From: an uncultured Ruminococcus sp.
GTDB lineage: Bacteria > Bacillota > Clostridia > Oscillospirales > Ruminococcaceae
Assembly: GCA_945877315.1 (NCBI GenBank)
Contig: CAMCRP010000010.1
Span: forward strand, 1-64,000
Length of the DNA stretch: 64,000 nt
Reading direction: 5' to 3'
The notes beneath the pieces were generated by a model. That model was not told where the DNA came from. It searched no databases and saw only the letters and a list, made by a program, of their open reading frames with translations. Position numbers and translations under genes: made by a program. Numbering within the stretch: position 1 is the stretch's first letter; every line of letters starts with the position of its first letter. Shown here piece after piece: positions 1 through 64,000 of this stretch.

Positions 1-44
1 GGCATCCTCCACTTCTTCTTCTTTATCGCCTCAAAACGCATCCC

Positions 45-69
45 AAAAAAAAAAAAAAAAAAAAAAAAA
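45..69. repeat. Homopolymer A25
   Basis: An uninterrupted run of 25 A lies just downstream of the minus-strand gene ending at 97. Read on the minus strand it is a T25 tract following a weak AT-rich hairpin, so it could aid transcription termination. Such runs are also prone to slippage and assembly error, so its exact length is uncertain. Confidence 0.7.
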
Positions 70-96
70 CGCCGCAGCCCAAATTTCGAACAAAAT

Positions 97-369
97 TTAC
101 AGCGTAAGCTTCTCAATCTTGTCAGCGGTATCTGTGACCATCTCCTGTATCTCATAGATGGTTCCAAGGTCAAGCGGCTTTCCCTGCCCGAGAACGCTTC
201 GAGCGTATTCGCCTATCTCCTTTTTGAGTTTCAAAACACAGCCCACTGCGTCTACCCTTAGTTTCATAACCTTCATAGCAGATTCAGCTTCAAGGGAAAC
301 GATCCTGTCTTCGAGTATTTTTTCATATGCCGAAATATCTGTATTCTGCTGTAATGTTTCTTCGTTCAT
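97..369 (-). CDS. Small helical protein of unknown function (90 aa)
   Basis: I do not recognise this protein. It is 90 residues, acidic at the N-terminus and almost entirely helix-forming, with a heptad-like stretch around residues 15-55 (EKILEDRIVSLEAE, then VLKLKKEIGEYA), so a short coiled coil is likely. There is no signal peptide or membrane segment, so it should be cytoplasmic. The start is supported by GGAGG nine bases upstream of the ATG and by a consensus promoter at 401-429. It is transcribed alone, divergently from the lipoprotein gene at 555. The function is unknown; the reality of the gene is well supported by its signals. Confidence 0.7.
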   Translation of the reverse strand: MNEETLQQNTDISAYEKILEDRIVSLEAESAMKVMKLRVDAVGCVLKLKKEIGEYARSVLGQGKPLDLGTIYEIQEMVTDTADKIEKLTL

Positions 370-400
370 TGTAATCAGCCTCCGTTAATTCGTTGTTATA

Positions 401-429
401 ATTATAAACATTTTTTGACCGTATGTCAA
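401..429 (-). promoter_or_regulatory. Sigma-A promoter of the 90-aa gene
   Basis: On the minus strand TTGACA, a 17-base spacer and TATAAT are present, an exact match to the housekeeping consensus. The -10 box is about 30 bases from the ATG at 369. Confidence 0.85.
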
Positions 430-494
430 GGGAAATATCAAAACTCCCGCCGACGGTGTAAACATATTGTAACCAAACTGTATTTCTTCTGTTC

Positions 495-523
495 TTCAAA
501 TTTTTGATTTTCTGTGATATAAT
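495..523 (+). promoter_or_regulatory. Sigma-A-like promoter of the lipoprotein gene
   Basis: TTCAAA (4 of 6), a 17-base spacer and TATAAT (518-523). Transcription would begin near 530, which excludes the in-frame start at 504 and supports the ATG at 555. Confidence 0.65.
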
Positions 524-554
524 GGTATTACAGCAAATTTTTGGGGGAATATCA

Positions 555-2699
555 ATGAACAAAAAGGCACTTACAAAATGTACGGCATTCATCTCCGCCG
601 TGATAATGACGGGCTGTTCGGCGTCAAATGTACCGGAGGAAACGGTGGAAAAAACGCTTTCCGCCGAGGTAACGACTGTTTCCGAAACGTCCGCCGAAAC
701 GACATCAGCAGAAACCACAACTTCCGAGGAAACCACCGTTTCCGAAACGTCCCCCGAAACCACAGTTACCGAAGAAACGCTGCCGGAATCCGACCTTGAT
801 AAGCATTTCAAAACCGACCTTGATATATCCGACTATGACAAGCGATTCTGCGGCTTTAAATTTGACGAAAGTGTCATTATCAATTCGGAAGATGATTTTT
901 ACAATAAGGGCGGAACGGCGGATATACTTGCCGCTGCGGAAAATGCAGTCCGTCAGACGGATATATGGAAGAACACCGAAGATATCTGCAAAACCGCCGT
1001 CCTGAACCCTGACGGCAGCTTCAACCACACAGTTACGGAAAACGGGGAAACAAAGACTGTCAGCCGATTTGCCCTTGATTCCGACCTTGTGGACGCGATT
1101 GGCTATGCAAAGATAGTTTTTGAAAATGCCGTAGTTGACGATTTTGACGGGGACGGCAAGCAGGAAGCTTTTCTGCTTTTGGGAACACCCTCATTTGACT
1201 GGCTTTCCGACCGTGAGGAATTCGCAGTTTTTGTAAACTCCTCGGGAGAAGCACAGCTGCTTTGCAACGGCGTCGGGGCGTACTTTGAACCTATCCGCTA
1301 CAACGGCTTTATGCACATGGGCATTTCCTTTGGCGTGAATATTATCAGCAGCTTTGCAAAAATATACGCCGTCGAAAATGACATAGCTGTGGAAAAGCAC
1401 GATGCTTTCAGCCTTGGCTCAAATCAGAGCGGCATTGCTATGTTTGAATCCATGGCGCAAGCACCCGGCTGCTGGATAGTCGTCTGGGACAATGTGGACA
1501 GGATCTACAAGGAGGTTGCAGCCGACCCCATTCCCGAGGGACTTGCAGAGGAAATTTTCAACTCTCCCCTTGTGGAAAGTTTGCGAAAGAACGAGTCGAG
1601 AAACGTGGATATACTCAATGACTACGATAAATTTGCCGATTCTTTGACAATGTACGGCGGGAAATACATAACAGTTGTCCCCGTGTTCTCCGAATACTGT
1701 TTTGTATATGAAAACGGCGAGCTTTCCGAGTTTGACGTACCCATTCTGAACAGCTGTAATGACGGCAGAAATGTTGAACGGATAAGTCTTGCCGACGCCG
1801 AAAGGCTGGCAGCTCCCGAACCCTATGAAGGCAGTGCCGAATGCGCAAAATACACCATTAATAAGGACATCATCTGCACAGATAGGGACGCATTTATAAG
1901 TGCGGGCGGTGCTGACTCTCTGTCCGCCGCGGAAAAAGCCGTAAAGGAAAGCGGCATATACAAGCGGATTTCCCATTATCTTAAAAATGGGGGCGACCTT
2001 TCATTTGAACAGGAGGGCACCATATACACCATTTCCCCCGAGTTTTTGGACGGTGAAAATGTCAAGCCGCTTTTCTCATCGGGAATATACGCCGATTTTG
2101 ACAGGGACGGAAGGAACGAAGCGTTTATCGTAATGCGTCTGCCGACTGACAGACATTTGGTATTGGAAAAGGAAAACGGCGAAAAGGTATGGGAGCAGCA
2201 GCTGCTTCTGTTTGTTTCCTCTGACGGAAATGTGAAGGTCAAGGACAGGATAATTTTCGGCGAATATACCGCTCTTGAAGGCGTTATAGAATACGGAGAA
2301 GAAGCTCACCTGCTTACTGACCATATAATAATATCTGTTCGGGATGGTGTTGCATTTACGGAGCTGACGGGAGCTGTTCCCACAGGCAACAGTGTCAGCT
2401 TTAACGGAATTGTTTTCTATGACCCGTCTAAAAATGATTACTGCTTTGCAAAATATTATCCTGTAAATGATGAAATTCTGGAGGAGCTAAATAACAGCCC
2501 CGAATTTAAGGCGGCATATCCCGAAAAGACCGTGAAAAAGGCGTGGATAGCGGGAGAAAGCTTGATTTATACCGATGACTATCTCGGCTGTTGGCTTTTT
2601 GACGGCGAAGGCTTTACAAAAGCGGAGGGAATGTATCTGTATCACCCCGAATATGTAAACGGCGGCATCTGCTATACGGTGGATTTTCTGTCAAAATAA
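555..2699 (+). CDS. Large surface lipoprotein with two DxDxDG motifs
   Basis: Predicted exported lipoprotein of 714 residues. It starts at the ATG at 555, which has GGGGGAA upstream; an in-frame start at 504 lies upstream of the likely transcription start. The N-terminus has a positively charged and hydrophobic segment ending in MTGC, a lipobox, followed by a linker of about 50 residues rich in Thr, Ser and Glu. Two related halves each hold an acidic loop, DDFDGDGKQEAF (near residue 200) and ADFDRDGRNEAF (near 515). These resemble calcium-binding DxDxDGxxE loops and suggest an internal duplication. No catalytic domain is recognised. It is monocistronic, with its own promoter and terminator. 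A role in binding at the cell surface is only a guess. Confidence 0.8.
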   Translation: MNKKALTKCTAFISAVIMTGCSASNVPEETVEKTLSAEVTTVSETSAETTSAETTTSEETTVSETSPETTVTEETLPESDLDKHFKTDLDISDYDKRFCGFKFDESVIINSEDDFYNKGGTADILAAAENAVRQTDIWKNTEDICKTAVLNPDGSFNHTVTENGETKTVSRFALDSDLVDAIGYAKIVFENAVVDDFDGDGKQEAFLLLGTPSFDWLSDREEFAVFVNSSGEAQLLCNGVGAYFEPIRYNGFMHMGISFGVNIISSFAKIYAVENDIAVEKHDAFSLGSNQSGIAMFESMAQAPGCWIVVWDNVDRIYKEVAADPIPEGLAEEIFNSPLVESLRKNESRNVDILNDYDKFADSLTMYGGKYITVVPVFSEYCFVYENGELSEFDVPILNSCNDGRNVERISLADAERLAAPEPYEGSAECAKYTINKDIICTDRDAFISAGGADSLSAAEKAVKESGIYKRISHYLKNGGDLSFEQEGTIYTISPEFLDGENVKPLFSSGIYADFDRDGRNEAFIVMRLPTDRHLVLEKENGEKVWEQQLLLFVSSDGNVKVKDRIIFGEYTALEGVIEYGEEAHLLTDHIIISVRDGVAFTELTGAVPTGNSVSFNGIVFYDPSKNDYCFAKYYPVNDEILEELNNSPEFKAAYPEKTVKKAWIAGESLIYTDDYLGCWLFDGEGFTKAEGMYLYHPEYVNGGICYTVDFLSK

Positions 2700-2702
2700 T
2701 AA

Positions 2703-2745
2703 TGGGCGTTTCCCCCACCGTCACAGGGGAAACGCCCTTTTTATT
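2703..2745 (+). terminator. Rho-independent terminator
   Basis: GGGCGTTTCCCC pairs with GGGGAAACGCCC across a short loop and is followed by TTTTTATT. It lies just after the lipoprotein stop and overlaps the end of the converging aldolase gene, so it may serve both strands. Confidence 0.9.
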
Positions 2746-3709
2746 ATTCGTGAATTTCGCTGTAAAAATTAGCGTAATCTCTTCTGTTATCCTTTGTGAA
2801 CTGAATAGCGGTTCTGGGGTGCTGGTTCAGCTGACCTGTCATGAGATACTGCAGATCATAGCCCCATACAACGCCGTCCTCCTTGAGCTTGAGCATATAG
2901 TTCTCCAGAAACTTGAACACAGGGTAAATGTCGTACTTAGGATTTTTCAGGAAGCCCAGAAGCAGCTCCATAGCGCAGTTTCCCGCACCTCTGCCCATGC
3001 CCATGTATGTGCCGTCCAGCCAGTCAACGCCGTCGCCGCAGCACTCGATGGTGTTAGCAAATGCCAGCTGCTGATTGTTGTGAGCGTGGATACCCACCTT
3101 CTTGCCTGTCTTAGCGGCAAAATTCATGTAAAGGTCAGCGATTCTTGCGATCTGCTCGGGATAGAGCGAACCGAAGCTGTCAACGATGTAAATGCAGTCA
3201 ACGGGAGTCTTGCCCAGCATATCAAGAGCGACCTCGATATCCTCCTTCTGAGCGTGGGAAACAGCCATAATGTTGCAGCTGGTTTCGTAGCCCTTCTTGG
3301 CAGCGTCCTCGATCATCTCGATAGCCTCGGGCATCTGGTGGATATAGGTAGCCACCCGTACCAGGTCAACGGGAGAATTCTCCTTCCAATCGAAATCGTC
3401 CAGCTCGTGTCTGCCGATGTCTGCCATAATAGCAATTTTCAGATCGGTGTCGTTCTCGCCCACGATCTCTCTGATATGCTCGTCGCTGCTGAACTTCCAC
3501 TTACCGAACTTGCTCTCGTCAAACACCTTCTTGGACGCACGGTAGCCCATTTCCATATAGTCAACGCCCGCCTCGATATTTGTCTTGTAAAGTGCCTTTA
3601 CGAAATCGTCGGTAAAGAAGAAATCATTGCAAAGACCGCCATCTCTGAGGGTAGCGTCAACGACCTTGATGCTTTCTCTGAAGCCCATTAATTCTGACAA
3701 AACCTTCAT
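2744..3709 (-). CDS. HMGL-like aldolase / pyruvate carboxyltransferase family protein
   Basis: Protein of 321 residues in the HMGL-like TIM-barrel superfamily (HMG-CoA lyase, 4-hydroxy-2-oxovalerate aldolase, isopropylmalate synthase). Near the N-terminus is DATLRDGG, with the expected Arg22-Asp23 pair, and at 206-212 is GIHAHNN, supplying the two metal-binding His. These imply a divalent-metal-dependent aldol reaction on a 2-oxo acid or CoA ester. It lacks the C-terminal regulatory domain of isopropylmalate synthase, and the exact substrate cannot be read from sequence. The ATG at 3709 is preferred because GGAGGA lies ten bases upstream; an in-frame TTG at 3724 would overlap that site. It is monocistronic with its own promoter. 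In the cytoplasm it could act in sugar-acid or amino-acid metabolism. Confidence 0.85.
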   Translation of the reverse strand: MKVLSELMGFRESIKVVDATLRDGGLCNDFFFTDDFVKALYKTNIEAGVDYMEMGYRASKKVFDESKFGKWKFSSDEHIREIVGENDTDLKIAIMADIGRHELDDFDWKENSPVDLVRVATYIHQMPEAIEMIEDAAKKGYETSCNIMAVSHAQKEDIEVALDMLGKTPVDCIYIVDSFGSLYPEQIARIADLYMNFAAKTGKKVGIHAHNNQQLAFANTIECCGDGVDWLDGTYMGMGRGAGNCAMELLLGFLKNPKYDIYPVFKFLENYMLKLKEDGVVWGYDLQYLMTGQLNQHPRTAIQFTKDNRRDYANFYSEIHE

Positions 3710-3772
3710 TTTATATTCCTCCAAAACAGAAAATCATTTTACTTAAAAATCGGTTATCAGCCGACGTTTATT

Positions 3773-3801
3773 ATTATATCACAACAATTCGGATTTGTAA
3801 A
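3773..3801 (-). promoter_or_regulatory. Sigma-A promoter of the aldolase gene
   Basis: On the minus strand TTTACA, a 17-base spacer and TATAAT. It is about 60 bases upstream of the ATG at 3709. Confidence 0.8.
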
Positions 3802-3888
3802 GCACTTTAACACATAAAATCGGTAGAATTTTAGCAGTTAAAATCGTTAAAATTCACCATATTTCACCCAACACCATACCATGACAAT

Positions 3889-3914
3889 GCGGGACGGGAA
3901 ACCCGTCCCCTACA
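3889..3914. repeat. GC-rich palindromic dispersed repeat
   Basis: GGGACGGGAAACCCGTCCC is a near-perfect palindrome followed by CTACAATAATTCG. Related copies occur near 35381-35405 (inverted) and 35710-35728. It lies in a gene-free stretch (3710-4032) between the aldolase promoter and the end of the ribosomal operon. Confidence 0.6.
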
Positions 3915-3934
3915 ATAATTCGTCGATTTCCAAA

Positions 3935-3970
3935 TTCAACTCAACACTCAACACTTATCACTCAACACTA
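3935..3970. repeat. CAACACT-type short tandem repeat
   Basis: A run built of AACTCAACACTCAACACT and TATCACTCAACACT units. A similar run is at 20883-20925. No coding potential is seen. Confidence 0.6.
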
Positions 3971-4009
3971 AAAAAGTCGCCCGCCCCGACTTCAACCGTC
4001 GGAACGGGC
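3970..4009 (-). terminator. Terminator of the ribosomal protein operon
   Basis: On the minus strand GCCCGTTCCGAC pairs with GTCGGGGCGGGC, followed by GACTTTTTT. It sits 24 bases after the rplQ stop and would end the long rpsJ-rplQ transcript. Confidence 0.85.
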
Positions 4010-4032
4010 AAAATTTATTCAAGCGGTAAAAA

Positions 4033-4374
4033 TCAAACCAGCTCGATAATAGCCATTTCAGCAGCATCTCCGCGGCGGGGACCAACCTTTACGATTCTGG
4101 TGTAGCCGCCCTTAACATCAGCGTACTTAGGTGCAATTTCATCAAAAAGCTTCTTAACAACGTCCTCTTTGGTAACGTATGCTAAAACCTGACGCTTGGA
4201 GTGGAGGTCGTTGACCTTAGCAGTTGTGATCATCTTTTCGGTCATAGAACGAACCTCTTTGGCTCTTGTTACTGTTGTTTCTATTCTGCCGTTTTCGAGA
4301 AGAAAAGTAACCATAGCTCTGAGCATAGCCTTTCTATGGTCGCTGGTTCTTCCCAGCTTTCTTGTTCCTGGCAT
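4033..4374 (-). CDS. rplQ: 50S ribosomal protein L17
   Basis: L17 of the large ribosomal subunit, 113 residues, the usual bacterial length for the short form. The start [20 protein letters not shown] is the family signature, and the C-terminus has the expected [17 protein letters not shown]. It is the last gene of the operon, 18 bases after rpoA, and is followed by a terminator. L17 lies near the peptide exit tunnel. Nothing is unusual. Confidence 0.98.
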
Positions 4375-4392
4375 TCAGATTCACTCCTTTGC

Positions 4393-5346
4393 TTATTCTT
4401 CATCGGAACTGAGGTCGAAGCCCAGGGACTGGAGCTTTTCCTTGACCTCGTCGAATGATTTCTTTCCGAGATTTCTAACTTTCATCATTTCCTCTTCGGA
4501 CTTGTTGATCAAGTCGTCAACGGTGTTGATGCCTGCGCGCTTCAGACAGTTAAATGAACGTACTGACAAGTCAAGTTCCTCAATGGTCATCTCAAGGATC
4601 TTTTCTTTACCCTTTTCATCCTTTTCCACCATAATGTCGGGCAGTGAAGCCTCGTCGGAAAGGTCGATGAACAATTTCAGATGCTCGTTGAGGAGATTGG
4701 CTGCCTGTGATACCGCTTCCTTAGCGGAAACCGTGCCGTCCGTCCAGACGTCAAGTATCAGCTTGTCGAAGTCGGTCACCTGTCCAAGTCTAGTATCTTC
4801 GACCTGGAAATTTACCTTCAGTACGGGCGTGTAGATGGAATCTACCGCGATCACGTCAAGACCGAGGTTGAGCTGCTGCTTGTTCTTTTCAGCGGGAACA
4901 TAGCCTCTGCCCTTGTCGATAGTGATCTCCATATAAAGCTTAGCGTCCTTGCCAAGTGTGGCAATGTGCATATCGGGAACAAGGATATCCACCTCAGAAT
5001 CGGTCTTGATATCGCCTGCTGTAACCGTACATTCGCCCTCTGCCTCTACATAGATGGTCTTAGGACCTTCACCGTAGAGCTTGGCAGTCAGTCCCTTGAG
5101 GTTCAGGACGATCTCAGTAACGTCCTCCTTAACCCCGGGAACGGTAGATAATTCGTGGTGCACTCCATCAATCTTAACAGATGTAACAGCTACACCGGGA
5201 AGCGAGGAGAGCAGTACTCTTCTAAGGCTGTTGCCCAGAGTTGTACCATAGCCGCGCTCAAGAGGAGCGACGATGAACCTTGCATAGGTCCCGTCAGGCT
5301 TAGCGTCGACTGTTTCTATTTCCGGCTTTTCAATTTTCTCAAGCAT
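4393..5346 (-). CDS. rpoA: RNA polymerase alpha subunit
   Basis: Alpha subunit of RNA polymerase, 317 residues. The N-terminal domain contains [20 protein letters not shown], the dimerisation and beta-contact motif. The C-terminal domain (about 250-310) has [16 protein letters not shown] and the [13 protein letters not shown] helix-hairpin-helix that contacts UP elements and activators. A good GGAGGG site precedes the ATG. It sits between rpsD and rplQ as in other Firmicutes, with a 59-base gap after rpsD. Full length and intact. Confidence 0.99.
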
Positions 5347-5405
5347 TCACAAAACCCTCCCATATTCGCATTGGTGACAGTACAATATTAAAAAGCACCG
5401 TTCTG

Positions 5406-6002
5406 TTACTTGGAGTACAGCTCGACGATAAGGTGAGATTCAACCTCATAGTCAAGGTCTTCAACTGCGGGCAGACGAGTTACCTTAGCCTCAGCAGCGT
5501 CCTTGTTTACTTCCAGCCAAGCGGGAACAAGACGTCCGTTTGTCTGCTCAGCGATCTCCTTGAATTTTGCGCTGGACTTGCTTGCTTCTCTCAGAGTGAT
5601 AACGTCGCCGGGCTTTACTCTGTAAGAGGGGATATCCACTCTCTGACCGTTTACGTTAAAGTGACCGTGAGATACAAGCTGTCTTGCTTCTCTTCTTGTG
5701 AGAGCGCAGCCCATTCTGAATGCAACATTGTCCAGTCTGGATTCCAGAAGAGTGATGAGGTTATCACCGGCCTTGCCTTCCATCTTGGAAGCGATCTCGA
5801 AGAGGTGATAGAACTGCTTCTCAAGAACGCCGTAGATGAATTTCAGCTTCTGCTTTTCCTTGAGCTGCATACCGTATTCGGAAACCTTCTTGCGGCTGTT
5901 AGCGCCGGGGTTTCTGTTGGATTCCTTAGAAATACCCATAACTACAGGGCTGATACCTAAAGCTCTGCATCTTTTCAGGATAGGTTCTTTACTTACTGCC
6001 AT
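5406..6002 (-). CDS. rpsD: 30S ribosomal protein S4
   Basis: S4, 198 residues, a primary 16S rRNA-binding protein that starts assembly of the small-subunit body. The S4 RNA-binding domain is seen at about residues 90-150, including ESRLDNVAFRMG and HGHFNVNGQRVDIPSY. There is no N-terminal zinc cluster, so this is the zinc-free form. A strong GGAGGTG precedes the start. It lies 26 bases after rpsK, the usual alpha-operon position. Confidence 0.98.
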   Translation of the reverse strand: MAVSKEPILKRCRALGISPVVMGISKESNRNPGANSRKKVSEYGMQLKEKQKLKFIYGVLEKQFYHLFEIASKMEGKAGDNLITLLESRLDNVAFRMGCALTRREARQLVSHGHFNVNGQRVDIPSYRVKPGDVITLREASKSSAKFKEIAEQTNGRLVPAWLEVNKDAAEAKVTRLPAVEDLDYEVESHLIVELYSK

Positions 6003-6028
6003 TTAAATTACACCTCCAAGTGTTTTCA

Positions 6029-6436
6029 TCAGACACGTCTTCTCTTGGGAGGACGGCATCCGTTATGAGGAATAGGAGTAACGTCCTTGATAAGCTTAAC
6101 CTCAAGGCCAACCTGCTGAAGTGCTCTGATAGCAGCTTCTCTGCCTGCTCCGGGACCCTTAACGAAAACCTCAACAGTTTTCAGACCGTGTTCCATAGCA
6201 GCCTTAGCAGCAACCTCTGCAGCAGTCTGAGCTGCGAAGGGAGTAGACTTCTTGGAGCCTCTGAATCCCAGTCCGCCTGCGCTTGCCCAGGAAATAGCAT
6301 TACCCTGTGTATCTGTGATAGTTACGATTGTGTTGTTGAAAGTGGACTGGATATGAACAGCACCATTTTCAATGTTCTTACGCTCTCTGCGTCTTCTGAC
6401 AACTGTGGCTTTCTTACCGCCTTTAACCTGTGCCAT
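6029..6436 (-). CDS. rpsK: 30S ribosomal protein S11
   Basis: S11, 135 residues, part of the small-subunit platform near the mRNA exit. The region [14 protein letters not shown] and the C-terminal [18 protein letters not shown] are the family hallmarks. It begins 14 bases after rpsM. Normal length and order. Confidence 0.98.
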
Positions 6437-6450
6437 AAATCATACCCTCC

Positions 6451-6819
6451 TTACTTCTTCTTGTTAGCAATGGTCTTTACGGGACCCTTGCGGGTTCTTG
6501 CGTTAGTCTTTGTTCTCTGACCTCTTACGGGCAGACCCTTACGATGACGAACGCCTCTGTAACAGCCGATCTCAACAAGTCTTTTGATGTTAAGAGCGGT
6601 TTCTCTTCTCAGGTCGCCCTCAACAGTGAAGTTCTTGTCGATATATTCACGCAGCTTAGTTACATCATCTTCGGAAAGATCCTTAACTCTGATAGAAGGA
6701 TCTACGCCTGTTTCCTTGAGGATAAGGTCAGCAGAATTACGACCGATACCGTAGATATAAGTAAGTCCGATCTCGACTCTCTTATTCTTGGGAAGGTCAA
6801 TACCAGCAATACGTGCCAT
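6451..6819 (-). CDS. rpsM: 30S ribosomal protein S13
   Basis: S13, 122 residues, at the head of the small subunit contacting tRNA and the large subunit. The start [14 protein letters not shown] at 6819 is chosen because GGAGGTG lies nine bases upstream; a few extra in-frame residues upstream are not supported. The C-terminal basic tail contains [15 protein letters not shown]. It follows rpmJ after a 72-base gap. Confidence 0.98.
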
Positions 6820-6891
6820 TTTTTGATGCACCTCCGTGTTTCTTATTCAAACAATATTCGTATATCCCAAAAACCGCCGAAGCGATGGGCA

Positions 6892-7005
6892 TTAGCCCTG
6901 TCTTTGCTTATGCTTGGGGTTTTCGCAGATAATCATAATTTTGCCTTTGCGCTTGATGACCTTGCACTTTTCGCAAATAGGCTTAACTGAAGGTCTTACT
7001 TTCAT
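6892..7005 (-). CDS. rpmJ: 50S ribosomal protein L36
   Basis: L36, only 37 residues ([20 protein letters not shown], ending NPKHKQRQG). The zinc ligands C11, C14 and C27 and the His near residue 32 are all present, so this is the zinc-binding (C+) form. A GAGGT site lies upstream of the ATG. It sits between infA and rpsM, the standard place. Confidence 0.96.
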
Positions 7006-7043
7006 TTTGATTACCTCCTCAGTAATTTTTGCGGCAGCTCGAA

Positions 7044-7262
7044 TTACTTTGATCTCCAGGTAATGCGTCCCTTGGACAGGTCATAGGGTGACATTTCAAC
7101 CGTGACCTTATCGCCGGGAACGATCCTGATGTAGTTCATTCTGAGTTTGCCTGATACATGGGCAAGGATCTGGTGGCCGTTTGCAAGCTCAACCTGAAAA
7201 TTCGCATTCGGGAGAGCCTCCAGAACTGTACCCTCTAACTCAATAACGTCTTCCTTAGACAA
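7044..7262 (-). CDS. infA: Translation initiation factor IF-1
   Basis: IF-1, 72 residues, an OB-fold protein that binds the 30S A site during initiation. Motifs include [14 protein letters not shown] and [13 protein letters not shown]. The start codon is TTG (7260-7262), preceded by AAGGGGG at eight bases. It overlaps the end of the upstream KOW gene by 8 bases, so the two are probably translationally coupled. The rare start codon may limit IF-1 output. Followed by rpmJ. Confidence 0.96.
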
Positions 7263-7524
7263 GCTTAGTACCCCCTTGAGGTTCTGACGGACTGTTGTAA
7301 GCCCGCAGTAGGTTTCTGAGTTTTTTATCCGTTAAGTCTGCCGTATCCACATAAGCATTGGTAGGTTTCAGGTGTTTTATTCGCTTTTTTTTGGGTTTGT
7401 CCATATGCCGATGCTTACCGTCCGCAATGAAAGCGAAATCACCCTCCATGTTTATCACCGCATGGTACAAGCCCTTATCGTGACCCGAAGCGGACTTTAC
7501 AATGCTGCCTGCCTTTATCTCCAT
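7255..7524 (-). CDS. KOW-domain RNA-binding protein (L14e-like)
   Basis: Protein of 89 residues with an N-terminal KOW/SH3-like fold ([20 protein letters not shown]) resembling the start of archaeal L14e/L6e proteins, followed by a basic segment [14 protein letters not shown]. In clostridia a gene of this kind regularly lies between map and infA. A role on the ribosome or in rRNA binding is inferred from the fold and position; the exact function is not established to my knowledge. GGAGGA precedes the ATG. Its 3' end overlaps infA. Confidence 0.85.
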
Positions 7525-7537
7525 ACTGTCCTCCGAT

Positions 7538-8287
7538 TTAGTCGGGTTTGGTAAGGAGAATGGGGCCGTCGGGTGTTATTGCCACCGTATGCTCGAAATG
7601 AGCGGATAACGAACCGCTTTGAGTTAAAACAGTCCAGCCATCGGGAAGAACCTTTACGCCTTCGCCGACTGCATTGACCATCGGTTCAATAGCAATGACC
7701 ATTCCCGCCACAAGACGGGGACCGTGTCCCTCTTTGCCGAAATTCGGTACTTCGGGGGATTCGTGAAGCTCCCTGCCGACGCCGTGGCCGACGTACTTCT
7801 TGACCACTGCCATTCCGTTTGTTACGACGTGCTGCTCAACAGCGTGGGAGATGTCCCCCAGCCTGCCGCCGACTACTGCCTTTTCAATACCCTTGTAAAG
7901 GCTTTCCTCGGTAACTTTAAGGAGCTTTGCCGCCTCGTCGGAAATACGTCCGACAGCGAAGGTCTTGCAGCTGTCGCCGTGGTAGCCGTTAATATAGGCT
8001 CCCACATCGACGCTTACTATGTCGCCCTCACAGATCTTCCTCTTTCCCGGAATACCGTGGATAACCTCATTATTAATAGAGATACACGCCGAACCGGGGA
8101 ACCCGCCGTATCCCAGAAAGGACGGCTTTGCACCATGGGATACGATGTAGTTGTGAATGATCCTGTCAAGCTCCTTAGTAGTCATACCAACTCTGATCGA
8201 ACGGCCTGCAAGCTCAAGTGCGCCGCCTGTAATTTTACCTGCGATGCGCATCTTTTCAAGCTCGCTTTTAGATTTGATATTTATCAT
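7538..8287 (-). CDS. map: Methionine aminopeptidase, type I
   Basis: Removes the initiator methionine from new proteins. 249 residues, the usual length for a type Ia enzyme. The five metal ligands can be placed: Asp in SVDVGAY, Asp in GYHGDSCKTF, His in VGHGVGRELHE, Glu in AIEPMVN and the C-terminal Glu in HFEHTVAIT. It lies in the typical adk-map-infA run, 20 bases after adk. AGAAGG precedes the ATG. Confidence 0.98.
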   Translation of the reverse strand: MINIKSKSELEKMRIAGKITGGALELAGRSIRVGMTTKELDRIIHNYIVSHGAKPSFLGYGGFPGSACISINNEVIHGIPGKRKICEGDIVSVDVGAYINGYHGDSCKTFAVGRISDEAAKLLKVTEESLYKGIEKAVVGGRLGDISHAVEQHVVTNGMAVVKKYVGHGVGRELHESPEVPNFGKEGHGPRLVAGMVIAIEPMVNAVGEGVKVLPDGWTVLTQSGSLSAHFEHTVAITPDGPILLTKPD

Positions 8288-8307
8288 TTCTTAGCCTTCT
8301 TTTTAAA

Positions 8308-8940
8308 TCAGGCATTTACTGCTTCGAGAACAAGCTTAGTGGTTTCGGAAACCTCGCTCTGACCGTAAACGGTCTTCAGCTTGCCCTTGCCCTTATAGAA
8401 GTCTACCAGGGGAGCAGTTGCTTCGTGATAGGTTTTAAGTCTGTCGATAACAGTTTCGGGAGCATCGTCCTTACGCTGAACAGCGTTGCCGCCGCACTTA
8501 TCGCACTTGCCCTCGACCTTGGGAGGGTTAAATTCGATATGGTAGGTAGCGCCGCAGCTCTCGCAGACTCTTCTTCCGCCCAGACGAGCCTTAATGTCCT
8601 CGTCGGGAACGGAGATCTCGATCACCTTGTCAATGCGTACACCCATAGTTTCCAGAGCCTCAGCCTGGGGAACTGTTCTGGGGAAGCCGTCAAGGATAAA
8701 ACCGTTTTTGCAGTCGTCCTCAGCAATTCTGTCCTTGAGAATACCGATAACGACCTCATCGGGAACGAGAGCGCCTGCGTCCATAAAGCTCTTAGCCTTG
8801 AGTCCGCATTCTGTACCGTTCTTAACGGCAGCTCTGAGAATATTTCCTGTGGAGATCTGGGGGATTCCGAGGTTCTCGCTGATCTTTTCAGCCTGAGTAC
8901 CCTTGCCTGCGCCCGGTGCGCCTAAGAGAATAAGGTTCAT
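8308..8940 (-). CDS. adk: Adenylate kinase
   Basis: Catalyses ATP + AMP to 2 ADP. 210 residues from the ATG at 8940, chosen because AAAGGA lies at proper spacing; a TTG three codons upstream is not needed. The P-loop GAPGAGKGT is near residue 10 and DGFPRT in the AMP-binding region. The long LID domain carries a four-Cys zinc site (CESCGATYH then CDKCGG), typical of Gram-positive enzymes. Located between secY and map. Confidence 0.98.
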
Positions 8941-8979
8941 ATTCTTCAATCCTTTCAGAAAAGTCGTGGGTTTATCGGA

Positions 8980-10284
8980 TTATTCAAGGAAGCCCTTGTG
9001 ATGACGCATCATCAGCTGGGATTCCAGAGTTCTCACAGTTTCCAGAGCAACGCTTACGATGATGAGGATAGAAGTACCGCCCATGGAGATCTGCAGCTGA
9101 GGAACAGCGAGGTTGAAGATGATCGGGAGAATAGCGATAACTCCGAGGAATATCGCACCGATGAGAGTGATCTTTGAAAGAACTCTCTGAATGAAATCGC
9201 TGGTGGGTTTACCGGGTCTGATACCGGGGATACCGCCGTTATTCTGGCGGAGATTGTTTGCTATCTCAATGGGATTATACTGCATGGAAACATAGAAGTA
9301 GTTAAATCCGATGATAAGCAGGAAATAAACTATCGCATACCAGGGGCTGTTATAAGCGAAGAAGTTGAGAACGCCTACATAGAAGTTCTGCCAGAATCCA
9401 ACGGGATCTGTGGGACGCTTAATGAAAAGCTCCAGGGTAGCGGGGATAGACATAAAGGACATTGCAAAGATGATAGGCATAACGCCGCTCATTGCTATCT
9501 TGATAGGAATATGTGTATTCTGACCGCCGTACTGCTTTCTTCCCACAACCCTTTTAGCGTACTGAATGGGAATACGTCTTTCCGACTCATTCATGAATAC
9601 GATGAAGCCTATCATAAATACGAAGATCAGCAGAACAAGGATAACGAGGAAGATCATCTTCATATCAGCCTTAGCTGTTTCAAAGAGCTTGAGAACAGCG
9701 CGAGGACCTCTTGCCACGATACCCGCAAAGAGTATCAGGGAGATGCCGTTGCCCATACCCTTTTCGTTGATCTGGTTGCCCAGCCAAACGATAAGGGACG
9801 CACCCGCAACAAAGCAGGCGATAATGACAACTGCGGTGAAAACGCCTTCAAAGCCGCTTGTATATTTTATCGCACCTGCGCTCTTCATAGTGAGGTAGTA
9901 GGCATAACCCATAAACAGGGCGATAAACATTGAAACGACGTTTGTGATCTTCTGGATCTTCTTTCTTCCCTCTTCGCCTTCCTTCTGGAGTCTTTCCAGA
10001 GGGGGCAGCGCATAGGTCAGAAGCTGCATGATGATGGACGAGTTGATGTACGGCTGGATCGAAAGAGCGAACAGAGTCGCCTTAGAGAGCGCGCCGCCCG
10101 ACAGAGCGTCCATATAATTCAGGATGTTTCCTGTGCTTCCCATAAGACCTGCAAGCTTGCTTGCCTCAACAAAGGGAACAGGGATAGTACATCCAATGCG
10201 GAAAATAATCAAAATGAGTAATGTGTAGAGGATCTTCTTCCTTAACTCCACAGACTTCCAAGCATTTCTGAAGGTCTGAAACAC
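8980..10284 (-). CDS. secY: Protein translocase subunit SecY
   Basis: Channel-forming subunit of the Sec translocon, 434 residues with ten predicted membrane helices. Recognisable parts are the plug region after the first helix, IPVPFVEA, and the ribosome- and SecA-contacting cytoplasmic loops such as YAKRVVGRKQYGGQNTHIPIK. The start is GTG at 10284; its Shine-Dalgarno GAGGTG lies inside the end of rplO, with only one base between the genes, so translation is probably coupled to L15. Confidence 0.98.
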   Translation of the reverse strand: MFQTFRNAWKSVELRKKILYTLLILIIFRIGCTIPVPFVEASKLAGLMGSTGNILNYMDALSGGALSKATLFALSIQPYINSSIIMQLLTYALPPLERLQKEGEEGRKKIQKITNVVSMFIALFMGYAYYLTMKSAGAIKYTSGFEGVFTAVVIIACFVAGASLIVWLGNQINEKGMGNGISLILFAGIVARGPRAVLKLFETAKADMKMIFLVILVLLIFVFMIGFIVFMNESERRIPIQYAKRVVGRKQYGGQNTHIPIKIAMSGVMPIIFAMSFMSIPATLELFIKRPTDPVGFWQNFYVGVLNFFAYNSPWYAIVYFLLIIGFNYFYVSMQYNPIEIANNLRQNNGGIPGIRPGKPTSDFIQRVLSKITLIGAIFLGVIAILPIIFNLAVPQLQISMGGTSILIIVSVALETVRTLESQLMMRHHKGFLE

Positions 10285-10285
10285 A

Positions 10286-10726
10286 TTACATCACCTCAGC
10301 CTTCCCGCCTGCCTTCTCAATTTTTTCCTTAGCCGATGCAGAGAATGCAGCAGCCTGTACTGTGAGATTCTTTGTCAGTTCGCCGTTTCCGAGAACCTTA
10401 ACGCCGCTGTTGAGCTTCTTAACAATACCGGAAGCAATGAGGAGCTCCTCATTAACAACAGTGCCCTCCTTGAAAACTTCAAGGTCGGAAACATTGATAA
10501 CAGTGTAGGTAGTACCGAAGATGTTATTGAAGCCTCTCTTAGGAATTCTTCTTGCAAGAGGCATCTGACCGCCTTCAAAGCCGGGTCTTACTCCGCCGCC
10601 GGAACGTGCCCACTGGCCCTTGTGACCCTTGCCGGCTGTCTTACCGTGACCGGAACCGTGGCCTCTGCCAATGCGCTTAACTTCCTTGGTGGAACCCTCA
10701 GCGGGTGATAATTCGTGTAACTTCAT
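10286..10726 (-). CDS. rplO: 50S ribosomal protein L15
   Basis: L15, 146 residues, a late assembly protein of the large subunit. The Gly-rich N-terminus [19 protein letters not shown] and [18 protein letters not shown] are diagnostic. It begins 21 bases after rpmD and touches secY. Confidence 0.98.
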
Positions 10727-10747
10727 AAAGCTCGCACCTCCCTTAAA

Positions 10748-10924
10748 TTATGCTTCGCTTACCTCGACGAGGTGGGAAATTTTCTTGATCTTGCCCTGTG
10801 TCTGAGCGTTGTCGGGCTGAACTGTTACAGCGCCGATCTTCTTAAGACCGAGGGACTCGGCAGTAGCGATCTGATCCTTCAGTCTGCCGTTTAAGCTCTT
10901 GACCAGCTTGATTTTAAGTGCCAT
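10748..10924 (-). CDS. rpmD: 50S ribosomal protein L30
   Basis: L30, 58 residues, read directly as [20 protein letters not shown] and ending in [14 protein letters not shown]. The family pattern K-L-x-x-S and [17 protein letters not shown] is present. It lies between rpsE and rplO as usual, with 14- and 21-base gaps. Confidence 0.95.
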
Positions 10925-10938
10925 AGCAAGTATCCCCC

Positions 10939-11439
10939 TTAACCTAAAATTTCCTTAACGGACTTGCCTCTCTTAGCAGCAACTTCCTTAGCGGACTTGC
11001 AGGAAGCCAGACCGTTTATGGTAGCTCTTACAACGTTGCAAGCGTTGTTGGAACGCAGGGACTTTGTTCTGATATCCTTGATACCTGCCATTTCGATAAC
11101 GGCACGAACAGGACCGCCTGCGATAACGCCTGTACCGGGAGCGGCGGGCTTCATAAGAACTCTGCCTGCGCCGAATTCACCGATAACCTCGTGAGGGATA
11201 GTGGAACCCTTCAGAGAAACCTTGATTAAATTCTTCTTAGCGTCCTCGATACCCTTACGGATAGCGTCGGGAACTTCACCCGACTTGCCGAGGCCGAAAC
11301 CAACGGTACCGTTTCCGTCGCCTACAACAACAAGTGCTGCAAACTTGAAAATACGTCCGCCCTTAACGGTTTTAGATACACGGTTGATAGCAACAACCTT
11401 TTCGGAAAGCTCTAAAGCCTGAGCATCTATATTTGCCAA
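10939..11439 (-). CDS. rpsE: 30S ribosomal protein S5
   Basis: S5, 166 residues, involved in decoding accuracy and mRNA unwinding at the entry site. The N-terminal double-stranded RNA-binding domain has [19 protein letters not shown] and [16 protein letters not shown]; the C-terminal domain follows. Preceded by a clear AGGAGGT site. Spectinomycin-related loop residues are in the expected place. Confidence 0.98.
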
Positions 11440-11488
11440 AAGTATTACCTCCTCGTTAAATCTATACGAGTGCGTTTCCGAACTTCGA

Positions 11489-11848
11489 TCAGAAGTTCAG
11501 ACCGCCCTTTCTTGCGCCCTCAGCGAGTTCCTTAACACGTCCGTGATACAGGTAACCTGCACGGTCGAAAACAACGTCCTTGATGCCCTTCTCGGCAGCC
11601 TTGGCAGCGATAGCCTCGCCAACCTTGAAAGCACCTTCCTTGTTGCCGCCGTAAGCATCGAAGCCCTTGTCCATGCTGGAAGCGGAAGCCAGTGTTACGC
11701 CTGCAACATCGTCGATGAGCTGAGCGTAAATGTGCTTAGCGGAACGGAAAACGTTAAGTCTGGGGCAAGCTGCAGTGCCGCTGATCTTAGCTCTTACTCT
11801 AGCCTGTCTTTTAGCTCTTGCAGCCTTTCTGTTGATCTGCTTAACCAT
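11489..11848 (-). CDS. rplR: 50S ribosomal protein L18
   Basis: L18, 119 residues, a 5S rRNA-binding protein. The N-terminal [18 protein letters not shown] and [18 protein letters not shown], plus [19 protein letters not shown] at the C-terminus, are typical. It lies 49 bases before rpsE and 109 bases after rplF, a larger gap than usual. Confidence 0.98.
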
Positions 11849-11957
11849 TTAAAAATTCACTCCTTTTCAAACGGAGAATAGTAGCCGATATTTCAGGCTG
11901 TCCCATTCTCTTATACAACAGGAAATAATTTCACAGTAAACGATAGAGATAAGATTA

Positions 11958-12503
11958 TTACTTCTTACCCTTACCTGCCTTACCTTCCTTGCGGATGATA
12001 TGCTCGCCTGTGTAGCGGATACCCTTGCCCTTATAAGGCTCGGGAGGTCTTTTCTCGCGGATCTCGGCAGCGAACTGTCCAACCTTCTGCTTGTCGATAC
12101 CGTTTACGATGATCTTAGTTGCAGCGGGAACATCAATGGTGATACCATCGATCTCAGGAATGATGACCTGATGTGAGTAGCCGATATTGAGCACAAGGTT
12201 CTTGCCCTGCTTAGCAGCTCTGTAACCAATACCCTCGATATCAAGTGACTTGGAATAACCCTCTGTAACGCCCACAACCATATTGTGGATAAGTGTTCTT
12301 GTCAGACCGTGGAGAGATTTGTGGAGCTTATCCTCGGAAGGACGCTCAACGATGATCTCAGTACCCTCAACCTTGATTAACATATCCTTGTTGAAGGTGT
12401 TGGTCAGGGAACCCTTAGGGCCCTTTACGGTAACTGTTGTTCCGTCAACCTTGACCTCAACGCCGGCCGGAACACTGATCGGCTTTCTACCTATTCTTGA
12501 CAT
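11958..12503 (-). CDS. rplF: 50S ribosomal protein L6
   Basis: L6, 181 residues from the ATG at 12503 ([17 protein letters not shown]), which has AAGGAGGA upstream; the 16 extra in-frame residues further upstream overlap the end of rpsH and are not part of the family. The C-terminal [20 protein letters not shown] signature is intact. L6 lies near the factor-binding site of the large subunit. Confidence 0.98.
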
Positions 12504-12516
12504 TGTGTGTTCCTCC

Positions 12517-12915
12517 TTACCAAATGAATGCGAGAACTTCGCCGCCGACATTCAGCTCTCTGGCCTTCTTGTCGGTCATAACGCCCTTGGAAGTGGAAAC
12601 GATCGCGATACCGAGTCCCTTCATAACCTTAGGCATATCCTCGCAGCTTGAGTAAATTCTTAAACCCGGTTTGGAAACCCTGCGCAAGCCTGTGATGACC
12701 TGTGACTTGTTGTCACCGTACTTCAGAGTAATTCTGATCACACCCTGCTTGCCATCTTCAATAAGCTGATAGCTCTTTATATAACCCTCGTCAACAAGGA
12801 TCTGTGCAATAGCTTTCTTCATATTTGAAGCGGGAACGTCAACCGTTGCGTGCTTTGCGGAATTCGCATTACGAATTCTGGTCAGAAAATCAGCAATTGT
12901 ATCGGTAATTTGCAT
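12517..12915 (-). CDS. rpsH: 30S ribosomal protein S8
   Basis: S8, 132 residues from the ATG at 12915 ([20 protein letters not shown]), which is preceded by GGAGGTTAAC. It is a primary 16S rRNA-binding protein. The C-terminal [20 protein letters not shown] is the family signature. It follows rpsN after 125 bases, one of the larger gaps in the operon. Confidence 0.98.
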
Positions 12916-13040
12916 ACCAGTTAACCTCCTCATCCGTACCGACGGGAAAACCGCCGAAACGATTAAATCTGTTTATTTCTATTGTATCAACGCCGCCCCG
13001 TGTTTCTTTTGACGGGAAACGACGAATCGCAAGCCGATGA

Positions 13041-13226
13041 TTACCAGCTGGCCTTTTTAACTCCGGGGATCTGACCCTTATGAGCTAACTCTCTGAAGCA
13101 GATACGGCAGATGCCGAACTTTCTCAGATAAGCATGAGGTCTTCCGCAGATCTTGCATCTGTTATAAGCTCTTGTGGAATACTTAGGAGTTGCCTGCTGC
13201 TTCATCTTCATAGACGTTTTAGCCAT
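13041..13226 (-). CDS. rpsN: 30S ribosomal protein S14, zinc-binding type Z
   Basis: S14 of the short zinc-ribbon form, 61 residues. The four cysteines are visible in [16 protein letters not shown] and [13 protein letters not shown]. This type is typical of Firmicutes and Actinobacteria. It lies 18 bases after rplE. Confidence 0.98.
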
Positions 13227-13244
13227 TTATTTAATCCTCCTTAA

Positions 13245-13787
13245 TTACTTCACAAACGGAGCACCCATCAGTGTGAGCAGCTCTTTAGCTTCTTCATCGG
13301 TCTTGGCAGTGGTGATGAAGTTGATATCCATACCTCTTACCTTGTCGATCTTATCATACTCGATCTCGGGGAAGATCAGCTGCTCCTTGATACCTGTGGA
13401 GTAGTTTCCTCTTCCGTCGAAGGAGTTGCCGTTGATGCCTCTGAAGTCACGAACACGGGGGAACGCAACGTTGAAGAGTCTGTCAACGAACTCGTACATC
13501 TTGTCGCTTCTAAGTGTAACCTTAACGCCGATGGGCATGCCCTCACGGAGCTTAAAGTTAGCAACGGACTTCTTAGCACGACAAACGATGGGCTTCTGAC
13601 CGGTGATAAGAGCCAAATCGTTCATGATAGCGTCGATAACCTTTGAATTTTCTCTTGCCTCGCCTGCGCCGACGTTGATAACGACCTTGTCAAGCTTAGG
13701 TATCTGCATAACACTCTTGTAGCCAAACTTTTTCATCATTGCCGGAGCTACGGTGCTAACATAATATTCTTTGAGTCTTGCTGCCAT
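13245..13787 (-). CDS. rplE: 50S ribosomal protein L5
   Basis: L5, 180 residues, binds 5S rRNA and contacts the P-site tRNA. Segments such as [34 protein letters not shown] and [18 protein letters not shown] are diagnostic. Normal length; 18 bases after rplX. Confidence 0.98.
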
Positions 13788-13805
13788 ATCGTAAAACTCC
13801 CTTCA

Positions 13806-14129
13806 TTAAAAAGTTTTGCCGCAGTCTGCGTTCTTGCAAACTCTGGACTTAGTGCCGTCAGCCTCGATCTTGTGGCCGACTCTGGTAGGCTTGCCGCACT
13901 TGGGGCAAACAGCCATAACCTTTGAAGCGTACATAGGAGCCTCAGCGGAAACGATGCCGCCGGACTGTCCCATCTGTCTGGGCTTAACGTGCTTTGTAGC
14001 AATGTTCAGACCTTCGACGATAACCTTGTTCTCCTTAGGGCTTACTTCGAGGACCTTGCCCTGCTTGCCCTTGTCCTTACCGGACAGGATAACAACGGTG
14101 TCGCCTGTTTTAACGTGTAACTTATTCAT
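13806..14129 (-). CDS. rplX: 50S ribosomal protein L24
   Basis: L24, 107 residues, an assembly initiator of the large subunit. The KOW motif is at the N-terminus ([20 protein letters not shown]). A C-terminal [12 protein letters not shown] with a later CKNADCGK adds two Cys pairs that could bind zinc, a variant seen in many Gram-positive L24 proteins. Confidence 0.98.
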
Positions 14130-14144
14130 TTACGACACCTCCGA

Positions 14145-14513
14145 TTAAAGTACTTCGGGAGCGAGGGAAAGGATCTTCATATAGTCCTTGTCACGAAGCT
14201 CTCTTGCAACAGGCCCAAAGATACGTGTTCCTCTGGGATTCTTATCTTCCTTGATAATTACAGCAGCGTTTTCGTCGAAACGGATATAGGTTCCGTCCTC
14301 ACGGCGAACACCCTTTGCCGAACGAACGATAACTGCCTTTACAACGTCGCCCTTCTTAACAATGCCGCCGGGTGCTGCTTTCTTTACGGAAGCAACAACA
14401 ACATCGCCGATATTAGCATATCTTCTGCGTGTACCGCCAAGAACTCTGATGCACATGAGCTCCTTTGCGCCGGTGTTGTCAGCGACCTTTAAATAAGTCT
14501 GCATCTGTATCAC
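14145..14513 (-). CDS. rplN: 50S ribosomal protein L14
   Basis: L14, 122 residues. The start is a GTG at 14513 giving [19 protein letters not shown], aligned with the family start, with AAGGAG nine bases upstream; an in-frame ATG three codons later would shorten it. The C-terminus [20 protein letters not shown] is typical. It is separated from rpsQ by an unusual 154-base gap. Confidence 0.97.
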
Positions 14514-14667
14514 AGCAGGTTACTCCTTCCTGTAAGCGAAACCGTGAATGGTTTCTGCTTTAATATTGCCGTTCCATACACGCCGCCGTGCTGTTCCTGC
14601 CTGTAAGCGTACAAGCCACAGCATTTTCGGCGGACTATATGAACGTCTATTGCGATCAAACTGCTAA
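14514..14667 (-). other. Long non-coding gap inside the ribosomal operon (rpsQ-rplN)
   Basis: 154 bases without a gene in an operon where most neighbours are 1-25 bases apart. Two copies of CCTGTAAGCG lie about 70 bases apart, and there are several short inverted repeats. No promoter with a good -35 was seen. It may be a structured spacer, RNA-processing site or degenerated DNA. Confidence 0.4.
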
Positions 14668-14925
14668 TTACTTAGCCTGTTCGATAACTCTTGTGAGTCT
14701 CCATCTCTTATCCTTGGAGATAGGACGGGTTTCCATAACCTCAACGCGGTCGCCGATGTTGCAAACATTGTTCTCATCGTGAGCCTTGAGCTTTACGGTT
14801 CTCTTGATGATCTTCTTATAGAGCGGATGCTTAACGTTGTCAACGATAGCAACAACGATGGTCTTATCCATCTTGTTGGAAACAACGGTGCCGACTCTTG
14901 TTTTTCTAAGATTTCTTTCAGCCAC
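14668..14925 (-). CDS. rpsQ: 30S ribosomal protein S17
   Basis: S17, 85 residues, an OB-fold 16S rRNA-binding protein. [20 protein letters not shown] and [20 protein letters not shown] are diagnostic. It follows rpmC by 20 bases. Confidence 0.98.
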
Positions 14926-14945
14926 TGTTTAACCCTCCTTCGCAA

Positions 14946-15137
14946 TTATGCGTTTGTCTTCTCACGAAGAATAGTCATTACACGAGCGTAATCCTTCTTA
15001 ACAGCCTTGAGGCGTGCAGGATTATCAAGCTGGTTGACAGCGAGCTGGAAACGGAGAGCAAAAAGCTCTTTCTTGAGATCGGTGCGCTTGTTTTCAAGCT
15101 CTTCGATCGTCATATCTCTAACTTCAGATGCCTTCAT
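14946..15137 (-). CDS. rpmC: 50S ribosomal protein L29
   Basis: L29, 63 residues, a two-helix protein at the tunnel exit where trigger factor and SRP dock. ELFALRFQLAVNQLDNPARL is the family core. Its ATG overlaps the rplP stop by one base (TAATG), implying coupled translation. Confidence 0.97.
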   Translation of the reverse strand: MKASEVRDMTIEELENKRTDLKKELFALRFQLAVNQLDNPARLKAVKKDYARVMTILREKTNA

Positions 15138-15559
15138 TACTGCTCGCCTCCTTCTTCTTTTTTAACGAACTTGCACTTGATAGGAAGCTTGTGCATAGCA
15201 AGACGGAGAGCCTCTCTTGCGGTTTCCTCGGGAACACCGCTGATCTCGAACATAACTCTTCCGGGCTTTACAACAGCAACCCAGTATTCGGGAGAACCCT
15301 TACCGGAACCCATTCGTGTTTCAGCAGGCTTCTCAGTGATAGGCTTGTCGGGGAAAATCTTGATCCAAACCTGTCCGCCTCTCTTGATGTAACGTGTCAT
15401 CGCGATACGGGCAGCCTCGATCTGATTAGAGGTGATCCAAGCGGGCTCCAGTGCCTGAAGGCCGAACTCACCGTTGGAAACGGTGTTTCCTCTGTAAGCC
15501 TTACCTGTAAGTCTGCCTCTCTGTACTCGACGGTACTTAACTCTCTTTGGCAGCAGCAT
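15137..15559 (-). CDS. rplP: 50S ribosomal protein L16
   Basis: L16, 140 residues, near the A-site tRNA elbow. [20 protein letters not shown] and the [20 protein letters not shown] segment are diagnostic. Start and stop each overlap the neighbouring gene by one base (TAATG junctions with rpsC and rpmC). Confidence 0.98.
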
Positions 15560-16263
15560 TACTTGTTACCTCCTTCGCTCCTGTTTCTTCTGGGGCGTCT
15601 TTCCCTTGTTTCGGTGTTCTTGGGAGCAGCCTCGCCCTTCAGAACCTCGCCCTTATAGATCCAAACCTTAACGCCCAGACGGCCGTAGGTTGTGTGTGCC
15701 TCTGCAAAACCGTAGTCGATATCGGCTCTAATGGTCTGCAGGGGAATTGTACCCTCATGGTAGCTTTCAGCTCTTGCGATCTCGGCACCGCCAAGACGTC
15801 CGCTTACTCTGATCTTGATACCTCTTGCACCAAGACGCATTGCTCTGCCGATAGCCTGCTTCATAGCTCTTCTGAAGGACAATCTGTTCTCCAGCTGAGC
15901 AGCAATGCTCTCTGCAACCAGCTGAGAGTTAAGATCGGGCTGCTTTACCTCAACGATGTTGATAGCAACAGACTTGCCCATCATCTTCTCAACGCCGAGT
16001 CTGAGCTTCTCGATGTTTTCTCCGCCCTTACCGATAACAATACCGGGCTTAGCGCAGTTTACGTGGATTCTTACCTTATCAGCAAATCTTTCGATCTCGA
16101 TACGGGCAACGCCTGCTGCGTACAGGCTCTTCTTTATATAGTTACGAACGTTGTAATCCTCAACCAGAGTATCGCCGAAAGTTGCTTTGTTTGCAAACCA
16201 ACGGGAATCCCAATCCTTGATTACTCCCACACGAAGGCCGTGGGGATTTACTTTCTGGCCCAT
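15559..16263 (-). CDS. rpsC: 30S ribosomal protein S3
   Basis: S3, 234 residues, at the mRNA entry site. The N-terminal [15 protein letters not shown] and the KH domain with [13 protein letters not shown] are seen, followed by the C-terminal domain and a basic tail of Arg-rich residues. 24 bases after rplV. Confidence 0.98.
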
Positions 16264-16287
16264 AGTTTACCTCCTCTTTCAGCTTAA

Positions 16288-16623
16288 TTATTCCTTTTCC
16301 TTAACCACGATAGTAACGTGGGAAGTTCTCTTCAGGATACGGAATGCTTTGCCATGATCTCTGGGCATAATTCTCTTCATGATAGGTCCGGGGCAAACGT
16401 AGCATTCGGAAACGTAAAGGTTATCCTTATCCATATTGAAATTGTTCTCTGCGTTTGCAACAGCGGATTTCAGAAGCTTCTCCAGGTACTCACAGGCAGA
16501 TTTGGGTGTGTGCTTTAAAATCGCCATTGCGGTTTCAGTATCCTTGCCTCTGATAAGGTCAAGAACGATCTGAACCTTTCTGGGGGCGATACGAGCATTT
16601 TTAAGATATGCTCTTGCTTCCAT
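16288..16623 (-). CDS. rplV: 50S ribosomal protein L22
   Basis: L22, 111 residues, lines the exit tunnel. ARIAPRKVQIVLDLIRGKD and the tunnel beta-hairpin YVCPGPIMKRIMPRDHGKAF are visible. 20 bases after rpsS. Confidence 0.98.
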   Translation of the reverse strand: MEARAYLKNARIAPRKVQIVLDLIRGKDTETAMAILKHTPKSACEYLEKLLKSAVANAENNFNMDKDNLYVSECYVCPGPIMKRIMPRDHGKAFRILKRTSHVTIVVKEKE

Positions 16624-16643
16624 TTAAACTCCTCCTTTGCCTT

Positions 16644-16925
16644 TTACTTACCGTTATTGGATGTCTTTGAACCCGCATGACCCTTGTAGGTTCTGGTGGG
16701 TGCGAACTCGCCGAGCTTGTGTCCTACCATATCCTCTGTTACATAAACGGGAACGTGCTTGCGTCCGTCGTGAACAGCGAAGGTATGACCAACGAAATCA
16801 GGGAATATTGTAGAAGCACGGCTCCAGGTCTTGAGAACCTTCTTTTCGCCGGCCTTGTTCATTTCAACTACTCTCTTCAAAAGGACCTCCTGAACGTAAG
16901 GGCCTTTCTTGATGCTTCTGCTCAT
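16644..16925 (-). CDS. rpsS: 30S ribosomal protein S19
   Basis: S19, 93 residues, in the head of the small subunit. [19 protein letters not shown] and [18 protein letters not shown] are the family signatures. Separated from rplB by 85 bases. Confidence 0.98.
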
Positions 16926-17010
16926 GGTTTTCCTCCTCCCCTATGGGAAGCAAAGGGAAAGCTTTCGCTTTCGCACTTTTCTTCTCAGAGATTCTATAAA
17001 TCGAATGAAA

Positions 17011-17844
17011 TTATTTACCGTTTCTGCGCTTAACGATGAACTTGTCGGAACGGTTGTGGTTTGCTCTGGTCTTGTAACCGAGAGCGGGCTTGCCCCAAGG
17101 AGTAACAGGTCCGGGACGTCCGACAGGTGACTTACCTTCACCACCGCCGTGGGGGTGATCGCAGGGGTTCATTACGGAACCTCTAACGGTAGGTCTGATA
17201 CCCATGTGACGTGTACGTCCTGCCTTACCGAGGCTAACGTTTTCGTGGTCGATATTGCCAACCTGACCGACTGTAGCCATGCAGTTGACGGAAATCTTTC
17301 TCATTTCGCCGGAAGGAAGTCTTACGAGAGCGTAATCATCTTCCTTACCCATAAGCTGAGCCATGTTGCCTGCAGCACGAACGAGCTGTGCGCCCTTGCC
17401 GGGATAAAGCTCAAGGTTATGAATGAAGGTACCAACGGGGATATTTGCCAGTGCAAGAGCATTTCCGGGGATAATATCGGCATCTGCGCCTGCTCTGACA
17501 GTATCGCCGACCTTCAGGCCGTGGGGAGCGAGAATGTATCTCTTCTCGCCGTCCTCATACTGAACGAGAGCAATGTGTGCGGAACGGTTAGGATCGTATT
17601 CAAGAGTAAGAACAGTAGCATTCATGTTGAGCTTGTTTCTCTTGAAGTCGATAATTCTGTATTTTCTTCTGACTCCGCCGCCTCTGTGACGAACAGTGAT
17701 TCTGCCGTAGCTGTTTCTTCCTGCGTTCTTCTTGAGAGGAGCGAGCAGGCTCTTTTCGGGAGCTACCTTGGAAAGACCGCTATAATCGGTAACTGTCATC
17801 TGACGTCTTGACGGTGTAGTCGGCTTATAAGTCTTTATAGCCAT
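17011..17844 (-). CDS. rplB: 50S ribosomal protein L2
   Basis: L2, 277 residues, needed for subunit joining and peptidyl transfer. It has the RNA-binding OB and SH3-like domains and the C-terminal [20 protein letters not shown] with the conserved His. Normal length. Gaps of 88 and 85 bases separate it from rplW and rpsS. Confidence 0.98.
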
Positions 17845-17932
17845 TGTGCTTATTCAACTCCTTTGGTGGTTTTGCGGAAAGCCTGAGCCTTCCATACATT
17901 CCGCAGAGGATTTAACCCTCTGCTCCTTGGGA

Positions 17933-18226
17933 TCACATCATACCGTCGAAGAACTCGATGGTCTTGGAACCTTCTGCAAGAGTAACGATAGCCTTCTTCC
18001 AGGAAGGTGTCATGCCAACGTGCATACCCATTCTCTTCTGTCTGCCGCGGCAGTTCATTGTGTTCACCTTAGCAACCTTAACGCCGAACAGCTCCTCAAC
18101 TGCCTTGGCAATTTCGATCTTGTTAGCGTCCTTGGCTACCTTAAAGGTGTACTTCATGTCAGCGATACCTGACATACTTGCTTCGGTAATGACGGGCTTT
18201 AAGATAATATCCTGTGCAGCCTTCAT
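17933..18226 (-). CDS. rplW: 50S ribosomal protein L23
   Basis: L23, 97 residues, at the tunnel exit, the docking site for SRP and trigger factor. [11 protein letters not shown] at the N-terminus and the loop [20 protein letters not shown] are characteristic. Its start overlaps the rplD stop by one base. Confidence 0.98.
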
Positions 18227-18852
18227 TATGCGTACACCTCCTCGATCTTAGCAACAGCGTCCTGAGCAACGATGAACTTATCGTAGTTCAGAATGTCATA
18301 TACGTTGATGGTGTTTACCAGAGCAGTCTTAACACCGGGGATGTTAGCAGCGCTCTTGATAACCTTCTCGTCAACCTCAGGCATAACGATGAGAGCCTTG
18401 GAGCCCTCTGCGCCGATAGCCTTGAGCATGGAAACCATAGTCTTTGTCTTGAATTCCTCGGTCTTGATGGAATCAACAACGATCAGGTTGTTTTCAAGAA
18501 CCTTGGACGAAAGAGCGGACTTCATAGCAAGTCTTTTCAGCTTGCGGTTTACAGTGAAACGGTAGCTTCTGGGCTTAGGTCCGAGGGCGATACCGCCGTG
18601 TGTCCACTGAGGAGCTCTTGTAGAGCCCTGACGAGCGTGGCCTGTACCCTTCTGTCTCCAGGGCTTTCTTCCGCCGCCGCTTACCTCTGTTCTGGTAAGA
18701 GTGGACTGTGTGCCCTGACGCTGGTTAGCCAGATAATTCACTACCATAGTGTGCATAGCGGTCTTGTTGGGTTCAATACCGAACACCGCATCTGAAAGCT
18801 CAGTTTCGGAAACCTGTGAGCCCTGCATATTTAATACTGAAATCTTAGGCAT
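18226..18852 (-). CDS. rplD: 50S ribosomal protein L4
   Basis: L4, 208 residues from the ATG at 18852 ([13 protein letters not shown]). The tunnel-lining loop is visible as [20 protein letters not shown]. In gammaproteobacteria L4 represses its own operon by attenuation in the S10 leader; whether it does so here is untested, but the leader does carry a terminator-like hairpin. Confidence 0.98.
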
Positions 18853-18869
18853 TATGCTTCCTCCTTCCA

Positions 18870-19505
18870 CTAAGCCTTCTTAACGCAGTCAACGATGGTA
18901 ACTATTCCGTTCTTAGGTCCGGGAACAGCTCCCTTGATAGCGATAAGATTATTTTCAACGTCGATCTTAACGATCTCCAGATTCTGAACGGTAACCTTCT
19001 CGGCACCCATGTGTCCGGGGAGAGCCTTGCCCTTAAAAATTCTGGAAGGGAAAGAAATAGCACCCATAGAACCTGCGTGTCTGTGTACAGGGCCTGTACC
19101 GTGGGTCTCCTTCAGTCTGGAGTTGTTGTTTCTCTTGATAGTACCCTGGAAGCCCTTACCCTTGGAAGTACCGGAAACATCAACGATGTCGCCAACCTCA
19201 AAAGTATCAGCCTTCAGAATATCGCCGACGTTCTTTTCAGCTGTGTTTTCGAGTCTGAATTCCTTCAGAGTTCTCTTAACAGCAACGTCAGCCTTTGCAA
19301 AGTGACCCTTGATGGGCTTGTTTGCAAGCTTCTCGCGGAGGTCGCCGAAGCCGAGCTGAACAGCGTCATATCCGTCATTGTCAACAGTTTTCTTCTGTAC
19401 GACAACGCAGGGACCTGCTTCAACAACGGTAACGGGGATAACCTTGCCCGCTTCATCGAAAATCTGTGTCATACCGATTTTCTTACCGATGATTGCCTTT
19501 GTCAT
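18870..19505 (-). CDS. rplC: 50S ribosomal protein L3
   Basis: L3, 211 residues, an early assembly protein reaching toward the peptidyl transferase centre. It starts [20 protein letters not shown]. The extended finger has [16 protein letters not shown] and the glycine-rich [15 protein letters not shown]. 70 bases after rpsJ. Confidence 0.98.
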
Positions 19506-19575
19506 TATTTTTTCCTCCTTTTGGTTATTGGTCGGTCACCCGACATGACCCACAGGCTTGCATCTTTAAGAGATC

Positions 19576-19890
19576 TTACTTGATCTCCATTACGATGTCA
19601 ACACCCGCAGGAAGCTCAAGACCCTGCAGAGCCTCGGTGGTCTTTGCTGTAGGTCTGAGAACGTCGATGAGTCTCTTGTGAGTTCTCATCTCGAACTGCT
19701 CACGGCTATCCTTATCCTTGTGAACCGATCTCAGGATAGTAACTACTTCCTTGTCGGTAGGCAGGGGGATAGGACCGGAAACCTTAGCACCCGAACGCTT
19801 AGCCGCCTCTACGATTTTTGCAGAAGCTGCATCTACAACTGCGTGGTCGTAACCTTTGATCTTGATTCTGAGCTTTTCATTGACTGCCAC
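19576..19890 (-). CDS. rpsJ: 30S ribosomal protein S10
   Basis: S10, 104 residues, the first gene of the operon. It sits in the 30S head and also forms the NusB-S10 antitermination pair. [12 protein letters not shown]-like and [16 protein letters not shown] segments are family hallmarks. Preceded by AAGGAGGCGAT and by a leader of about 480 nt. Confidence 0.98.
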
Positions 19891-20370
19891 TAAAATCGCC
19901 TCCTTGATTAAACTTACTGTATGGGGACGAGTTCTGAATTTCGTTACACGCTACCGTGTGTATCGTCATTTATCAAATAAAAACAGCCCTGAAAGTTATC
20001 TTTCGGGGCAGTCTGACGTACATAGCACAAGCATACTTACAATAGTATCTGCAAACCCATTGCAGATCTACCGCAGTTTACGCACATTACCGTGTTCGCT
20101 ATTACAGCCGCCCAATTTTAAATCGGACATACTCCGCGGAAATTACCTGACAAACCGTCAGCAACCTTCCGTTTCTTCGCATATCTATTGCAGTCACGCA
20201 AGAAGTATTATAACATACAAATTACCGCATTTCAAGGATTTTTTATAAAATCCCGTGTAGAAATTTGCAGATATTTTCAGCTTGCTTTTGTGCAAATTTT
20301 ACAATGCCGCTTTCGGGAAATTTTCTGCAAAGTGACAATTTATCACCCGTCAAATCCCGTATCAGCCAAC
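19891..20370 (-). promoter_or_regulatory. Long 5' leader of the ribosomal protein operon
   Basis: About 480 nt separate the predicted transcription start (near 20370) from rpsJ, with no convincing gene on the minus strand. The leader holds a terminator-like hairpin at 19976-20009, roughly 85 nt before rpsJ, and smaller hairpins. It could be a control region for ribosomal protein synthesis, by analogy with, but not proven homology to, known S10 leaders. Confidence 0.6.
19976..20009 (-). terminator. Terminator-like hairpin (attenuator candidate) in the S10 leader
   Basis: On the minus strand GCCCCGAAAG pairs with CTTTCAGGGC around an ATAA loop (nine of ten pairs), followed by TGTTTTTATTT. Its position before an essential operon means it cannot terminate fully; it must be read through, so regulated attenuation is a reasonable inference. 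Confidence 0.65.
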
Positions 20371-20376
20371 TTTATT

Positions 20377-20405
20377 ATTATACCATATTTAAAGTGAAAT
20401 GTCAA
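20377..20405 (-). promoter_or_regulatory. Consensus promoter of the S10-spc-alpha operon
   Basis: On the minus strand TTGACA, a 17-base spacer and TATAAT, an exact match to the sigma-A consensus, as expected for a highly expressed ribosomal operon. Confidence 0.9.
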
Positions 20406-20964
20406 GGGGTTTTGTAAAAAAAGCATAGAAATCAGATTTTGAATAAAACATACGCAAACAGCTGTATGGGCGGGAAAATATGCGTCTTGACTGTTCCACT
20501 TTCTTTTGGTGACACCTCTTTTGTGACCTATTTTATTTTGCGCAACTCCCGCAGAGGGGAAACCTATATGGGAGGGCGACACAACAAACCCTAACGCAAA
20601 GCAGGGAGTTTCTCCCTCCCCTATCGGTTTCCCCTCTGCACTCCCCTTCCCTTTCACCTCTCCCTCTTTACCCTGCTTTACATTTTGATAATTGATAATA
20701 TATTGATTTCTGATGTGTATTTGTGTATGTTTGTTGTTTTACTATTTATTTGTGAGGTTCGTAAGTTTGAAAAGTTGCTTAATTAACCGAAAACGTGTGT
20801 AACTGCGATACTGTAAATCCAAGCTAAGTTCTCGCTGAAATAATGACAAATCCCGTATTCAAAACAACTCTCAGCTCTCATAATTCAACACTCAACACTC
20901 ATCACTCATCACTCAACACTGATTAAAGTAACTGAATTATCTCCGTATTGTAATCAAAATGTAA
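20406..20964. other. Gene-free region
   Basis: About 560 bases between the ribosomal promoter and the next lipoprotein promoter. It contains pyrimidine-rich tracts and, at 20883-20925, a short CAACACT/CATCACT tandem repeat like that at 3935-3970. A 104-codon minus-strand frame here has low-complexity composition and no recognisable domain, so I do not call a gene. Confidence 0.5.
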
Positions 20965-20993
20965 TTGAAAATTAGGTAAAATAATGGTATAAT
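20965..20993 (+). promoter_or_regulatory. Sigma-A-like promoter of the 437-codon lipoprotein gene
   Basis: TTGAAA, a 17-base spacer and TATAAT (20988-20993), about 30 bases upstream of the start codon. Confidence 0.75.
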
Positions 20994-21021
20994 AAATTAA
21001 ATGTTAAGGGGGTGATTTCCT

Positions 21022-22332
21022 GTGAAGATGAAAATTATTGCGCTGGCGACCGCACTTTGTGCCGTTGCGACTCTTTCTGCCTGTTCGGTAGATGAAAATG
21101 TTGCCGTGACCGAAACAACTCCGTCAGCGGCAGAGGTAAGAGCCGCCGAGGTAACGGAAACAACCTCCGAAGCGTCCTCCGAGTCTGTTGTGGGTGCGCA
21201 GCCCGCACTTATGAGCGACGACCCCGCCGAAGAAGAATATGAGCCGTTCACATCATATACCTTTACCTATTCCGATTCGCAGGACAATTACCTTATAACC
21301 ATATCCCCCGGTAAATTTACCGAGCCTGAGTACGAAGGGGCTGCAACACTGCCTCTCTCGGTGATACTTACCTGCGAGGACAAAAACTTCTCCTCCCAGA
21401 CCTTTGAAGCGACCGCCCCCGAGGGGTATTATGTCGGTCTGCCATACAGTGCAAACGGAGCATACACCACCTGTACTATTATTAAGAATGACATAGATTC
21501 CACACCCGTTCCCGACCTGATACAGCTGGATTTCTGGTTGTACGATTGCAGCGAAAATGACGACCGCCCCTACTACGTTTCAAAGTTTTATACGGTACAC
21601 GAAGGCAAGCTGTCCGAAGTAAAAATGATCGACAATACAAAGCAGGAGGGAGAGATACTACCCTACTGTCCCGTGGATATGCTCCATACCGAGCCGCTGA
21701 AGCTGATGGAAGTGCCCGTCCCCGAGGTGACAAAGGACGGCGTTTCCCTGCAAATATACACCTACACCTACGATATTGCGGAAAATACCCTTACAAAAAA
21801 TGTTGAGCCGCCCGTTCAGGACAATATGCTCTATTTCGGATATTACTATTATTACAGGGCAATGGAAATTGCGTACTATATGAATCAGACCACTTTTCCC
21901 GCCGAGGATTACGAAAATTATATCGAAACCGAGGTAGCAAGCGGCGACAGCACTGCTACGGTAATGTATTTTGCCGTTTCCGACCCGAGATTTTCCACCT
22001 ATGAGGAGCTTTATAACTATATGCTGACCATCTTCAATCAGCGTATAACGGACGATATGCTTGCGGCTGCACCTATGCAGTACAAGGATTTTAACGGAAA
22101 GCTTTACGGCATTTTGGGGGACGGCGGATATAACATCAACTTAGGACCCGTCACCTTTACGGGATATGAGATATCCGAGGACGGACAGACTATCACCTTC
22201 CACACCCGCCAGCTGACCCGTGACGATAACGGCGTCGAAACAGGCTATACGGACGGCGGAGATTTTGTCCTGACCGCCAATCCCGACAAAAACGGCTATA
22301 TCATAACAAAATTCAGGTATCCTTACAGCTGA
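21022..22332 (+). CDS. Surface lipoprotein of unknown function (436 aa)
   Basis: Predicted lipoprotein. The start is taken as GTG at 21022 because AGGGGGTGAT lies at ideal spacing; ATG two codons later is the alternative. The signal peptide ends in TLSAC, a lipobox, followed by a Thr/Glu-rich linker and a mature domain rich in Tyr, Asp and Thr with no family I recognise. The architecture (lipobox, TTSEASSES-type linker, beta-rich domain) resembles the lipoprotein at 555-2699, but the sequences are not obviously homologous. It is monocistronic, with its own promoter and a shared bidirectional terminator. Confidence 0.75.
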   Translation: MKMKIIALATALCAVATLSACSVDENVAVTETTPSAAEVRAAEVTETTSEASSESVVGAQPALMSDDPAEEEYEPFTSYTFTYSDSQDNYLITISPGKFTEPEYEGAATLPLSVILTCEDKNFSSQTFEATAPEGYYVGLPYSANGAYTTCTIIKNDIDSTPVPDLIQLDFWLYDCSENDDRPYYVSKFYTVHEGKLSEVKMIDNTKQEGEILPYCPVDMLHTEPLKLMEVPVPEVTKDGVSLQIYTYTYDIAENTLTKNVEPPVQDNMLYFGYYYYYRAMEIAYYMNQTTFPAEDYENYIETEVASGDSTATVMYFAVSDPRFSTYEELYNYMLTIFNQRITDDMLAAAPMQYKDFNGKLYGILGDGGYNINLGPVTFTGYEISEDGQTITFHTRQLTRDDNGVETGYTDGGDFVLTANPDKNGYIITKFRYPYS

Positions 22333-22341
22333 TATGATAAC

Positions 22342-22390
22342 CAAAAAGGGTGTCCTCCCCGTCCAAAATCGGAGAGAACACCCTTTTTAT
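22342..22390. terminator. Bidirectional terminator
   Basis: AAAAAGGGTGT with inner CTCC pairs with GGAG and ACACCCTTTTT. It is flanked by A and T runs on both sides, so it can end both the lipoprotein transcript (+) and the converging histidine kinase operon (-). Confidence 0.85.
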
Positions 22391-22427
22391 ATTACACAAA
22401 AATTCAACGCTTAAACTCCGCTTTCTC

Positions 22428-24929
22428 CTATCTGTGCACCTGCCGAGCAATAGTCCCGATGACCTCCTCCATAACAATAGGCTTTGCAAGATGACCGTTC
22501 ATTCCTGCGTCCAGAGAAGCCTGAACATCTTCAACAAAGGCATTGGCGGTCAGCGCAACAATGGGGATATTCCGAGCATCGGGGCGTCCGTGAATTGAAC
22601 GTATCGCCATTGTTGCCTCATAGCCGTTCATTTCGGGCATCATAATATCCATAAGTATCATATCAAAGGCTTCGGGGGGATTTTCCTCGAACAGCTTTAC
22701 CGCTTCTTTTCCGTCGGAGGCTCTTGTTACCTTTATGCCAAACTCCTCCAGCTGGATAATGGCTATTTCGGCATTCAGGTCATTGTCCTCCGCCAGCAGA
22801 ATACTTACGCCGTTCAGGTCGACATTTGCAATGGGCATAGGCTTTTCGCAGACATTGCTTTTATCGGTGATTTCCAGCGGTATCTCAACGGTAAAGACAG
22901 AACCCGCTCCCTTCCTGCTCTCCACAGAAATGCTGCCGCCCATCATATCAACATAATGCTTTGTTATTGCCATTCCCAGACCTGTGCCCTTATACTGCGT
23001 CCTGGCACCCGTTTCCTCCTGTGAGAACTCGTCAAAGATATGCTCCACAAAATCCTCGCTCATACCGACGCCCGTATCGGCAACACGGTAGCAAACGTTC
23101 ATATGCCTGTCATCGACGCCGTTACGGTAGCTTGTTTCAAAGGTAATGCTGCCGCCGTCCTCGGTAAACTTCACGGCATTTCCCAGAATATTTACCAGAA
23201 TCTCTCGAATACGCACGGAATCCGCAAGCACATAGGGCGTTTCGGGGGACTCCGTCCTTGCTTTAAAATCAATGTTTCTGTCGGTCAGAAAGCCGTGGAC
23301 GATGTTTGCGACCATATCTGTGACCGACGTAATATCCACGGGAACAGGCTCGAATTTCATCTTTCCGCTCTCAATACGGCTAATGTCCAGCACATCGTTA
23401 ATAAGTGTCAGAAGATGCTCGGAGCTTTTGCTTATCTTTTCAAGGCAGCTTTTTACCTCAGGCTTTGGCTCATACTTCAAGGCAATTCCCGTAAAGCCCA
23501 TAATAGCATTCATAGGCGTGCGAATATCGTGGGACATATTGTTAAGGAAGGTGGTCTTTGCAAGGCTTGCGTTCTGCGCCGCATGCACGGCCTCCTCCAG
23601 CTGCTGATTTATCTTCCTGTCACTTGTTCGGTCGGACAGGTCAAGTATGTACTTCTTCGCCCCCTGTATATCGCTGCAAAATGCCACCACATGGAACCAC
23701 CGCAGCTCGCCGCTCACCTGATGGATATATTCCCTGTCCCATTCCCTCTGCTTTCCGGGAACAATGTCGGTGATACTTTCAAAGGCAATATCGGCTTCGT
23801 CCTCCTTTACAAGCCGTCCCAGGGAATAAACGTCCTTGCGGACCTCTTCCTCCGTAATTCCCAGAAGCTTTTCAATATTCGTGCTGACATATTCAACACG
23901 GTGATCCTCCGCATCTATCATCATAAACACGTCATCAACATTTGTGGACAGCTTTGAGAACAATTCATCACGGGCAACAAGCTCATGGTCCTTTTCTTCA
24001 AGCATCTGCTTATTTCGCTGAATTACCAGCATAAGGAGCATAACGGCAAGGGCTATGGTTATTACCGCAACTACCGCCATAGTCGCAGACTGCAGCTTGT
24101 TCATGCTGGCGTTTACCACATCTGTGGGGACGATACCCAGCACCACCCAGTCCTGAAAGCCTGCGGATTCGTAGACCAGATAATATTTCCTGCCGTTTAC
24201 GTCAAACAGCAGCTGACCCGAATTTCCCGCAAGGAAATCCGTCCGAAGCCTGTCAATGTCCTCGCTTGAAAGCATTTCCGCCCCTTCAAGCAGCGGAAAA
24301 ATATTGTGGATATCCTCCATATCCTCGCTGCCGTTATCAACTACAACTCTTCCGTCGGGCAGTACCGCATAGGTGCTTGCCTGACCGTTAAAGGCGGAAA
24401 TTTTCAGCGCCTCCACCAGGTCGGAATTGTTAAAGGTAATGGCAATAGCCTCATACTCAAAGCCCTTGTAGCTGCACAGCTTGCACGGAGCGGCAAACAC
24501 CATTATCTCGGGCTTGTCGGGCACAACGGAATTTGCAACAATGGGCTGATCGTCAAGTATCAGCGCAGGCAGCTTGTCCCGCAGATTAAGGTAGCCCTTC
24601 TGCCCGTCAATAGAGAGATATTCGCCGTTTCGGGAAATGAAATAGAAATCGGTAAAATGATTTATTTTCTTTGCCTCGGCGACATATTCAATTATATCTG
24701 CTTCATTTTCCGCACTTTCCAGAAAGGGCGTCCACATCTGCATACGGCTCCGGTTTACGGAAACAAGGTTTGACAGAGCCATATTTGCCTGACGGAAAAT
24801 TTCCACAAGGTGGGCAGTGCTTTCCTCGTAGATGGTCCGTGAAACAAATCCGAAATATTCGGCACCCGCAAAAAGCACGCCCACGGCAAATATCAGCGTA
24901 AGCAAAACGGCAAGAAGCTTCTTTTTCAC
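22428..24929 (-). CDS. Membrane-bound hybrid histidine kinase with extracellular sensor
   Basis: Hybrid sensor kinase of 833 residues. Order of parts: membrane helix (about 5-28); extracellular domain of about 250 residues, probably Cache-like; membrane helix (281-304); PAS domain (about 320-435); HisKA with the phospho-acceptor His467 in NNMSHDIRTP; HATPase with N-box (ILGNAVKFTEDG), DTGVGM and GTGLGM; receiver domain with Asp761 in MDIMMPEMNGY. No output domain is fused, so phosphate probably passes to an HPt protein; one lies at 29445. It is the last gene after the solute-binding-like lipoprotein at 24958-26850 (28 bases apart), which suggests that the lipoprotein presents a ligand to this sensor. 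That link is inference. Confidence 0.92.
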   Translation of the reverse strand: MKKKLLAVLLTLIFAVGVLFAGAEYFGFVSRTIYEESTAHLVEIFRQANMALSNLVSVNRSRMQMWTPFLESAENEADIIEYVAEAKKINHFTDFYFISRNGEYLSIDGQKGYLNLRDKLPALILDDQPIVANSVVPDKPEIMVFAAPCKLCSYKGFEYEAIAITFNNSDLVEALKISAFNGQASTYAVLPDGRVVVDNGSEDMEDIHNIFPLLEGAEMLSSEDIDRLRTDFLAGNSGQLLFDVNGRKYYLVYESAGFQDWVVLGIVPTDVVNASMNKLQSATMAVVAVITIALAVMLLMLVIQRNKQMLEEKDHELVARDELFSKLSTNVDDVFMMIDAEDHRVEYVSTNIEKLLGITEEEVRKDVYSLGRLVKEDEADIAFESITDIVPGKQREWDREYIHQVSGELRWFHVVAFCSDIQGAKKYILDLSDRTSDRKINQQLEEAVHAAQNASLAKTTFLNNMSHDIRTPMNAIMGFTGIALKYEPKPEVKSCLEKISKSSEHLLTLINDVLDISRIESGKMKFEPVPVDITSVTDMVANIVHGFLTDRNIDFKARTESPETPYVLADSVRIREILVNILGNAVKFTEDGGSITFETSYRNGVDDRHMNVCYRVADTGVGMSEDFVEHIFDEFSQEETGARTQYKGTGLGMAITKHYVDMMGGSISVESRKGAGSVFTVEIPLEITDKSNVCEKPMPIANVDLNGVSILLAEDNDLNAEIAIIQLEEFGIKVTRASDGKEAVKLFEENPPEAFDMILMDIMMPEMNGYEATMAIRSIHGRPDARNIPIVALTANAFVEDVQASLDAGMNGHLAKPIVMEEVIGTIARQVHR

Positions 24930-24957
24930 AGCACTGCCCTCCTTTCATTTGTTTCTG

Positions 24958-26850
24958 TTATCCCTGAATGATAGTCACATACTCCGTCGGCGGCAGGAAC
25001 TGCTTTGTTTCGGCAAGAGCCTCGCAGATATACTCCTGGCCGGTGAAATCATTCACATAGTAATCCTCACGCTTTGCCTTAATGTCCTCGGGCATGGGGC
25101 AGTTGCAGAAGGTGGGGTGTTCAAGATAAGTGTCCGCACCTACAAGCAGTACGGTGTAAACGGCATCGTCCTCAAGGGGCTGACCGTCTACGGTAATTTC
25201 CCCGAGAGTGAATTTTCCCCGCTCCGTTTCGGTAACGGTGTATTCAAGACCGCTTGTAACGGGCATCTGATTGCGGTGGTGAACAGGATTGGAGCCGTCC
25301 TCCTTGACGTTTACCAGCCAGTCCATTATTCTGCGTACCTCCGCGCCTGTGTACTCTCCTCGGTACATAGCATTTCGGAAGGTCATTACCCATTTTACCT
25401 GCTGAGTGGTGTAATCTCCCTCATATATGGACGAGCTTGCAACGCTTGCATAGCCGATAGCGATTTGGTCTTTATTCTTATACCGCAAAGTGTTCATCAG
25501 GGAGGAAGCCGCCTGACTTCCGTGAACACCGAAGTCGTTTGAGTATGCCGTTGTCTGGGTGAAAAGCACTTCCTCCGCCTCGGGATTTTTGTAATCGGTT
25601 ATACGGGCATTGAAGGCATCATAAGCTGCCTTTGCGTCATACTCGCCTGTCATCATCTTGTGTCCCACGTCCTGAGAAATATCGAAAACCTCAGTAGAAG
25701 CAAGGCGCATATACAAATGGTTGCTGTTTATGCAGTCCTTTACATAGTCAAGAGCGGGAGAGGGGTTTATCTTGACCTCCTTGTTGTAGGACAGCACGGA
25801 GGTGCCTGCCGCAACATGCTTCTGACCTTCCTCGCTGAATATCGCCATAAGAACGTCATTTACAGCCGCTTTTTTAGCTTCGTCCTCCTCCACCGCATTA
25901 GAAACTGCCACCTGACACATAGGATAGGTAAGCACCCAGTTATCCTCGGAGGTTTCACCGAAATAGGGTAGGATAACGCAGTTCATATCCCGCTCAACCT
26001 TGATACTGTCGCAAATATTGGCAGTATTGCGTATCATAGCAGTCTGTCCCGCAAAGAAGGGCTCCATTACCTCGGTGAACTGCAGCTCCTCATCGCCCTT
26101 TTCAAAGCGGACGTCTTTCAGGAACTGCTCGTACTTTTCAAAAACCTTCGGCCATACGATATTGTCAAGACCCACCTGATTATCCGCAGTTTCGCTTTCA
26201 TACGACATACGCCACTTTGTCCCCTCAAGGCTCATAAGCTCGGGGATAGCACAGCCCTGCATAGTTTCCAGACAGGTGTAATCATAATACCAGTCCGCCT
26301 GAAAGCCCTTTATGCCCAGCTGCTCAAAAGCGTCGATCGCTGCCAGAAACTCAGCATAATTTGTGGGCAGAGGGATATTATGCTCATCGAAAAGGTCCTT
26401 GTTCGCCACGATACAGTCAACCTCTGCGCACATAGGCAGCCAGCGGATTGCGCCGTTTTCCTCACGGTTCACCTCAAGATAGCTGCTGTAAAAGGTGCCT
26501 GCCACATCGGTGGAGCTGAGATCCATAAGATGGTCGGCAAGAGGAGCAGCGTCATTCAGTGAAAATCTGCGGCAGCTGATAATGTCGGGCATCTCCTCGC
26601 CCCGTGCAAGCAGATCCTTGTAATATTCCATAGTGTTGTAGCTCTGCACAAAGGTAAAGTCAATATCGGGGAATTTCTGCTCCAGCCAGGGGGACAGCTC
26701 CTTGAACATTGACCTGTCCCACATATACATACTAATGGGAATTTTGCCGTCATTTTTCTCCTGAGCCGTGTTTTTATCGGCACAGCCCGCAAGCATTCCC
26801 GCCGTCACAGATGCGGAAAGCAGCAGACAGATAAGCTTGGTTTTTGTCAT
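24958..26850 (-). CDS. Lipoprotein: solute-binding protein fused to a 5'-nucleotidase C-terminal-like domain
   Basis: Exported lipoprotein of 630 residues. The signal peptide ends in LAGC. Residues about 35-440 match the pattern of family 1 extracellular sugar-binding proteins (PISMYMWDRS start, YYKDLLARGEEMPDII, EFLAAIDAFEQLGIKGFQ, MEPFFAGQTAMI). The last 150-180 residues (from about 485) look like the 5'-nucleotidase C-terminal substrate-binding domain: RNAMYRGEYTGAEVRRIMDW, MPVTSGLEYTVTE, DGQPLEDDAVYTVLLVG. The metal-dependent nucleotidase catalytic domain is absent, so it probably binds rather than hydrolyses. No permease genes are nearby. It is co-directional with a decayed hybrid kinase upstream and an intact one downstream, so a sensory role is more likely than uptake. 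Confidence 0.8.
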   Translation of the reverse strand: MTKTKLICLLLSASVTAGMLAGCADKNTAQEKNDGKIPISMYMWDRSMFKELSPWLEQKFPDIDFTFVQSYNTMEYYKDLLARGEEMPDIISCRRFSLNDAAPLADHLMDLSSTDVAGTFYSSYLEVNREENGAIRWLPMCAEVDCIVANKDLFDEHNIPLPTNYAEFLAAIDAFEQLGIKGFQADWYYDYTCLETMQGCAIPELMSLEGTKWRMSYESETADNQVGLDNIVWPKVFEKYEQFLKDVRFEKGDEELQFTEVMEPFFAGQTAMIRNTANICDSIKVERDMNCVILPYFGETSEDNWVLTYPMCQVAVSNAVEEDEAKKAAVNDVLMAIFSEEGQKHVAAGTSVLSYNKEVKINPSPALDYVKDCINSNHLYMRLASTEVFDISQDVGHKMMTGEYDAKAAYDAFNARITDYKNPEAEEVLFTQTTAYSNDFGVHGSQAASSLMNTLRYKNKDQIAIGYASVASSSIYEGDYTTQQVKWVMTFRNAMYRGEYTGAEVRRIMDWLVNVKEDGSNPVHHRNQMPVTSGLEYTVTETERGKFTLGEITVDGQPLEDDAVYTVLLVGADTYLEHPTFCNCPMPEDIKAKREDYYVNDFTGQEYICEALAETKQFLPPTEYVTIIQG

Positions 26851-26870
26851 TTACATTCTCCTTATGAAAT

Positions 26871-28036
26871 TTATTTAATAAGCCATTTGCGAAGGGTTTT
26901 TGCCAGTGCTTTAAGGTCAAGGGGCTTGGCAATATGCTCGTTCATTCCCACGGCCCTTGCAGCCTGAACGTCCTCCGCAAAGGCGTTTGCCGTCATAGCA
27001 ATGATGGGTATGCGCTTGCAGTAGGCTCTGTCCATTGAGCGGATAACTCTTGCTGCGTCGTAACCGTTCATTTCGGGCATTTTCCGGTCGATTATGCAGG
27101 CATAATAGTCCCGATTTTCTTGATGACGAACGGTGCAGTATTCCACAGCCTCCGCCCCCGAGGAAACGCCGTCGGGCGTGTACTTGACAGCGTTGCTCAT
27201 AAGGTTTGTGAACACCTTCTGTATCCGCAGACTGTCATCTCGTAAAACTCTGTATGTAAATGAGTAAGCCGCTCGTCAAGTGTCTTTATGTCAACAAATC
27301 TCAGCACATTATCCGTATATTCGGGGGACACCATATTTTGGCAAAAAAATCCGGCTTCTCCTGCGCACTGCCCGACGTACCTATCTGCTTATGAACGCTG
27401 TCTATGGAGGAAAGCTCAACATAGCTGTTTTTCGCAATATCTACATAATAAACCGATGTGTATATCTCGCTCATGGACTGAATTATCTTCATTCGCTCCG
27501 TAAGCGCTTTGTTTGAAGCCTCCGGACGCTTGTTGGTTATCTCATGCAGCAGACAGACGCAATGACCGACAGCAGCAGCGTGTCGTCCATATTGCAGCGG
27601 GGATTATCCACTCCCGGAAAGCCTATGACCTCACTGTTTACCGAAAGGGACACCATAGCAAGGCTTTCTATCCCCCGGGGCTTCAGCAGCCTGTATACCT
27701 TTGAGTCGGCAGCATATTCCTCCGACAGGGACGAAATAAGAAACTCGCCTTTTTTTCGATTTCTTTAAACAAAAATTCCGGCTCATCGACGGTTATATTC
27801 TGCAAATTGTCCTTTTCGGCGGCAACGCCCTCTTTGCACCATTCGTATGTATTGCTGAATTCCGTATGGGTCATATTAAATTCAAAAATATATGCACGGT
27901 CGGCATCATAATAGCTGCCTGCTTCCGACAATATTTTTTGTATGTTCTGACCGTCCTTGGAAACGCTCAGGCAGTCCCGCAGGAAATTTCCGGAAGTCTG
28001 TTCACGGTTCGATTTATCATTATTTAAGCGGCTCAT
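26871..28036 (-). pseudogene. Decayed GAF-domain hybrid histidine kinase
   Basis: Remnant of a hybrid kinase starting at ATG 28036 (MSRLNNDKSNREQ) with GGAGGTG upstream and a good promoter. The 5' part encodes a GAF-like sensor (LSEAGSYYDADRAYIFEFN). The frame breaks near 27760, continues in other frames (KPRGIESLAMVSLSVN, then SEIYTSVYYVDIAKNSYVEL), and then a deletion joins the kinase N-box (FTNLMSNAVKYTPDGV) directly to the second half of a receiver domain (DRKMPEMNGYDAARVIRS, ANAFAEDV). HisKA and most of HATPase are missing. It cannot make a working kinase. The last intact piece ends 20 bases before the lipoprotein gene, so its promoter may still drive that gene. Confidence 0.85.
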
Positions 28037-28116
28037 TTTTTCACCTCCGGGAATATTCGGCACTATGCCTATGCTTTTCCGAAAAAGCTGCAAATAACCA
28101 TTTATATCCATTATTA

Positions 28117-28145
28117 AGTATAACAGAAACACTCTGTTATGTCAA
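28117..28145 (-). promoter_or_regulatory. Promoter of the decayed kinase / lipoprotein / kinase operon
   Basis: On the minus strand TTGACA, a 17-base spacer and TATACT. It would transcribe the pseudogene and probably the downstream lipoprotein and kinase genes. Confidence 0.8.
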
Positions 28146-28380
28146 GAACTGCACGAAAATGTGGGAATTTCGTCACACAAATTTTATTGTAAACGTCATA
28201 TATATTTCTGCCCGCCGAAGGTGGGGGAACACCCATTAATCAGTATTTCCATAGCAATCCACAAAATAACTTGTTTGCATTCCGAATAAAACTTAGTATT
28301 CAATTTTGAACATTGAGTTATAATCTATACTTTTAAATGTAAATTTTACCGTAATTGTTTGCCGCATTATCAGAGAAAAA
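28146..28380. other. Divergent intergenic region
   Basis: Between the two divergent promoters of the signalling island. It holds half of a GGGTGTTCC-type hairpin repeat (GGGGGAACACCCATTAATCAGTATT near 28222-28246) related to that at 35886-35926. No gene is seen. Confidence 0.4.
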
Positions 28381-28409
28381 TTGACATTTCCCGACACAGC
28401 TGATATAAT
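28381..28409 (+). promoter_or_regulatory. Consensus promoter of the HPt/response-regulator cluster
   Basis: TTGACA, a 17-base spacer and TATAAT, an exact sigma-A match, about 75 bases before the first start codon. Confidence 0.85.
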
Positions 28410-28485
28410 AGTAATAACCCGCCATTTTTGAGAAGTTTATACCTTATTTTGACAGAATATTTGCAGAAAACTTAGGGAGGATGCT

Positions 28486-29444
28486 ATGGGAGAGCTTTCT
28501 TTATCAAAAAAACATAGTGCTCATTGTTGACGACTGCGAAACAAACAGAGCAATGCGGGCGGAAATACTAAAGGACGACTACGAAATTATCGAGGCATCG
28601 GGCGGCGAGCGTGCCCTTGAAATACTGCAAAAGGAAGCGGGAAGCATTTCACCGGTGCTGTCGGACGTTGTTATGCCCGAAACGGACGGTTACGATGTCC
28701 TTATACAGATGAACAGCCTTGGTATGATCGAAGATGTCCCCGTAATTATGATCTCCGCCGAAAGCTCCCGGGATTTATCACAAAGGCATACGACCTGGGT
28801 GCAGCGGATTATGTCAGCCGTCCCTTTGAATCCACCGTTGTTCAGCGGCGTGTCAAGAATACCATAACCTTGTACGCAAAGCAGAGAAAGCTTTCGGATA
28901 TTGTGACAGACCGGATCTGCGAAAAGGAAAAGAACAGCAATATGATGATGATATCTATCCTCAGTCATATTGTGGAATTCCGAAACGGCGAAAGCGGCAC
29001 CCATACCATACATATAAACATCATCACCGAGCTTCTGCTTAAAGCAGCTTGTGAAGAAGGACAAGCGGTATGCCATGTCAACGTCGGATATACGCCTGAT
29101 AAGCACCGCCTCCTCCCTGCACGACATCGGAAAAATAGCTATCCCCGATGAGATACTAAACAAGCTCGGCAGATTTACTCCCAAGGAATATGAGATAATG
29201 AAAACACATTCGGAAATAGGTGCAGCAATGCTGAAAAACCTTACCGAATATCAGGACGAGCCGCTTTTGAAGGCGTCCTACGAGATATGCCGCCGGCACC
29301 ACGAAAGATACGACGGAAAGGGCTATCCCGACGGACTTAAAGGCGACGAGATACCCAAGCAACCTGTCCGCCGTTGGAACGGTTCATTCCAAGGAACCGA
29401 AAAAAAACGTAAAGGAGGACGTTTCCCCCACGGAAACAAAGAAT
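28486..29444 (+). pseudogene. Frameshifted receiver/HD-GYP response regulator
   Basis: Begins at ATG 28486 with GGGAGG upstream. Fragments in three frames give a receiver domain (IVLIVDDCETNRAMRAEIL, SDVVMPETDGYDV) and an HD-GYP domain, the c-di-GMP phosphodiesterase fold, with SSLHDIGKIAIPDEIL and HHERYDGKGYPDGLKGDEIP. Single-base indels occur in the A7 run near 28510, near 28775 (missing T) and near 29040 (extra A). After GDEIP the family sequence is lost, so the 3' end is deleted too. The HD and GYP residues survive, so decay is recent. It precedes the HPt gene. Confidence 0.85.
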
Positions 29445-29801
29445 ATGGAACTTTCATCACTTAAACAAGTTGGAATAAATACCGACAGCGCAATTGAAAG
29501 ATTTATGGGCAATGAAGCATTGTTTGCAAAGATGCTGAAAAAATTCCTAGCCGATCCTACCTTTGCAAAGCTCACCGCAGCCGCTGCGGAGGGTAACGGT
29601 CAGGCTGCTCTTGAAGCGTCCCATACTCTTAAGGGTGTCTGCGGAAATCTGTCCATCGAAAGCCTTTTTGACCTTTTTGCGGAACAGGTGGTTCTTATGA
29701 GGGCGGACAAGTGGGACGAAGCATATGCCATGATGCCCGAAATTACCGAGAAATACAATCTGGTGACCGATACGCTTAAAAGCTGTCTTGATGTGCAGTA
29801 A
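29445..29801 (+). CDS. HPt histidine phosphotransfer protein
   Basis: Protein of 118 residues with an HPt four-helix fold; the phospho-acceptor His is in EASHTLKGVCGNLSIESL near residue 60. It would carry phosphate from the receiver domains of hybrid kinases to response regulators. It is intact although the genes on both sides are broken. The start ATG at 29445 follows AAGGAGGAC by some 20 bases, a weak spacing caused by the deletion upstream, so expression could be altered. Its likely partners are the hybrid kinases at 22428 and 30964, which lack their own HPt domains. Confidence 0.85.
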   Translation: MELSSLKQVGINTDSAIERFMGNEALFAKMLKKFLADPTFAKLTAAAAEGNGQAALEASHTLKGVCGNLSIESLFDLFAEQVVLMRADKWDEAYAMMPEITEKYNLVTDTLKSCLDVQ

Positions 29802-29820
29802 AATATGGAGGAAATAATTT

Positions 29821-30890
29821 ATGGCAAATGCAAAAAGGCTGCTTATCGTAGACGATTCGGAGATCGACAGAAGCATACTGAGAAACATTCTGAGCTAATG
29901 CTTTGAAATAACCGAGGTGGAAAACGGTTACGCCGCATCGGAGCTTATCACAAAAACAGGATAAAGATAGACGGCGTTCTTCCGGATATTTCCATGCCCG
30001 TTACGGACGGCTTCAATGTGCCGGACATTATGAGCGAAAACGGCATAAATATCCCCATTGTGCTTGTTACCGCCGAAGCCACCGCCGCAAATGTTCAGCG
30101 TGCGGCAAAGTATTCCATTGCAGGCTTTATAAGCAAGCCCTTTGAACCGAAGGTCATTCTCGAAAAGCTGGGCAGCATCTTCGCTATCGACACTACACAG
30201 GTATCTGCGGAAGCTAACGAGGACAGTTTTTCCAAAACCGAAACCTATGAGAATGGCACCTATATCGCAAAGCTTACCGCCATATACAAAGCCTATCTGA
30301 AAAATATGGACAAGGACGATTACCACTGCTGCCGTGTTTCAAAGCTGATGGAAATTCTGCATATCGAATACAGCCTTTCCGACAAAAGCGACCCGGACAC
30401 ACTTGACGTACGCCTTATAAGCAAGGCGGCATATTTCTACGACATCGGGCTTATGGGCGTTCCCTCGGAGCTTATTGCCAATGCTGACACGCTGACAGGC
30501 TCCGACCGTGAGATCTACAACAGTCATACAAATATGGGCGCAAATATTATACGGCTCAACAGCTCCGAAAACTGCAAATTCTTCGTAAAGGTCTGTTCGG
30601 ATATTTGTATGCACCATCACGAAAGATTTGACGGCACAGGCTATCCCCACGGGCTGAGAGGCAGCGATAACACCGTTTACAGCAGGCTTTGCGGTCTTGC
30701 CATTCACTTTGACAAGCTTATTGTCAGCCGACGGGACATTAACGAGGTTCAGTTCGATTTCGTCATAAACGAGATGAAATTTGACAGAGGAGCCTTTTCC
30801 CCGGAGCTTATCGACCTGCTGGCAAAATGCAGAAGTGAGATACTCAGCTACTATAAGCTGCTCCGGACGAATAACCTTATTACGGTATAA
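29821..30890 (+). pseudogene. Broken receiver/HD-GYP-like response regulator
   Basis: Starts at ATG 29821 with GGAGG upstream and encodes KRLLIVDDSEIDRSILRNIL, then meets a stop at 29896 and a frameshift near 29960. The remaining 298-codon open frame (from 29994) holds the second half of the receiver (ISMPVTDGF, ISKPFEP) and an HD-GYP-like domain with HHHERFDGTGYPHGLRG. The HD site reads FYDIGLMGVP, with Tyr in place of the metal-binding His, so even before the breaks the phosphodiesterase was probably inactive or altered. It might still be expressed as a receiver-less fragment. Confidence 0.8.
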
Positions 30891-30896
30891 AAATTT

Positions 30897-30931
30897 CCCT
30901 CCCGCCCCCCATAGGTACGGGAGGTTTTTTA
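30897..30931. terminator. Terminator between converging signalling genes
   Basis: CCTCCCG pairs with CGGGAGG, followed by TTTTTT on the + strand; the minus strand has a shorter T run. It separates the response-regulator cluster from the large kinase gene. Confidence 0.8.
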
Positions 30932-30963
30932 ATTTCCGCTTTTCACTTTCCAAACTCCGCATT

Positions 30964-33900
30964 TTACAAAGTCCTTGCCAGCGTTGCCATCAGTTCAGCG
31001 ACGTTAATAGGCTTTGCAATATGCCCGTTCATGCCCGCCTTGTATGCGTTCTGCTTGTCCTCCTCAAAGGCGTTTGCGGTCATGGCAATAATGGGAATGT
31101 CCGCCTTGGATTTGTCGGCGGAATGCCTGATAGTCTTAGTAGCCTTGTAACCGTCCATATTGGGCATCTGAATGTCCATCAGGATAAGGTCATAATAGTC
31201 GGGTGCCGCCTTTTCCAGCATATCGACGCAGATAATGCCGTCCGCAGCGTGCTCGGTCTTAAAGCCGGATTCTTCAAGTATGGTCATAGCTATCTCGGCG
31301 TTCAGCTCGTTATCCTCTGCAAGAAGGATTCGCTTTCCCTTGAATTTCTCGGCATCGAAAACGCAATCGCTTTCTATGCTCTGAACATTATCTCTCTTAT
31401 CTGCTATGCGATGTGGGATAGTTACCGTAAATTTTGTGCCCTTGCCCACCTGACTTTCCACCTTGATAGTTCCGTCCAGAAAATCCACCAGCCGCTTTAC
31501 AATAGCCATTCCCAGACCCGTTCCGTTTACACGGCTTTCGGTGCTGGAACGTTCTCTTGTAAATTCATCGAACATATTCGGCAGAAAATCCTCCGACATA
31601 CCGATACCCGTGTCCTCGATCTCCGTCCGATACATAGCATAACCCGCCTTGTGGGACGGAACCTCCGTCAGCCGCATAGTTACCCTGCCGCCCGACGGAG
31701 TGTATTTCAGCGCATTACTCAGGATATTCAGGAATATCTCACGGAGCTTTGTTGCGTCGCAGATAACCTCGGTATGCTCAACCTCAACAGAACGAGTAAA
31801 CTCAATGCCATTTTCCTTCATCTGGGCATCAAACAGCGAATACAGCGTATCGTTAAAGGCATAGCAATTCCGACAGCTTTCGTCCAGCGTTGTCTTACCG
31901 CTTTCGATACGTGCCATTTCCAAAACGTTGTTGATAAGCGACAGAAGGAATTCGTTTGAGGTCTTTATCTTTTTTATGTAATCTCTTGCCAGCTCCTTAT
32001 CGTCAAGATGCTTGTCCAGCAGCTCGGTAAAGCCGATAATGGCATTCATAGGCGTGCGTATATCGTGGGACATATTAAAGAGAAACGCCGATTTTGCGGC
32101 ATTTGCGGCGTTTGCTATCTCAAGCTGCGCCTTTGTGTCCGCCTTGTCATGGGCTTCGGTAACATCTCGTCCCAAGATGTTGATTATGGAGCTGCCGTCC
32201 TCATCATAACCCGCAAATACGTTTATCTCGTGCCATTCGGGCTTTTTGGTATAATGCAGAAGAAATTCCTCCGTACCCAGATGACCTGCCCCGAACTGCT
32301 TCCCCCGATAATTGTCAAGAGCCATAAGCTCTACGCCCTTTTTCAGGTAAGTATCATCAACGGCATTTATGAAACGCTTGTAAATATCCTCATAATTATC
32401 CGTCGCCTTCATTCTTGCAACAGTGTCCTCCAGACCTGTTCCCGTAATAAGCGTGTATTTCCCCGTGTCAATATTTACCGTCATATTATAGCTGTAAAGC
32501 ATTTTTGTAACGCCCGAAAGCAGCTGGTCACGGGCGTTTGATGCACGCAGCTCACGTTCCTTTTTCTCCTGCTGCTCGTGAGCCTCGGTAATGTCACGTC
32601 CCAGGATATTGGCAATGCGGTCGCCGTTTTCGTCTGTTCCGAGGAAGATGTTTATCTCATGCCACTCAATGCCCTTTTCGGTCTTTGCGGCATATTCCAG
32701 ATTGCCGATGTAGCCCGTTTCGTCCTCCCTGCGCTTTCTGAGTGCGGACAGGCTGCTGAAGCTTCCGAAGGCTTCAATGTAGTCCTCCGCAACATACTGT
32801 ATCTCCCGTCGGTAAGCAGTTTCATAATCATCGGTAGCTTCAAAAATCTTTAAAAATTCCTTCATTCCCGTACCGACGATAAGGCTGTATTTTCCGCTGA
32901 CAAGATTAAGGGTCAGGTTATAGCTGTAAAGGGTCTTTGTAATGTCGGAAAGTATCTGGTCCTTTGCGGCAACGGCTTTCAGCTCATTTTCACGGTGCTC
33001 CTGTGCCTTGCGCATTTCCGTAATTTCACGGCCGAGAATGTTTGCCGTGGGATTTCCGTCCTCGTCAACTCCCATAAATGCGTTGACCTCATACCAGCCA
33101 ATACCGTTGTCTGTCATAGCGGCATATTCCTTCTGACCGATATGACCGCTGAGATCCTGCTGACTGCGAAGTGCCTCCAGCGAGAATTTGCTGTTCATCT
33201 CCTCACGGTATTCGGGGAGAACCTTTTCAAGCAGATAGCCGCACGCCTCGTCAAAAACGTCCGTCTGAGAGAAATGACGGATAAGCTCCTCCATGCCCGT
33301 TCCCACAATAAGGCTGTATTTTCCCGTATTAAGATTAACCGTCGCATTGTAGCTGTACAGCGTTTTTGTAATATCCGAAAGTATCTGGTCCTTAGCGGCA
33401 GAGGCTTTCAGCTCACGTTCCTTTGCCTCCTGCTGCTCATGTGCCTCGGTAATGTCACGTCCCAAAATGTTGGCAACCGCTGCGCCGTCCTCATTTGTTC
33501 CGATAAACAGATTCACCTCGTGCCATCTGCTTGTATCGCCGTAAATCGACCGATAGGAGAGCGAACCCACATAGCCCGCAGAATTTACCCTGCCTTTAAG
33601 CGCATGAACCCCTATGAGAGAATTCATTCTTTCCCTGTCCTCGGGGGCGATATTTTTGGAAAGCTTTGCATAAAGCAGCACATATTCATCATTGCGCTGC
33701 ATAACGTCCACTATCTCGTCCATACCCGTGCCTGTTATGATAGTGTACTTCCAGGTTTCCAGATTTACCGTAAGGTTATAGCCGTAAAGCATCTTTGTAA
33801 TTCCCGAAAGCAGCTGATCTCGTGCCATTGCCGCCTTCTGCTGATTTTCACGCTTTTCGTGACGCTTATGCGCCTCGGTAATATCTCTTCCGAGGATATT

Positions 33901-35238
33901 TGCAACAGGCTCTCCGTCCTCGTCGGTACTGATTAAAACATTTATCTCATGCCATTCCTCGCCGTAATCGGTAATTGCGCCATACTCAAGATTTCCGATA
34001 AAGCCGTTGGAATTTGTCCTTGCACGAAGGGAATCAAGGCTTGCCAGAGCGGCAAACTGCGGCACATTTTCGGGGTCGAGATAGGAAAGCTTTTTATTGT
34101 AAGCCGTTTCGTAATCGTCGGTGGATCTGAATATCTCCATAAACTGCGTCATGCCCGTACCGATTATCATGCTGTATTTTCCCGTGCGCAGATTAAGGGT
34201 GAGATTATAGCTGTAAAGCATTTGGGTAAGCTCGGAGAGAATACGGTTTTTGTCCGCAGCCGCACGAAGCTCCTTTTCTCTCTTTTCCTGGGCATTGTGA
34301 GCCGCCGTCACATCACGTCCGAGAATGTTTGCTATCCTTCTGCCGTCCTCCGCCGTGTCAACAAAAACATTTATCTCATGCCACTCAAACTCGTCATCGT
34401 CGGGATAGATAACGGGGTATTCAAGCGTTCCCTTGAAGCCGTTTTCCGAAGCGTTATTCCTTGCCGAATCAAAGTTTGTCAGCTCGTTAAAACGGTCAAC
34501 ATAGGAGGGGTGAATAATACTGTTCTGAAAATTGGTAAGCTCCGCCTTGTTGCTGTGATGCTTGTATTCATTGACGGTACGTTCCATTCCCGTGCCCGTT
34601 ATCAGCGTGTAATCCCCCGTAGCAAGGTCCACAGTCAGGTTGTAGCTGTACATTATCTGCGTTATCTGGGCAAGCACACGATCCTTTTTTTCGGGTACCT
34701 TTTTCAGTTCATTATTAGTTTGCCGGATATAATAATTCTTTTCGATGAAAAACTGCAGCGTTTCCTTTAAAAGCGCGTATGAGCCCTCCATCTCCCTTTT
34801 GGTTTTCCTGTGAACACGGGAAAGGACATCTCGCACTTCCGCTTCATCAATGCCAAACGAAACGGCTTTGCGGACTATTTCTTCCTCGTCCTGATCGTCG
34901 GAAAGTGCCTGTCCCGCCAGCACTCTGCCGAGCATCTGACCATCGGGGAGCACAATTGGTATGGAGAAATCGCACAAGCCCATAGGACAAACAAAAACAC
35001 CATTTTTGTCAGCACTCCATGATGACCTGCAGCCTTCAAGACCCTTTGCATTTTCGTGTATCAATGTGCAGAAATCGGTCATACCGAAGCTGCCGGAGGT
35101 GCAGTTTTCCTCCGTGTCAACAATAACAGCCGACATTCCCGTGCTTTTTGACCAGTTATCCAGCAGACTGTACAGCTGATCCATATCGCAGAATTCCTGC
35201 AGAGCAAGCCTTGATGTATTTTGAGTGAAACTGTCCAT
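30964..35238 (-). CDS. PocR-sensor hybrid histidine kinase with six tandem PAS-like modules
   Basis: Soluble hybrid kinase of 1424 residues with no membrane segment. Residues about 12-165 match the PocR ligand-binding family (DNWSKSTGMSAVIVDTEE, FCTLI, EGCRSSW, FVCPMGLCDFSIPI, GQMLGRVLAGQAL), which binds small hydrocarbon derivatives or metals in relatives. Then six repeats of about 144 residues follow, each starting like MLYSYNLTVNLxTGKY and ending WHEINVFxxxDEDG, ANILGRDITEAH; the YSYN motifs lie at 197, 342, 486, 628, 771 and 915. HisKA has His1058 (FNMSHDIRTP), then HATPase (ILSNALKYTPSGG, GTGLGM), then a receiver with Asp1355 (MDIQMPNMDGY). No output domain; the HPt protein at 29445 is a likely partner. 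The start ATG at 35238 has GGAGGA upstream. Confidence 0.92.
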   Translation of the reverse strand: MDSFTQNTSRLALQEFCDMDQLYSLLDNWSKSTGMSAVIVDTEENCTSGSFGMTDFCTLIHENAKGLEGCRSSWSADKNGVFVCPMGLCDFSIPIVLPDGQMLGRVLAGQALSDDQDEEEIVRKAVSFGIDEAEVRDVLSRVHRKTKREMEGSYALLKETLQFFIEKNYYIRQTNNELKKVPEKKDRVLAQITQIMYSYNLTVDLATGDYTLITGTGMERTVNEYKHHSNKAELTNFQNSIIHPSYVDRFNELTNFDSARNNASENGFKGTLEYPVIYPDDDEFEWHEINVFVDTAEDGRRIANILGRDVTAAHNAQEKREKELRAAADKNRILSELTQMLYSYNLTLNLRTGKYSMIIGTGMTQFMEIFRSTDDYETAYNKKLSYLDPENVPQFAALASLDSLRARTNSNGFIGNLEYGAITDYGEEWHEINVLISTDEDGEPVANILGRDITEAHKRHEKRENQQKAAMARDQLLSGITKMLYGYNLTVNLETWKYTIITGTGMDEIVDVMQRNDEYVLLYAKLSKNIAPEDRERMNSLIGVHALKGRVNSAGYVGSLSYRSIYGDTSRWHEVNLFIGTNEDGAAVANILGRDITEAHEQQEAKERELKASAAKDQILSDITKTLYSYNATVNLNTGKYSLIVGTGMEELIRHFSQTDVFDEACGYLLEKVLPEYREEMNSKFSLEALRSQQDLSGHIGQKEYAAMTDNGIGWYEVNAFMGVDEDGNPTANILGREITEMRKAQEHRENELKAVAAKDQILSDITKTLYSYNLTLNLVSGKYSLIVGTGMKEFLKIFEATDDYETAYRREIQYVAEDYIEAFGSFSSLSALRKRREDETGYIGNLEYAAKTEKGIEWHEINIFLGTDENGDRIANILGRDITEAHEQQEKKERELRASNARDQLLSGVTKMLYSYNMTVNIDTGKYTLITGTGLEDTVARMKATDNYEDIYKRFINAVDDTYLKKGVELMALDNYRGKQFGAGHLGTEEFLLHYTKKPEWHEINVFAGYDEDGSSIINILGRDVTEAHDKADTKAQLEIANAANAAKSAFLFNMSHDIRTPMNAIIGFTELLDKHLDDKELARDYIKKIKTSNEFLLSLINNVLEMARIESGKTTLDESCRNCYAFNDTLYSLFDAQMKENGIEFTRSVEVEHTEVICDATKLREIFLNILSNALKYTPSGGRVTMRLTEVPSHKAGYAMYRTEIEDTGIGMSEDFLPNMFDEFTRERSSTESRVNGTGLGMAIVKRLVDFLDGTIKVESQVGKGTKFTVTIPHRIADKRDNVQSIESDCVFDAEKFKGKRILLAEDNELNAEIAMTILEESGFKTEHAADGIICVDMLEKAAPDYYDLILMDIQMPNMDGYKATKTIRHSADKSKADIPIIAMTANAFEEDKQNAYKAGMNGHIAKPINVAELMATLARTL

Positions 35239-35380
35239 GGTTTTCCTCCAAAAAAATTTTGCTTATCCTTTCAAGGATATATCCAATTCAGTCACATATT
35301 GCTATAGCAAACGACAAAAATAATCTTACTCTGAGTGTAATTGGAGTTATAGCAGTTCATAAAAATATCCTAACACACTT

Positions 35381-35455
35381 GTAGGGAACGCATCCCGTCC
35401 CGCGGTTATCAAAAGAACTATTGAAATCTGCGGTCGGGGAAACCCCGCCCCGACA
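35381..35455. repeat. GC-rich palindromic repeats
   Basis: GGAACGCATCCCGTCCCGCGG and GGTCGGGGAAACCCCGCCCCGAC-type palindromes, related to the repeat at 3889-3914 and to CGGGTTCCCGTCCCGC at 35711-35727. Confidence 0.5.
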
Positions 35456-35750
35456 ATAACGTTATTTATGTGGATTGATATAGTATAAGAACAAGTACGG
35501 TCGTGTCGCCAATCATAGCTGCCTCGCCTTTTGAGAACATATTAACCAAAGGGTCATAGTCAATCTGAAGCATGAAGGTATATCCGTCCCTTTATGTAAT
35601 TGCATATCGAACCGAACGCATAATAAATCATAATAATTATATCAAAATAATATAAAAAAATCAAGACTTCCGCCGATTTTTGGCAGAAAAACCGATATTT
35701 GTGATATGGTACGGGTTCCCGTCCCGCTTTGACCCGTAGCACCCACAGTA

Positions 35751-35849
35751 ATACTAAACACCCATTAATCACGGGAATCTCTCGGTGCAAAAATCCATAT
35801 ACAAAATTTACGCCGATTTCTTCTCCGTGATTTAAATGGCGTTTATTAT
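35751..35849 (-). mobile_element. MITE, family 1, copy in inverted orientation (99 bp)
   Basis: Ends ATACTAAACACCC and GGCGTTTATTAT are imperfect inverted repeats. Inner segments (GAAATCGGCGTAAA, GAGAGATTCCCGTGATTAA on the minus strand) match the copies at 37421-37536 and 52768-52883, but the middle differs. Confidence 0.7.
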
Positions 35850-35885
35850 AAGTTTATTTTTGTCGTTTGCTATAAAATGTAACGA

Positions 35886-35926
35886 TAATGGGTGTTCCCC
35901 CGCCGAAAACGGAGGAACACCCATTG
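35886..35926. repeat. Long hairpin of the GGGTGTTCC family
   Basis: AATGGGTGTTCCCCCG pairs with CGGAGGAACACCCATT around CCGAAAA. No T-tract follows, so it is not a classical terminator. A related half is at 28222-28246. Confidence 0.6.
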
Positions 35927-36000
35927 AACATTAAAAATAACGATATTGCAGGTGCATTTTTTCAGTATTACAAAGCATTTTTCCTTTTATTCTTTTTTGC

Positions 36001-36245
36001 TTATGTGTTTTCACGGATAATCTTTTCGGTTTCCCGAACCGGTAGCTTAACGATTTCGGCAATGGTCTGTACAGGAATGTTTTTCTTAAACATTGCTATT
36101 ACATGGTTTATTGTTGTTTCAAGAGAGCCTTCTGCTTTGCCTTCCGCTTTGCCTTCTGCTCTGCCTTCTGCCCTGCCTTCTGCTCTTCCTCTATTAATAT
36201 ATAGCGAACTGATATTGCACATATCATCGACCTCTGAAAGTGGGA
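36001..36245 (-). pseudogene. Duplicated 3' fragment of the Rpn-type nuclease gene
   Basis: Encodes 73 residues nearly identical to the end of the gene at 36246-37310: MCNISSLYINRGRAEGR, five AEGR/AEGK/AEGS units, then SLETTINHVIAMFKKNIPVQ and a C-terminal helix-turn-helix-like tail ending IIRENT. It lacks the nuclease domain. The two copies lie head to tail with only a short junction (CTCTGAAAGTGGGAT on the + strand), so this arose by tandem duplication of the 3' end. It may serve as a recombination partner that changes repeat number in the full gene, or simply be a relic. Confidence 0.75.
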
Positions 36246-37310
36246 TTATGTGTTTTCACGGATTATTTTTTCGGTTTCCTGAACCGGTAGCTTAACGATT
36301 TCGGCAATGGTCTGTACAGGAATGTTTTTCTTAAACATTGCTATTACATGGTTTATTGTTGTTTCAAGAGAGCCTTCTGCTTTGCCTTCTACCCTGCCTT
36401 CCGCTCTGCCTTCTACCCTGCCTTCTGCCCTGCCTTCTGCCCTGCCTTCCGCCCTGCCTTCTACCCTGCCTTCTGCCCTGCCTTCTGCTCTGCCTTCTGC
36501 TCTTCCTCTATTAATATATAGCGAACTAATATTGCACATATCATCGACCTCCCTATCGATCTCCTTGTTCATGGGGATACCGTATTCTTCATGGACTATT
36601 CTTTTCTTCTCTGCTGCGGGTATCTCCGCAACAAGCAGCGAATGAAGCATTCGGATAATGCCCCTGCACTCCTTTGTATGGGATTCTCCCAGACATACCA
36701 TTATTACATTCATAAGGTCATAATCAAGAATGTCCTGCTGCGTGTCTATGTATTTTCCCGCCAGATCATATCTGTTCATCTTATAGTGGGAAATGGTATT
36801 CTTATGCTTTTCATCGGGCGAAGTGCATATCCAAATGGAATATACCTTTTCTATTTTTTCATAATGAGAACCCGAAAACACCGTATTCAGCTGTCCCGAA
36901 ATCAGCCTTGCACAATAGTATTCCGCACGCTTGATAAGGGGGTAGCCCGCATTAAAATTGTTCTGTATCTCTAGGTTGATTATCAAAGCGATCTGTCTGT
37001 TCTGCGGAGTGCGGGCTGTGAATTTGATGTCATATATCCGCTTGCCCTCCATGACCGACATATCCTCGGTAGACTCGCCTTGGATAACGGGCAATATATC
37101 GGGATCCACGGGCGTTTCCGACACGGACACATTGCTTATCATATTCACGATATCATCTGCTTCGCTGTCCAGAAATTCGGGAACAACAGCCTGCAAAAGC
37201 CTTGCGATTATCTGCTTTGATGACATTATCTTTTTGCAGCAGCTGTCAAGGTCGGGAAGGATTTCTCCGTTATTTGTAAGGTCAATAACGTCAGCTTCAT
37301 AGGTCTGCAT
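36246..37310 (-). CDS. Rpn-type PD-(D/E)XK nuclease / putative transposase-like protein
   Basis: Protein of 354 residues (ATG 37310 preferred, with GGCGGTG six bases upstream). The N-terminal 200 residues have a PD-(D/E)XK core: YDIKFTA with Asp94, then INLEIQN with Glu114 and Gln116, as in recombination-promoting nucleases of the Rpn family. It is followed by a helical part (MNRYDLAGKYIDTQQDIL, DLMNVIMVCLG) and eleven 4-residue units AEGR/VEGR encoded by a 12-bp tandem repeat, then a C-terminal domain with NIPVQTIAEIVKLPVQETEK, probably DNA-binding. Such genes are multicopy in Ruminococcus and relatives. The repeat number probably varies between strains. Confidence 0.85.
   Translation of the reverse strand: MQTYEADVIDLTNNGEILPDLDSCCKKIMSSKQIIARLLQAVVPEFLDSEADDIVNMISNVSVSETPVDPDILPVIQGESTEDMSVMEGKRIYDIKFTARTPQNRQIALIINLEIQNNFNAGYPLIKRAEYYCARLISGQLNTVFSGSHYEKIEKVYSIWICTSPDEKHKNTISHYKMNRYDLAGKYIDTQQDILDYDLMNVIMVCLGESHTKECRGIIRMLHSLLVAEIPAAEKKRIVHEEYGIPMNKEIDREVDDMCNISSLYINRGRAEGRAEGRAEGRVEGRAEGRAEGRAEGRVEGRAEGRVEGKAEGSLETTINHVIAMFKKNIPVQTIAEIVKLPVQETEKIIRENT
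36373..36512. repeat. 12-bp VNTR inside the nuclease gene
   Basis: About eleven units of a 12-base repeat (CTGCCTTCTGCC / CTGCCTTCTACC on the + strand) encode AEGR or VEGR. The shorter copy near 36130-36185 has about five units. Confidence 0.8.
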
Positions 37311-37420
37311 CTTTAGCACCGCCTTTCCGATTTTCTGACTATATTATATCACGTTTATCTGCGGAAATCAATAGCCTTTTGACAGATTGAATAAAATCCC
37401 GAATAGCTGCAATTTCTTAT

Positions 37421-37536
37421 CTAAACACCATTTAAATCAAGGAGAAGAAATCGGCGCAAAAAGCGAAACTGTTGAAAAGAGTTTTGCGTTTATGGGTTTT
37501 TACGCCGAGAGATTCCCGTGATTAATGGGTGTTTAG
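37421..37536 (+). mobile_element. MITE, family 1 (116 bp)
   Basis: CTAAACACCATTTAAATCA at one end and TGATTAATGGGTGTTTAG at the other are imperfect inverted repeats. The interior is over 90 percent identical to the copy at 52768-52883, including GGGTTTTTACGCCGAGAGA. No coding capacity. Confidence 0.8.
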
Positions 37537-37624
37537 TATTATCCTTAGGCGAATCTAAAACATAATGCAGAGCAATTGCAGCCTCAACAAATCCGAAATT
37601 CGATCCGAAATGTCCTCCCTTTAT

Positions 37625-40600
37625 TTATAGAAACGACAGCTGCTCCGTTCTGTAAAAAGCGTGTTCAAGCTCCTGTAACGGTTCAACTTCAAGAGTTTCA
37701 ATACTGCTGAGCGGTCTTGCTTTCAGCTTTAGCATATAACTGTTGCTGAAGCATTTAACAATTTCGGCTGTATCAAGGTGAGTAAAGCATATCAGCTGAA
37801 TTCTGAATTTTCTCGCTATCTCAAACATTGGCGTAAGCAAATGCGCCGATGAAATTGGTCCGAACGGATTATCGAGTATCAGCACTCCACTTGAATCCTT
37901 TATCGAATTGGATATACTGCGTGAGAAATTCATCATTGATAAAATAAGCGCAAAGAAAACAACAAAACGTTCTCCGCCCGAGTTGGCTTTTAATGCGTTT
38001 TCCCATTTGCGATATGAGCTTGTCTGTACCGAATTTCCTATTTTATAAACCGAAACAGGTATCTCGTCATTTCCGATATAACAGTTGAGCAGTCTGCGGT
38101 AATTCATGATCTTATGCGCCGACTGTTCACGAACGCGGATATCGGTTTCTTCATAATTATTCAGATATTCTTTAACGCTGCTTTCAATGTACTGCTCCAT
38201 TCTGGTTTTTGAAGCCGTATCATCCTGCGCAATTTCGGGCAGATCTATTCTTATCATCTGTTTATTCTGTTCAAATATTTTTACAGAAGATTTCTTTGCA
38301 AGGTTTTTCAGATCATCATACAGCGATTTGATCCTTTGCATACAATGACTTACAAGTTCAATTTTACTGCTTTCAATATCTCTGAGTTCAGTATCAAGGC
38401 GACCTCTCTCCTTTTCAAGTGTCCGCATATCCTGTTCAAGTTTTTCATCCATCGTAAAATACTTATCTTTTTCGGTTTCATTATTGATGAATCCGATAAG
38501 CTGCCCGATAATGTTTTTGAACATCAGACCACATTCCGAATATTTTGAAAGATTGCCCTTTATCCAATTGAGAGCATCCTTTTCAGCTTTCTGTAAACTC
38601 TTTTCAGAGCTTTCGATCCTACTGCGGACCTTTTCTATCATGTGATCGGATATCTCGATTATATGGTGAATATCATTGTTATCATGATATTTTTCTGCAA
38701 TGATTTCTGATTGACCAAGTTCATATTTATGCTTATCAATTTCTGATTCTGCGCTTCTTATTTTTTTATTGATAACCTCAATCAAATCAGTACATTCTTT
38801 GATACGAGAATCAAAATCCGCTCCTATTTCCGATTTGGGCAAAACCTCCTTACCAAAATCACTGATCTTTTTCTCCGTTTTCGACAATTTTTCCGCAAGC
38901 TGCTTTAGTTTTTCTTCGTGAGTTGCGGACTCTCTCACAAGTTTTTTCAGCTCATCTTCTGCAGCTGCCCTTGCAGCTTCTTCTCGATTATATGCTTCTT
39001 CCGAATATTCAACAACGCTGTATTCCTCTTCCGAAACGTCCATATCATCAAGCCTTCTTATCAGCCTTGCTATTTTTTCACTGCACTTCTCAAGGGCGTT
39101 ATCCAGCCTCTGCTTATCATTGTCAAATTCTTTACGAAAAGCATCAAATTCTGCTTTCAGTTCATCATAGGGTTCGGAAAGCAGCTCTGCGTTATCTCCG
39201 TCGGTTTCGAAATAAACCTTTAGATACTCCGTTTTCTTTTCTGCCGCAGATCTCTGCGCACTTGCAATTTCTTCTGACAATACCTTTAATTTATCCAGAC
39301 TGTCAGTTACAGAGTTGATTCGGTTTTTCAAGCAGTTCATTCGTTCTTCGTTTTTGGAAATGCTGCTCAAAGTATTATAATACTCGTCCATTTTACAACA
39401 TATCTCCCCGAAACGAGATTTCCTTTGTTCGAGCTTCAACAGTTCATTTGATAATTCCTTCTGACGATCATTAATTTTTTCTCTGCGTTCGGAAAGCTTC
39501 TTGTTATCGTTATTGATACTGTTGATCTGGTTATCTATATTTTGAAGCTTGTCCGACAATGCCCTTTGTTCGGCTGATTTTTCACTTCTGTAACCTTCGG
39601 GATAATCAAAATCACGAACAGCAGAAAGCTGTGATTCCCTCTCGGAAAGCTTTCCTTGTAAATACTGCAATTCTTCATTCTTTTTATCGATCATTTCGCT
39701 GATATTTTTGATATACGAATCCCTATCATTGAAATATCCGTGTGAATATGCAGTAAGGAATTGCGAACCGTCTGTTTTCTTCCCCTCGGTAATGTCTGAA
39801 ATTTCCGAAAGAGTAAACACAGGTATCGCTGCAGAGATCCAGCTGTCAACATTAATGCTGTCATAAATATTACGGCGAGCTTTATCGTCATTTACAATAA
39901 CAGAAAAAGCCACAAGCGGTTCAACATCCAGTATTGTGTCGCAAAGCTCCTTATGCTCCGAGAGATAAGCCGTACCCGTCTGATACTCGACACTCGTATT
40001 ATCAAGAAAATCAACAGCACTTTGCGGAATATGAACATTACCCTTCTCGGCATTGAGCTTCTGTTCCAATAAGCTTTCTTTTCTTCGATCACAAAACTTT
40101 ATTTCGTCACTCAGCTGAGCGATTTTGGAAACAAGCTCATTTTCAGGTTCTTTTGTAAATGCTTGCTTTTCTGCCATAGACAAGGACATAAGCACATCAC
40201 AAACAGCTTTGAATATTACGTCATATTCAGCAAGCTCCGCTTCAACTTTAGCAAAATCACGATCGGTTTCATATTTTTTTATATTCAATTCGGATATTTT
40301 TCTCTGATTATCGATAACTCTTTCTTCAATCTGCTTGTATTCTTTAGAGAGATCTTCGATTTCATTAAGCATTGCAGTTATATCCAATGCAAAACGCTGT
40401 TTTACATCTTCAATTTCTTTGGGATCATATATGTCATCAAGCTTTTTGGTAATGCTGATATTCAAATCCGATAATCCCTTAGAAATATCACTGTCAAGCT
40501 GATCTCTTTGACCGCTAATTTTATCGGTTTCCGACTTTAATCCGCTGTGTTCCGATGAAAGCTTATTCTGTTTATCGGTAAGCTCATTTATATTTGCAGT

Positions 40601-41926
40601 ATTATCTGCAATTTTCTCTGAAAGTTCTGCAAGCTTTTTCTCAATATCCACCAAAAGCTTTTCTGCGGCAATATGCAAAGAATAACGTACCGAGCTTATA
40701 TGTGCATCAAAATCACTGTCTGTCATTCTTCTTAATTGTGTCTGCAGTTCGATCTGTCTTGCTTTTTGCTCAACCAATTCGCTGTACTTCTCTGCCGCAT
40801 GAAGCACCTTTATATTATGCTCGGCGTTATCCTTTTTTAAATTTGCATAATTTGTCTTTCGGGCAAGCTCATCCACAAGCAGTTCTTCGTTTTCCTTGAA
40901 CGCCGTATCACGATACCAGCTGTAAGAAAGCTGTTCAAGCTCAATATGAAGTTTGTTTTCTTCTGAAGCATTTTTATCATTTGAAAGCTGTTCAAGCTGT
41001 AATTTTTCCTTTGATATAGCATCTTTCAGACTGACGATATAATCAAAAAGCTGCCTTACAGAACTCTGATTTTCATCATACAAATTCCAAAGCTGCTTTA
41101 CCTGCGGAACGAACTCGTTAAGCTGCCCGATAAAATCACCTATTCTCTTTCTCTGCTCGATCTTCTCCGACATCTGCGCACAGCTTTCCGCATAGTGCAT
41201 AAACATTTCATCAACAGATTCATCTGCAGCATCATTTATTCCCTTTCCTGCTGTGATCCCGGGAATAATGAAACGATCAAGCAGTTTATCGGTCGTGTTA
41301 TACCCCTCTATAAATTGCTCGATACCGCCCTCACGCTCGTTTATCTTAACAAGAATATTTTCCCATTCGCTGTGAATGATACCGAATTCATCAAGTCTTG
41401 ACTGATATTTTTTTACATCATCCGAATGATAGTATTCAAGACTTTTCGCCATCGAGCGCACCTTTTCAAATCGGGCAGGAACAAATCGTCCTTCCTCTCT
41501 TTCCGAAAGAGGAAAATTCACAATATCATATTTATCTCCCGTGCGGCCATAATGATTGATAAAGGTAAAGTATTTTACAGCCCTGTTTTCATCCGATTCA
41601 TTTGTACTCTGGCTTGAAGTTATGGCAATACCCGTCATAAGATGATCCGATGAACGGTCAAGCTTCCATTCAAGAAGTATGTAGGCACAGTCAGAGCTTT
41701 TGCGGAAATAATCACTAATTCTTCTTGCCTGGACCTTTGCTCCGGGAATAACAGGCTGTAAAAGCAGCTGAACAAGGACAGTTTTTCCGCCTCCGTTTTC
41801 AAGGTCAAGGAGAGTATCCATAGTATTGCCGTCAGAATCATCAAAAACAAAAATCTCATCGGGAATAAATCTTGTACCGTCATTATAGTAGAAATTCACT
41901 ATTCTCGCTCTGCTTATTGATGGCAT
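37625..41926 (-). CDS. jetC: Wadjet JetC, SMC/MukB-like ATPase
   Basis: SMC-type ATPase of 1433 residues. Walker A is at 42-49 (LENGGGKT), the ABC signature NSGGERF near 1316, Walker B VLILDNPFG near 1348-1355 and an H-loop CFTH near 1380. Between lie roughly 1000 residues of coiled coil rich in Glu, Lys and Ser. With JetA (kleisin-like) and JetB it would form a MukBEF-like loop-extruding complex that recognises small circular DNA, with JetD cutting it. The residue after the Walker B Asp is Asn, not the usual catalytic Glu; this may be a family trait. Its ATG overlaps the jetB stop by one base. Probably the last gene of the operon. Confidence 0.88.
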   Translation of the reverse strand: MPSISRARIVNFYYNDGTRFIPDEIFVFDDSDGNTMDTLLDLENGGGKTVLVQLLLQPVIPGAKVQARRISDYFRKSSDCAYILLEWKLDRSSDHLMTGIAITSSQSTNESDENRAVKYFTFINHYGRTGDKYDIVNFPLSEREEGRFVPARFEKVRSMAKSLEYYHSDDVKKYQSRLDEFGIIHSEWENILVKINEREGGIEQFIEGYNTTDKLLDRFIIPGITAGKGINDAADESVDEMFMHYAESCAQMSEKIEQRKRIGDFIGQLNEFVPQVKQLWNLYDENQSSVRQLFDYIVSLKDAISKEKLQLEQLSNDKNASEENKLHIELEQLSYSWYRDTAFKENEELLVDELARKTNYANLKKDNAEHNIKVLHAAEKYSELVEQKARQIELQTQLRRMTDSDFDAHISSVRYSLHIAAEKLLVDIEKKLAELSEKIADNTANINELTDKQNKLSSEHSGLKSETDKISGQRDQLDSDISKGLSDLNISITKKLDDIYDPKEIEDVKQRFALDITAMLNEIEDLSKEYKQIEERVIDNQRKISELNIKKYETDRDFAKVEAELAEYDVIFKAVCDVLMSLSMAEKQAFTKEPENELVSKIAQLSDEIKFCDRRKESLLEQKLNAEKGNVHIPQSAVDFLDNTSVEYQTGTAYLSEHKELCDTILDVEPLVAFSVIVNDDKARRNIYDSINVDSWISAAIPVFTLSEISDITEGKKTDGSQFLTAYSHGYFNDRDSYIKNISEMIDKKNEELQYLQGKLSERESQLSAVRDFDYPEGYRSEKSAEQRALSDKLQNIDNQINSINNDNKKLSERREKINDRQKELSNELLKLEQRKSRFGEICCKMDEYYNTLSSISKNEERMNCLKNRINSVTDSLDKLKVLSEEIASAQRSAAEKKTEYLKVYFETDGDNAELLSEPYDELKAEFDAFRKEFDNDKQRLDNALEKCSEKIARLIRRLDDMDVSEEEYSVVEYSEEAYNREEAARAAAEDELKKLVRESATHEEKLKQLAEKLSKTEKKISDFGKEVLPKSEIGADFDSRIKECTDLIEVINKKIRSAESEIDKHKYELGQSEIIAEKYHDNNDIHHIIEISDHMIEKVRSRIESSEKSLQKAEKDALNWIKGNLSKYSECGLMFKNIIGQLIGFINNETEKDKYFTMDEKLEQDMRTLEKERGRLDTELRDIESSKIELVSHCMQRIKSLYDDLKNLAKKSSVKIFEQNKQMIRIDLPEIAQDDTASKTRMEQYIESSVKEYLNNYEETDIRVREQSAHKIMNYRRLLNCYIGNDEIPVSVYKIGNSVQTSSYRKWENALKANSGGERFVVFFALILSMMNFSRSISNSIKDSSGVLILDNPFGPISSAHLLTPMFEIARKFRIQLICFTHLDTAEIVKCFSNSYMLKLKARPLSSIETLEVEPLQELEHAFYRTEQLSFL

Positions 41927-42612
41927 TACTCTTCTCCCCTCTCAAATATGGAATTGACCTCTGCAACTCGCTGTTGGCTCAAGAAATACGGCATAAGGTC
42001 GGATAGCTTCTGTGTTGGCTTGTAAACATTAGGTTCAGATTCATAAATAAGCTCTTCTTCTCTTAATTTTCTGATAACCTTCATAATAGCACCGTTCATA
42101 TTATCAGCACTGTTATTGTCAATATCATTTCTTTTGGAGAGCCAACCGGCTGCAAGCTTGCAAAACTCAATGCTGTATTTTTCCGAAGCGTGCTCATATT
42201 CCTGTTCTTCCTCTCTGATCTTACGGCAATGCTCGGAAAACTCCTGTATCATATCGGAAACAACAAACATTTCACGAGTTTCAAGATTATTTCCCTTTCC
42301 GCCGTACATCGAATGAAGAATAAATACAGCAAGATAATTGTATAAATAGATGTCGGATATCTTTGCATCGGAGCCAACAGAACGTTTATAATCAGCGTTA
42401 TTCTGCAAAAATAATTCATTGGACTGATCGGGTATCAGATATATCCTTCTCGGAGTTTTAAAAAGCTTGAATTCAAACTCCTGCTGCAGCATAGCAAAGT
42501 CATCGGATACTTCATCGTCGTAATAATACGAAAATAATTCTTCATCATTTTCTTTTTCAATATAACCGTTATTCATTAATGCTCTGAATAGCTTTGCTGT
42601 CCTGATATTCAT
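41926..42612 (-). CDS. jetB: Wadjet JetB, MukE-like subunit
   Basis: Protein of 228 residues, starting MNIRTAKLFRALMNNGYIEK. Its size, mostly helical winged-helix character and position directly before the SMC gene fit JetB, the MukE/KITE-like subunit. I do not see a strong motif beyond this, so the call rests on context. Its ATG overlaps the jetA stop (ATGA) and its stop overlaps jetC (TAATG), so all three are translationally coupled. GAGGTGATAAG precedes the start. Confidence 0.8.
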   Translation of the reverse strand: MNIRTAKLFRALMNNGYIEKENDEELFSYYYDDEVSDDFAMLQQEFEFKLFKTPRRIYLIPDQSNELFLQNNADYKRSVGSDAKISDIYLYNYLAVFILHSMYGGKGNNLETREMFVVSDMIQEFSEHCRKIREEEQEYEHASEKYSIEFCKLAAGWLSKRNDIDNNSADNMNGAIMKVIRKLREEELIYESEPNVYKPTQKLSDLMPYFLSQQRVAEVNSIFERGEE

Positions 42613-44141
42613 CTTATCACCTCAATTTCAAAGTCATTGGAGAATATCTTCATTTGACCTTCTATCGTAAATTCACACACTTCATTCAGCCTGTCAATAC
42701 GAACGCTTTTTATGTTTAACAGTTCATCGGTCAATTCACTTAAGCAATATGCGAGATCAAATTCACCCGATGGAATAATAATATTCCTTTCGCTGTTTTT
42801 CCAACCCTCTATATCGATCTCGCCCATTGAAAAAAGCTTCATCATAACATCAAGCAATGAATTCTCTTTACACATTTCCGATAAATCTTCCATACCGATC
42901 GAATCAACAAATCCGCTGAATTTAGATTTATCATCATTCCTGATGTAAGAAAACAAAGCCTTGATGATCGCAGCATACCGCTTGTCCCGTATCTCTTCAA
43001 TGGATATGATCTGCTCATCTCCTGCTGTCAGATCAACATACCCCGATTCGGCTTCTTCACGAAGCTTTTTCTGAATGCCATAAAAGCTTTCTATGCTGAA
43101 ATACCGAGGAAATCTCGGCTTAAATAAAGGTACAAGAAGCTTTGAAAGATCGGATATTCCATCTGTCTTTACCCTTTGCATAGGTTCAAGGATCGTTTTC
43201 TCAAAATCAAATCTTTTTGAAAGCATATCAGAAAAATCCGATTCAAGAATGTCCGCATAGCATTTTCCCATAGAGAATTTTTTATTATATATCCTTGTCT
43301 GTTCGCTGATAACTACATCTATGTTTTTCAGTATTTTATTAATTTCACGCTCTGTATTTTCAGCATTTGCAATGATCGTTCCGCTGTTTGCCGAGTCAAT
43401 TATAGCATCAAGCTGTGCCGAAACAGCCGATCTTATTTCATTCATCTGATTGCTTTCGTCTTCAAATGCACTTTCGACCTGCTTTATAAGCTCATCATAT
43501 TCATCGACTGATATCTTTGATATATTTGTCTTGCAGCGAAGCATAAAATCGTCCATTTTGCCCCTTAATCTTCGAACCATACTTACAAGCTCGTTGCTCT
43601 GACTTAAAGCCTTTGAATAATTCCCACGCTTGATAAATTCCTGCAGCTTGAATCTGCTGACCGAAAATTCAAGCTCCGTATCGATTTCTTTTGTTCTGAA
43701 AAGAAATTCATATACTTCATCTGTGAGTGTATAGCAGCCGCTATGATCATCAAGCAAATACAGATTATCTTCGGCAAAGTCCCGATCAATATTATTATAG
43801 TTTCTGAACGTTACCACTTTACCGCTGTTTCTGAGAATATCATTAACGATAAACTCGGTCAGTACATCGGCTTTTTCGGCAGGATAACCATAAACCTCCG
43901 ACATTTCACGCAAAAATCGGGATATATCCTTCTTGCTGCATTTTTCTCCGTATCGAAGTGTACTGTCCATTATGAAAACAAGCACTGCAATCACAAGATT
44001 ATCCATCATATCCTGATCGTCGGGGAAAAAATCTTTTATTTCGTCAGTAAATCCGTGCTTTTTGATATACTTGATAACATTAACAAACTTCATTCGCTTT
44101 TCAAAGCCTTCAAGCAGCTCCTTAGTTTCATTGGACAGCAT
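42609..44141 (-). CDS. jetA: Wadjet JetA, kleisin (MukF)-like subunit
   Basis: Protein of 510 residues from the ATG at 44141, chosen because GAGG lies eight bases upstream; an in-frame GTG at 44150 overlaps the jetD stop. It is mostly helical, with a winged-helix-like N-terminal half and a coiled region (KQVESAFEDESNQMNEIRSA). Size and position match the kleisin-like JetA of clostridial Wadjet systems, which bridges the SMC heads. No clear sequence motif; the assignment depends on the neighbours jetB, jetC and jetD. Confidence 0.8.
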   Translation of the reverse strand: MLSNETKELLEGFEKRMKFVNVIKYIKKHGFTDEIKDFFPDDQDMMDNLVIAVLVFIMDSTLRYGEKCSKKDISRFLREMSEVYGYPAEKADVLTEFIVNDILRNSGKVVTFRNYNNIDRDFAEDNLYLLDDHSGCYTLTDEVYEFLFRTKEIDTELEFSVSRFKLQEFIKRGNYSKALSQSNELVSMVRRLRGKMDDFMLRCKTNISKISVDEYDELIKQVESAFEDESNQMNEIRSAVSAQLDAIIDSANSGTIIANAENTEREINKILKNIDVVISEQTRIYNKKFSMGKCYADILESDFSDMLSKRFDFEKTILEPMQRVKTDGISDLSKLLVPLFKPRFPRYFSIESFYGIQKKLREEAESGYVDLTAGDEQIISIEEIRDKRYAAIIKALFSYIRNDDKSKFSGFVDSIGMEDLSEMCKENSLLDVMMKLFSMGEIDIEGWKNSERNIIIPSGEFDLAYCLSELTDELLNIKSVRIDRLNEVCEFTIEGQMKIFSNDFEIEVIR

Positions 44142-44146
44142 ATATC

Positions 44147-45136
44147 TCACCTCGAATTGTTTTTAAGCACCTCGTAATTGATTATCTCCTGCGGAAGCCG
44201 CTTGTCTGCAAACAAAACATCATTTATTTTATCTATTTCTTCATCGGAAAACAGTTCACGCAAACCGTCTGTTTCAATGTCTTTTCCGCGTTTGTCATCA
44301 CTCTCGGGCAACGATGAAACATCGGCAAACTCGAGCATTTTCTTATATATCGGCGCAAAAAGTTCAATATCGAATTCAGCGGCTTCTTTACACAAACGAT
44401 AGAAAATATCAAAACCCGCTCTGTCAATATCGCCGCAGTACAGAAGAGATAATTTGCCCGAATTCAGAAAACGAGCATAAGACGAAAACTTACCTTTTCC
44501 GGTAACATCATTCCCTTGTCCATATATAACGCCGTCAATATGAACGCCAAAAAACTCGTAACAGCTTTCCTCTGCCATTAGTCTGCGGATATTAAACCAA
44601 ATATCCTTGTTTTCACATATTAGCAGCGTCATATTTTCTTTTCTCTGTGGAATATAATCGGAAAAGCACTGCTCGGGAGTTGTATAGAACTTCAAATCAT
44701 TTTCCGTTAGTCCGATCGACTGCATTAATGAAATGTTATTATCAAGATACTTTTCCTCACCGAACAACTGAAAAGAACGCTCTCTGCGTGAAATATAGCA
44801 TTTCTCTGAATTGTCCTGCAAAAACCTGCTTATTGCTGTCAGCTCGGCTTGGTTTTTCTCAAACGCTTCGGGCTTTCTCAATAAATAACCATTTGCAACA
44901 AGTTTCGGATGCAGCTTTTTTATCTCGGAAATAGTTACGCTGTGATCTTCTTTTTCGGTCACAATGCTGTATTTTTTATAAAGAGGATTTCTGAGATTTC
45001 CGTTTGTTCCGCTGCTTTTCAACGGAACAAGCTTGCCCTCAGTGACAAAAGATAATATCTCCTGTTCGCTGATTTCGGCTGATAATAATTCTTCAAGTGT
45101 TACTCGCTTTTTCTTGAATTTATTTAGTTTATTCAT
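44147..45136 (-). CDS. jetD: Wadjet JetD, Toprim nuclease
   Basis: Protein of 329 residues with an N-terminal DNA-binding part and a C-terminal Toprim domain related to topoisomerase VI subunit A. The catalytic residues can be placed: Glu175 in LLICENKDIW, and Asp236 and Asp238 in LLYCGDIDRAGFDIF. JetD cleaves plasmid DNA captured by JetABC. Here it is the first gene, whereas the best-known Wadjet operons run A-B-C-D. It is preceded by, and overlaps, a 44-codon truncated frame. Confidence 0.87.
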   Translation of the reverse strand: MNKLNKFKKKRVTLEELLSAEISEQEILSFVTEGKLVPLKSSGTNGNLRNPLYKKYSIVTEKEDHSVTISEIKKLHPKLVANGYLLRKPEAFEKNQAELTAISRFLQDNSEKCYISRRERSFQLFGEEKYLDNNISLMQSIGLTENDLKFYTTPEQCFSDYIPQRKENMTLLICENKDIWFNIRRLMAEESCYEFFGVHIDGVIYGQGNDVTGKGKFSSYARFLNSGKLSLLYCGDIDRAGFDIFYRLCKEAAEFDIELFAPIYKKMLEFADVSSLPESDDKRGKDIETDGLRELFSDEEIDKINDVLFADKRLPQEIINYEVLKNNSR

Positions 45137-45263
45137 TTTTTCTATTCCTCTCAGAAATTAAGCCTTTCACTATCTCTACATCAGCAGGAGAAAGCTCAAA
45201 TTTGCTGCACTGTGCCGCCGTTATCCGAGTTATAAATCCGATAGATTCACCATAAAGCAACAT
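45129..45263 (-). pseudogene. Truncated frame upstream of jetD (44 aa)
   Basis: Reads MLLYGESIGFITRITAAQCS, then KFELSPADVEIVKGLISERN and a stop that overlaps the jetD start by 8 bases. The ATG has no ribosome-binding site, so this is probably the C-terminal end of a former gene in the Wadjet operon, cut off near 45290 beside the IS630 remnant. I do not recognise the family. It could also be a small functional leader gene. Confidence 0.5.
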
Positions 45264-45341
45264 ACAATTATTCGGGAAGCATTATATCACCTTTTTGATA
45301 GATTTGTTGTTATTGCTCCCCCAATTAACTATTGAAACAAA

Positions 45342-45863
45342 TTAAGCAGAATAAGCAGTAAAAGGAGCATGAAAAAAGGAAGCAATTTTTGCGGAATTAT
45401 TCTGAATAGTCTTGAGATGAGAACGAACCTTATGTTCAAGTTCTTCTTCGGAACGAGGTGAAGATTTTGCACCTACCGAACGCTTCAAATCACTGTTTAA
45501 AAGCTCATCGGGATTGTACTCGGGAGCATATGGCGGAAGGTAAAAGACCTCAATTTTATCCTTATGTGCCGCAAGCCATTCCTGTACTTTTCTTGAATGA
45601 TGAACACGAAGATCATCCAATATCAGAAACACCTTATTGACATCACGAATAAGCCTACCCATAAAATCGATAAGCTTTTCTGCATTCATATTCTCTTTAT
45701 ACAGCATAAATCTCAGCTTGCCGCGCTTAGAAATTGCAGATAGCATATTGACCTTGAATTTCTGTGATTCTACTCTTACAACTGGCGTTTTTCCCTTTGG
45801 AGCATATCCTTTCAATATACGGACATATTCCAAACAGATCTTTTTCCATATTATATTCCTCAC
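45342..45863 (-). pseudogene. IS630-family transposase, N-terminally truncated
   Basis: Open frame of 173 codons matching the DDE catalytic part of IS630/Tc1-mariner transposases: GYAPKGKTPVVR, then FLILDDLRVHHS with a catalytic Asp, and YLPPYAPEYNPDELLN with the last acidic residue. The N-terminal helix-turn-helix domains are missing, so it cannot act alone. IS630 enzymes target TA dinucleotides; the MITEs in this window have termini beginning ATACTAA next to TA, so this family could have mobilised them. Confidence 0.85.
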
Positions 45864-45986
45864 TTGGTATCAAAAATGATACTAAGTATTATAAAAAATC
45901 GTACTTGTATTATCTGTATTATATGCTATAATAATACTATAATATAACAATATTATATCACAATAACTGTAAAGGAGTCAAGTGTT

Positions 45987-46199
45987 ATGAAAGGAGTTCC
46001 GGATTTTTTAAAGGGTGCAGGACATTTTACATTGCAACCGTTGACGGAGATCAGCCGAGAGTAAGACCGTTCGGTGCAGTCTGCGAATTCGAGGGTAAGC
46101 TTTATATTACCACTAACAACAAAAAAAGACATTTTCAAGCAGATGCTTAATAATCCGAAAATCGAAATTTCCAAAAGTGAGTTCAATATTTTTTATTGA
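45987..46199 (+). pseudogene. Pyridoxamine 5'-phosphate oxidase-like flavoprotein fragment
   Basis: Starts ATG with AAGGAG upstream and encodes MKGVPDFLKGAG. A missing base near 46023 moves the frame to FYIATVDGDQPRVRPFGAVC, then EFEGKLYITTNN; an extra A near 46127 shifts it again to DIFKQMLNNPKIEIS. This is the start of a small FMN-binding pyridoxamine 5'-phosphate oxidase-like protein, with at least half of the C-terminus gone. Non-functional. Confidence 0.8.
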
Positions 46200-46333
46200 A
46201 AATTTGTATAGAATATGTTATTCTTATATCAAGAAGGCTATGTTTAGAATAACTGCCGCTGCTGTGTCGGAAATAACATTGGCAGGCTGCTTCGGAAACA
46301 GAATAGCATATAAAATATAAGGAGGATATGGTT

Positions 46334-48280
46334 ATGATAATAGGCGTGGATTATTACCCTGAGCACTGGGATAAATCCCTTTGGAAAGCGGATGCCGATC
46401 TTATGCGGGAATCCGGCGTCAAAATAGTGCGCCTTGCAGAATTTGCGTGGTGCAGGCTTGAGCCGCAGGAGGGTAATTTCGATTTCGGCTGGCTTGATGA
46501 AATAATCGGGATTTTATCGGAACGTGATATAAAAATCGTTTTGTGTACTCCCACAAACTGCCCCCCGATGTGGTTTTACGAAAAATACCCCGATGCCGTT
46601 CAGACGGAAAAGGACGGCAGAAAAACCAACACAGGCATAAGAGGGCACAGGTGTATAAATAATGCAGACTTTCTGCGATATGCCGAGCGTATCATTGATA
46701 CTATGACAAAGCGGTATGCTGACAATAAGGCGATCATTGCATGGCAGATAGACAATGAGCTTGAAGCAAATTTCTGCTTTTGTGAAACCTGTATCGGGAA
46801 ATACCGCAGCTGGCTTAAAGCAAGATATACAACTGTTGAGGCAGTAAACAAAGCCTACGGAAATAATATGTGGAGCGGCGAGTATTCCTCGTGGGAGCAG
46901 ATAAAGCCTCCATTCGGCAGCTATCCCGATGCGTGGCTGAACCCATCGTATATGTTGGATTACAATCGCTATGCGTCTGACAGTGTGGTGGAGCATATCA
47001 ATTGGCAGCAGGAGCTTATCAGAAAAAACTGCCCCGATACCGCTATCACCACAAATGTGTGGTTTTGCAGGAATATGCCGAACTTCTATGATGAATTCAA
47101 GAAGCTTGATTTCATCTCCTATGACAACTATCCGACAACAAGGCTTCCCGACAATTCAGAGGAGTGCTACTCTCACGCATTCCATCTTGACCTTATGCGG
47201 GGAGTAAAGCGCAAAGGGTTCTGGGTAATGGAGCAGCTAAGCGGAGGCCTTGGATGCTGGGCACCGATGGGAAGAACTCCCTCGCCCGGTATGATAAAGG
47301 GATACTCGCTGCAAGCCTTTGCACACGGTGCGGATACTGTTGTTCATTTCAGATGGAGGACAGCTGTAAGCGGAGCAGAAATGCACTGGCATGGTCTGAT
47401 TGACCATTCAAATGTACCGGGCAGGCGTTTCAAGGAGTTTTCTGAGCTATGCAAAGAGGCGGCAGCACTTGAAGCTGTGCGGAATACTGAAATTCGGTCG
47501 GATATAGCTATACTTTACTCTCCCGATGATGAATATGCTTTCAAAATTCAGCCGCAGACAAATGGAATGTACTATATGGAACAGCATTTTCTGCTTCATT
47601 CCGCATTTGCAAAATATGGACTTAATATCGATGTAATAAGCCGCCTGGAGGATATTTCCCGCTATAAGATAGTCATTGCTCCCCAAATGTATCTTACAGA
47701 CGAAGCTGTTACAAAGCGGCTGTATGAATTCACCGAAAACGGCGGTACTGTTGTACTCACCAACCGCAGTGGGGTAAAGGACGAAAACAATAAATGTATT
47801 ATGGAGCAGCTGCCGACGGTATATCGCAAGCTTGTTGGCGCATACGTCGAGGAGTATGACCCTATCGGTTATGACACCTCCTCCATAAGGCTTACAGACG
47901 GAAGCATTTATAAATGCCGTCAGTGGTGTGATATACTCTGCCCCGAAACAGCAGAAACAATTGCCGTATATGACGAGGAATTCTACAAAGGCAAGGCGGC
48001 GATCACACGGAACAGCTGCGGCAGAGGAACCGCTTACTATATCGGTACAGTTTGCGAAAAAAAGCTGTACTGTAAGCTTGCAAAGGATATTTTGCTTGAG
48101 TCGGGAATTCCGTTTGTTGAAGGTCTGCCCGACAATGTGGAGTTTACTACTCGCACAGGTGATGGTATTATAGCAAGATTTATATTCAACAATACGTCTA
48201 AAAACCAACACTTTACTCTTGACAAGGAAGAGATAAGCCTTGCTCCGTTTGAGATGAAGATAGATATTATTGGAGGCTGA
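46334..48280 (+). CDS. GH42 beta-galactosidase
   Basis: Glycoside hydrolase family 42 enzyme, 648 residues, that releases beta-linked galactose from oligosaccharides. There is no signal peptide, so it is cytoplasmic. The start ATG at 46334 is favoured because AAGGAGG is eight bases upstream; ATG 46328 is too close. The acid/base Glu142 is in AWQIDNELEANF and the nucleophile Glu300 in FWVMEQLSGG. A Cys cluster (CFCETC) as in the zinc site of GH42 enzymes is present. It lies three bases before the broken lipoprotein gene and near GH31 and AraC genes, a hemicellulose-use locus. Confidence 0.93.
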   Translation: MIIGVDYYPEHWDKSLWKADADLMRESGVKIVRLAEFAWCRLEPQEGNFDFGWLDEIIGILSERDIKIVLCTPTNCPPMWFYEKYPDAVQTEKDGRKTNTGIRGHRCINNADFLRYAERIIDTMTKRYADNKAIIAWQIDNELEANFCFCETCIGKYRSWLKARYTTVEAVNKAYGNNMWSGEYSSWEQIKPPFGSYPDAWLNPSYMLDYNRYASDSVVEHINWQQELIRKNCPDTAITTNVWFCRNMPNFYDEFKKLDFISYDNYPTTRLPDNSEECYSHAFHLDLMRGVKRKGFWVMEQLSGGLGCWAPMGRTPSPGMIKGYSLQAFAHGADTVVHFRWRTAVSGAEMHWHGLIDHSNVPGRRFKEFSELCKEAAALEAVRNTEIRSDIAILYSPDDEYAFKIQPQTNGMYYMEQHFLLHSAFAKYGLNIDVISRLEDISRYKIVIAPQMYLTDEAVTKRLYEFTENGGTVVLTNRSGVKDENNKCIMEQLPTVYRKLVGAYVEEYDPIGYDTSSIRLTDGSIYKCRQWCDILCPETAETIAVYDEEFYKGKAAITRNSCGRGTAYYIGTVCEKKLYCKLAKDILLESGIPFVEGLPDNVEFTTRTGDGIIARFIFNNTSKNQHFTLDKEEISLAPFEMKIDIIGG

Positions 48281-48282
48281 CT

Positions 48283-49131
48283 ATGGAAATTCTGCAAAGG
48301 ATAATGTCGCTTGTAACAGCTTTTACTTTGCTGATGTCGGGCTGTGGAATTAATGATACATCAGAAACAGGCAGCAGTCAGACAACAGGCGGTGATACAG
48401 TGAGTGAATTGAATACAGGCAGAACTAAAGCAGACCCATCTGAAATTACCTGCGCAAGCAGCTACAGCTTTGATAAGCTGACTTACGGAGATATTGAGAA
48501 ATGGAGTATAGCTGCCTGATAGAGGCAGAAACAGCAAATTCAAATTCGGGAATAACCATTAAAACGGATAAGGCAGGCTATTCGGGCGAGGGCTATATTG
48601 ACATTACAGATAACACTGCTTTCAGCATAAGTGTGGAATCTCAAAGCGATTTACGGTAAAAGAACTCTTTCGGGACAGTGCACAAATTACGGAACAAATA
48701 CCGAAACAGATGCGATCTATTTGGGTTACGAAAAATACCCCGCTGTCCGCACATTTGATTTTATCTTCGATTCAATAAACAACTGCAAGGGAAATCCCGA
48801 AGCCGCAAAGGGTGAAAATCTTTATAAGCGAATGGGAATGGCTCTCAGAAACTGCGGACGTGACATAGTTTTTTTCTGCCTGCAATTGGGGAAAAGATGA
48901 TGTTCACAGTTGGATAAGAGAGTCAGGGGCAAATCTTTTCCGCTCCACAGGCAATATTCAGGATAACGGGAAGTCGGTAAAGCGCATTGCCATTTCTCAG
49001 ACAGGCAAAGAATGTTACGGGGGAGTTTACTGCCACAATGATATGGATATGCTTGTTGTCGGTATGCACGGAAACAGCGACAATACGTTCTTGCGAAAAG
49101 GATACTCGACAGACAGTCAGAACATATCATA
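48283..49131 (+). pseudogene. Broken lipoprotein glycosidase: CBM plus GH26- and GH27-like pieces
   Basis: Starts with a lipoprotein signal (FTLLMSGCG) and a Ser/Thr linker. It frameshifts near 48500 into a CBM6/35-like segment (LIEAETANSNSGITIKTDKA, then YSGEGYIDITD), and again near 48650 into a GH26 mannanase-like piece (RTLSGQCTNYGTNTETDAIY, YPAVRTFDFIFDSIN). After NPEAAKGENLYKRMGMALRN the sequence is GH27 alpha-galactosidase-like (DVHSWIRESGANLFRSTG and CHNDMDMLVVGMHG, the catalytic-acid region). It thus looks like two glycosidase genes fused by deletion and then broken by indels. The intact ancestors would have acted on galactomannan at the cell surface. Confidence 0.75.
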
Positions 49132-49139
49132 AAGTTTAC

Positions 49140-49195
49140 GATAAAAAAAAGTCAAAGGGCTTGTCACTCTATCAACGTTGACAAGTCCTTGATTG
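49140..49195 (-). terminator. Terminator after the AraC gene
   Basis: On the minus strand GGACTTGTCA pairs with TGACAAGCCC, followed by TTTGACTTTTTTTT. Confidence 0.75.
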
Positions 49196-49213
49196 CAGTG
49201 AGATCTTATGATT

Positions 49214-50125
49214 TTATTTTTTATAATCTCTCGGACTGCACCCGTAAGCTGCTTTGAACACCTTGGAAAAATAGCTGTGGTCGTCAAAGCCGCAAAGCCC
49301 GCAGATAGTGTTGATGGAGTCCGAAGTATTCTGTATCATATATGCTGCATTGCGCAGACGATAATTTTTCAGGTATTCAAAAGGAGATTGACCTGTTATA
49401 TTCTTAAAGCATCTGAGCACCTCACTTTTGCTGATGAATGCGGCTGATGCCATATCTTCAAGGGTTATCTTTTCGGCATAATGGTCATGGATAAACAGCA
49501 TTATATCACGCAGCCTTGTTTCCTGCACTATGCTTGCTGCCGAAGGTGCTGTTCTGTTATTTTCGGATAGCTGCAGCAGTATCCGAAAAAGCTCCGAAAG
49601 TTCATTTCGGACAATAAGCTCGTGATACGGGACTTTAATATTTTCCGCATTCCATATATTTGTGAGCAGCCCATAAATTTTTGAATAGCAGCTGTCCTTT
49701 ACGGTAAATATCAGTTCACGCAAACCGCTGTTACATGTTATGGGGACAAGATATTTCCGATGGTAAATGCTGTCCTCCTTTCCGCCGATCACCGAACCGT
49801 GTACAACCACAGAGCGAAATGCGCTTTTTGGGGGCGAGTCAGCTTTAAACATTGCGTGAAGCGTATTGCTGTTGATAAAATATATATCGCCTTTATTTAA
49901 TATGTATTTGTTTTTTCCGCATTCAATAAGCACACTGCCCTCAACCACAAAACCAAACTCAAGTTCTTCGTGCCAATGCCAGCTTACAAAATTATCCGTA
50001 ACATCGGCATGATAAACAGCTATGGGAAATTCGGCATTTCCGTGCAGTCCTGTTTCATCTGATTTAAAGGGAGGATTTAAGCTATGATCCACTTTATTCA
50101 GTACACTGTAATCAACAACAGACAT
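49214..50125 (-). CDS. AraC-family transcriptional regulator
   Basis: Regulator of 303 residues. The N-terminal half is a cupin ligand-binding domain (FVSWHWHEELEFGFVVEGSV, NKGDIYFINSNTLHAM). The C-terminal 100 residues have two AraC helix-turn-helix motifs (KITLEDMASAAFISKSEVLR; INTICGLCGFDDHSYFSKVF) and end GCSPRDYKK. It is divergent from the GH31 gene and downstream of the GH42 gene, so it probably responds to a sugar and activates these glycosidases. Confidence 0.92.
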   Translation of the reverse strand: MSVVDYSVLNKVDHSLNPPFKSDETGLHGNAEFPIAVYHADVTDNFVSWHWHEELEFGFVVEGSVLIECGKNKYILNKGDIYFINSNTLHAMFKADSPPKSAFRSVVVHGSVIGGKEDSIYHRKYLVPITCNSGLRELIFTVKDSCYSKIYGLLTNIWNAENIKVPYHELIVRNELSELFRILLQLSENNRTAPSAASIVQETRLRDIMLFIHDHYAEKITLEDMASAAFISKSEVLRCFKNITGQSPFEYLKNYRLRNAAYMIQNTSDSINTICGLCGFDDHSYFSKVFKAAYGCSPRDYKK

Positions 50126-50208
50126 TTTTATCCCTGCCTTGACGATATTTTCATAGTTTTAGATAATATTTTTATATCTATTATAATTATTTGATGTTAT
50201 AATTATAC

Positions 50209-50214
50209 TATAAT
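50209..50214 (+). promoter_or_regulatory. Possible -10 box of the GH31 gene
   Basis: TATAAT in a very AT-rich divergent region (50126-50257) without a good -35, which would suit an activator-dependent promoter. Two or more TTATAATTAT-type repeats lie just upstream and could be the AraC sites. Confidence 0.4.
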
Positions 50215-50257
50215 TTTATCGAACAGTCAACATATAAAATTTATAGGAGGTATGTTT

Positions 50258-52258
50258 ATGATAAGATTTATTGAAGAAAACGGCGCACTTACTGCACGGC
50301 TGAGAAATGAAACTATTCGAATTGAGGGCTGGGGAAATAATGCGCTTCGTGTAAGAACGACACTTCTGAAAAAGCTTCCCGAGGACGCACACGCTCTTAC
50401 CGAAAAGACCACGCACAATGCCGAGGTCATGATAGACAGCAACTCGGAAACAGCCGAAATAGTGAATGGAAGGATCAAAGCAACTATCAACGGCGTTGGT
50501 ATCATTTGCTTCTACAAGGACAATGAGCTTATTCTGCAGGAATATTACAGCTATTATCACGGCTCCATACGCAAAGAGCCTATTTGCTATAAGATAAAAT
50601 CCCGTGAATATAAGGGACTTTCATCAAATGACTTTAAAATAACGGTTCGATTTGAGTCCGATCCCGATGAAAAGCTGTTCGGCATGGGACAGTATCAGAT
50701 GCCTATACTTGACCTCAAGGGTACTGTCCTCCCCCTTGAGCAGAGAAACTCACAGGTCAGCGTTCCTTTTGTGGTATCAAGCAAGGGCTATGGTATGCTC
50801 TGGAACAATCCCTCAACAGGCGAGGCTGCTTTCGGCAAAAATATTACCAAGTGGATATCAGATGAAAGCGATATGGTGGACTATTGGATAACAGCAGATG
50901 ATACCCCTGCGAAAATAGTCAGCAACTACACCGAATGTGTCGGCAGAGCGCCTGTTATGAGCAAGGATTACCTCGGACTCTGGCAGTGCAAGCTCCGTTA
51001 CCGCACCCCCGATGAGGTGCTTGAAGTAGCACGGAGATACAAGGAGCTGGGCATCAAGCTTGATGTTATAGTTATCGACTTTTTCCATTGGCCTTATCAG
51101 GGCGATTGGAGATTTGATGAAAAATACTGGAGCAAGGACGCTGTCAGGGCAATGACAGACGAGCTTCATTCTATGGGAACTAAGGTCATGGTTTCCGTTT
51201 GGCCATCGGTAGATAAAAGAAGCGAAAACTATTACGAAATGGAGCAAAAGGCACTTATAAGCACAACAGATATAGGCTCTATCCAAACCTATGATTATGA
51301 GGGCGACTGCGGCACCGTTGATTTCTTCAATCCCGAAGCACAGGAGTTTGTATGGAGCAAATGCAAAAAGAATTATCGTGATTTGGGCATTGATCTTTTC
51401 TGGCTCGACAACTCCGAACCTGACAGCACCACCTACGATTTTGAAAATTACCGCTACTATACGGGACGAGGCTCGAAGGTAGGCTGCGAATATCCCAAAA
51501 AGTATGTTGAAGCATTCTATAAGGGACAGGAAGCTGAAAATGATCACGATGCCGTTAATCTTTGCCGTTCTGCTTGGGTGGGAAGTCAGAAATACAGAGC
51601 TTTGGTATGGACAGGAGATATTCAGTCCAACTTCGAATCCTTCAGGGATCAGGTGGTTGCAGGACAGAACATGGGTCTTGCAGGTATTCCCTGGTGGACA
51701 ACTGACATCGGCGGATTTATGACAGACAACTGGGACGATCCCGATTTTAAGGAGCTGCTTATACGCTGGTATCAGTACGGAGTATTCTGCCCGATTTTGC
51801 GTATGCACGGAAATCGCGGACCCGATTGGGATATTCCGAAGCTTGATGACCGTAATTTCGGCGGGGGATATCTTTACACAGGTCACCCCAATGAGCTGTG
51901 GAGCTATGGCGAAGAAGCCTTTGAGATAATGAAAAAATGGCTGGATATACGAATTTCAATGAAGGACTATATTGCAGGACTTATGGAGGAAACCGCAAAA
52001 ACGGGTGCTCCGCTTATTCGTACAATGTTCTTTGAATTTCCCGATGATGAAAAGTGCTGGGAGCTTCCCGAGCAGTATATGTTCGGAAGTGATTATCTTG
52101 TTGCTCCCGTTCTGGAGCTTGGTGCAAGAGAGCGCAGTGTATATCTGCCAAAGGGCAAGTGGGAAAGCATCTCCGATAATAAGATATACGACGGCGGTCA
52201 GACAGTTACCGTTCCCGCTCCTCTTGATGTTATGCCTGTATTTAAAAGACTTGGTTAA
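50258..52258 (+). CDS. GH31 alpha-xylosidase/alpha-glucosidase
   Basis: Glycoside hydrolase family 31 enzyme, 666 residues, cytoplasmic (no signal). ATG 50258 is used because AGGAGG is seven bases upstream; ATG 50252 is too close. The nucleophile Asp384 is in DLFWLDNSEPD and the acid/base Asp454 in ALVWTGDIQSNF. The N-terminal beta domain and DVIVIDFFHWPYQGDW fit the alpha-xylosidase (YicI-like) branch, so removal of alpha-xylose from xyloglucan oligosaccharides is likely; alpha-glucosidase activity is the alternative. It is paired with a GH42 beta-galactosidase, the other exo-enzyme needed for galactosylated xyloglucan. Confidence 0.9.
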   Translation: MIRFIEENGALTARLRNETIRIEGWGNNALRVRTTLLKKLPEDAHALTEKTTHNAEVMIDSNSETAEIVNGRIKATINGVGIICFYKDNELILQEYYSYYHGSIRKEPICYKIKSREYKGLSSNDFKITVRFESDPDEKLFGMGQYQMPILDLKGTVLPLEQRNSQVSVPFVVSSKGYGMLWNNPSTGEAAFGKNITKWISDESDMVDYWITADDTPAKIVSNYTECVGRAPVMSKDYLGLWQCKLRYRTPDEVLEVARRYKELGIKLDVIVIDFFHWPYQGDWRFDEKYWSKDAVRAMTDELHSMGTKVMVSVWPSVDKRSENYYEMEQKALISTTDIGSIQTYDYEGDCGTVDFFNPEAQEFVWSKCKKNYRDLGIDLFWLDNSEPDSTTYDFENYRYYTGRGSKVGCEYPKKYVEAFYKGQEAENDHDAVNLCRSAWVGSQKYRALVWTGDIQSNFESFRDQVVAGQNMGLAGIPWWTTDIGGFMTDNWDDPDFKELLIRWYQYGVFCPILRMHGNRGPDWDIPKLDDRNFGGGYLYTGHPNELWSYGEEAFEIMKKWLDIRISMKDYIAGLMEETAKTGAPLIRTMFFEFPDDEKCWELPEQYMFGSDYLVAPVLELGARERSVYLPKGKWESISDNKIYDGGQTVTVPAPLDVMPVFKRLG

Positions 52259-52318
52259 TTCTCTGCCGACCGATTAAATATTGATTTGTTCCGATACTAA
52301 AATTTCACTTGGTTAAAA

Positions 52319-52362
52319 AGGTCAACCCCTTCCGCTGATTTCCTCGGCGGAGGGGGTTATTA
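52319..52362 (+). terminator. Terminator after the GH31 gene
   Basis: AACCCCTTCCGC pairs with GCGGAGGGGGTT across TGATTTCCTCG, followed by ATTATAATTT; the T-tract is weak. Confidence 0.65.
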
Positions 52363-52444
52363 TAATTTGATAAAAGTCAATATTGTGCAGATGCCATATT
52401 ATACAACAAACCGGTAATTGCAGCTAATGGTTCATCGAGATAAA

Positions 52445-52517
52445 AAATCTGCACAAAAACCATATACGCAAGCTTTTGCACGGATTTTTTGTCAACTTTA
52501 TGATAGGAAATTAGTAT
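52445..52517 (-). mobile_element. MITE, family 2, partial copy
   Basis: The minus strand starts ATACTAATTTCC and continues as in the complete copy at 58776-58891, through the long hairpin (AAAAATCCGTGCAAAAG and its complement). The second terminus is not found. Confidence 0.65.
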
Positions 52518-52764
52518 AAGCAATGCAGTATCGGTGGTTATTGATATAATAATGTGATTATGTGCGTATTTGTTCAATATATTACGGCTTGTTCGATTGT
52601 GTTTATCGATGTTCCTTTTGATTTGTTCAACATCTGTCGAACTTTGAACATTAGGGAATAACAATTTAAGTAACGCAGTACTCAACCGTTTTATTGCTGT
52701 CATGTGTCTTGTATATGCCTTTGGCGGAGTTTTCAGCAGTTCATCTGCAACGGAGGCATAACTT
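52518..52764 (-). pseudogene. Gene fragment between two MITEs
   Basis: A protein-like minus-strand stretch (ADELLKTPPKAYTRHMTAIK, RLSTALLKLLFPNVQSS, then NKYAHNHIIISITTDTALLI) lies between a family 1 and a family 2 MITE and is cut at both ends. The RHMTAIKRLSTALLKLLFPN part faintly recalls the C-terminal region of BrxL-type Lon-like ATPases, but I cannot confirm this. It is probably non-functional. Confidence 0.35.
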
Positions 52765-52767
52765 ATA

Positions 52768-52883
52768 CTAAACACCATTTAAATCACAGAGAAGAAATCG
52801 GCGTAAAAAGCGAAACCGTTGAAAAGAGTTTTGCGTTTATGGGTTTTTACGCCGAGAGATTTCCGTGATTAATGGGTGTTTAG
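52768..52883 (+). mobile_element. MITE, family 1 (116 bp)
   Basis: Ends ATACTAAACACC and GGTGTTTAGTAT are inverted repeats; the interior is nearly identical to 37421-37536. It interrupts the reading frame of the transglycosylase fragment. Confidence 0.8.
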
Positions 52884-52886
52884 TAT

Positions 52887-53127
52887 TATGCCCGAAAAAA
52901 TTTCTGCCCTCCGCAGCAATGACCGCATTTTCATAAAACTTAGGCAGCTCGGAGTATTCTGCGAAACGGCAGCGGCTTTTTATGTCCGCCGCCATTTCCG
53001 AAACGATTTTTTTCTCAAGGGCAGTGCTGTACATTTCATATCCCGTAACCGAAAATATTCCGAGAAGCAGTATGAATACAGTAACACGTACTGCTATTTT
53101 TATTCCGCTGCATTTTTTCTTTTCCAT
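52887..53127 (-). pseudogene. N-terminal fragment of a peptidoglycan transglycosylase
   Basis: Starts MEKKKCSGIKIAVRVTVFIL, a cytoplasmic tip and single membrane anchor, then LPKFYENAVIAAEGRNFFGH. This matches the start of the GT51 transglycosylase domain of class A penicillin-binding proteins, where the catalytic Glu lies in an AxEDRRF motif; here the motif reads AAEGRNF, so Asp is changed to Gly. The frame runs straight into the MITE at 52883 and ends; the catalytic domain is missing. It may be a relic of a gene once linked to the Bce module. Confidence 0.7.
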
Positions 53128-53264
53128 ATCTTCCTTCGCTTAAAAACTTCGATCAAATTATCCAAAACATTGAATATGGATCGGAGTGCCGAAATTATTA
53201 TTGCCGCAGGTATCATCAGCACCGCTAAAAACCCAAGCCCCATAAAGCCCAAAATTTTTTCCAT
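53100..53264 (-). CDS. Small membrane protein (54 aa)
   Basis: Reads MEKILGFMGLGFLAVLMIPA, continues with a second hydrophobic stretch and ends in a basic tail (EVFKRRKIWKRKNAAE). One hydrophobic helix is expected. It starts 4 bases after the permease stop and overlaps the next fragment in another frame, consistent with an operon. The ribosome-binding site is weak (AATAAGG). It could assist the transporter; function unknown. Confidence 0.45.
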   Translation of the reverse strand: MEKILGFMGLGFLAVLMIPAAIIISALRSIFNVLDNLIEVFKRRKIWKRKNAAE

Positions 53265-53268
53265 AGCC

Positions 53269-55299
53269 TTATTCCCTGCCGCTGACTATCTTGTAATAGC
53301 TGCCCGAGGTTATGAGATAAACCGCTGTGTAGAGGATACCGAACAGCATAAAACAGCATAGTGTGACCACCGCAAAAAGCCCCGTATCCGTCAAACCAAA
53401 CAGCATAAGCAGCCTTGAAACTATCCCGAAGGCAAACGCCATATGAACGCCTGCTGCGGCAAGAGGGGCAAAGAATACTGTCAGCACCTGAGAATTTATG
53501 CTCTGCTTTATTTCCTTTTTTGTCATTCCGACTTTTTGCAGTATACCGAATTTTGACTTGTCCTCAAAGCCCTCGGAGATCTGTTTGTAGTACATTATCA
53601 AAACGGCTGCGGCAATAAAAACCGTTCCAAACAGTATGCCCAGGAAGAACAGTCCGCCGTACAATGCAAAAAATTCCGCCCTGTCATTTGCTGCACAGTC
53701 GAAGGATACACCCTTCCAATTTTCACCCTGTTCGTCTTTGAGAACCATGATCTTTTCAAGTATTTCAGAGCCTATGTCAGTCTGCTTATCCTCGTCGCAG
53801 CTAAGGTCAAAGCCGTAATAATCGTGCATACGGGAATGATATTCTCCCGGTATTCCGAGCTGCTGTTCACACAGTTCATCTATAACCGAATCGTCCTTTA
53901 CAAAGACATACATGGACGGAACTGCGTTGACCATAGCCGAGCCTGTGCCCGTAAAGTCCTCTGCCTTAGATTTGACAGAAAAGGTCTTATAGCCGTCAAA
54001 AGCGATGGTGTCATAGCTGAAACCGCCGTTTATTGTGCAGATGATAACCTCGTTCTCAGACAATATCTCTGCTTTGTTCATAACCCTGTTGTAATCGGAG
54101 ATAGACACGAAAAATAACTGACGAATATCGTAATTTATCGTGTTTGATATTTCCTTGATCCTTTCGGCATTGCAGATGACTTTGTTTCCCTCAAATGCTG
54201 CGGTGATGTTATAATAGCTGTAATGAAGAATATTTTCGGGCGTTTCACCGTACTTTTCAAGAACATCATCAGCCGCCTTATGGGTAAGAGAAGTCATTGC
54301 TTCTTCCGCCGAATAGGTGTCAAGGATAAAATTTCTCGGATACCTGTTTCTCAGCATATCCTCCTCCCCGATGAAAAGGCATATTGTTGAAGACAGCGTT
54401 ACAAGCACCATTGTGGACAAAATGCAGATAGAAGCAAGGCCTGCACCGTTTCGCTTCATTCTGTAAACCATTTGAGAAACGGAAATGAAATGGTTTGTCT
54501 GATAGTAATAATTCTTGTTTTTCTGCAATACCCTGCAAACTGCCACCGAACCTGCAATAAACAGCAGATAGGTTGCGGCAATTACCATAAGCACCGCCAC
54601 GAAAAATGAAAAGATAGCACTCAGCGGTTCTTTGATATATACAGCCATAAAATATGCCGCTGCGAGAATAAGCGCACCCATGACCGCTAAAACATAATTT
54701 GCCTTCGGCGGCTTTTCACCCGAATTTTCGCTTTTCATAAGCTCGATGGGATTTGCAAGATGTATCTGTCTGAGAGAATTAATCAGTATCAGCAGGAAAA
54801 TGACCGCATAATAAACAAGTGCGTGAATGATCGATCTCGGCTCTGCATTAAAGGTATATGAAGCTGCTCCCCCAAGCATTTTTGTAAGTGCAAGCTCCGC
54901 AAGCTTTGAAAAAAGTATTCCGCAGGAAATTCCCACAACGACAGAAATAACAAATATCATCAGAGTTTCCCACAAAAGTATTCTTGAAATATTCCGCTTA
55001 TCCATTCCGAGAATGTTGTAAAGTCCGAACTCGGTCTTTCTGCGGCGGATAATAAATGAGTTGGTATAAAAGAGAAAAACTGCGGAAAATACGATCATCA
55101 CGCCGCAGCCCAAAAAGAGCAGCTGCTGCATAATATCCCCGCCCTTCATCTCCCTTACAAATTGGCTGACGGTGAGAAATGAAGTGATGTAGTACATCAT
55201 TATCATTCCCGCACAGGTCAGGATATAGGGCAGATAGATGCGGCGGTTCTTATTAATGCCGTTGACTGCAAGTCTGGGAAATAACAGCATTCTGTTCAT
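53269..55299 (-). CDS. BceB-type ABC transporter permease
   Basis: FtsX-like permease of 676 residues with about ten membrane helices and a large extracellular domain (about 300-530) between helices 7 and 8, the BceB/VraG layout. It starts MNRMLLFPRLAVNGINKNRR and contains the FtsX-like segment KTEFGLYNILGMDKRNISRI. With the ATPase just upstream (stop and start overlap by one base) it would remove or shield cell-wall-active peptides and signal to the kinase. Exact peptide specificity is unknown. Confidence 0.92.
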   Translation of the reverse strand: MNRMLLFPRLAVNGINKNRRIYLPYILTCAGMIMMYYITSFLTVSQFVREMKGGDIMQQLLFLGCGVMIVFSAVFLFYTNSFIIRRRKTEFGLYNILGMDKRNISRILLWETLMIFVISVVVGISCGILFSKLAELALTKMLGGAASYTFNAEPRSIIHALVYYAVIFLLILINSLRQIHLANPIELMKSENSGEKPPKANYVLAVMGALILAAAYFMAVYIKEPLSAIFSFFVAVLMVIAATYLLFIAGSVAVCRVLQKNKNYYYQTNHFISVSQMVYRMKRNGAGLASICILSTMVLVTLSSTICLFIGEEDMLRNRYPRNFILDTYSAEEAMTSLTHKAADDVLEKYGETPENILHYSYYNITAAFEGNKVICNAERIKEISNTINYDIRQLFFVSISDYNRVMNKAEILSENEVIICTINGGFSYDTIAFDGYKTFSVKSKAEDFTGTGSAMVNAVPSMYVFVKDDSVIDELCEQQLGIPGEYHSRMHDYYGFDLSCDEDKQTDIGSEILEKIMVLKDEQGENWKGVSFDCAANDRAEFFALYGGLFFLGILFGTVFIAAAVLIMYYKQISEGFEDKSKFGILQKVGMTKKEIKQSINSQVLTVFFAPLAAAGVHMAFAFGIVSRLLMLFGLTDTGLFAVVTLCCFMLFGILYTAVYLITSGSYYKIVSGRE

Positions 55300-56060
55300 C
55301 AGACCGCACCTCCCGAAGCGATAAGGGTGAGGGTGTCGGATATTTTTTTGTAAAGCTCCTCATTTCCGCTGCTTCCCCTGTATATCTGGTGGAACACCTC
55401 TCCGTCCTTGATGAAAAGCACTCTGTTTGCATGGCTTGCCGCCTTGACGGAATGTGTTACCATAAGGATAGTTTGTCCCTCTGCGTTCAGCTTTGAGAAA
55501 ACCGACAGAAGCTCGTCGGAGGCTTTAGAATCAAGCGCACCCGTCGGCTCGTCTGCAAGGATAAGCTTCGGCTCGGTTATAATTGCTCTTGCGGCAGCTG
55601 TACGCTGCTTCTGTCCGCCCGATATCTCATAGGGATATTTATCAAGCAGATCGGAAATGCCAAGCTTTCCTGCGGCGGGCAATAGCTTTTTCTCCATTTC
55701 TGGATAGCTCATTCCCATAAGCACCAACGGAAGCAGAATATTATCCCTGACGGTAAATGTATCGAGAAGATTAAACTCCTGAAAAACAAATCCAAGATTA
55801 TCCCGTCTGAACTTAGCCGCTTCTCTTTCCTTAACCTTTGAAAGCTCTGCGCCGTCAAGGATAACTTTTCCGCCTGTGGGCTTGTCAAGAGCAGCAAGAA
55901 TGTTAAGAAGAGTGGTCTTGCCCGATCCGCTTTCTCCCATGATTGCAATATATTCTCCCTTTTCGGCGGTGAAGGTCACATTTTTCAGAGCCTCCACCTT
56001 TGCTGCACCTATTCGTGCGGTGTATGTCTTTTTAACGTTTGTTACCTCAAGTATTGGCAT
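55299..56060 (-). CDS. BceA-type ABC transporter ATPase
   Basis: ATPase of 253 residues from the ATG at 56060, with AAAGGA nine bases upstream (an ATG three codons earlier is too close). Walker A GESGSGKTT, signature ISGGQKQR, Walker B LILADEPTGAL and the switch His (VTHSV) are all intact. It pairs with the permease that follows directly. The upstream region has a BceR-like operator, so it is probably induced by peptide antibiotics through the linked two-component system. Confidence 0.94.
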   Translation of the reverse strand: MPILEVTNVKKTYTARIGAAKVEALKNVTFTAEKGEYIAIMGESGSGKTTLLNILAALDKPTGGKVILDGAELSKVKEREAAKFRRDNLGFVFQEFNLLDTFTVRDNILLPLVLMGMSYPEMEKKLLPAAGKLGISDLLDKYPYEISGGQKQRTAAARAIITEPKLILADEPTGALDSKASDELLSVFSKLNAEGQTILMVTHSVKAASHANRVLFIKDGEVFHQIYRGSSGNEELYKKISDTLTLIASGGAV

Positions 56061-56070
56061 TGTAATCATT

Positions 56071-56099
56071 CCTTTCTGATGTTAATTATATCAGAAAGG
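56071..56099. repeat. 10-bp inverted repeat at the bceAB start
   Basis: CCTTTCTGAT and ATCAGAAAGG are separated by nine bases. It overlaps the likely -10 box (56085-56090) and the ribosome-binding site, so it could form a hairpin controlling translation or be a protein-binding site. Confidence 0.55.
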
Positions 56100-56143
56100 G
56101 AAAATGTCTGCCATTGATACGGCTTACATTTTCCCCAAAAATC

Positions 56144-56157
56144 TTACATTTTCGTAA
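56144..56157. promoter_or_regulatory. BceR-like operator
   Basis: TTACATTTTCGTAA fits the BceR-family site TNACA-N4-TGTAA with one mismatch. It lies between the kinase and the ATPase genes, about 55 bases upstream of a TATAAT box reading toward the ATPase, the place expected for activation of the transporter genes. Confidence 0.65.
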
Positions 56158-56159
56158 GG

Positions 56160-57140
56160 TCATTCAATTTCAAGCTCACAAGTTTCAATTGATATCTTTA
56201 TTATCGTGCCCGTTCCAAAGCTTTCCGCTCTTATCTTATGACCAAGCCTATTGCAAATACGCCTGCAAAGATAAAGACCGATACCGCTTGCTTTTTTATC
56301 AAGTCTGCCATTACAGCCCGTATAGCCCTTTTCAAATATACGGGGCAGATCTTCGGGAGCTATACCAATTCCCGTATCTCGTATGCATAAGGTCAGCGGC
56401 TCTTCACAGTATATTTCAACTTCACCCGATGGAGTATATTTCACAGCATTGGATATTATCTGCTCAATAACGAACAGAAGCCATTTTTCATCGGTGAGAA
56501 CCGTTTTGTCAAGTGGCTCATAGATAAGCTTTAGCCGTCTGCGGATAAACTGAGAGGAGAATTTCCGTACAGCCTGTCTGACGATACCGTCAAGGTCATA
56601 TTCTCTGATAACAAGGTCGCTGCTGTCGCTGTCAAGCCTGAGATAGCACAGCACCATATCCGCATACTGCTCTATCCTCTGTAAATTTTCCGAAAGTTCG
56701 CTGTATTCGGGACTGTCCCCGCACTGCAGAATAAGCCCCATGGCGGCAATGGGCGTTTTTATCTGATGCACCCACATAGTGTAGTAATCCTTCATATCCG
56801 AAAGCTTTTCTGCGGCTTCATTTTCATATGCTTTCAGCGAGTCGTAAAGGGTATGGATAAGCCTTGTGTATTCTTCATCAATACCGTTTCGGGGAAAGGG
56901 GATATTATCTGCCGAAATTGTAATTTCCTCCGCAAGCTTTTTCAGGATAATACGTCTGCGGCGGTATGAAATAAAATCAATTATCAGAAAAACAAACCCG
57001 AAAAATCCGCTGAGCAATGCGCCGTAAAGCACGGGAGCAATAGGCAGACCGTACAAAGAAAAAACCAGTGTAAACAAAGCGCAGATAATAAGCCATAGGA
57101 TGATATTTTTCCTGTGAGATTTTATATATTCGAAAAACAT
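56160..57140 (-). CDS. BceS-type intramembrane-sensing histidine kinase
   Basis: Kinase of 326 residues with two membrane helices (about 13-32 and 36-56) joined by only a few extracellular residues, so it cannot bind ligand itself and senses through the transporter. The phospho-acceptor His125 is in MWVHQIKTPIAAM; the ATPase has IISNAVKYTPSGE, DTGIGI and ASGIGLYL. Encoded five bases after the response regulator. Confidence 0.94.
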   Translation of the reverse strand: MFFEYIKSHRKNIILWLIICALFTLVFSLYGLPIAPVLYGALLSGFFGFVFLIIDFISYRRRRIILKKLAEEITISADNIPFPRNGIDEEYTRLIHTLYDSLKAYENEAAEKLSDMKDYYTMWVHQIKTPIAAMGLILQCGDSPEYSELSENLQRIEQYADMVLCYLRLDSDSSDLVIREYDLDGIVRQAVRKFSSQFIRRRLKLIYEPLDKTVLTDEKWLLFVIEQIISNAVKYTPSGEVEIYCEEPLTLCIRDTGIGIAPEDLPRIFEKGYTGCNGRLDKKASGIGLYLCRRICNRLGHKIRAESFGTGTIIKISIETCELEIE

Positions 57141-57145
57141 TTTAC

Positions 57146-57817
57146 TTACTCCACAATATAACCCATACCCGATTTTGTTTCGATAAAATCCGAAAGCCCC
57201 GATTTTTCAAGCTTCTTTCTGAGCCTTGATACATTGACGGTAAGTGTGTTTTCGTCAACATAGCTGTCCGTTTCCCATAGCTTGTTCATAAGAAGATCCC
57301 TGCTGACAACCTTGCCCTTGTTTTCAAGCAGGGTGAGAAGAATTCGGTATTCATTCTTTGTAAGGTCGATCTTTTCGCCGTTAAAGCTGAGTGTCGCATC
57401 TGAGATATTCAGCATTGCACCCTTATGGGTAATAACGCCTGTTTCCGAGCCAAAGTCATATGTGCGCCGCAAAATCGCCCGGATTTTTGCCATTAGTACG
57501 GTCAGGTCAAAGGGCTTTGCAATAAAATCATCGCCGCCCATATTCATCGCCATTACAATACTCATATTGTCCGAAGCCGACGACAGAAAAACAACAGGCA
57601 CCTTTGATACCCTGCGTATCTCCGAGCAATGATAAAAGCCGTTATAAAAGGGCAGACCGATATCCATAAGGACTAAATGGGGCGAATACTCGGAAAATTC
57701 ACTCATTATATTCTTGAAATCGTCTGCGCATCTTACTTCAAAGCCCCACTTTTCAAGATGATTTTTTACTGCGTTTGCAATGGTGCGGTCGTCCTCAACT
57801 ATATATATTCGGTACAT
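57146..57817 (-). CDS. BceR-type response regulator (OmpR family)
   Basis: Regulator of 223 residues: receiver domain with Asp52 (LVLMDIGLPFYNG) and a C-terminal winged helix of the OmpR type (LTKNEYRILLTLLENKGKVV, VDENTLTVNVSRLRKKL). It would bind the operator at 56144-56157. First gene of the module, preceded by AAGGAG. Confidence 0.95.
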   Translation of the reverse strand: MYRIYIVEDDRTIANAVKNHLEKWGFEVRCADDFKNIMSEFSEYSPHLVLMDIGLPFYNGFYHCSEIRRVSKVPVVFLSSASDNMSIVMAMNMGGDDFIAKPFDLTVLMAKIRAILRRTYDFGSETGVITHKGAMLNISDATLSFNGEKIDLTKNEYRILLTLLENKGKVVSRDLLMNKLWETDSYVDENTLTVNVSRLRKKLEKSGLSDFIETKSGMGYIVE

Positions 57818-57846
57818 TGTCAGTCTCCTTTTTATGTATTGAGCTC

Positions 57847-57875
57847 ATTATAACATATAATAATCTATAACACAA
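57847..57875 (-). promoter_or_regulatory. Promoter of the Bce-type module
   Basis: On the minus strand TTGTGT, a 17-base spacer and TATAAT, some 30 bases before the regulator start. Confidence 0.65.
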
Positions 57876-58082
57876 GAATAAGAGCTTTTATTTTTGATGT
57901 GGAGAGGAAGTTACTTCAAATATTATTGCCTTGAACCAAATCCAATAAATGTTGAATTAATTTTGTGAAAAAGCAAGGCGTTCGGATAACTGACCATGTC
58001 GAACATTGCAGTCAATCGGGGAGAGGCGGTTTGAGCGTGAATTTTACTGATTTGGGTATAAAATTAAGATTTCAAATACTGA

Positions 58083-58608
58083 TATATATCCGATGGCAGT
58101 TTTTGAAGAAGATACTAAACGATTGATAAATAATTGCATTACAAGATTTCCAATATTAAAGCCGATCATTTCAAATGGCAATCCCGAGATCGCACTGCCA
58201 AGCATTGTTCACGAAAAGAAACCGAGGATCATTAACGCTCCGCCTGTGAAGCATACAAGAGATTTAGAAATAATACTAATAACATATCCGCTTTTGTAAT
58301 CGTGACCGATGAAAATTGAAACCATAATTCCGCCAAAGATAAATAGCATATTCGGCAATATCGTTCACAACATAAAGAGGCTTTTCGGCAGCTATTATAT
58401 GCCGCACATTTGTATAAAGCTGTGACGAGATCTCACCCGTTTGTGGGTTTTCCATACCCATTGTTCCGAGTATCATAGCAGGAATTATTGCGGCAATACC
58501 GAGGAAGATATAGAACATCGGAGTGTGAAACAGACGATAGAAGTCAACGCCGAGCATTCCCTTTAATCTTTGTAAGAAGGTCGGACATTCAAAATTTATT
58601 TCATTCAT
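58083..58608 (-). pseudogene. Frameshifted ABC-2 permease
   Basis: Starts MNEINFECPTFLQRLKGMLG with membrane segments (MFYIFLGIAAIIPAMILG). The frame shifts near 58335 (continuing MLFIFGGIMVSIFIGHDYKS and SLVCFTGGALMILGFF), meets a stop near 58225, and continues MLGSAISGLPFEMIGFNIGN before dying out. It is a relic of a membrane permease of the ABC-2 type; no cognate ATPase is seen nearby. Confidence 0.8.
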
Positions 58609-58775
58609 ATCATTTTTTCTCCTTTTTCGACATCAGTTCAATGTAGTATTCTTTAAGACCAATTTTATTTTTTCTGCTATAATAAATTTATCCGTTAAAT
58701 CCATGACAAGCCGGGGATATTGACAATATCCTAATGAACAGAAGTATCCGGAGCGAGGGTGCGTTTGGTGTGCTT

Positions 58776-58891
58776 ATACTAATTTCCTATCGTAAAGTTG
58801 ACAAAAAATCCGTGCAAAAGCTTGCATATATGGGTTTTGTGCGGATTTTGAAATCTTTGATTTTGTCTATACTTTGATTAGAAATTAGTAT
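58776..58891 (+). mobile_element. MITE, family 2 (116 bp)
   Basis: ATACTAATTTC and GAAATTAGTAT are perfect 11-bp inverted termini. The interior has a long hairpin (AAAATCCGTGCAAAA with its near complement). Same length and same ATACTAA ends as family 1, but a different interior. Confidence 0.8.
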
Positions 58892-58904
58892 TAAACAGGA
58901 TTAT

Positions 58905-59046
58905 TCCTTCCGAAGATTTATGATGAGAAGCAAGGTAAATGTCAAAACTGAGATCACATTACTTGCCATTGCTTATGACATCTTGCCATTGCTTATGACA
59001 TAAAGAAGCTTGCGCCAAAAATTTCTCAGAAACGTATGGGCGTTTG
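58905..59046 (+). pseudogene. 3' end of a transposase (IS1182-like) with a 20-bp duplication
   Basis: The + strand reads RSKVNVKTEITLLAIAYD, then, after removing a direct duplication of about 20 bp (TGCCATTGCTTATGACATC twice, 58961-58999), IKKLAPKISQKRMGV and a stop. This resembles the C-terminal end of IS1182/DUF772-type transposases. Only this tail remains. Confidence 0.5.
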
Positions 59047-59199
59047 ACTTTTTAAGCTGAGATCTGCTTAGGATTTGAATTATTAATATGCCGTTTCTAG
59101 GCTCTGTTTTTGGCAGGGCTTGGGTTTTTGTACTCTTTTTTCGTGCTTTTTATCACCTTGATCGCTTTTTATGGACTTTTGTCGGCTTTATATTGAAAA

Positions 59200-59241
59200 G
59201 GAGCTGCTGCAGCGTTCGATGCAACAGCCCCATTTATTTTT
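59200..59241 (+). terminator. Terminator-like hairpin upstream of the flagellin gene
   Basis: GGAGCTGCTGCAGCG and TGCAACAGCCCC form an imperfect stem, followed by ATTTATTTTTG. It would insulate the flagellin promoter from upstream transcription. Confidence 0.55.
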
Positions 59242-59272
59242 GACAAGAAACTTGAAATTTATGTAAATATGC

Positions 59273-59299
59273 TAAAGTTATTCACCCTTTTGCCGATAT
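59273..59299 (+). promoter_or_regulatory. Sigma-28 (FliA/SigD) flagellar promoter
   Basis: TAAA, a 15-base spacer and GCCGATAT match the sigma-28 consensus TAAA-N15-GCCGATAA with one mismatch. It is about 48 bases upstream of the flagellin start. Confidence 0.88.
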
Positions 59300-59346
59300 A
59301 TAAATAAGATAAGGTGTGCCCGTTTACGAACAAAGGAAGTGTTTCG

Positions 59347-62300
59347 ATGACCATCAATAACTTATTCGGCTCCGACCCGCTCATTAACCGCAGCAAAAGG
59401 AATACCACAAAGCTTCAGAAATCTATTGAGAAGCTTGCAAGCGGATATAGAATAAACAACGCTGCCGATGATGCGGCGGGGCTTGCTGTGTCCGAAAAAA
59501 TGCGCACTATCATTGCGGGGCTTCAGCAGGGCGTAAAAAATATTGATGACGGCATCAGCTACCTTCATTCTCAGGACGGTTCCGCACAGGAGATACACAA
59601 CATTCTTCACAGGCTGGAGCAGCTGGCTGTTCAGGCTGCCAACGGTACTTATACCGATGTTGACAGAGATGCCATCGACTGCGAATATCAGCAGCTTATC
59701 GACGAAATAGGGCACATTACCGATACACATAATTTCAACGAGCTTCCGCTTTTTGAGAAGCATATGAAATCCTACGGACTGAATGAAGGCGCAGTTGTCC
59801 ACGACAAGCCTATTGAGATAAGCGGTTCCAACACTCCCGCAGTTATCGGGTATACCATTGACGGCAAGCAGCAGGAATTTACCATTGATATTCCTTACGG
59901 CACTTATGATGCGGGCGAGCTTGCGGATATGATAGACACTATCCTTTTTGAAAAGGCACCTAATCTTATTATCGGTCTTAACGAGCAAAATCAGTTCACT
60001 ATGCAGACAGAACCGGGACGCCTTGACTATATCGGAGGCCCCGGGGCAAGCCTTTTCTATGATTCGACAATAGGCTCGGCGGACGGTCATCTGCTGGGCG
60101 TTACAATGTTCACGACGGATCAGGCAAGGCTGGAAATTGTCAGCGGCGGAAACGATGTTATGTCTTTCCGTCTGGGGGAGGACGATACCGTTCATTCCAT
60201 CACCCTTGACCCCGGAAGATACACCAGATTAGAGCTTGTTGACCATATCAACAGCAAGCTTGAAGCATCGGGAATTCCCGGAAATGTTCACGCAGTTGCC
60301 GAAACTAACAAGGAAGGCGGCAAGATCATCGGACTTGCCAGCACCGAAACCATTACGGGTCTTACGGGAAATTTCCTGAAAATGGACAATATGACCTCTC
60401 CCATCTACGACATTGCAAATTACGGATATACCGACAACAAAGCGTCTGTGCTGTCGGGAAAAAAGATAATCCTTTCCAACACCGAGATAGTAAGAGGACG
60501 CAACGACTACTTCACCCTTGATCTGAAATGGTACGCAGATGACGGCTCTCAGGACAGCCGCAGGGTAACGGTAAAGCTTCTGGACGACGGGGAAAACGAA
60601 AAGGTGTACGGCTCCCCCACAGACATTACCGCAAGAATAAACGAGCAGCTGGACGGTCTGCCCTTTACTGCGGAGATAAATCCGTCGGGCTGCATTGAGA
60701 TAAAATCGGAACAGTTCGGAGATAAGTGCAGCGTGGATCTGGTAGAAAGTGCCGCTCCAAGCAAATATATGGTATACGACCTTTTTGATTCGGGAACGCT
60801 CACCAAGCTGAATCCGTCCGTGACGACCTCAAGATTTCAGGCAGCATACCTTACCTCAAAGAAGGAGCTTGATACAAGCATTGTCATTCCCCCCGACGAA
60901 AATGAGCTTGTGTTCAATATTACTGCCGACGGCGGGAACAAAACGCTTAACATAACCATTCCCGCAGGAACATACGGCGCATCGGCTCTGGAGGCTGCGC
61001 TGAATAACGAAATAGCAGCTTCCGCGCCCGATCTGGCAGGCAAGCTGGAATTTACCGTGGGAAAAAATATCACCCTGTCCGCAGTGAAGTATGACGGAGC
61101 GGATATCAGCAGGATAACTGCGTCCTCATCGGCTTCGGGCTATGACAGGCTTATCGGCGGAGTTTATTACAGCAACAGCTATTCTATAACAAACGGCTCC
61201 GAAAAGACTTATATCACCGAAACGGGTACCATGCCTTCGGGAAAGCCCGCTGCAACAGCTACCGCAGGCTCATCTGTGAACGTAGTAAGCTATCGGGACG
61301 ATACTTCTTCCGCCTATCAGCAGCAGGGCAGTTACCTTAACTACAACAAAGCGGCAGTCACCTTTGAAAACGGAAAAGAGGTATTTACCGACCCAAGCGA
61401 ATCCATTGTCGGAGATGAACGAACAGATACCTATCCCGCAAAAATGACCATGAAGGACGTTCTGACGCAGTTTTCCGCCGCAGGGACTTCTCTTCGGGAT
61501 ATTAATCTGGCGTTTTCGCTAAAGGATAAATCGGGGTCAAAAAGCTTCAATATCACGGTACCAAAGGGCTCCACAGCATCACAGGCTATTGCTGCCATCA
61601 ACAGCAGTCTGGACGGCAGAGCCACCGCAAGGGCAGACGGAAACAGCCTTATCATCACCACAACAGCAGAGGGTGACGGCGTTACCATAACACCCGCAGT
61701 TTGCGATATGGCGTATACCGCAAGCAAATCCTCCCTTGCTTCAAATTCCGATGCGGTCATTGATATGGAGCATAACAGAGTGTACATTCCCTCAAAGCTG
61801 ACCGTTCCCAAAGCCAACACGCAGATACCCCTTACCGTTGACTCTGCCAATGACAAATTCATCTTTACGGCAGGTCAGACAAATTACAATCTTACACTTA
61901 CTCATAAGGAGTATTCAAGCATCTCGGATATTGCTTCTGAACTCAACAGACTTATTTCCGAAAAGGACGGAGGAACACCAAAAACCACCGTGACCGTCAG
62001 CGGAAATGCCCTTGTTTTCAAGGGACCCTATGCAGAATCGGGCAGGATAACCGTCAGCCCGTCAAGCACCTGCAATATCCATATGACAAAGGTAGTTGCT
62101 TCGACTGCAGGCAATCCTAACTACAATCCCGCAACAGGAAAAATAGAAAATCCTGCAACGCTTACCGCAGCAGGCTTCAGCTCCCATTTTCCCATGACGG
62201 TCACTTCTGCAAACAATACGGTGACCTTCAGATACACTTCCCCCGCAAACGGCACAAAAAATGTTACGCTCATTATCCCCGACGGTACCTATTCCACACC

Positions 62301-64000
62301 CGCAGAGGCAGCACAAAAGCTCAGCGATGCTATCAATGCTGACCCCGACCTTCGTGACGAAATATCGGTAAGCTATTCCTCTAACGGACTCACCTTCAAG
62401 ACCCAAAAGGGCGGCGACGGTTATTCCCTTACCGACCTTGGGGGAACCGCAAACATCGACAAATACATCTCAAAGGCAAATGTAGGCAGCGGCGGAAGCG
62501 TCGATCCCACCATAAACAAGGTGCTCTATCCCGCAAAGATAACAAACAGCAATTTCGGCACACTCTTTTCGGGAAAGGGTCTTAACATAGCAAGCTCAAA
62601 CAAGCACGTGGCTCTCGTTGTGGGCGGAAATACCGTGGAATTTGACCTGACCGAAGGAAATTATTCGGGCACATCGGGAATGAACGATATTCTTTCTCAG
62701 CTGCAAAACGGATTTAGCGGACAGGGAATCACCGTTTCGCTGAGCGGCTCTCAGCTGGTTATGACTACCGATGACAAGGGCAATTCCGCCCTCATCTCCA
62801 TGAGCCCCGCAAACACATCTCCCGTATTCAAGCGGGCAGTACCGGTCAGCAAGGAAAGCACTGTGGGAAGGACAGATTCCCGCTGCACTATTATAGGAAG
62901 AACAAATATCGGCAGTATCACCATCTCCGACTATGACAATAAAATGTCCTTTGATTATGCCACAACAGTCGCAGGAAATCCCGTTTCGGGAAAGGCGGAT
63001 ATTTCCGTTCCGCCCGGAACATACACCGCAGATACACTTGCTGCGGCACTGCAAAGCTCCATTGATAACCTTCTTGGAGCAAATGAACTGCAAGTGTTCG
63101 TGTCGGGCGGACGTATCGGAATAAAAGGCGCAACACCCTCCGATTCACGCTCCATAAGCAATTTCAGCGGACGGCTTTTCGATAACGTTTTTCAGGACGC
63201 ACGATATAGCGGAATAACAGCCCATACGGAAACGCCCGGAACAACTATGGGAAGCAAGCTGTCCTACATTATCGGCAGAAACAGCCTTGAGCCCGAAACC
63301 GCCGAGGAGATTGAATCGAAAAAGAACGTCGTTATATACACGGGGCTTAACGACACCGTTATATTCGATTTGAATTATGACGGCGATATATCAAAAATCG
63401 AATTCACCATACCCGCAGGAGATTACGACAGAAAGGAGCTTGCGGATATTATCGAGGAAAAGGGCAGAGAACAGTTCGCACGCCTTACCGACAAAAACGG
63501 CAAGCCCTTCCCCGCAGACTTTTTCAACGTTTCCGTGGGACTTTCCGAGCTTGGCGTTCCCGAAAACAATACGGGTATTTCCAGCTCTGACAAGCTGGTG
63601 TTCTGGTGCAAGCTTCCCGACGACGGACGAAACGAACAGATAACTGCCATAGTTGACGGTGTAAGAGGAAATGCCGCTTACAGAATATTCTATGATGCCA
63701 CAAAGTCGCCCCAGCCCTCAATTTTTATGGGCAAGCCTGACCTGTCCGACGGTATTGTTATAGATGACAGCAATAACATCTTCGGCTTTGAGCTTGACAA
63801 TGTTCCGTACAGCGTCGAAATCCCCCGAGGAGAATATACCTTGGACGAGCTGGCGGATACCCTAAACAGAAGCTTTGAGGATATGGGCTCCATTGTAAGG
63901 ACAGGACACAGAAACGGTCACCTTATGTTCTACACTGCCAAAAACGGCGACTATATTTTCAATAAATTCTTCGGTACAGCTGCCGATGACCTTGTTTACG
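59347..64000 (+). CDS. Giant flagellin, partial (runs off the window)
   Basis: Open for 1551 codons without a stop to the window edge. ATG 59347 follows AAAGGA by nine bases. Residues 1-140 are a normal flagellin D0/D1 N-terminus: NRSKRNTTKLQKSIEKLASG, YRINNAADDAAGLAVSEKMR, IDDGISYLHSQDGSAQEI, LEQLAVQAANGTYTDVDR. After that comes a very long variable region of at least ten divergent repeats of about 100-135 residues, each with a strand-turn-helix motif such as FNITVPKGSTASQAIAAINS or LNITIPAGTYGASALEAAL (near residues 178, 283, 533, 734, 848, 973, 1098, 1217, 1352 and 1489), like the flagellin IN motif. Ordinary flagellins have 270-500 residues. The C-terminal D0 domain is not in the window. 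Secreted by the flagellar export apparatus to form the filament, or a sheath on it. Confidence 0.92.
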   Translation, partial: MTINNLFGSDPLINRSKRNTTKLQKSIEKLASGYRINNAADDAAGLAVSEKMRTIIAGLQQGVKNIDDGISYLHSQDGSAQEIHNILHRLEQLAVQAANGTYTDVDRDAIDCEYQQLIDEIGHITDTHNFNELPLFEKHMKSYGLNEGAVVHDKPIEISGSNTPAVIGYTIDGKQQEFTIDIPYGTYDAGELADMIDTILFEKAPNLIIGLNEQNQFTMQTEPGRLDYIGGPGASLFYDSTIGSADGHLLGVTMFTTDQARLEIVSGGNDVMSFRLGEDDTVHSITLDPGRYTRLELVDHINSKLEASGIPGNVHAVAETNKEGGKIIGLASTETITGLTGNFLKMDNMTSPIYDIANYGYTDNKASVLSGKKIILSNTEIVRGRNDYFTLDLKWYADDGSQDSRRVTVKLLDDGENEKVYGSPTDITARINEQLDGLPFTAEINPSGCIEIKSEQFGDKCSVDLVESAAPSKYMVYDLFDSGTLTKLNPSVTTSRFQAAYLTSKKELDTSIVIPPDENELVFNITADGGNKTLNITIPAGTYGASALEAALNNEIAASAPDLAGKLEFTVGKNITLSAVKYDGADISRITASSSASGYDRLIGGVYYSNSYSITNGSEKTYITETGTMPSGKPAATATAGSSVNVVSYRDDTSSAYQQQGSYLNYNKAAVTFENGKEVFTDPSESIVGDERTDTYPAKMTMKDVLTQFSAAGTSLRDINLAFSLKDKSGSKSFNITVPKGSTASQAIAAINSSLDGRATARADGNSLIITTTAEGDGVTITPAVCDMAYTASKSSLASNSDAVIDMEHNRVYIPSKLTVPKANTQIPLTVDSANDKFIFTAGQTNYNLTLTHKEYSSISDIASELNRLISEKDGGTPKTTVTVSGNALVFKGPYAESGRITVSPSSTCNIHMTKVVASTAGNPNYNPATGKIENPATLTAAGFSSHFPMTVTSANNTVTFRYTSPANGTKNVTLIIPDGTYSTPAEAAQKLSDAINADPDLRDEISVSYSSNGLTFKTQKGGDGYSLTDLGGTANIDKYISKANVGSGGSVDPTINKVLYPAKITNSNFGTLFSGKGLNIASSNKHVALVVGGNTVEFDLTEGNYSGTSGMNDILSQLQNGFSGQGITVSLSGSQLVMTTDDKGNSALISMSPANTSPVFKRAVPVSKESTVGRTDSRCTIIGRTNIGSITISDYDNKMSFDYATTVAGNPVSGKADISVPPGTYTADTLAAALQSSIDNLLGANELQVFVSGGRIGIKGATPSDSRSISNFSGRLFDNVFQDARYSGITAHTETPGTTMGSKLSYIIGRNSLEPETAEEIESKKNVVIYTGLNDTVIFDLNYDGDISKIEFTIPAGDYDRKELADIIEEKGREQFARLTDKNGKPFPADFFNVSVGLSELGVPENNTGISSSDKLVFWCKLPDDGRNEQITAIVDGVRGNAAYRIFYDATKSPQPSIFMGKPDLSDGIVIDDSNNIFGFELDNVPYSVEIPRGEYTLDELADTLNRSFEDMGSIVRTGHRNGHLMFYTAKNGDYIFNKFFGTAADDLVY

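Follow-up and report, generated by a model that had tools for sequence, protein, structure and literature searches.

The window, i.e. the whole 64,000-base stretch of DNA that was analysed, carries on its forward strand a gene for a giant flagellin, in which the two ends of an ordinary flagellin core enclose an array of 11 modules, and which is intact and, judged by its substitution pattern, under purifying selection. Sequence comparison places the protein in a clostridial family whose members have about 6–11 modules, with fixed ends and a variable middle. The protein is probably a conserved component with a special place in the flagellum, and not the material that makes up most of it.

Gene, flagellin core and module array

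The contig has 66,555 bases, of which the window takes in the first 64,000, and belongs to a genome of 3.3 Mb and 138 contigs. The frame starts with ATG at 59347 and has no stop within the window, as the initial annotation had read it (more than 1550 residues), and it continues on the same contig to a stop ending at base 64416, resulting in a protein of 1,689 residues, 181.8 kDa and pI 4.85, more than three times the usual flagellin size. The N-terminal D0/D1 core (residues 1–138; 59347–59760), where the annotation had read the first 140 residues as classical flagellin, matches Flagellin_N (PF00669) at residues 14–138 with an E-value of 4e-32, above the curated Pfam cut-off. The C-terminal D0 domain that the annotation had looked for past 64000 is found there as Flagellin_C (PF00700; residues 1612–1688, contig bases 64177–64410, E-value 1e-10, 42 bits against a cut-off of 23), and with both core ends present and many divergent repeats between them the reading as a giant flagellin stands. 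The protein scored 156 bits against flagellin models and 78.5 bits against the FlgL model TIGR02550, which is below the FlgL cut-off of 127; on these sequence scores it is a flagellin and not the hook-junction protein FlgL. None of the full-length NCBIfam flagellin cut-offs was reached, as expected at such length.

The D0 of the giant is the most diverged from ordinary flagellins, with a stem of about 1.0 in the N-domain tree, and the flagellin homologues FlaE and FlaF of Vibrio are reported not to build the filament (PMC8306008). Both points would suit a secreted homologue acting as a matrix or soluble protein outside any filament, but this is very unlikely, as the core ends are conserved among orthologues and, by inspection, equal the ordinary flagellin of the same genome in length and register.

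Two further features were recorded on the contig. Downstream of the giant gene and beyond the window lies a broken IS630-like transposase (contig C10 64728–65331, L005 8728–9331), one piece of which matches DDE_3 with an E-value of 3e-14. A complete type III Wadjet (JetABCD) system is located on the reverse strand at 37625–45136 of the window, with E-values of 2e-107 (JetC3), 7e-53 (JetB3), 1e-116 (JetA3) and 3e-71 (JetD3).

Between the core ends, 11 modules of 61–99 residues were picked by eye for their shared pattern before testing, a choice that favours them. Counted from the N-terminus, these are M1 (residues 154–224; 59806–60018), M2 (260–334; 60124–60348), M3 (379–457; 60481–60717), M4 (510–582; 60874–61092), M5 (715–775; 61489–61671), M6 (825–895; 61819–62031), M7 (947–1022; 62185–62412), M8 (1077–1144; 62575–62778), M9 (1189–1264; 62911–63138), M10 (1326–1424; 63322–63618) and M11 (1468–1533; 63748–63945), all on the forward strand. 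When each module was compared with the profile of the other ten and with 1,000 shuffles of itself, ten of the 11 scored 14.8–41.1 bits, better than all their shuffles, which rules out chance repeats as their explanation; M3, the weakest member, was marginal at 6.5 bits (equalled by 5 of 1,000 shuffles), and its membership of the family is weakly supported by sequence. A profile scan recovered exactly 11 modules in each complete orthologue, M3 of the window protein included, and gave no module match in the non-modular segment between M4 and M5 (residues 583–714; 61093–61488). The annotated count of at least ten divergent modules is thus borne out by ten strongly supported members of one family and a weaker eleventh. 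The pattern IP-x-GTY followed by a helix, described in the same annotation, is real, and the tyrosine of GTY is the one nearly invariant column.

A model of M7, built from a 41-row alignment of modules, had a core pLDDT of 70–89 and the order beta-beta-(beta)-alpha-beta-beta, with a 14-residue helix between the strand pairs. This helix rules out a beta-helix repeat, and the repeated beta-helix unit proposed earlier has to be given up for a beta-beta-alpha-beta-beta domain. AlphaFold prediction of residues 600–1689 from a 4-row alignment gave a pTM of 0.24, at which the module cores alone are usable; the same elements recur in it at several modules. Foldseek with one module returned no hit below an E-value of 0.001 (best 0.016). 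Structure comparison listed the outer domains of Vibrio FlaC, FlaB and FlaD (Z about 7, 2.7–2.9 Å over about 100 residues), FliD D2–D3 and a phage tail sheath, with a viral capsid protein (EhV-201) at the top rank; since common folds reach such values, module matches at Z 5–7 indicate fold type and not ancestry. The module profile matched the P. aeruginosa B-type flagellin with an E-value of 0.008 and, very weakly, Salmonella FliD (E-value 2.4).

The description of the modules as IN-like finds support in M5, which reaches Flagellin_IN (PF07196) with an E-value of 1.6e-4 when the full-length protein is searched and of 2.9e-6 for a single module copy, the best of the three matching copies among 41; most modules fall short of the Pfam profile, and the whole protein scores 22.2 against a cut-off of 22.7. 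On the model, the modules are predicted to be small domains with the order beta-beta-alpha-beta-beta, of the same type as those of flagellin D2, FliD and Flagellin_IN. A PHROG match, phrog_19400 (8 members, E-value 1e-5), is without known function. No relative was found among viral contigs.

Orthologues and the wider clostridial family

Distribution was examined in samples of one genome per species. Besides the window gene, four complete orthologues were identified (G001, G223, G117 and G325), so that the five complete proteins span 1,689–1,704 residues. The giant of G001 (L046), from a water deer cecum, is 90% identical to that of the window, those of G223 (L048; Oscillospiraceae MAG SUG65) and G117 are 67% identical to it, and that of G325 is 54–56% identical to the others; G278 (L047), an uncultured Ruminococcus, carries a partial orthologue. 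The three named records are all MAGs. In L048, two GH5 endoglucanase-like genes and one beta-galactosidase-like gene, identified by reading, adjoin the giant on the opposite strand (15282–20690).

The pairs at 67% identity have just 7 gap columns over 1,689 aligned residues, and their identity per 60-residue block is 47–80% in the centre and about 62–88% in the core, which suggests that the centre is conserved about as much as the core, whereas ordinary flagellins have a hypervariable centre (PMC7018530). The dN/dS of the centre was 0.11 (0.058/0.53) for G000 and G001 and 0.08 (0.078/1.0) for G117 and G223.

Within the family of the window, the central profile was matched in 7 of 397 genomes, weakly in G365. 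A weak match in G002 was taken as chance, its frame overlapping a second long ORF whose translation resembles a different protein. Four further flagellins of this family, with open frames of 1,008–1,312 residues (G239:C183, L054; G275:C117, L053; G061:C7, L052; G293:C2, L055), lack the modules of the giant at an E-value of 1e-3 and represent independent routes to giant size.

In a class-wide sample, a genome of a different family and order (G1106) was found to encode a 1,808-residue flagellin with both Pfam ends. Its alignment with the giant of the window spans 1,531 columns at 29% identity (hhalign E-value 3e-60), with BLAST pieces in register at the front, middle and back. Of the 220 genomes sampled in the second family, 8 carry genes of the giant type, and the open frames of these are 1,262–1,824 residues long. 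Eleven modules were counted in G1141, G1144 and G1259, ten in G1252 and eight in G1150 and G1280, with nine detected in G1106 and six in the 994-residue protein of G365, from the window's own family. The counts leave out G1185 (C39 17553–22504, L167), where the front of the giant lies in a 172-residue frame and the remainder in one of 1,620 residues, owing either to a frameshift or to an error of assembly.

Between the window protein and the 11-module members of the second family, the modules correspond in register, zero being the sole offset that stands out (permutation p 5e-5, the smallest value possible in the test). The identity of M1, M2, M9, M10 and M11 is kept in most members of the second family, the 8-module proteins included, and that of the middle modules is not. 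Such a distribution suggests one old array, the ends of which have stayed fixed and the middle of which has gained or lost modules. In a tree of the 140-residue N-domain, the two groups of giants stand apart, each well supported, and forcing them into a single clade gave a p-AU of 0.06; a common N-domain clade of all giants is thereby neither shown nor rejected by sequence.

Promoter, codon usage and the proposed role

By pattern match, a sigma-28-type promoter (TAAAG-N14-GCCGATA) is located at 59273–59298, 74 bases upstream of the ATG, followed by a probable ribosome-binding site, AAAGGAAG, read from the sequence at 59332–59339; the giant of G117 has AAAAGGAGG at the equivalent position. The promoter pattern occurs once in the window against 0.02 expected. 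Genome-wide, gaps of 13–15 bases gave five matches, no more than the reversed control, and the number of matches is by itself no evidence; the three matches with a 14-base gap lie before the giant, before the flagellin on C47, and at C33:20266, heading an operon with flgK and flgL. A site of this type precedes all five complete giants as well as the genes of G365 and G1252, and was not found before the remaining members of the second family.

Codon adaptation, a rough proxy for abundance, was calculated against four ribosomal protein genes of the window, which belong to a cluster of S10/spc/alpha type identified by reading (4033–19505, reverse strand). The giant has a value of 0.467, next to a median of 0.466 for 37 genes, 0.71–0.74 for the ordinary flagellins and 0.59–0.62 for FlgK, FlgL and FliD; the ordinary flagellins thus resemble the genes of ribosomal proteins in codon usage. 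With the ordinary flagellin as the yardstick, the FlgL gene scores higher than the giant in G001 and, by a small margin, in G117. In the second family, the giant lies below the other ordinary flagellins in G1141, G1144, G1150, G1280 and G1106, and not clearly so in G1259. Such average codon usage would fit a minor component better than a bulk filament subunit.

Ordinary flagellins nearly always accompany the giant. In the window's genome, C47 and C54 encode them, and a further piece lies at the end of C20; full genes number one in G001, one in G117 and two in G365, and in the second family all eight carriers of a giant have them. In G223, G278 and G325 nothing but C-terminal fragments is seen, located at contig ends or close to them, and we read these as genes of ordinary flagellins that are broken; that the giant is the sole flagellin of G223 was dropped on finding 18-residue flagellin C-terminal ends at contig ends.

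A complete core, and a sigma-28-type promoter as for the ordinary flagellin, would also serve a bulk subunit of a separate thick filament, formed perhaps in some conditions only, as in Bermanella marisrubri. Giant flagellins do form filaments of at least 30 nm (PMC6248924), and a filament of the giant alone would measure 39–45 nm when scaled from Salmonella (24 nm) and Bermanella (30 nm) at standard helical spacing, with the Bermanella mass estimated from length. We hold this to be unlikely, as the codon usage is that of an average gene and the giant stands beside ordinary flagellins, whereas in B. marisrubri it is the only flagellin (PMC6248924).

The reading that we put forward, at about an even chance, is that of a minor subunit with a module stalk. 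Like other flagellins, the giant would be exported and would polymerise by way of D0/D1. Ordinary flagellin would make up most of the filament, with the giant dispersed along it or restricted to one stretch. From the core, the module chain would run outwards and return as a long stalk, a course that is established for flagellin chains (PMC6248924). M1–M2 and M9–M11 would lie close to the core, and the middle modules, which vary in number, at the periphery or tip. The likeliest benefit would be mechanical or contact-making in mucus or digesta, through stiffer, rougher or bundled filaments. Some minor flagellins, located close to the base of the filament, are known to alter motility in viscous media (PMC8306008), and P. 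aeruginosa requires the outer domains of its flagellin to move in a viscous environment (PMC10256154).

This minor-subunit reading is favoured by the presence of both core ends, the constant length with 11 modules at 54–90% identity, the dN/dS of about 0.1, the kept promoter and module order, the ordinary flagellins of the carriers and the codon adaptation that is low relative to them, as well as by the predicted likeness of the module fold to flagellin outer domains and FliD. Against it stand the codon score of the G1259 giant, the poor model of the module arrangement (the pTM given above), and the sigma-28-type promoter itself, FlaB-type minor flagellins usually using a sigma factor that differs from that of the major one.

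The long chain of surface domains, the gut hosts, the frequency of adhesive roles for flagella (PMC6248924) and the glycosidase-like genes beside one orthologue would all suit an adhesin that is carried by the flagellum and attaches to plant fibre, mucin or other cells. Yet Pfam at E-values up to 1 returned no known carbohydrate-binding or adhesin domain in the giant, isolated modules gave scattered weak single matches only, and the gene neighbourhood of the window differs from that of the orthologue with the glycosidase-like genes, so that we regard an adhesin as quite unlikely; for the plant-fibre binding suggested in the initial annotation, those neighbours are the sole hint. Adhesion is compatible with a minor subunit and could be its purpose.

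More tentatively, and as a possibility that we rate below even, the minor-subunit reading may be widened to a distinct and old clostridial class of flagellins, in which 6–11 modules of one fold with a fixed base and a variable middle would act as long side arms on a filament of another flagellin, giving bristled hetero-filaments whose reach evolves by repeat number.

Comparison with known giant flagellins

Flagellins of more than 1,000 residues, the published criterion for giants, which the 1,689-residue protein exceeds, are known from many phyla, Firmicutes included, and two species have been shown to have thick filaments (PMC6248924). What is new here is the repeat number, the plan of fixed ends and variable middle, and the co-occurrence with ordinary flagellins: in the literature open without subscription and apart from supplements, no report was found of an 11-module array or of giants beside ordinary flagellins, and nothing useful on giant flagellins in Ruminococcaceae and Lachnospiraceae. 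The finding suggests that a giant flagellin can occur without making up most of the filament, in line with its codon usage and with the ordinary flagellins that are retained in nearly all carriers. Across a natural ladder of 6, 8, 10 and 11 modules, the out-and-back folding of tandem outer domains and the purpose of the large size also become accessible to comparison.

As single domains, the modules are predicted to share the fold type of Flagellin_IN, FliD D2–D3 and the outer domains of Vibrio and Pseudomonas flagellins, which are proteins with one or a few such domains where the giant has 11. Eubacterium plexicaudatum and other Firmicutes are listed with giant flagellins too (PMC6248924); that of E. 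plexicaudatum, likewise from Clostridia, may be a member of the same family. The giants of Oceanospirillales (Bermanella marisrubri, 1,020 residues; Oleibacter marinus, 1,190 residues; PMC6248924) likewise exceed 1,000 residues with a centre grown by internal duplication, but they have one duplication (two tandem DE regions, compared by their description) and an insert, and are the only flagellin and shown to form the filament, whereas the clostridial giant has its 11 modules and ordinary flagellins beside it. Campylobacter FlaB, a second and less abundant flagellin beside the major one (PMC8306008), offers a purely functional analogy: FlaB is under sigma-54 control (PMC8306008), whereas the clostridial giant, a separate paralogue of far greater size, lies behind a sigma-28-type promoter.
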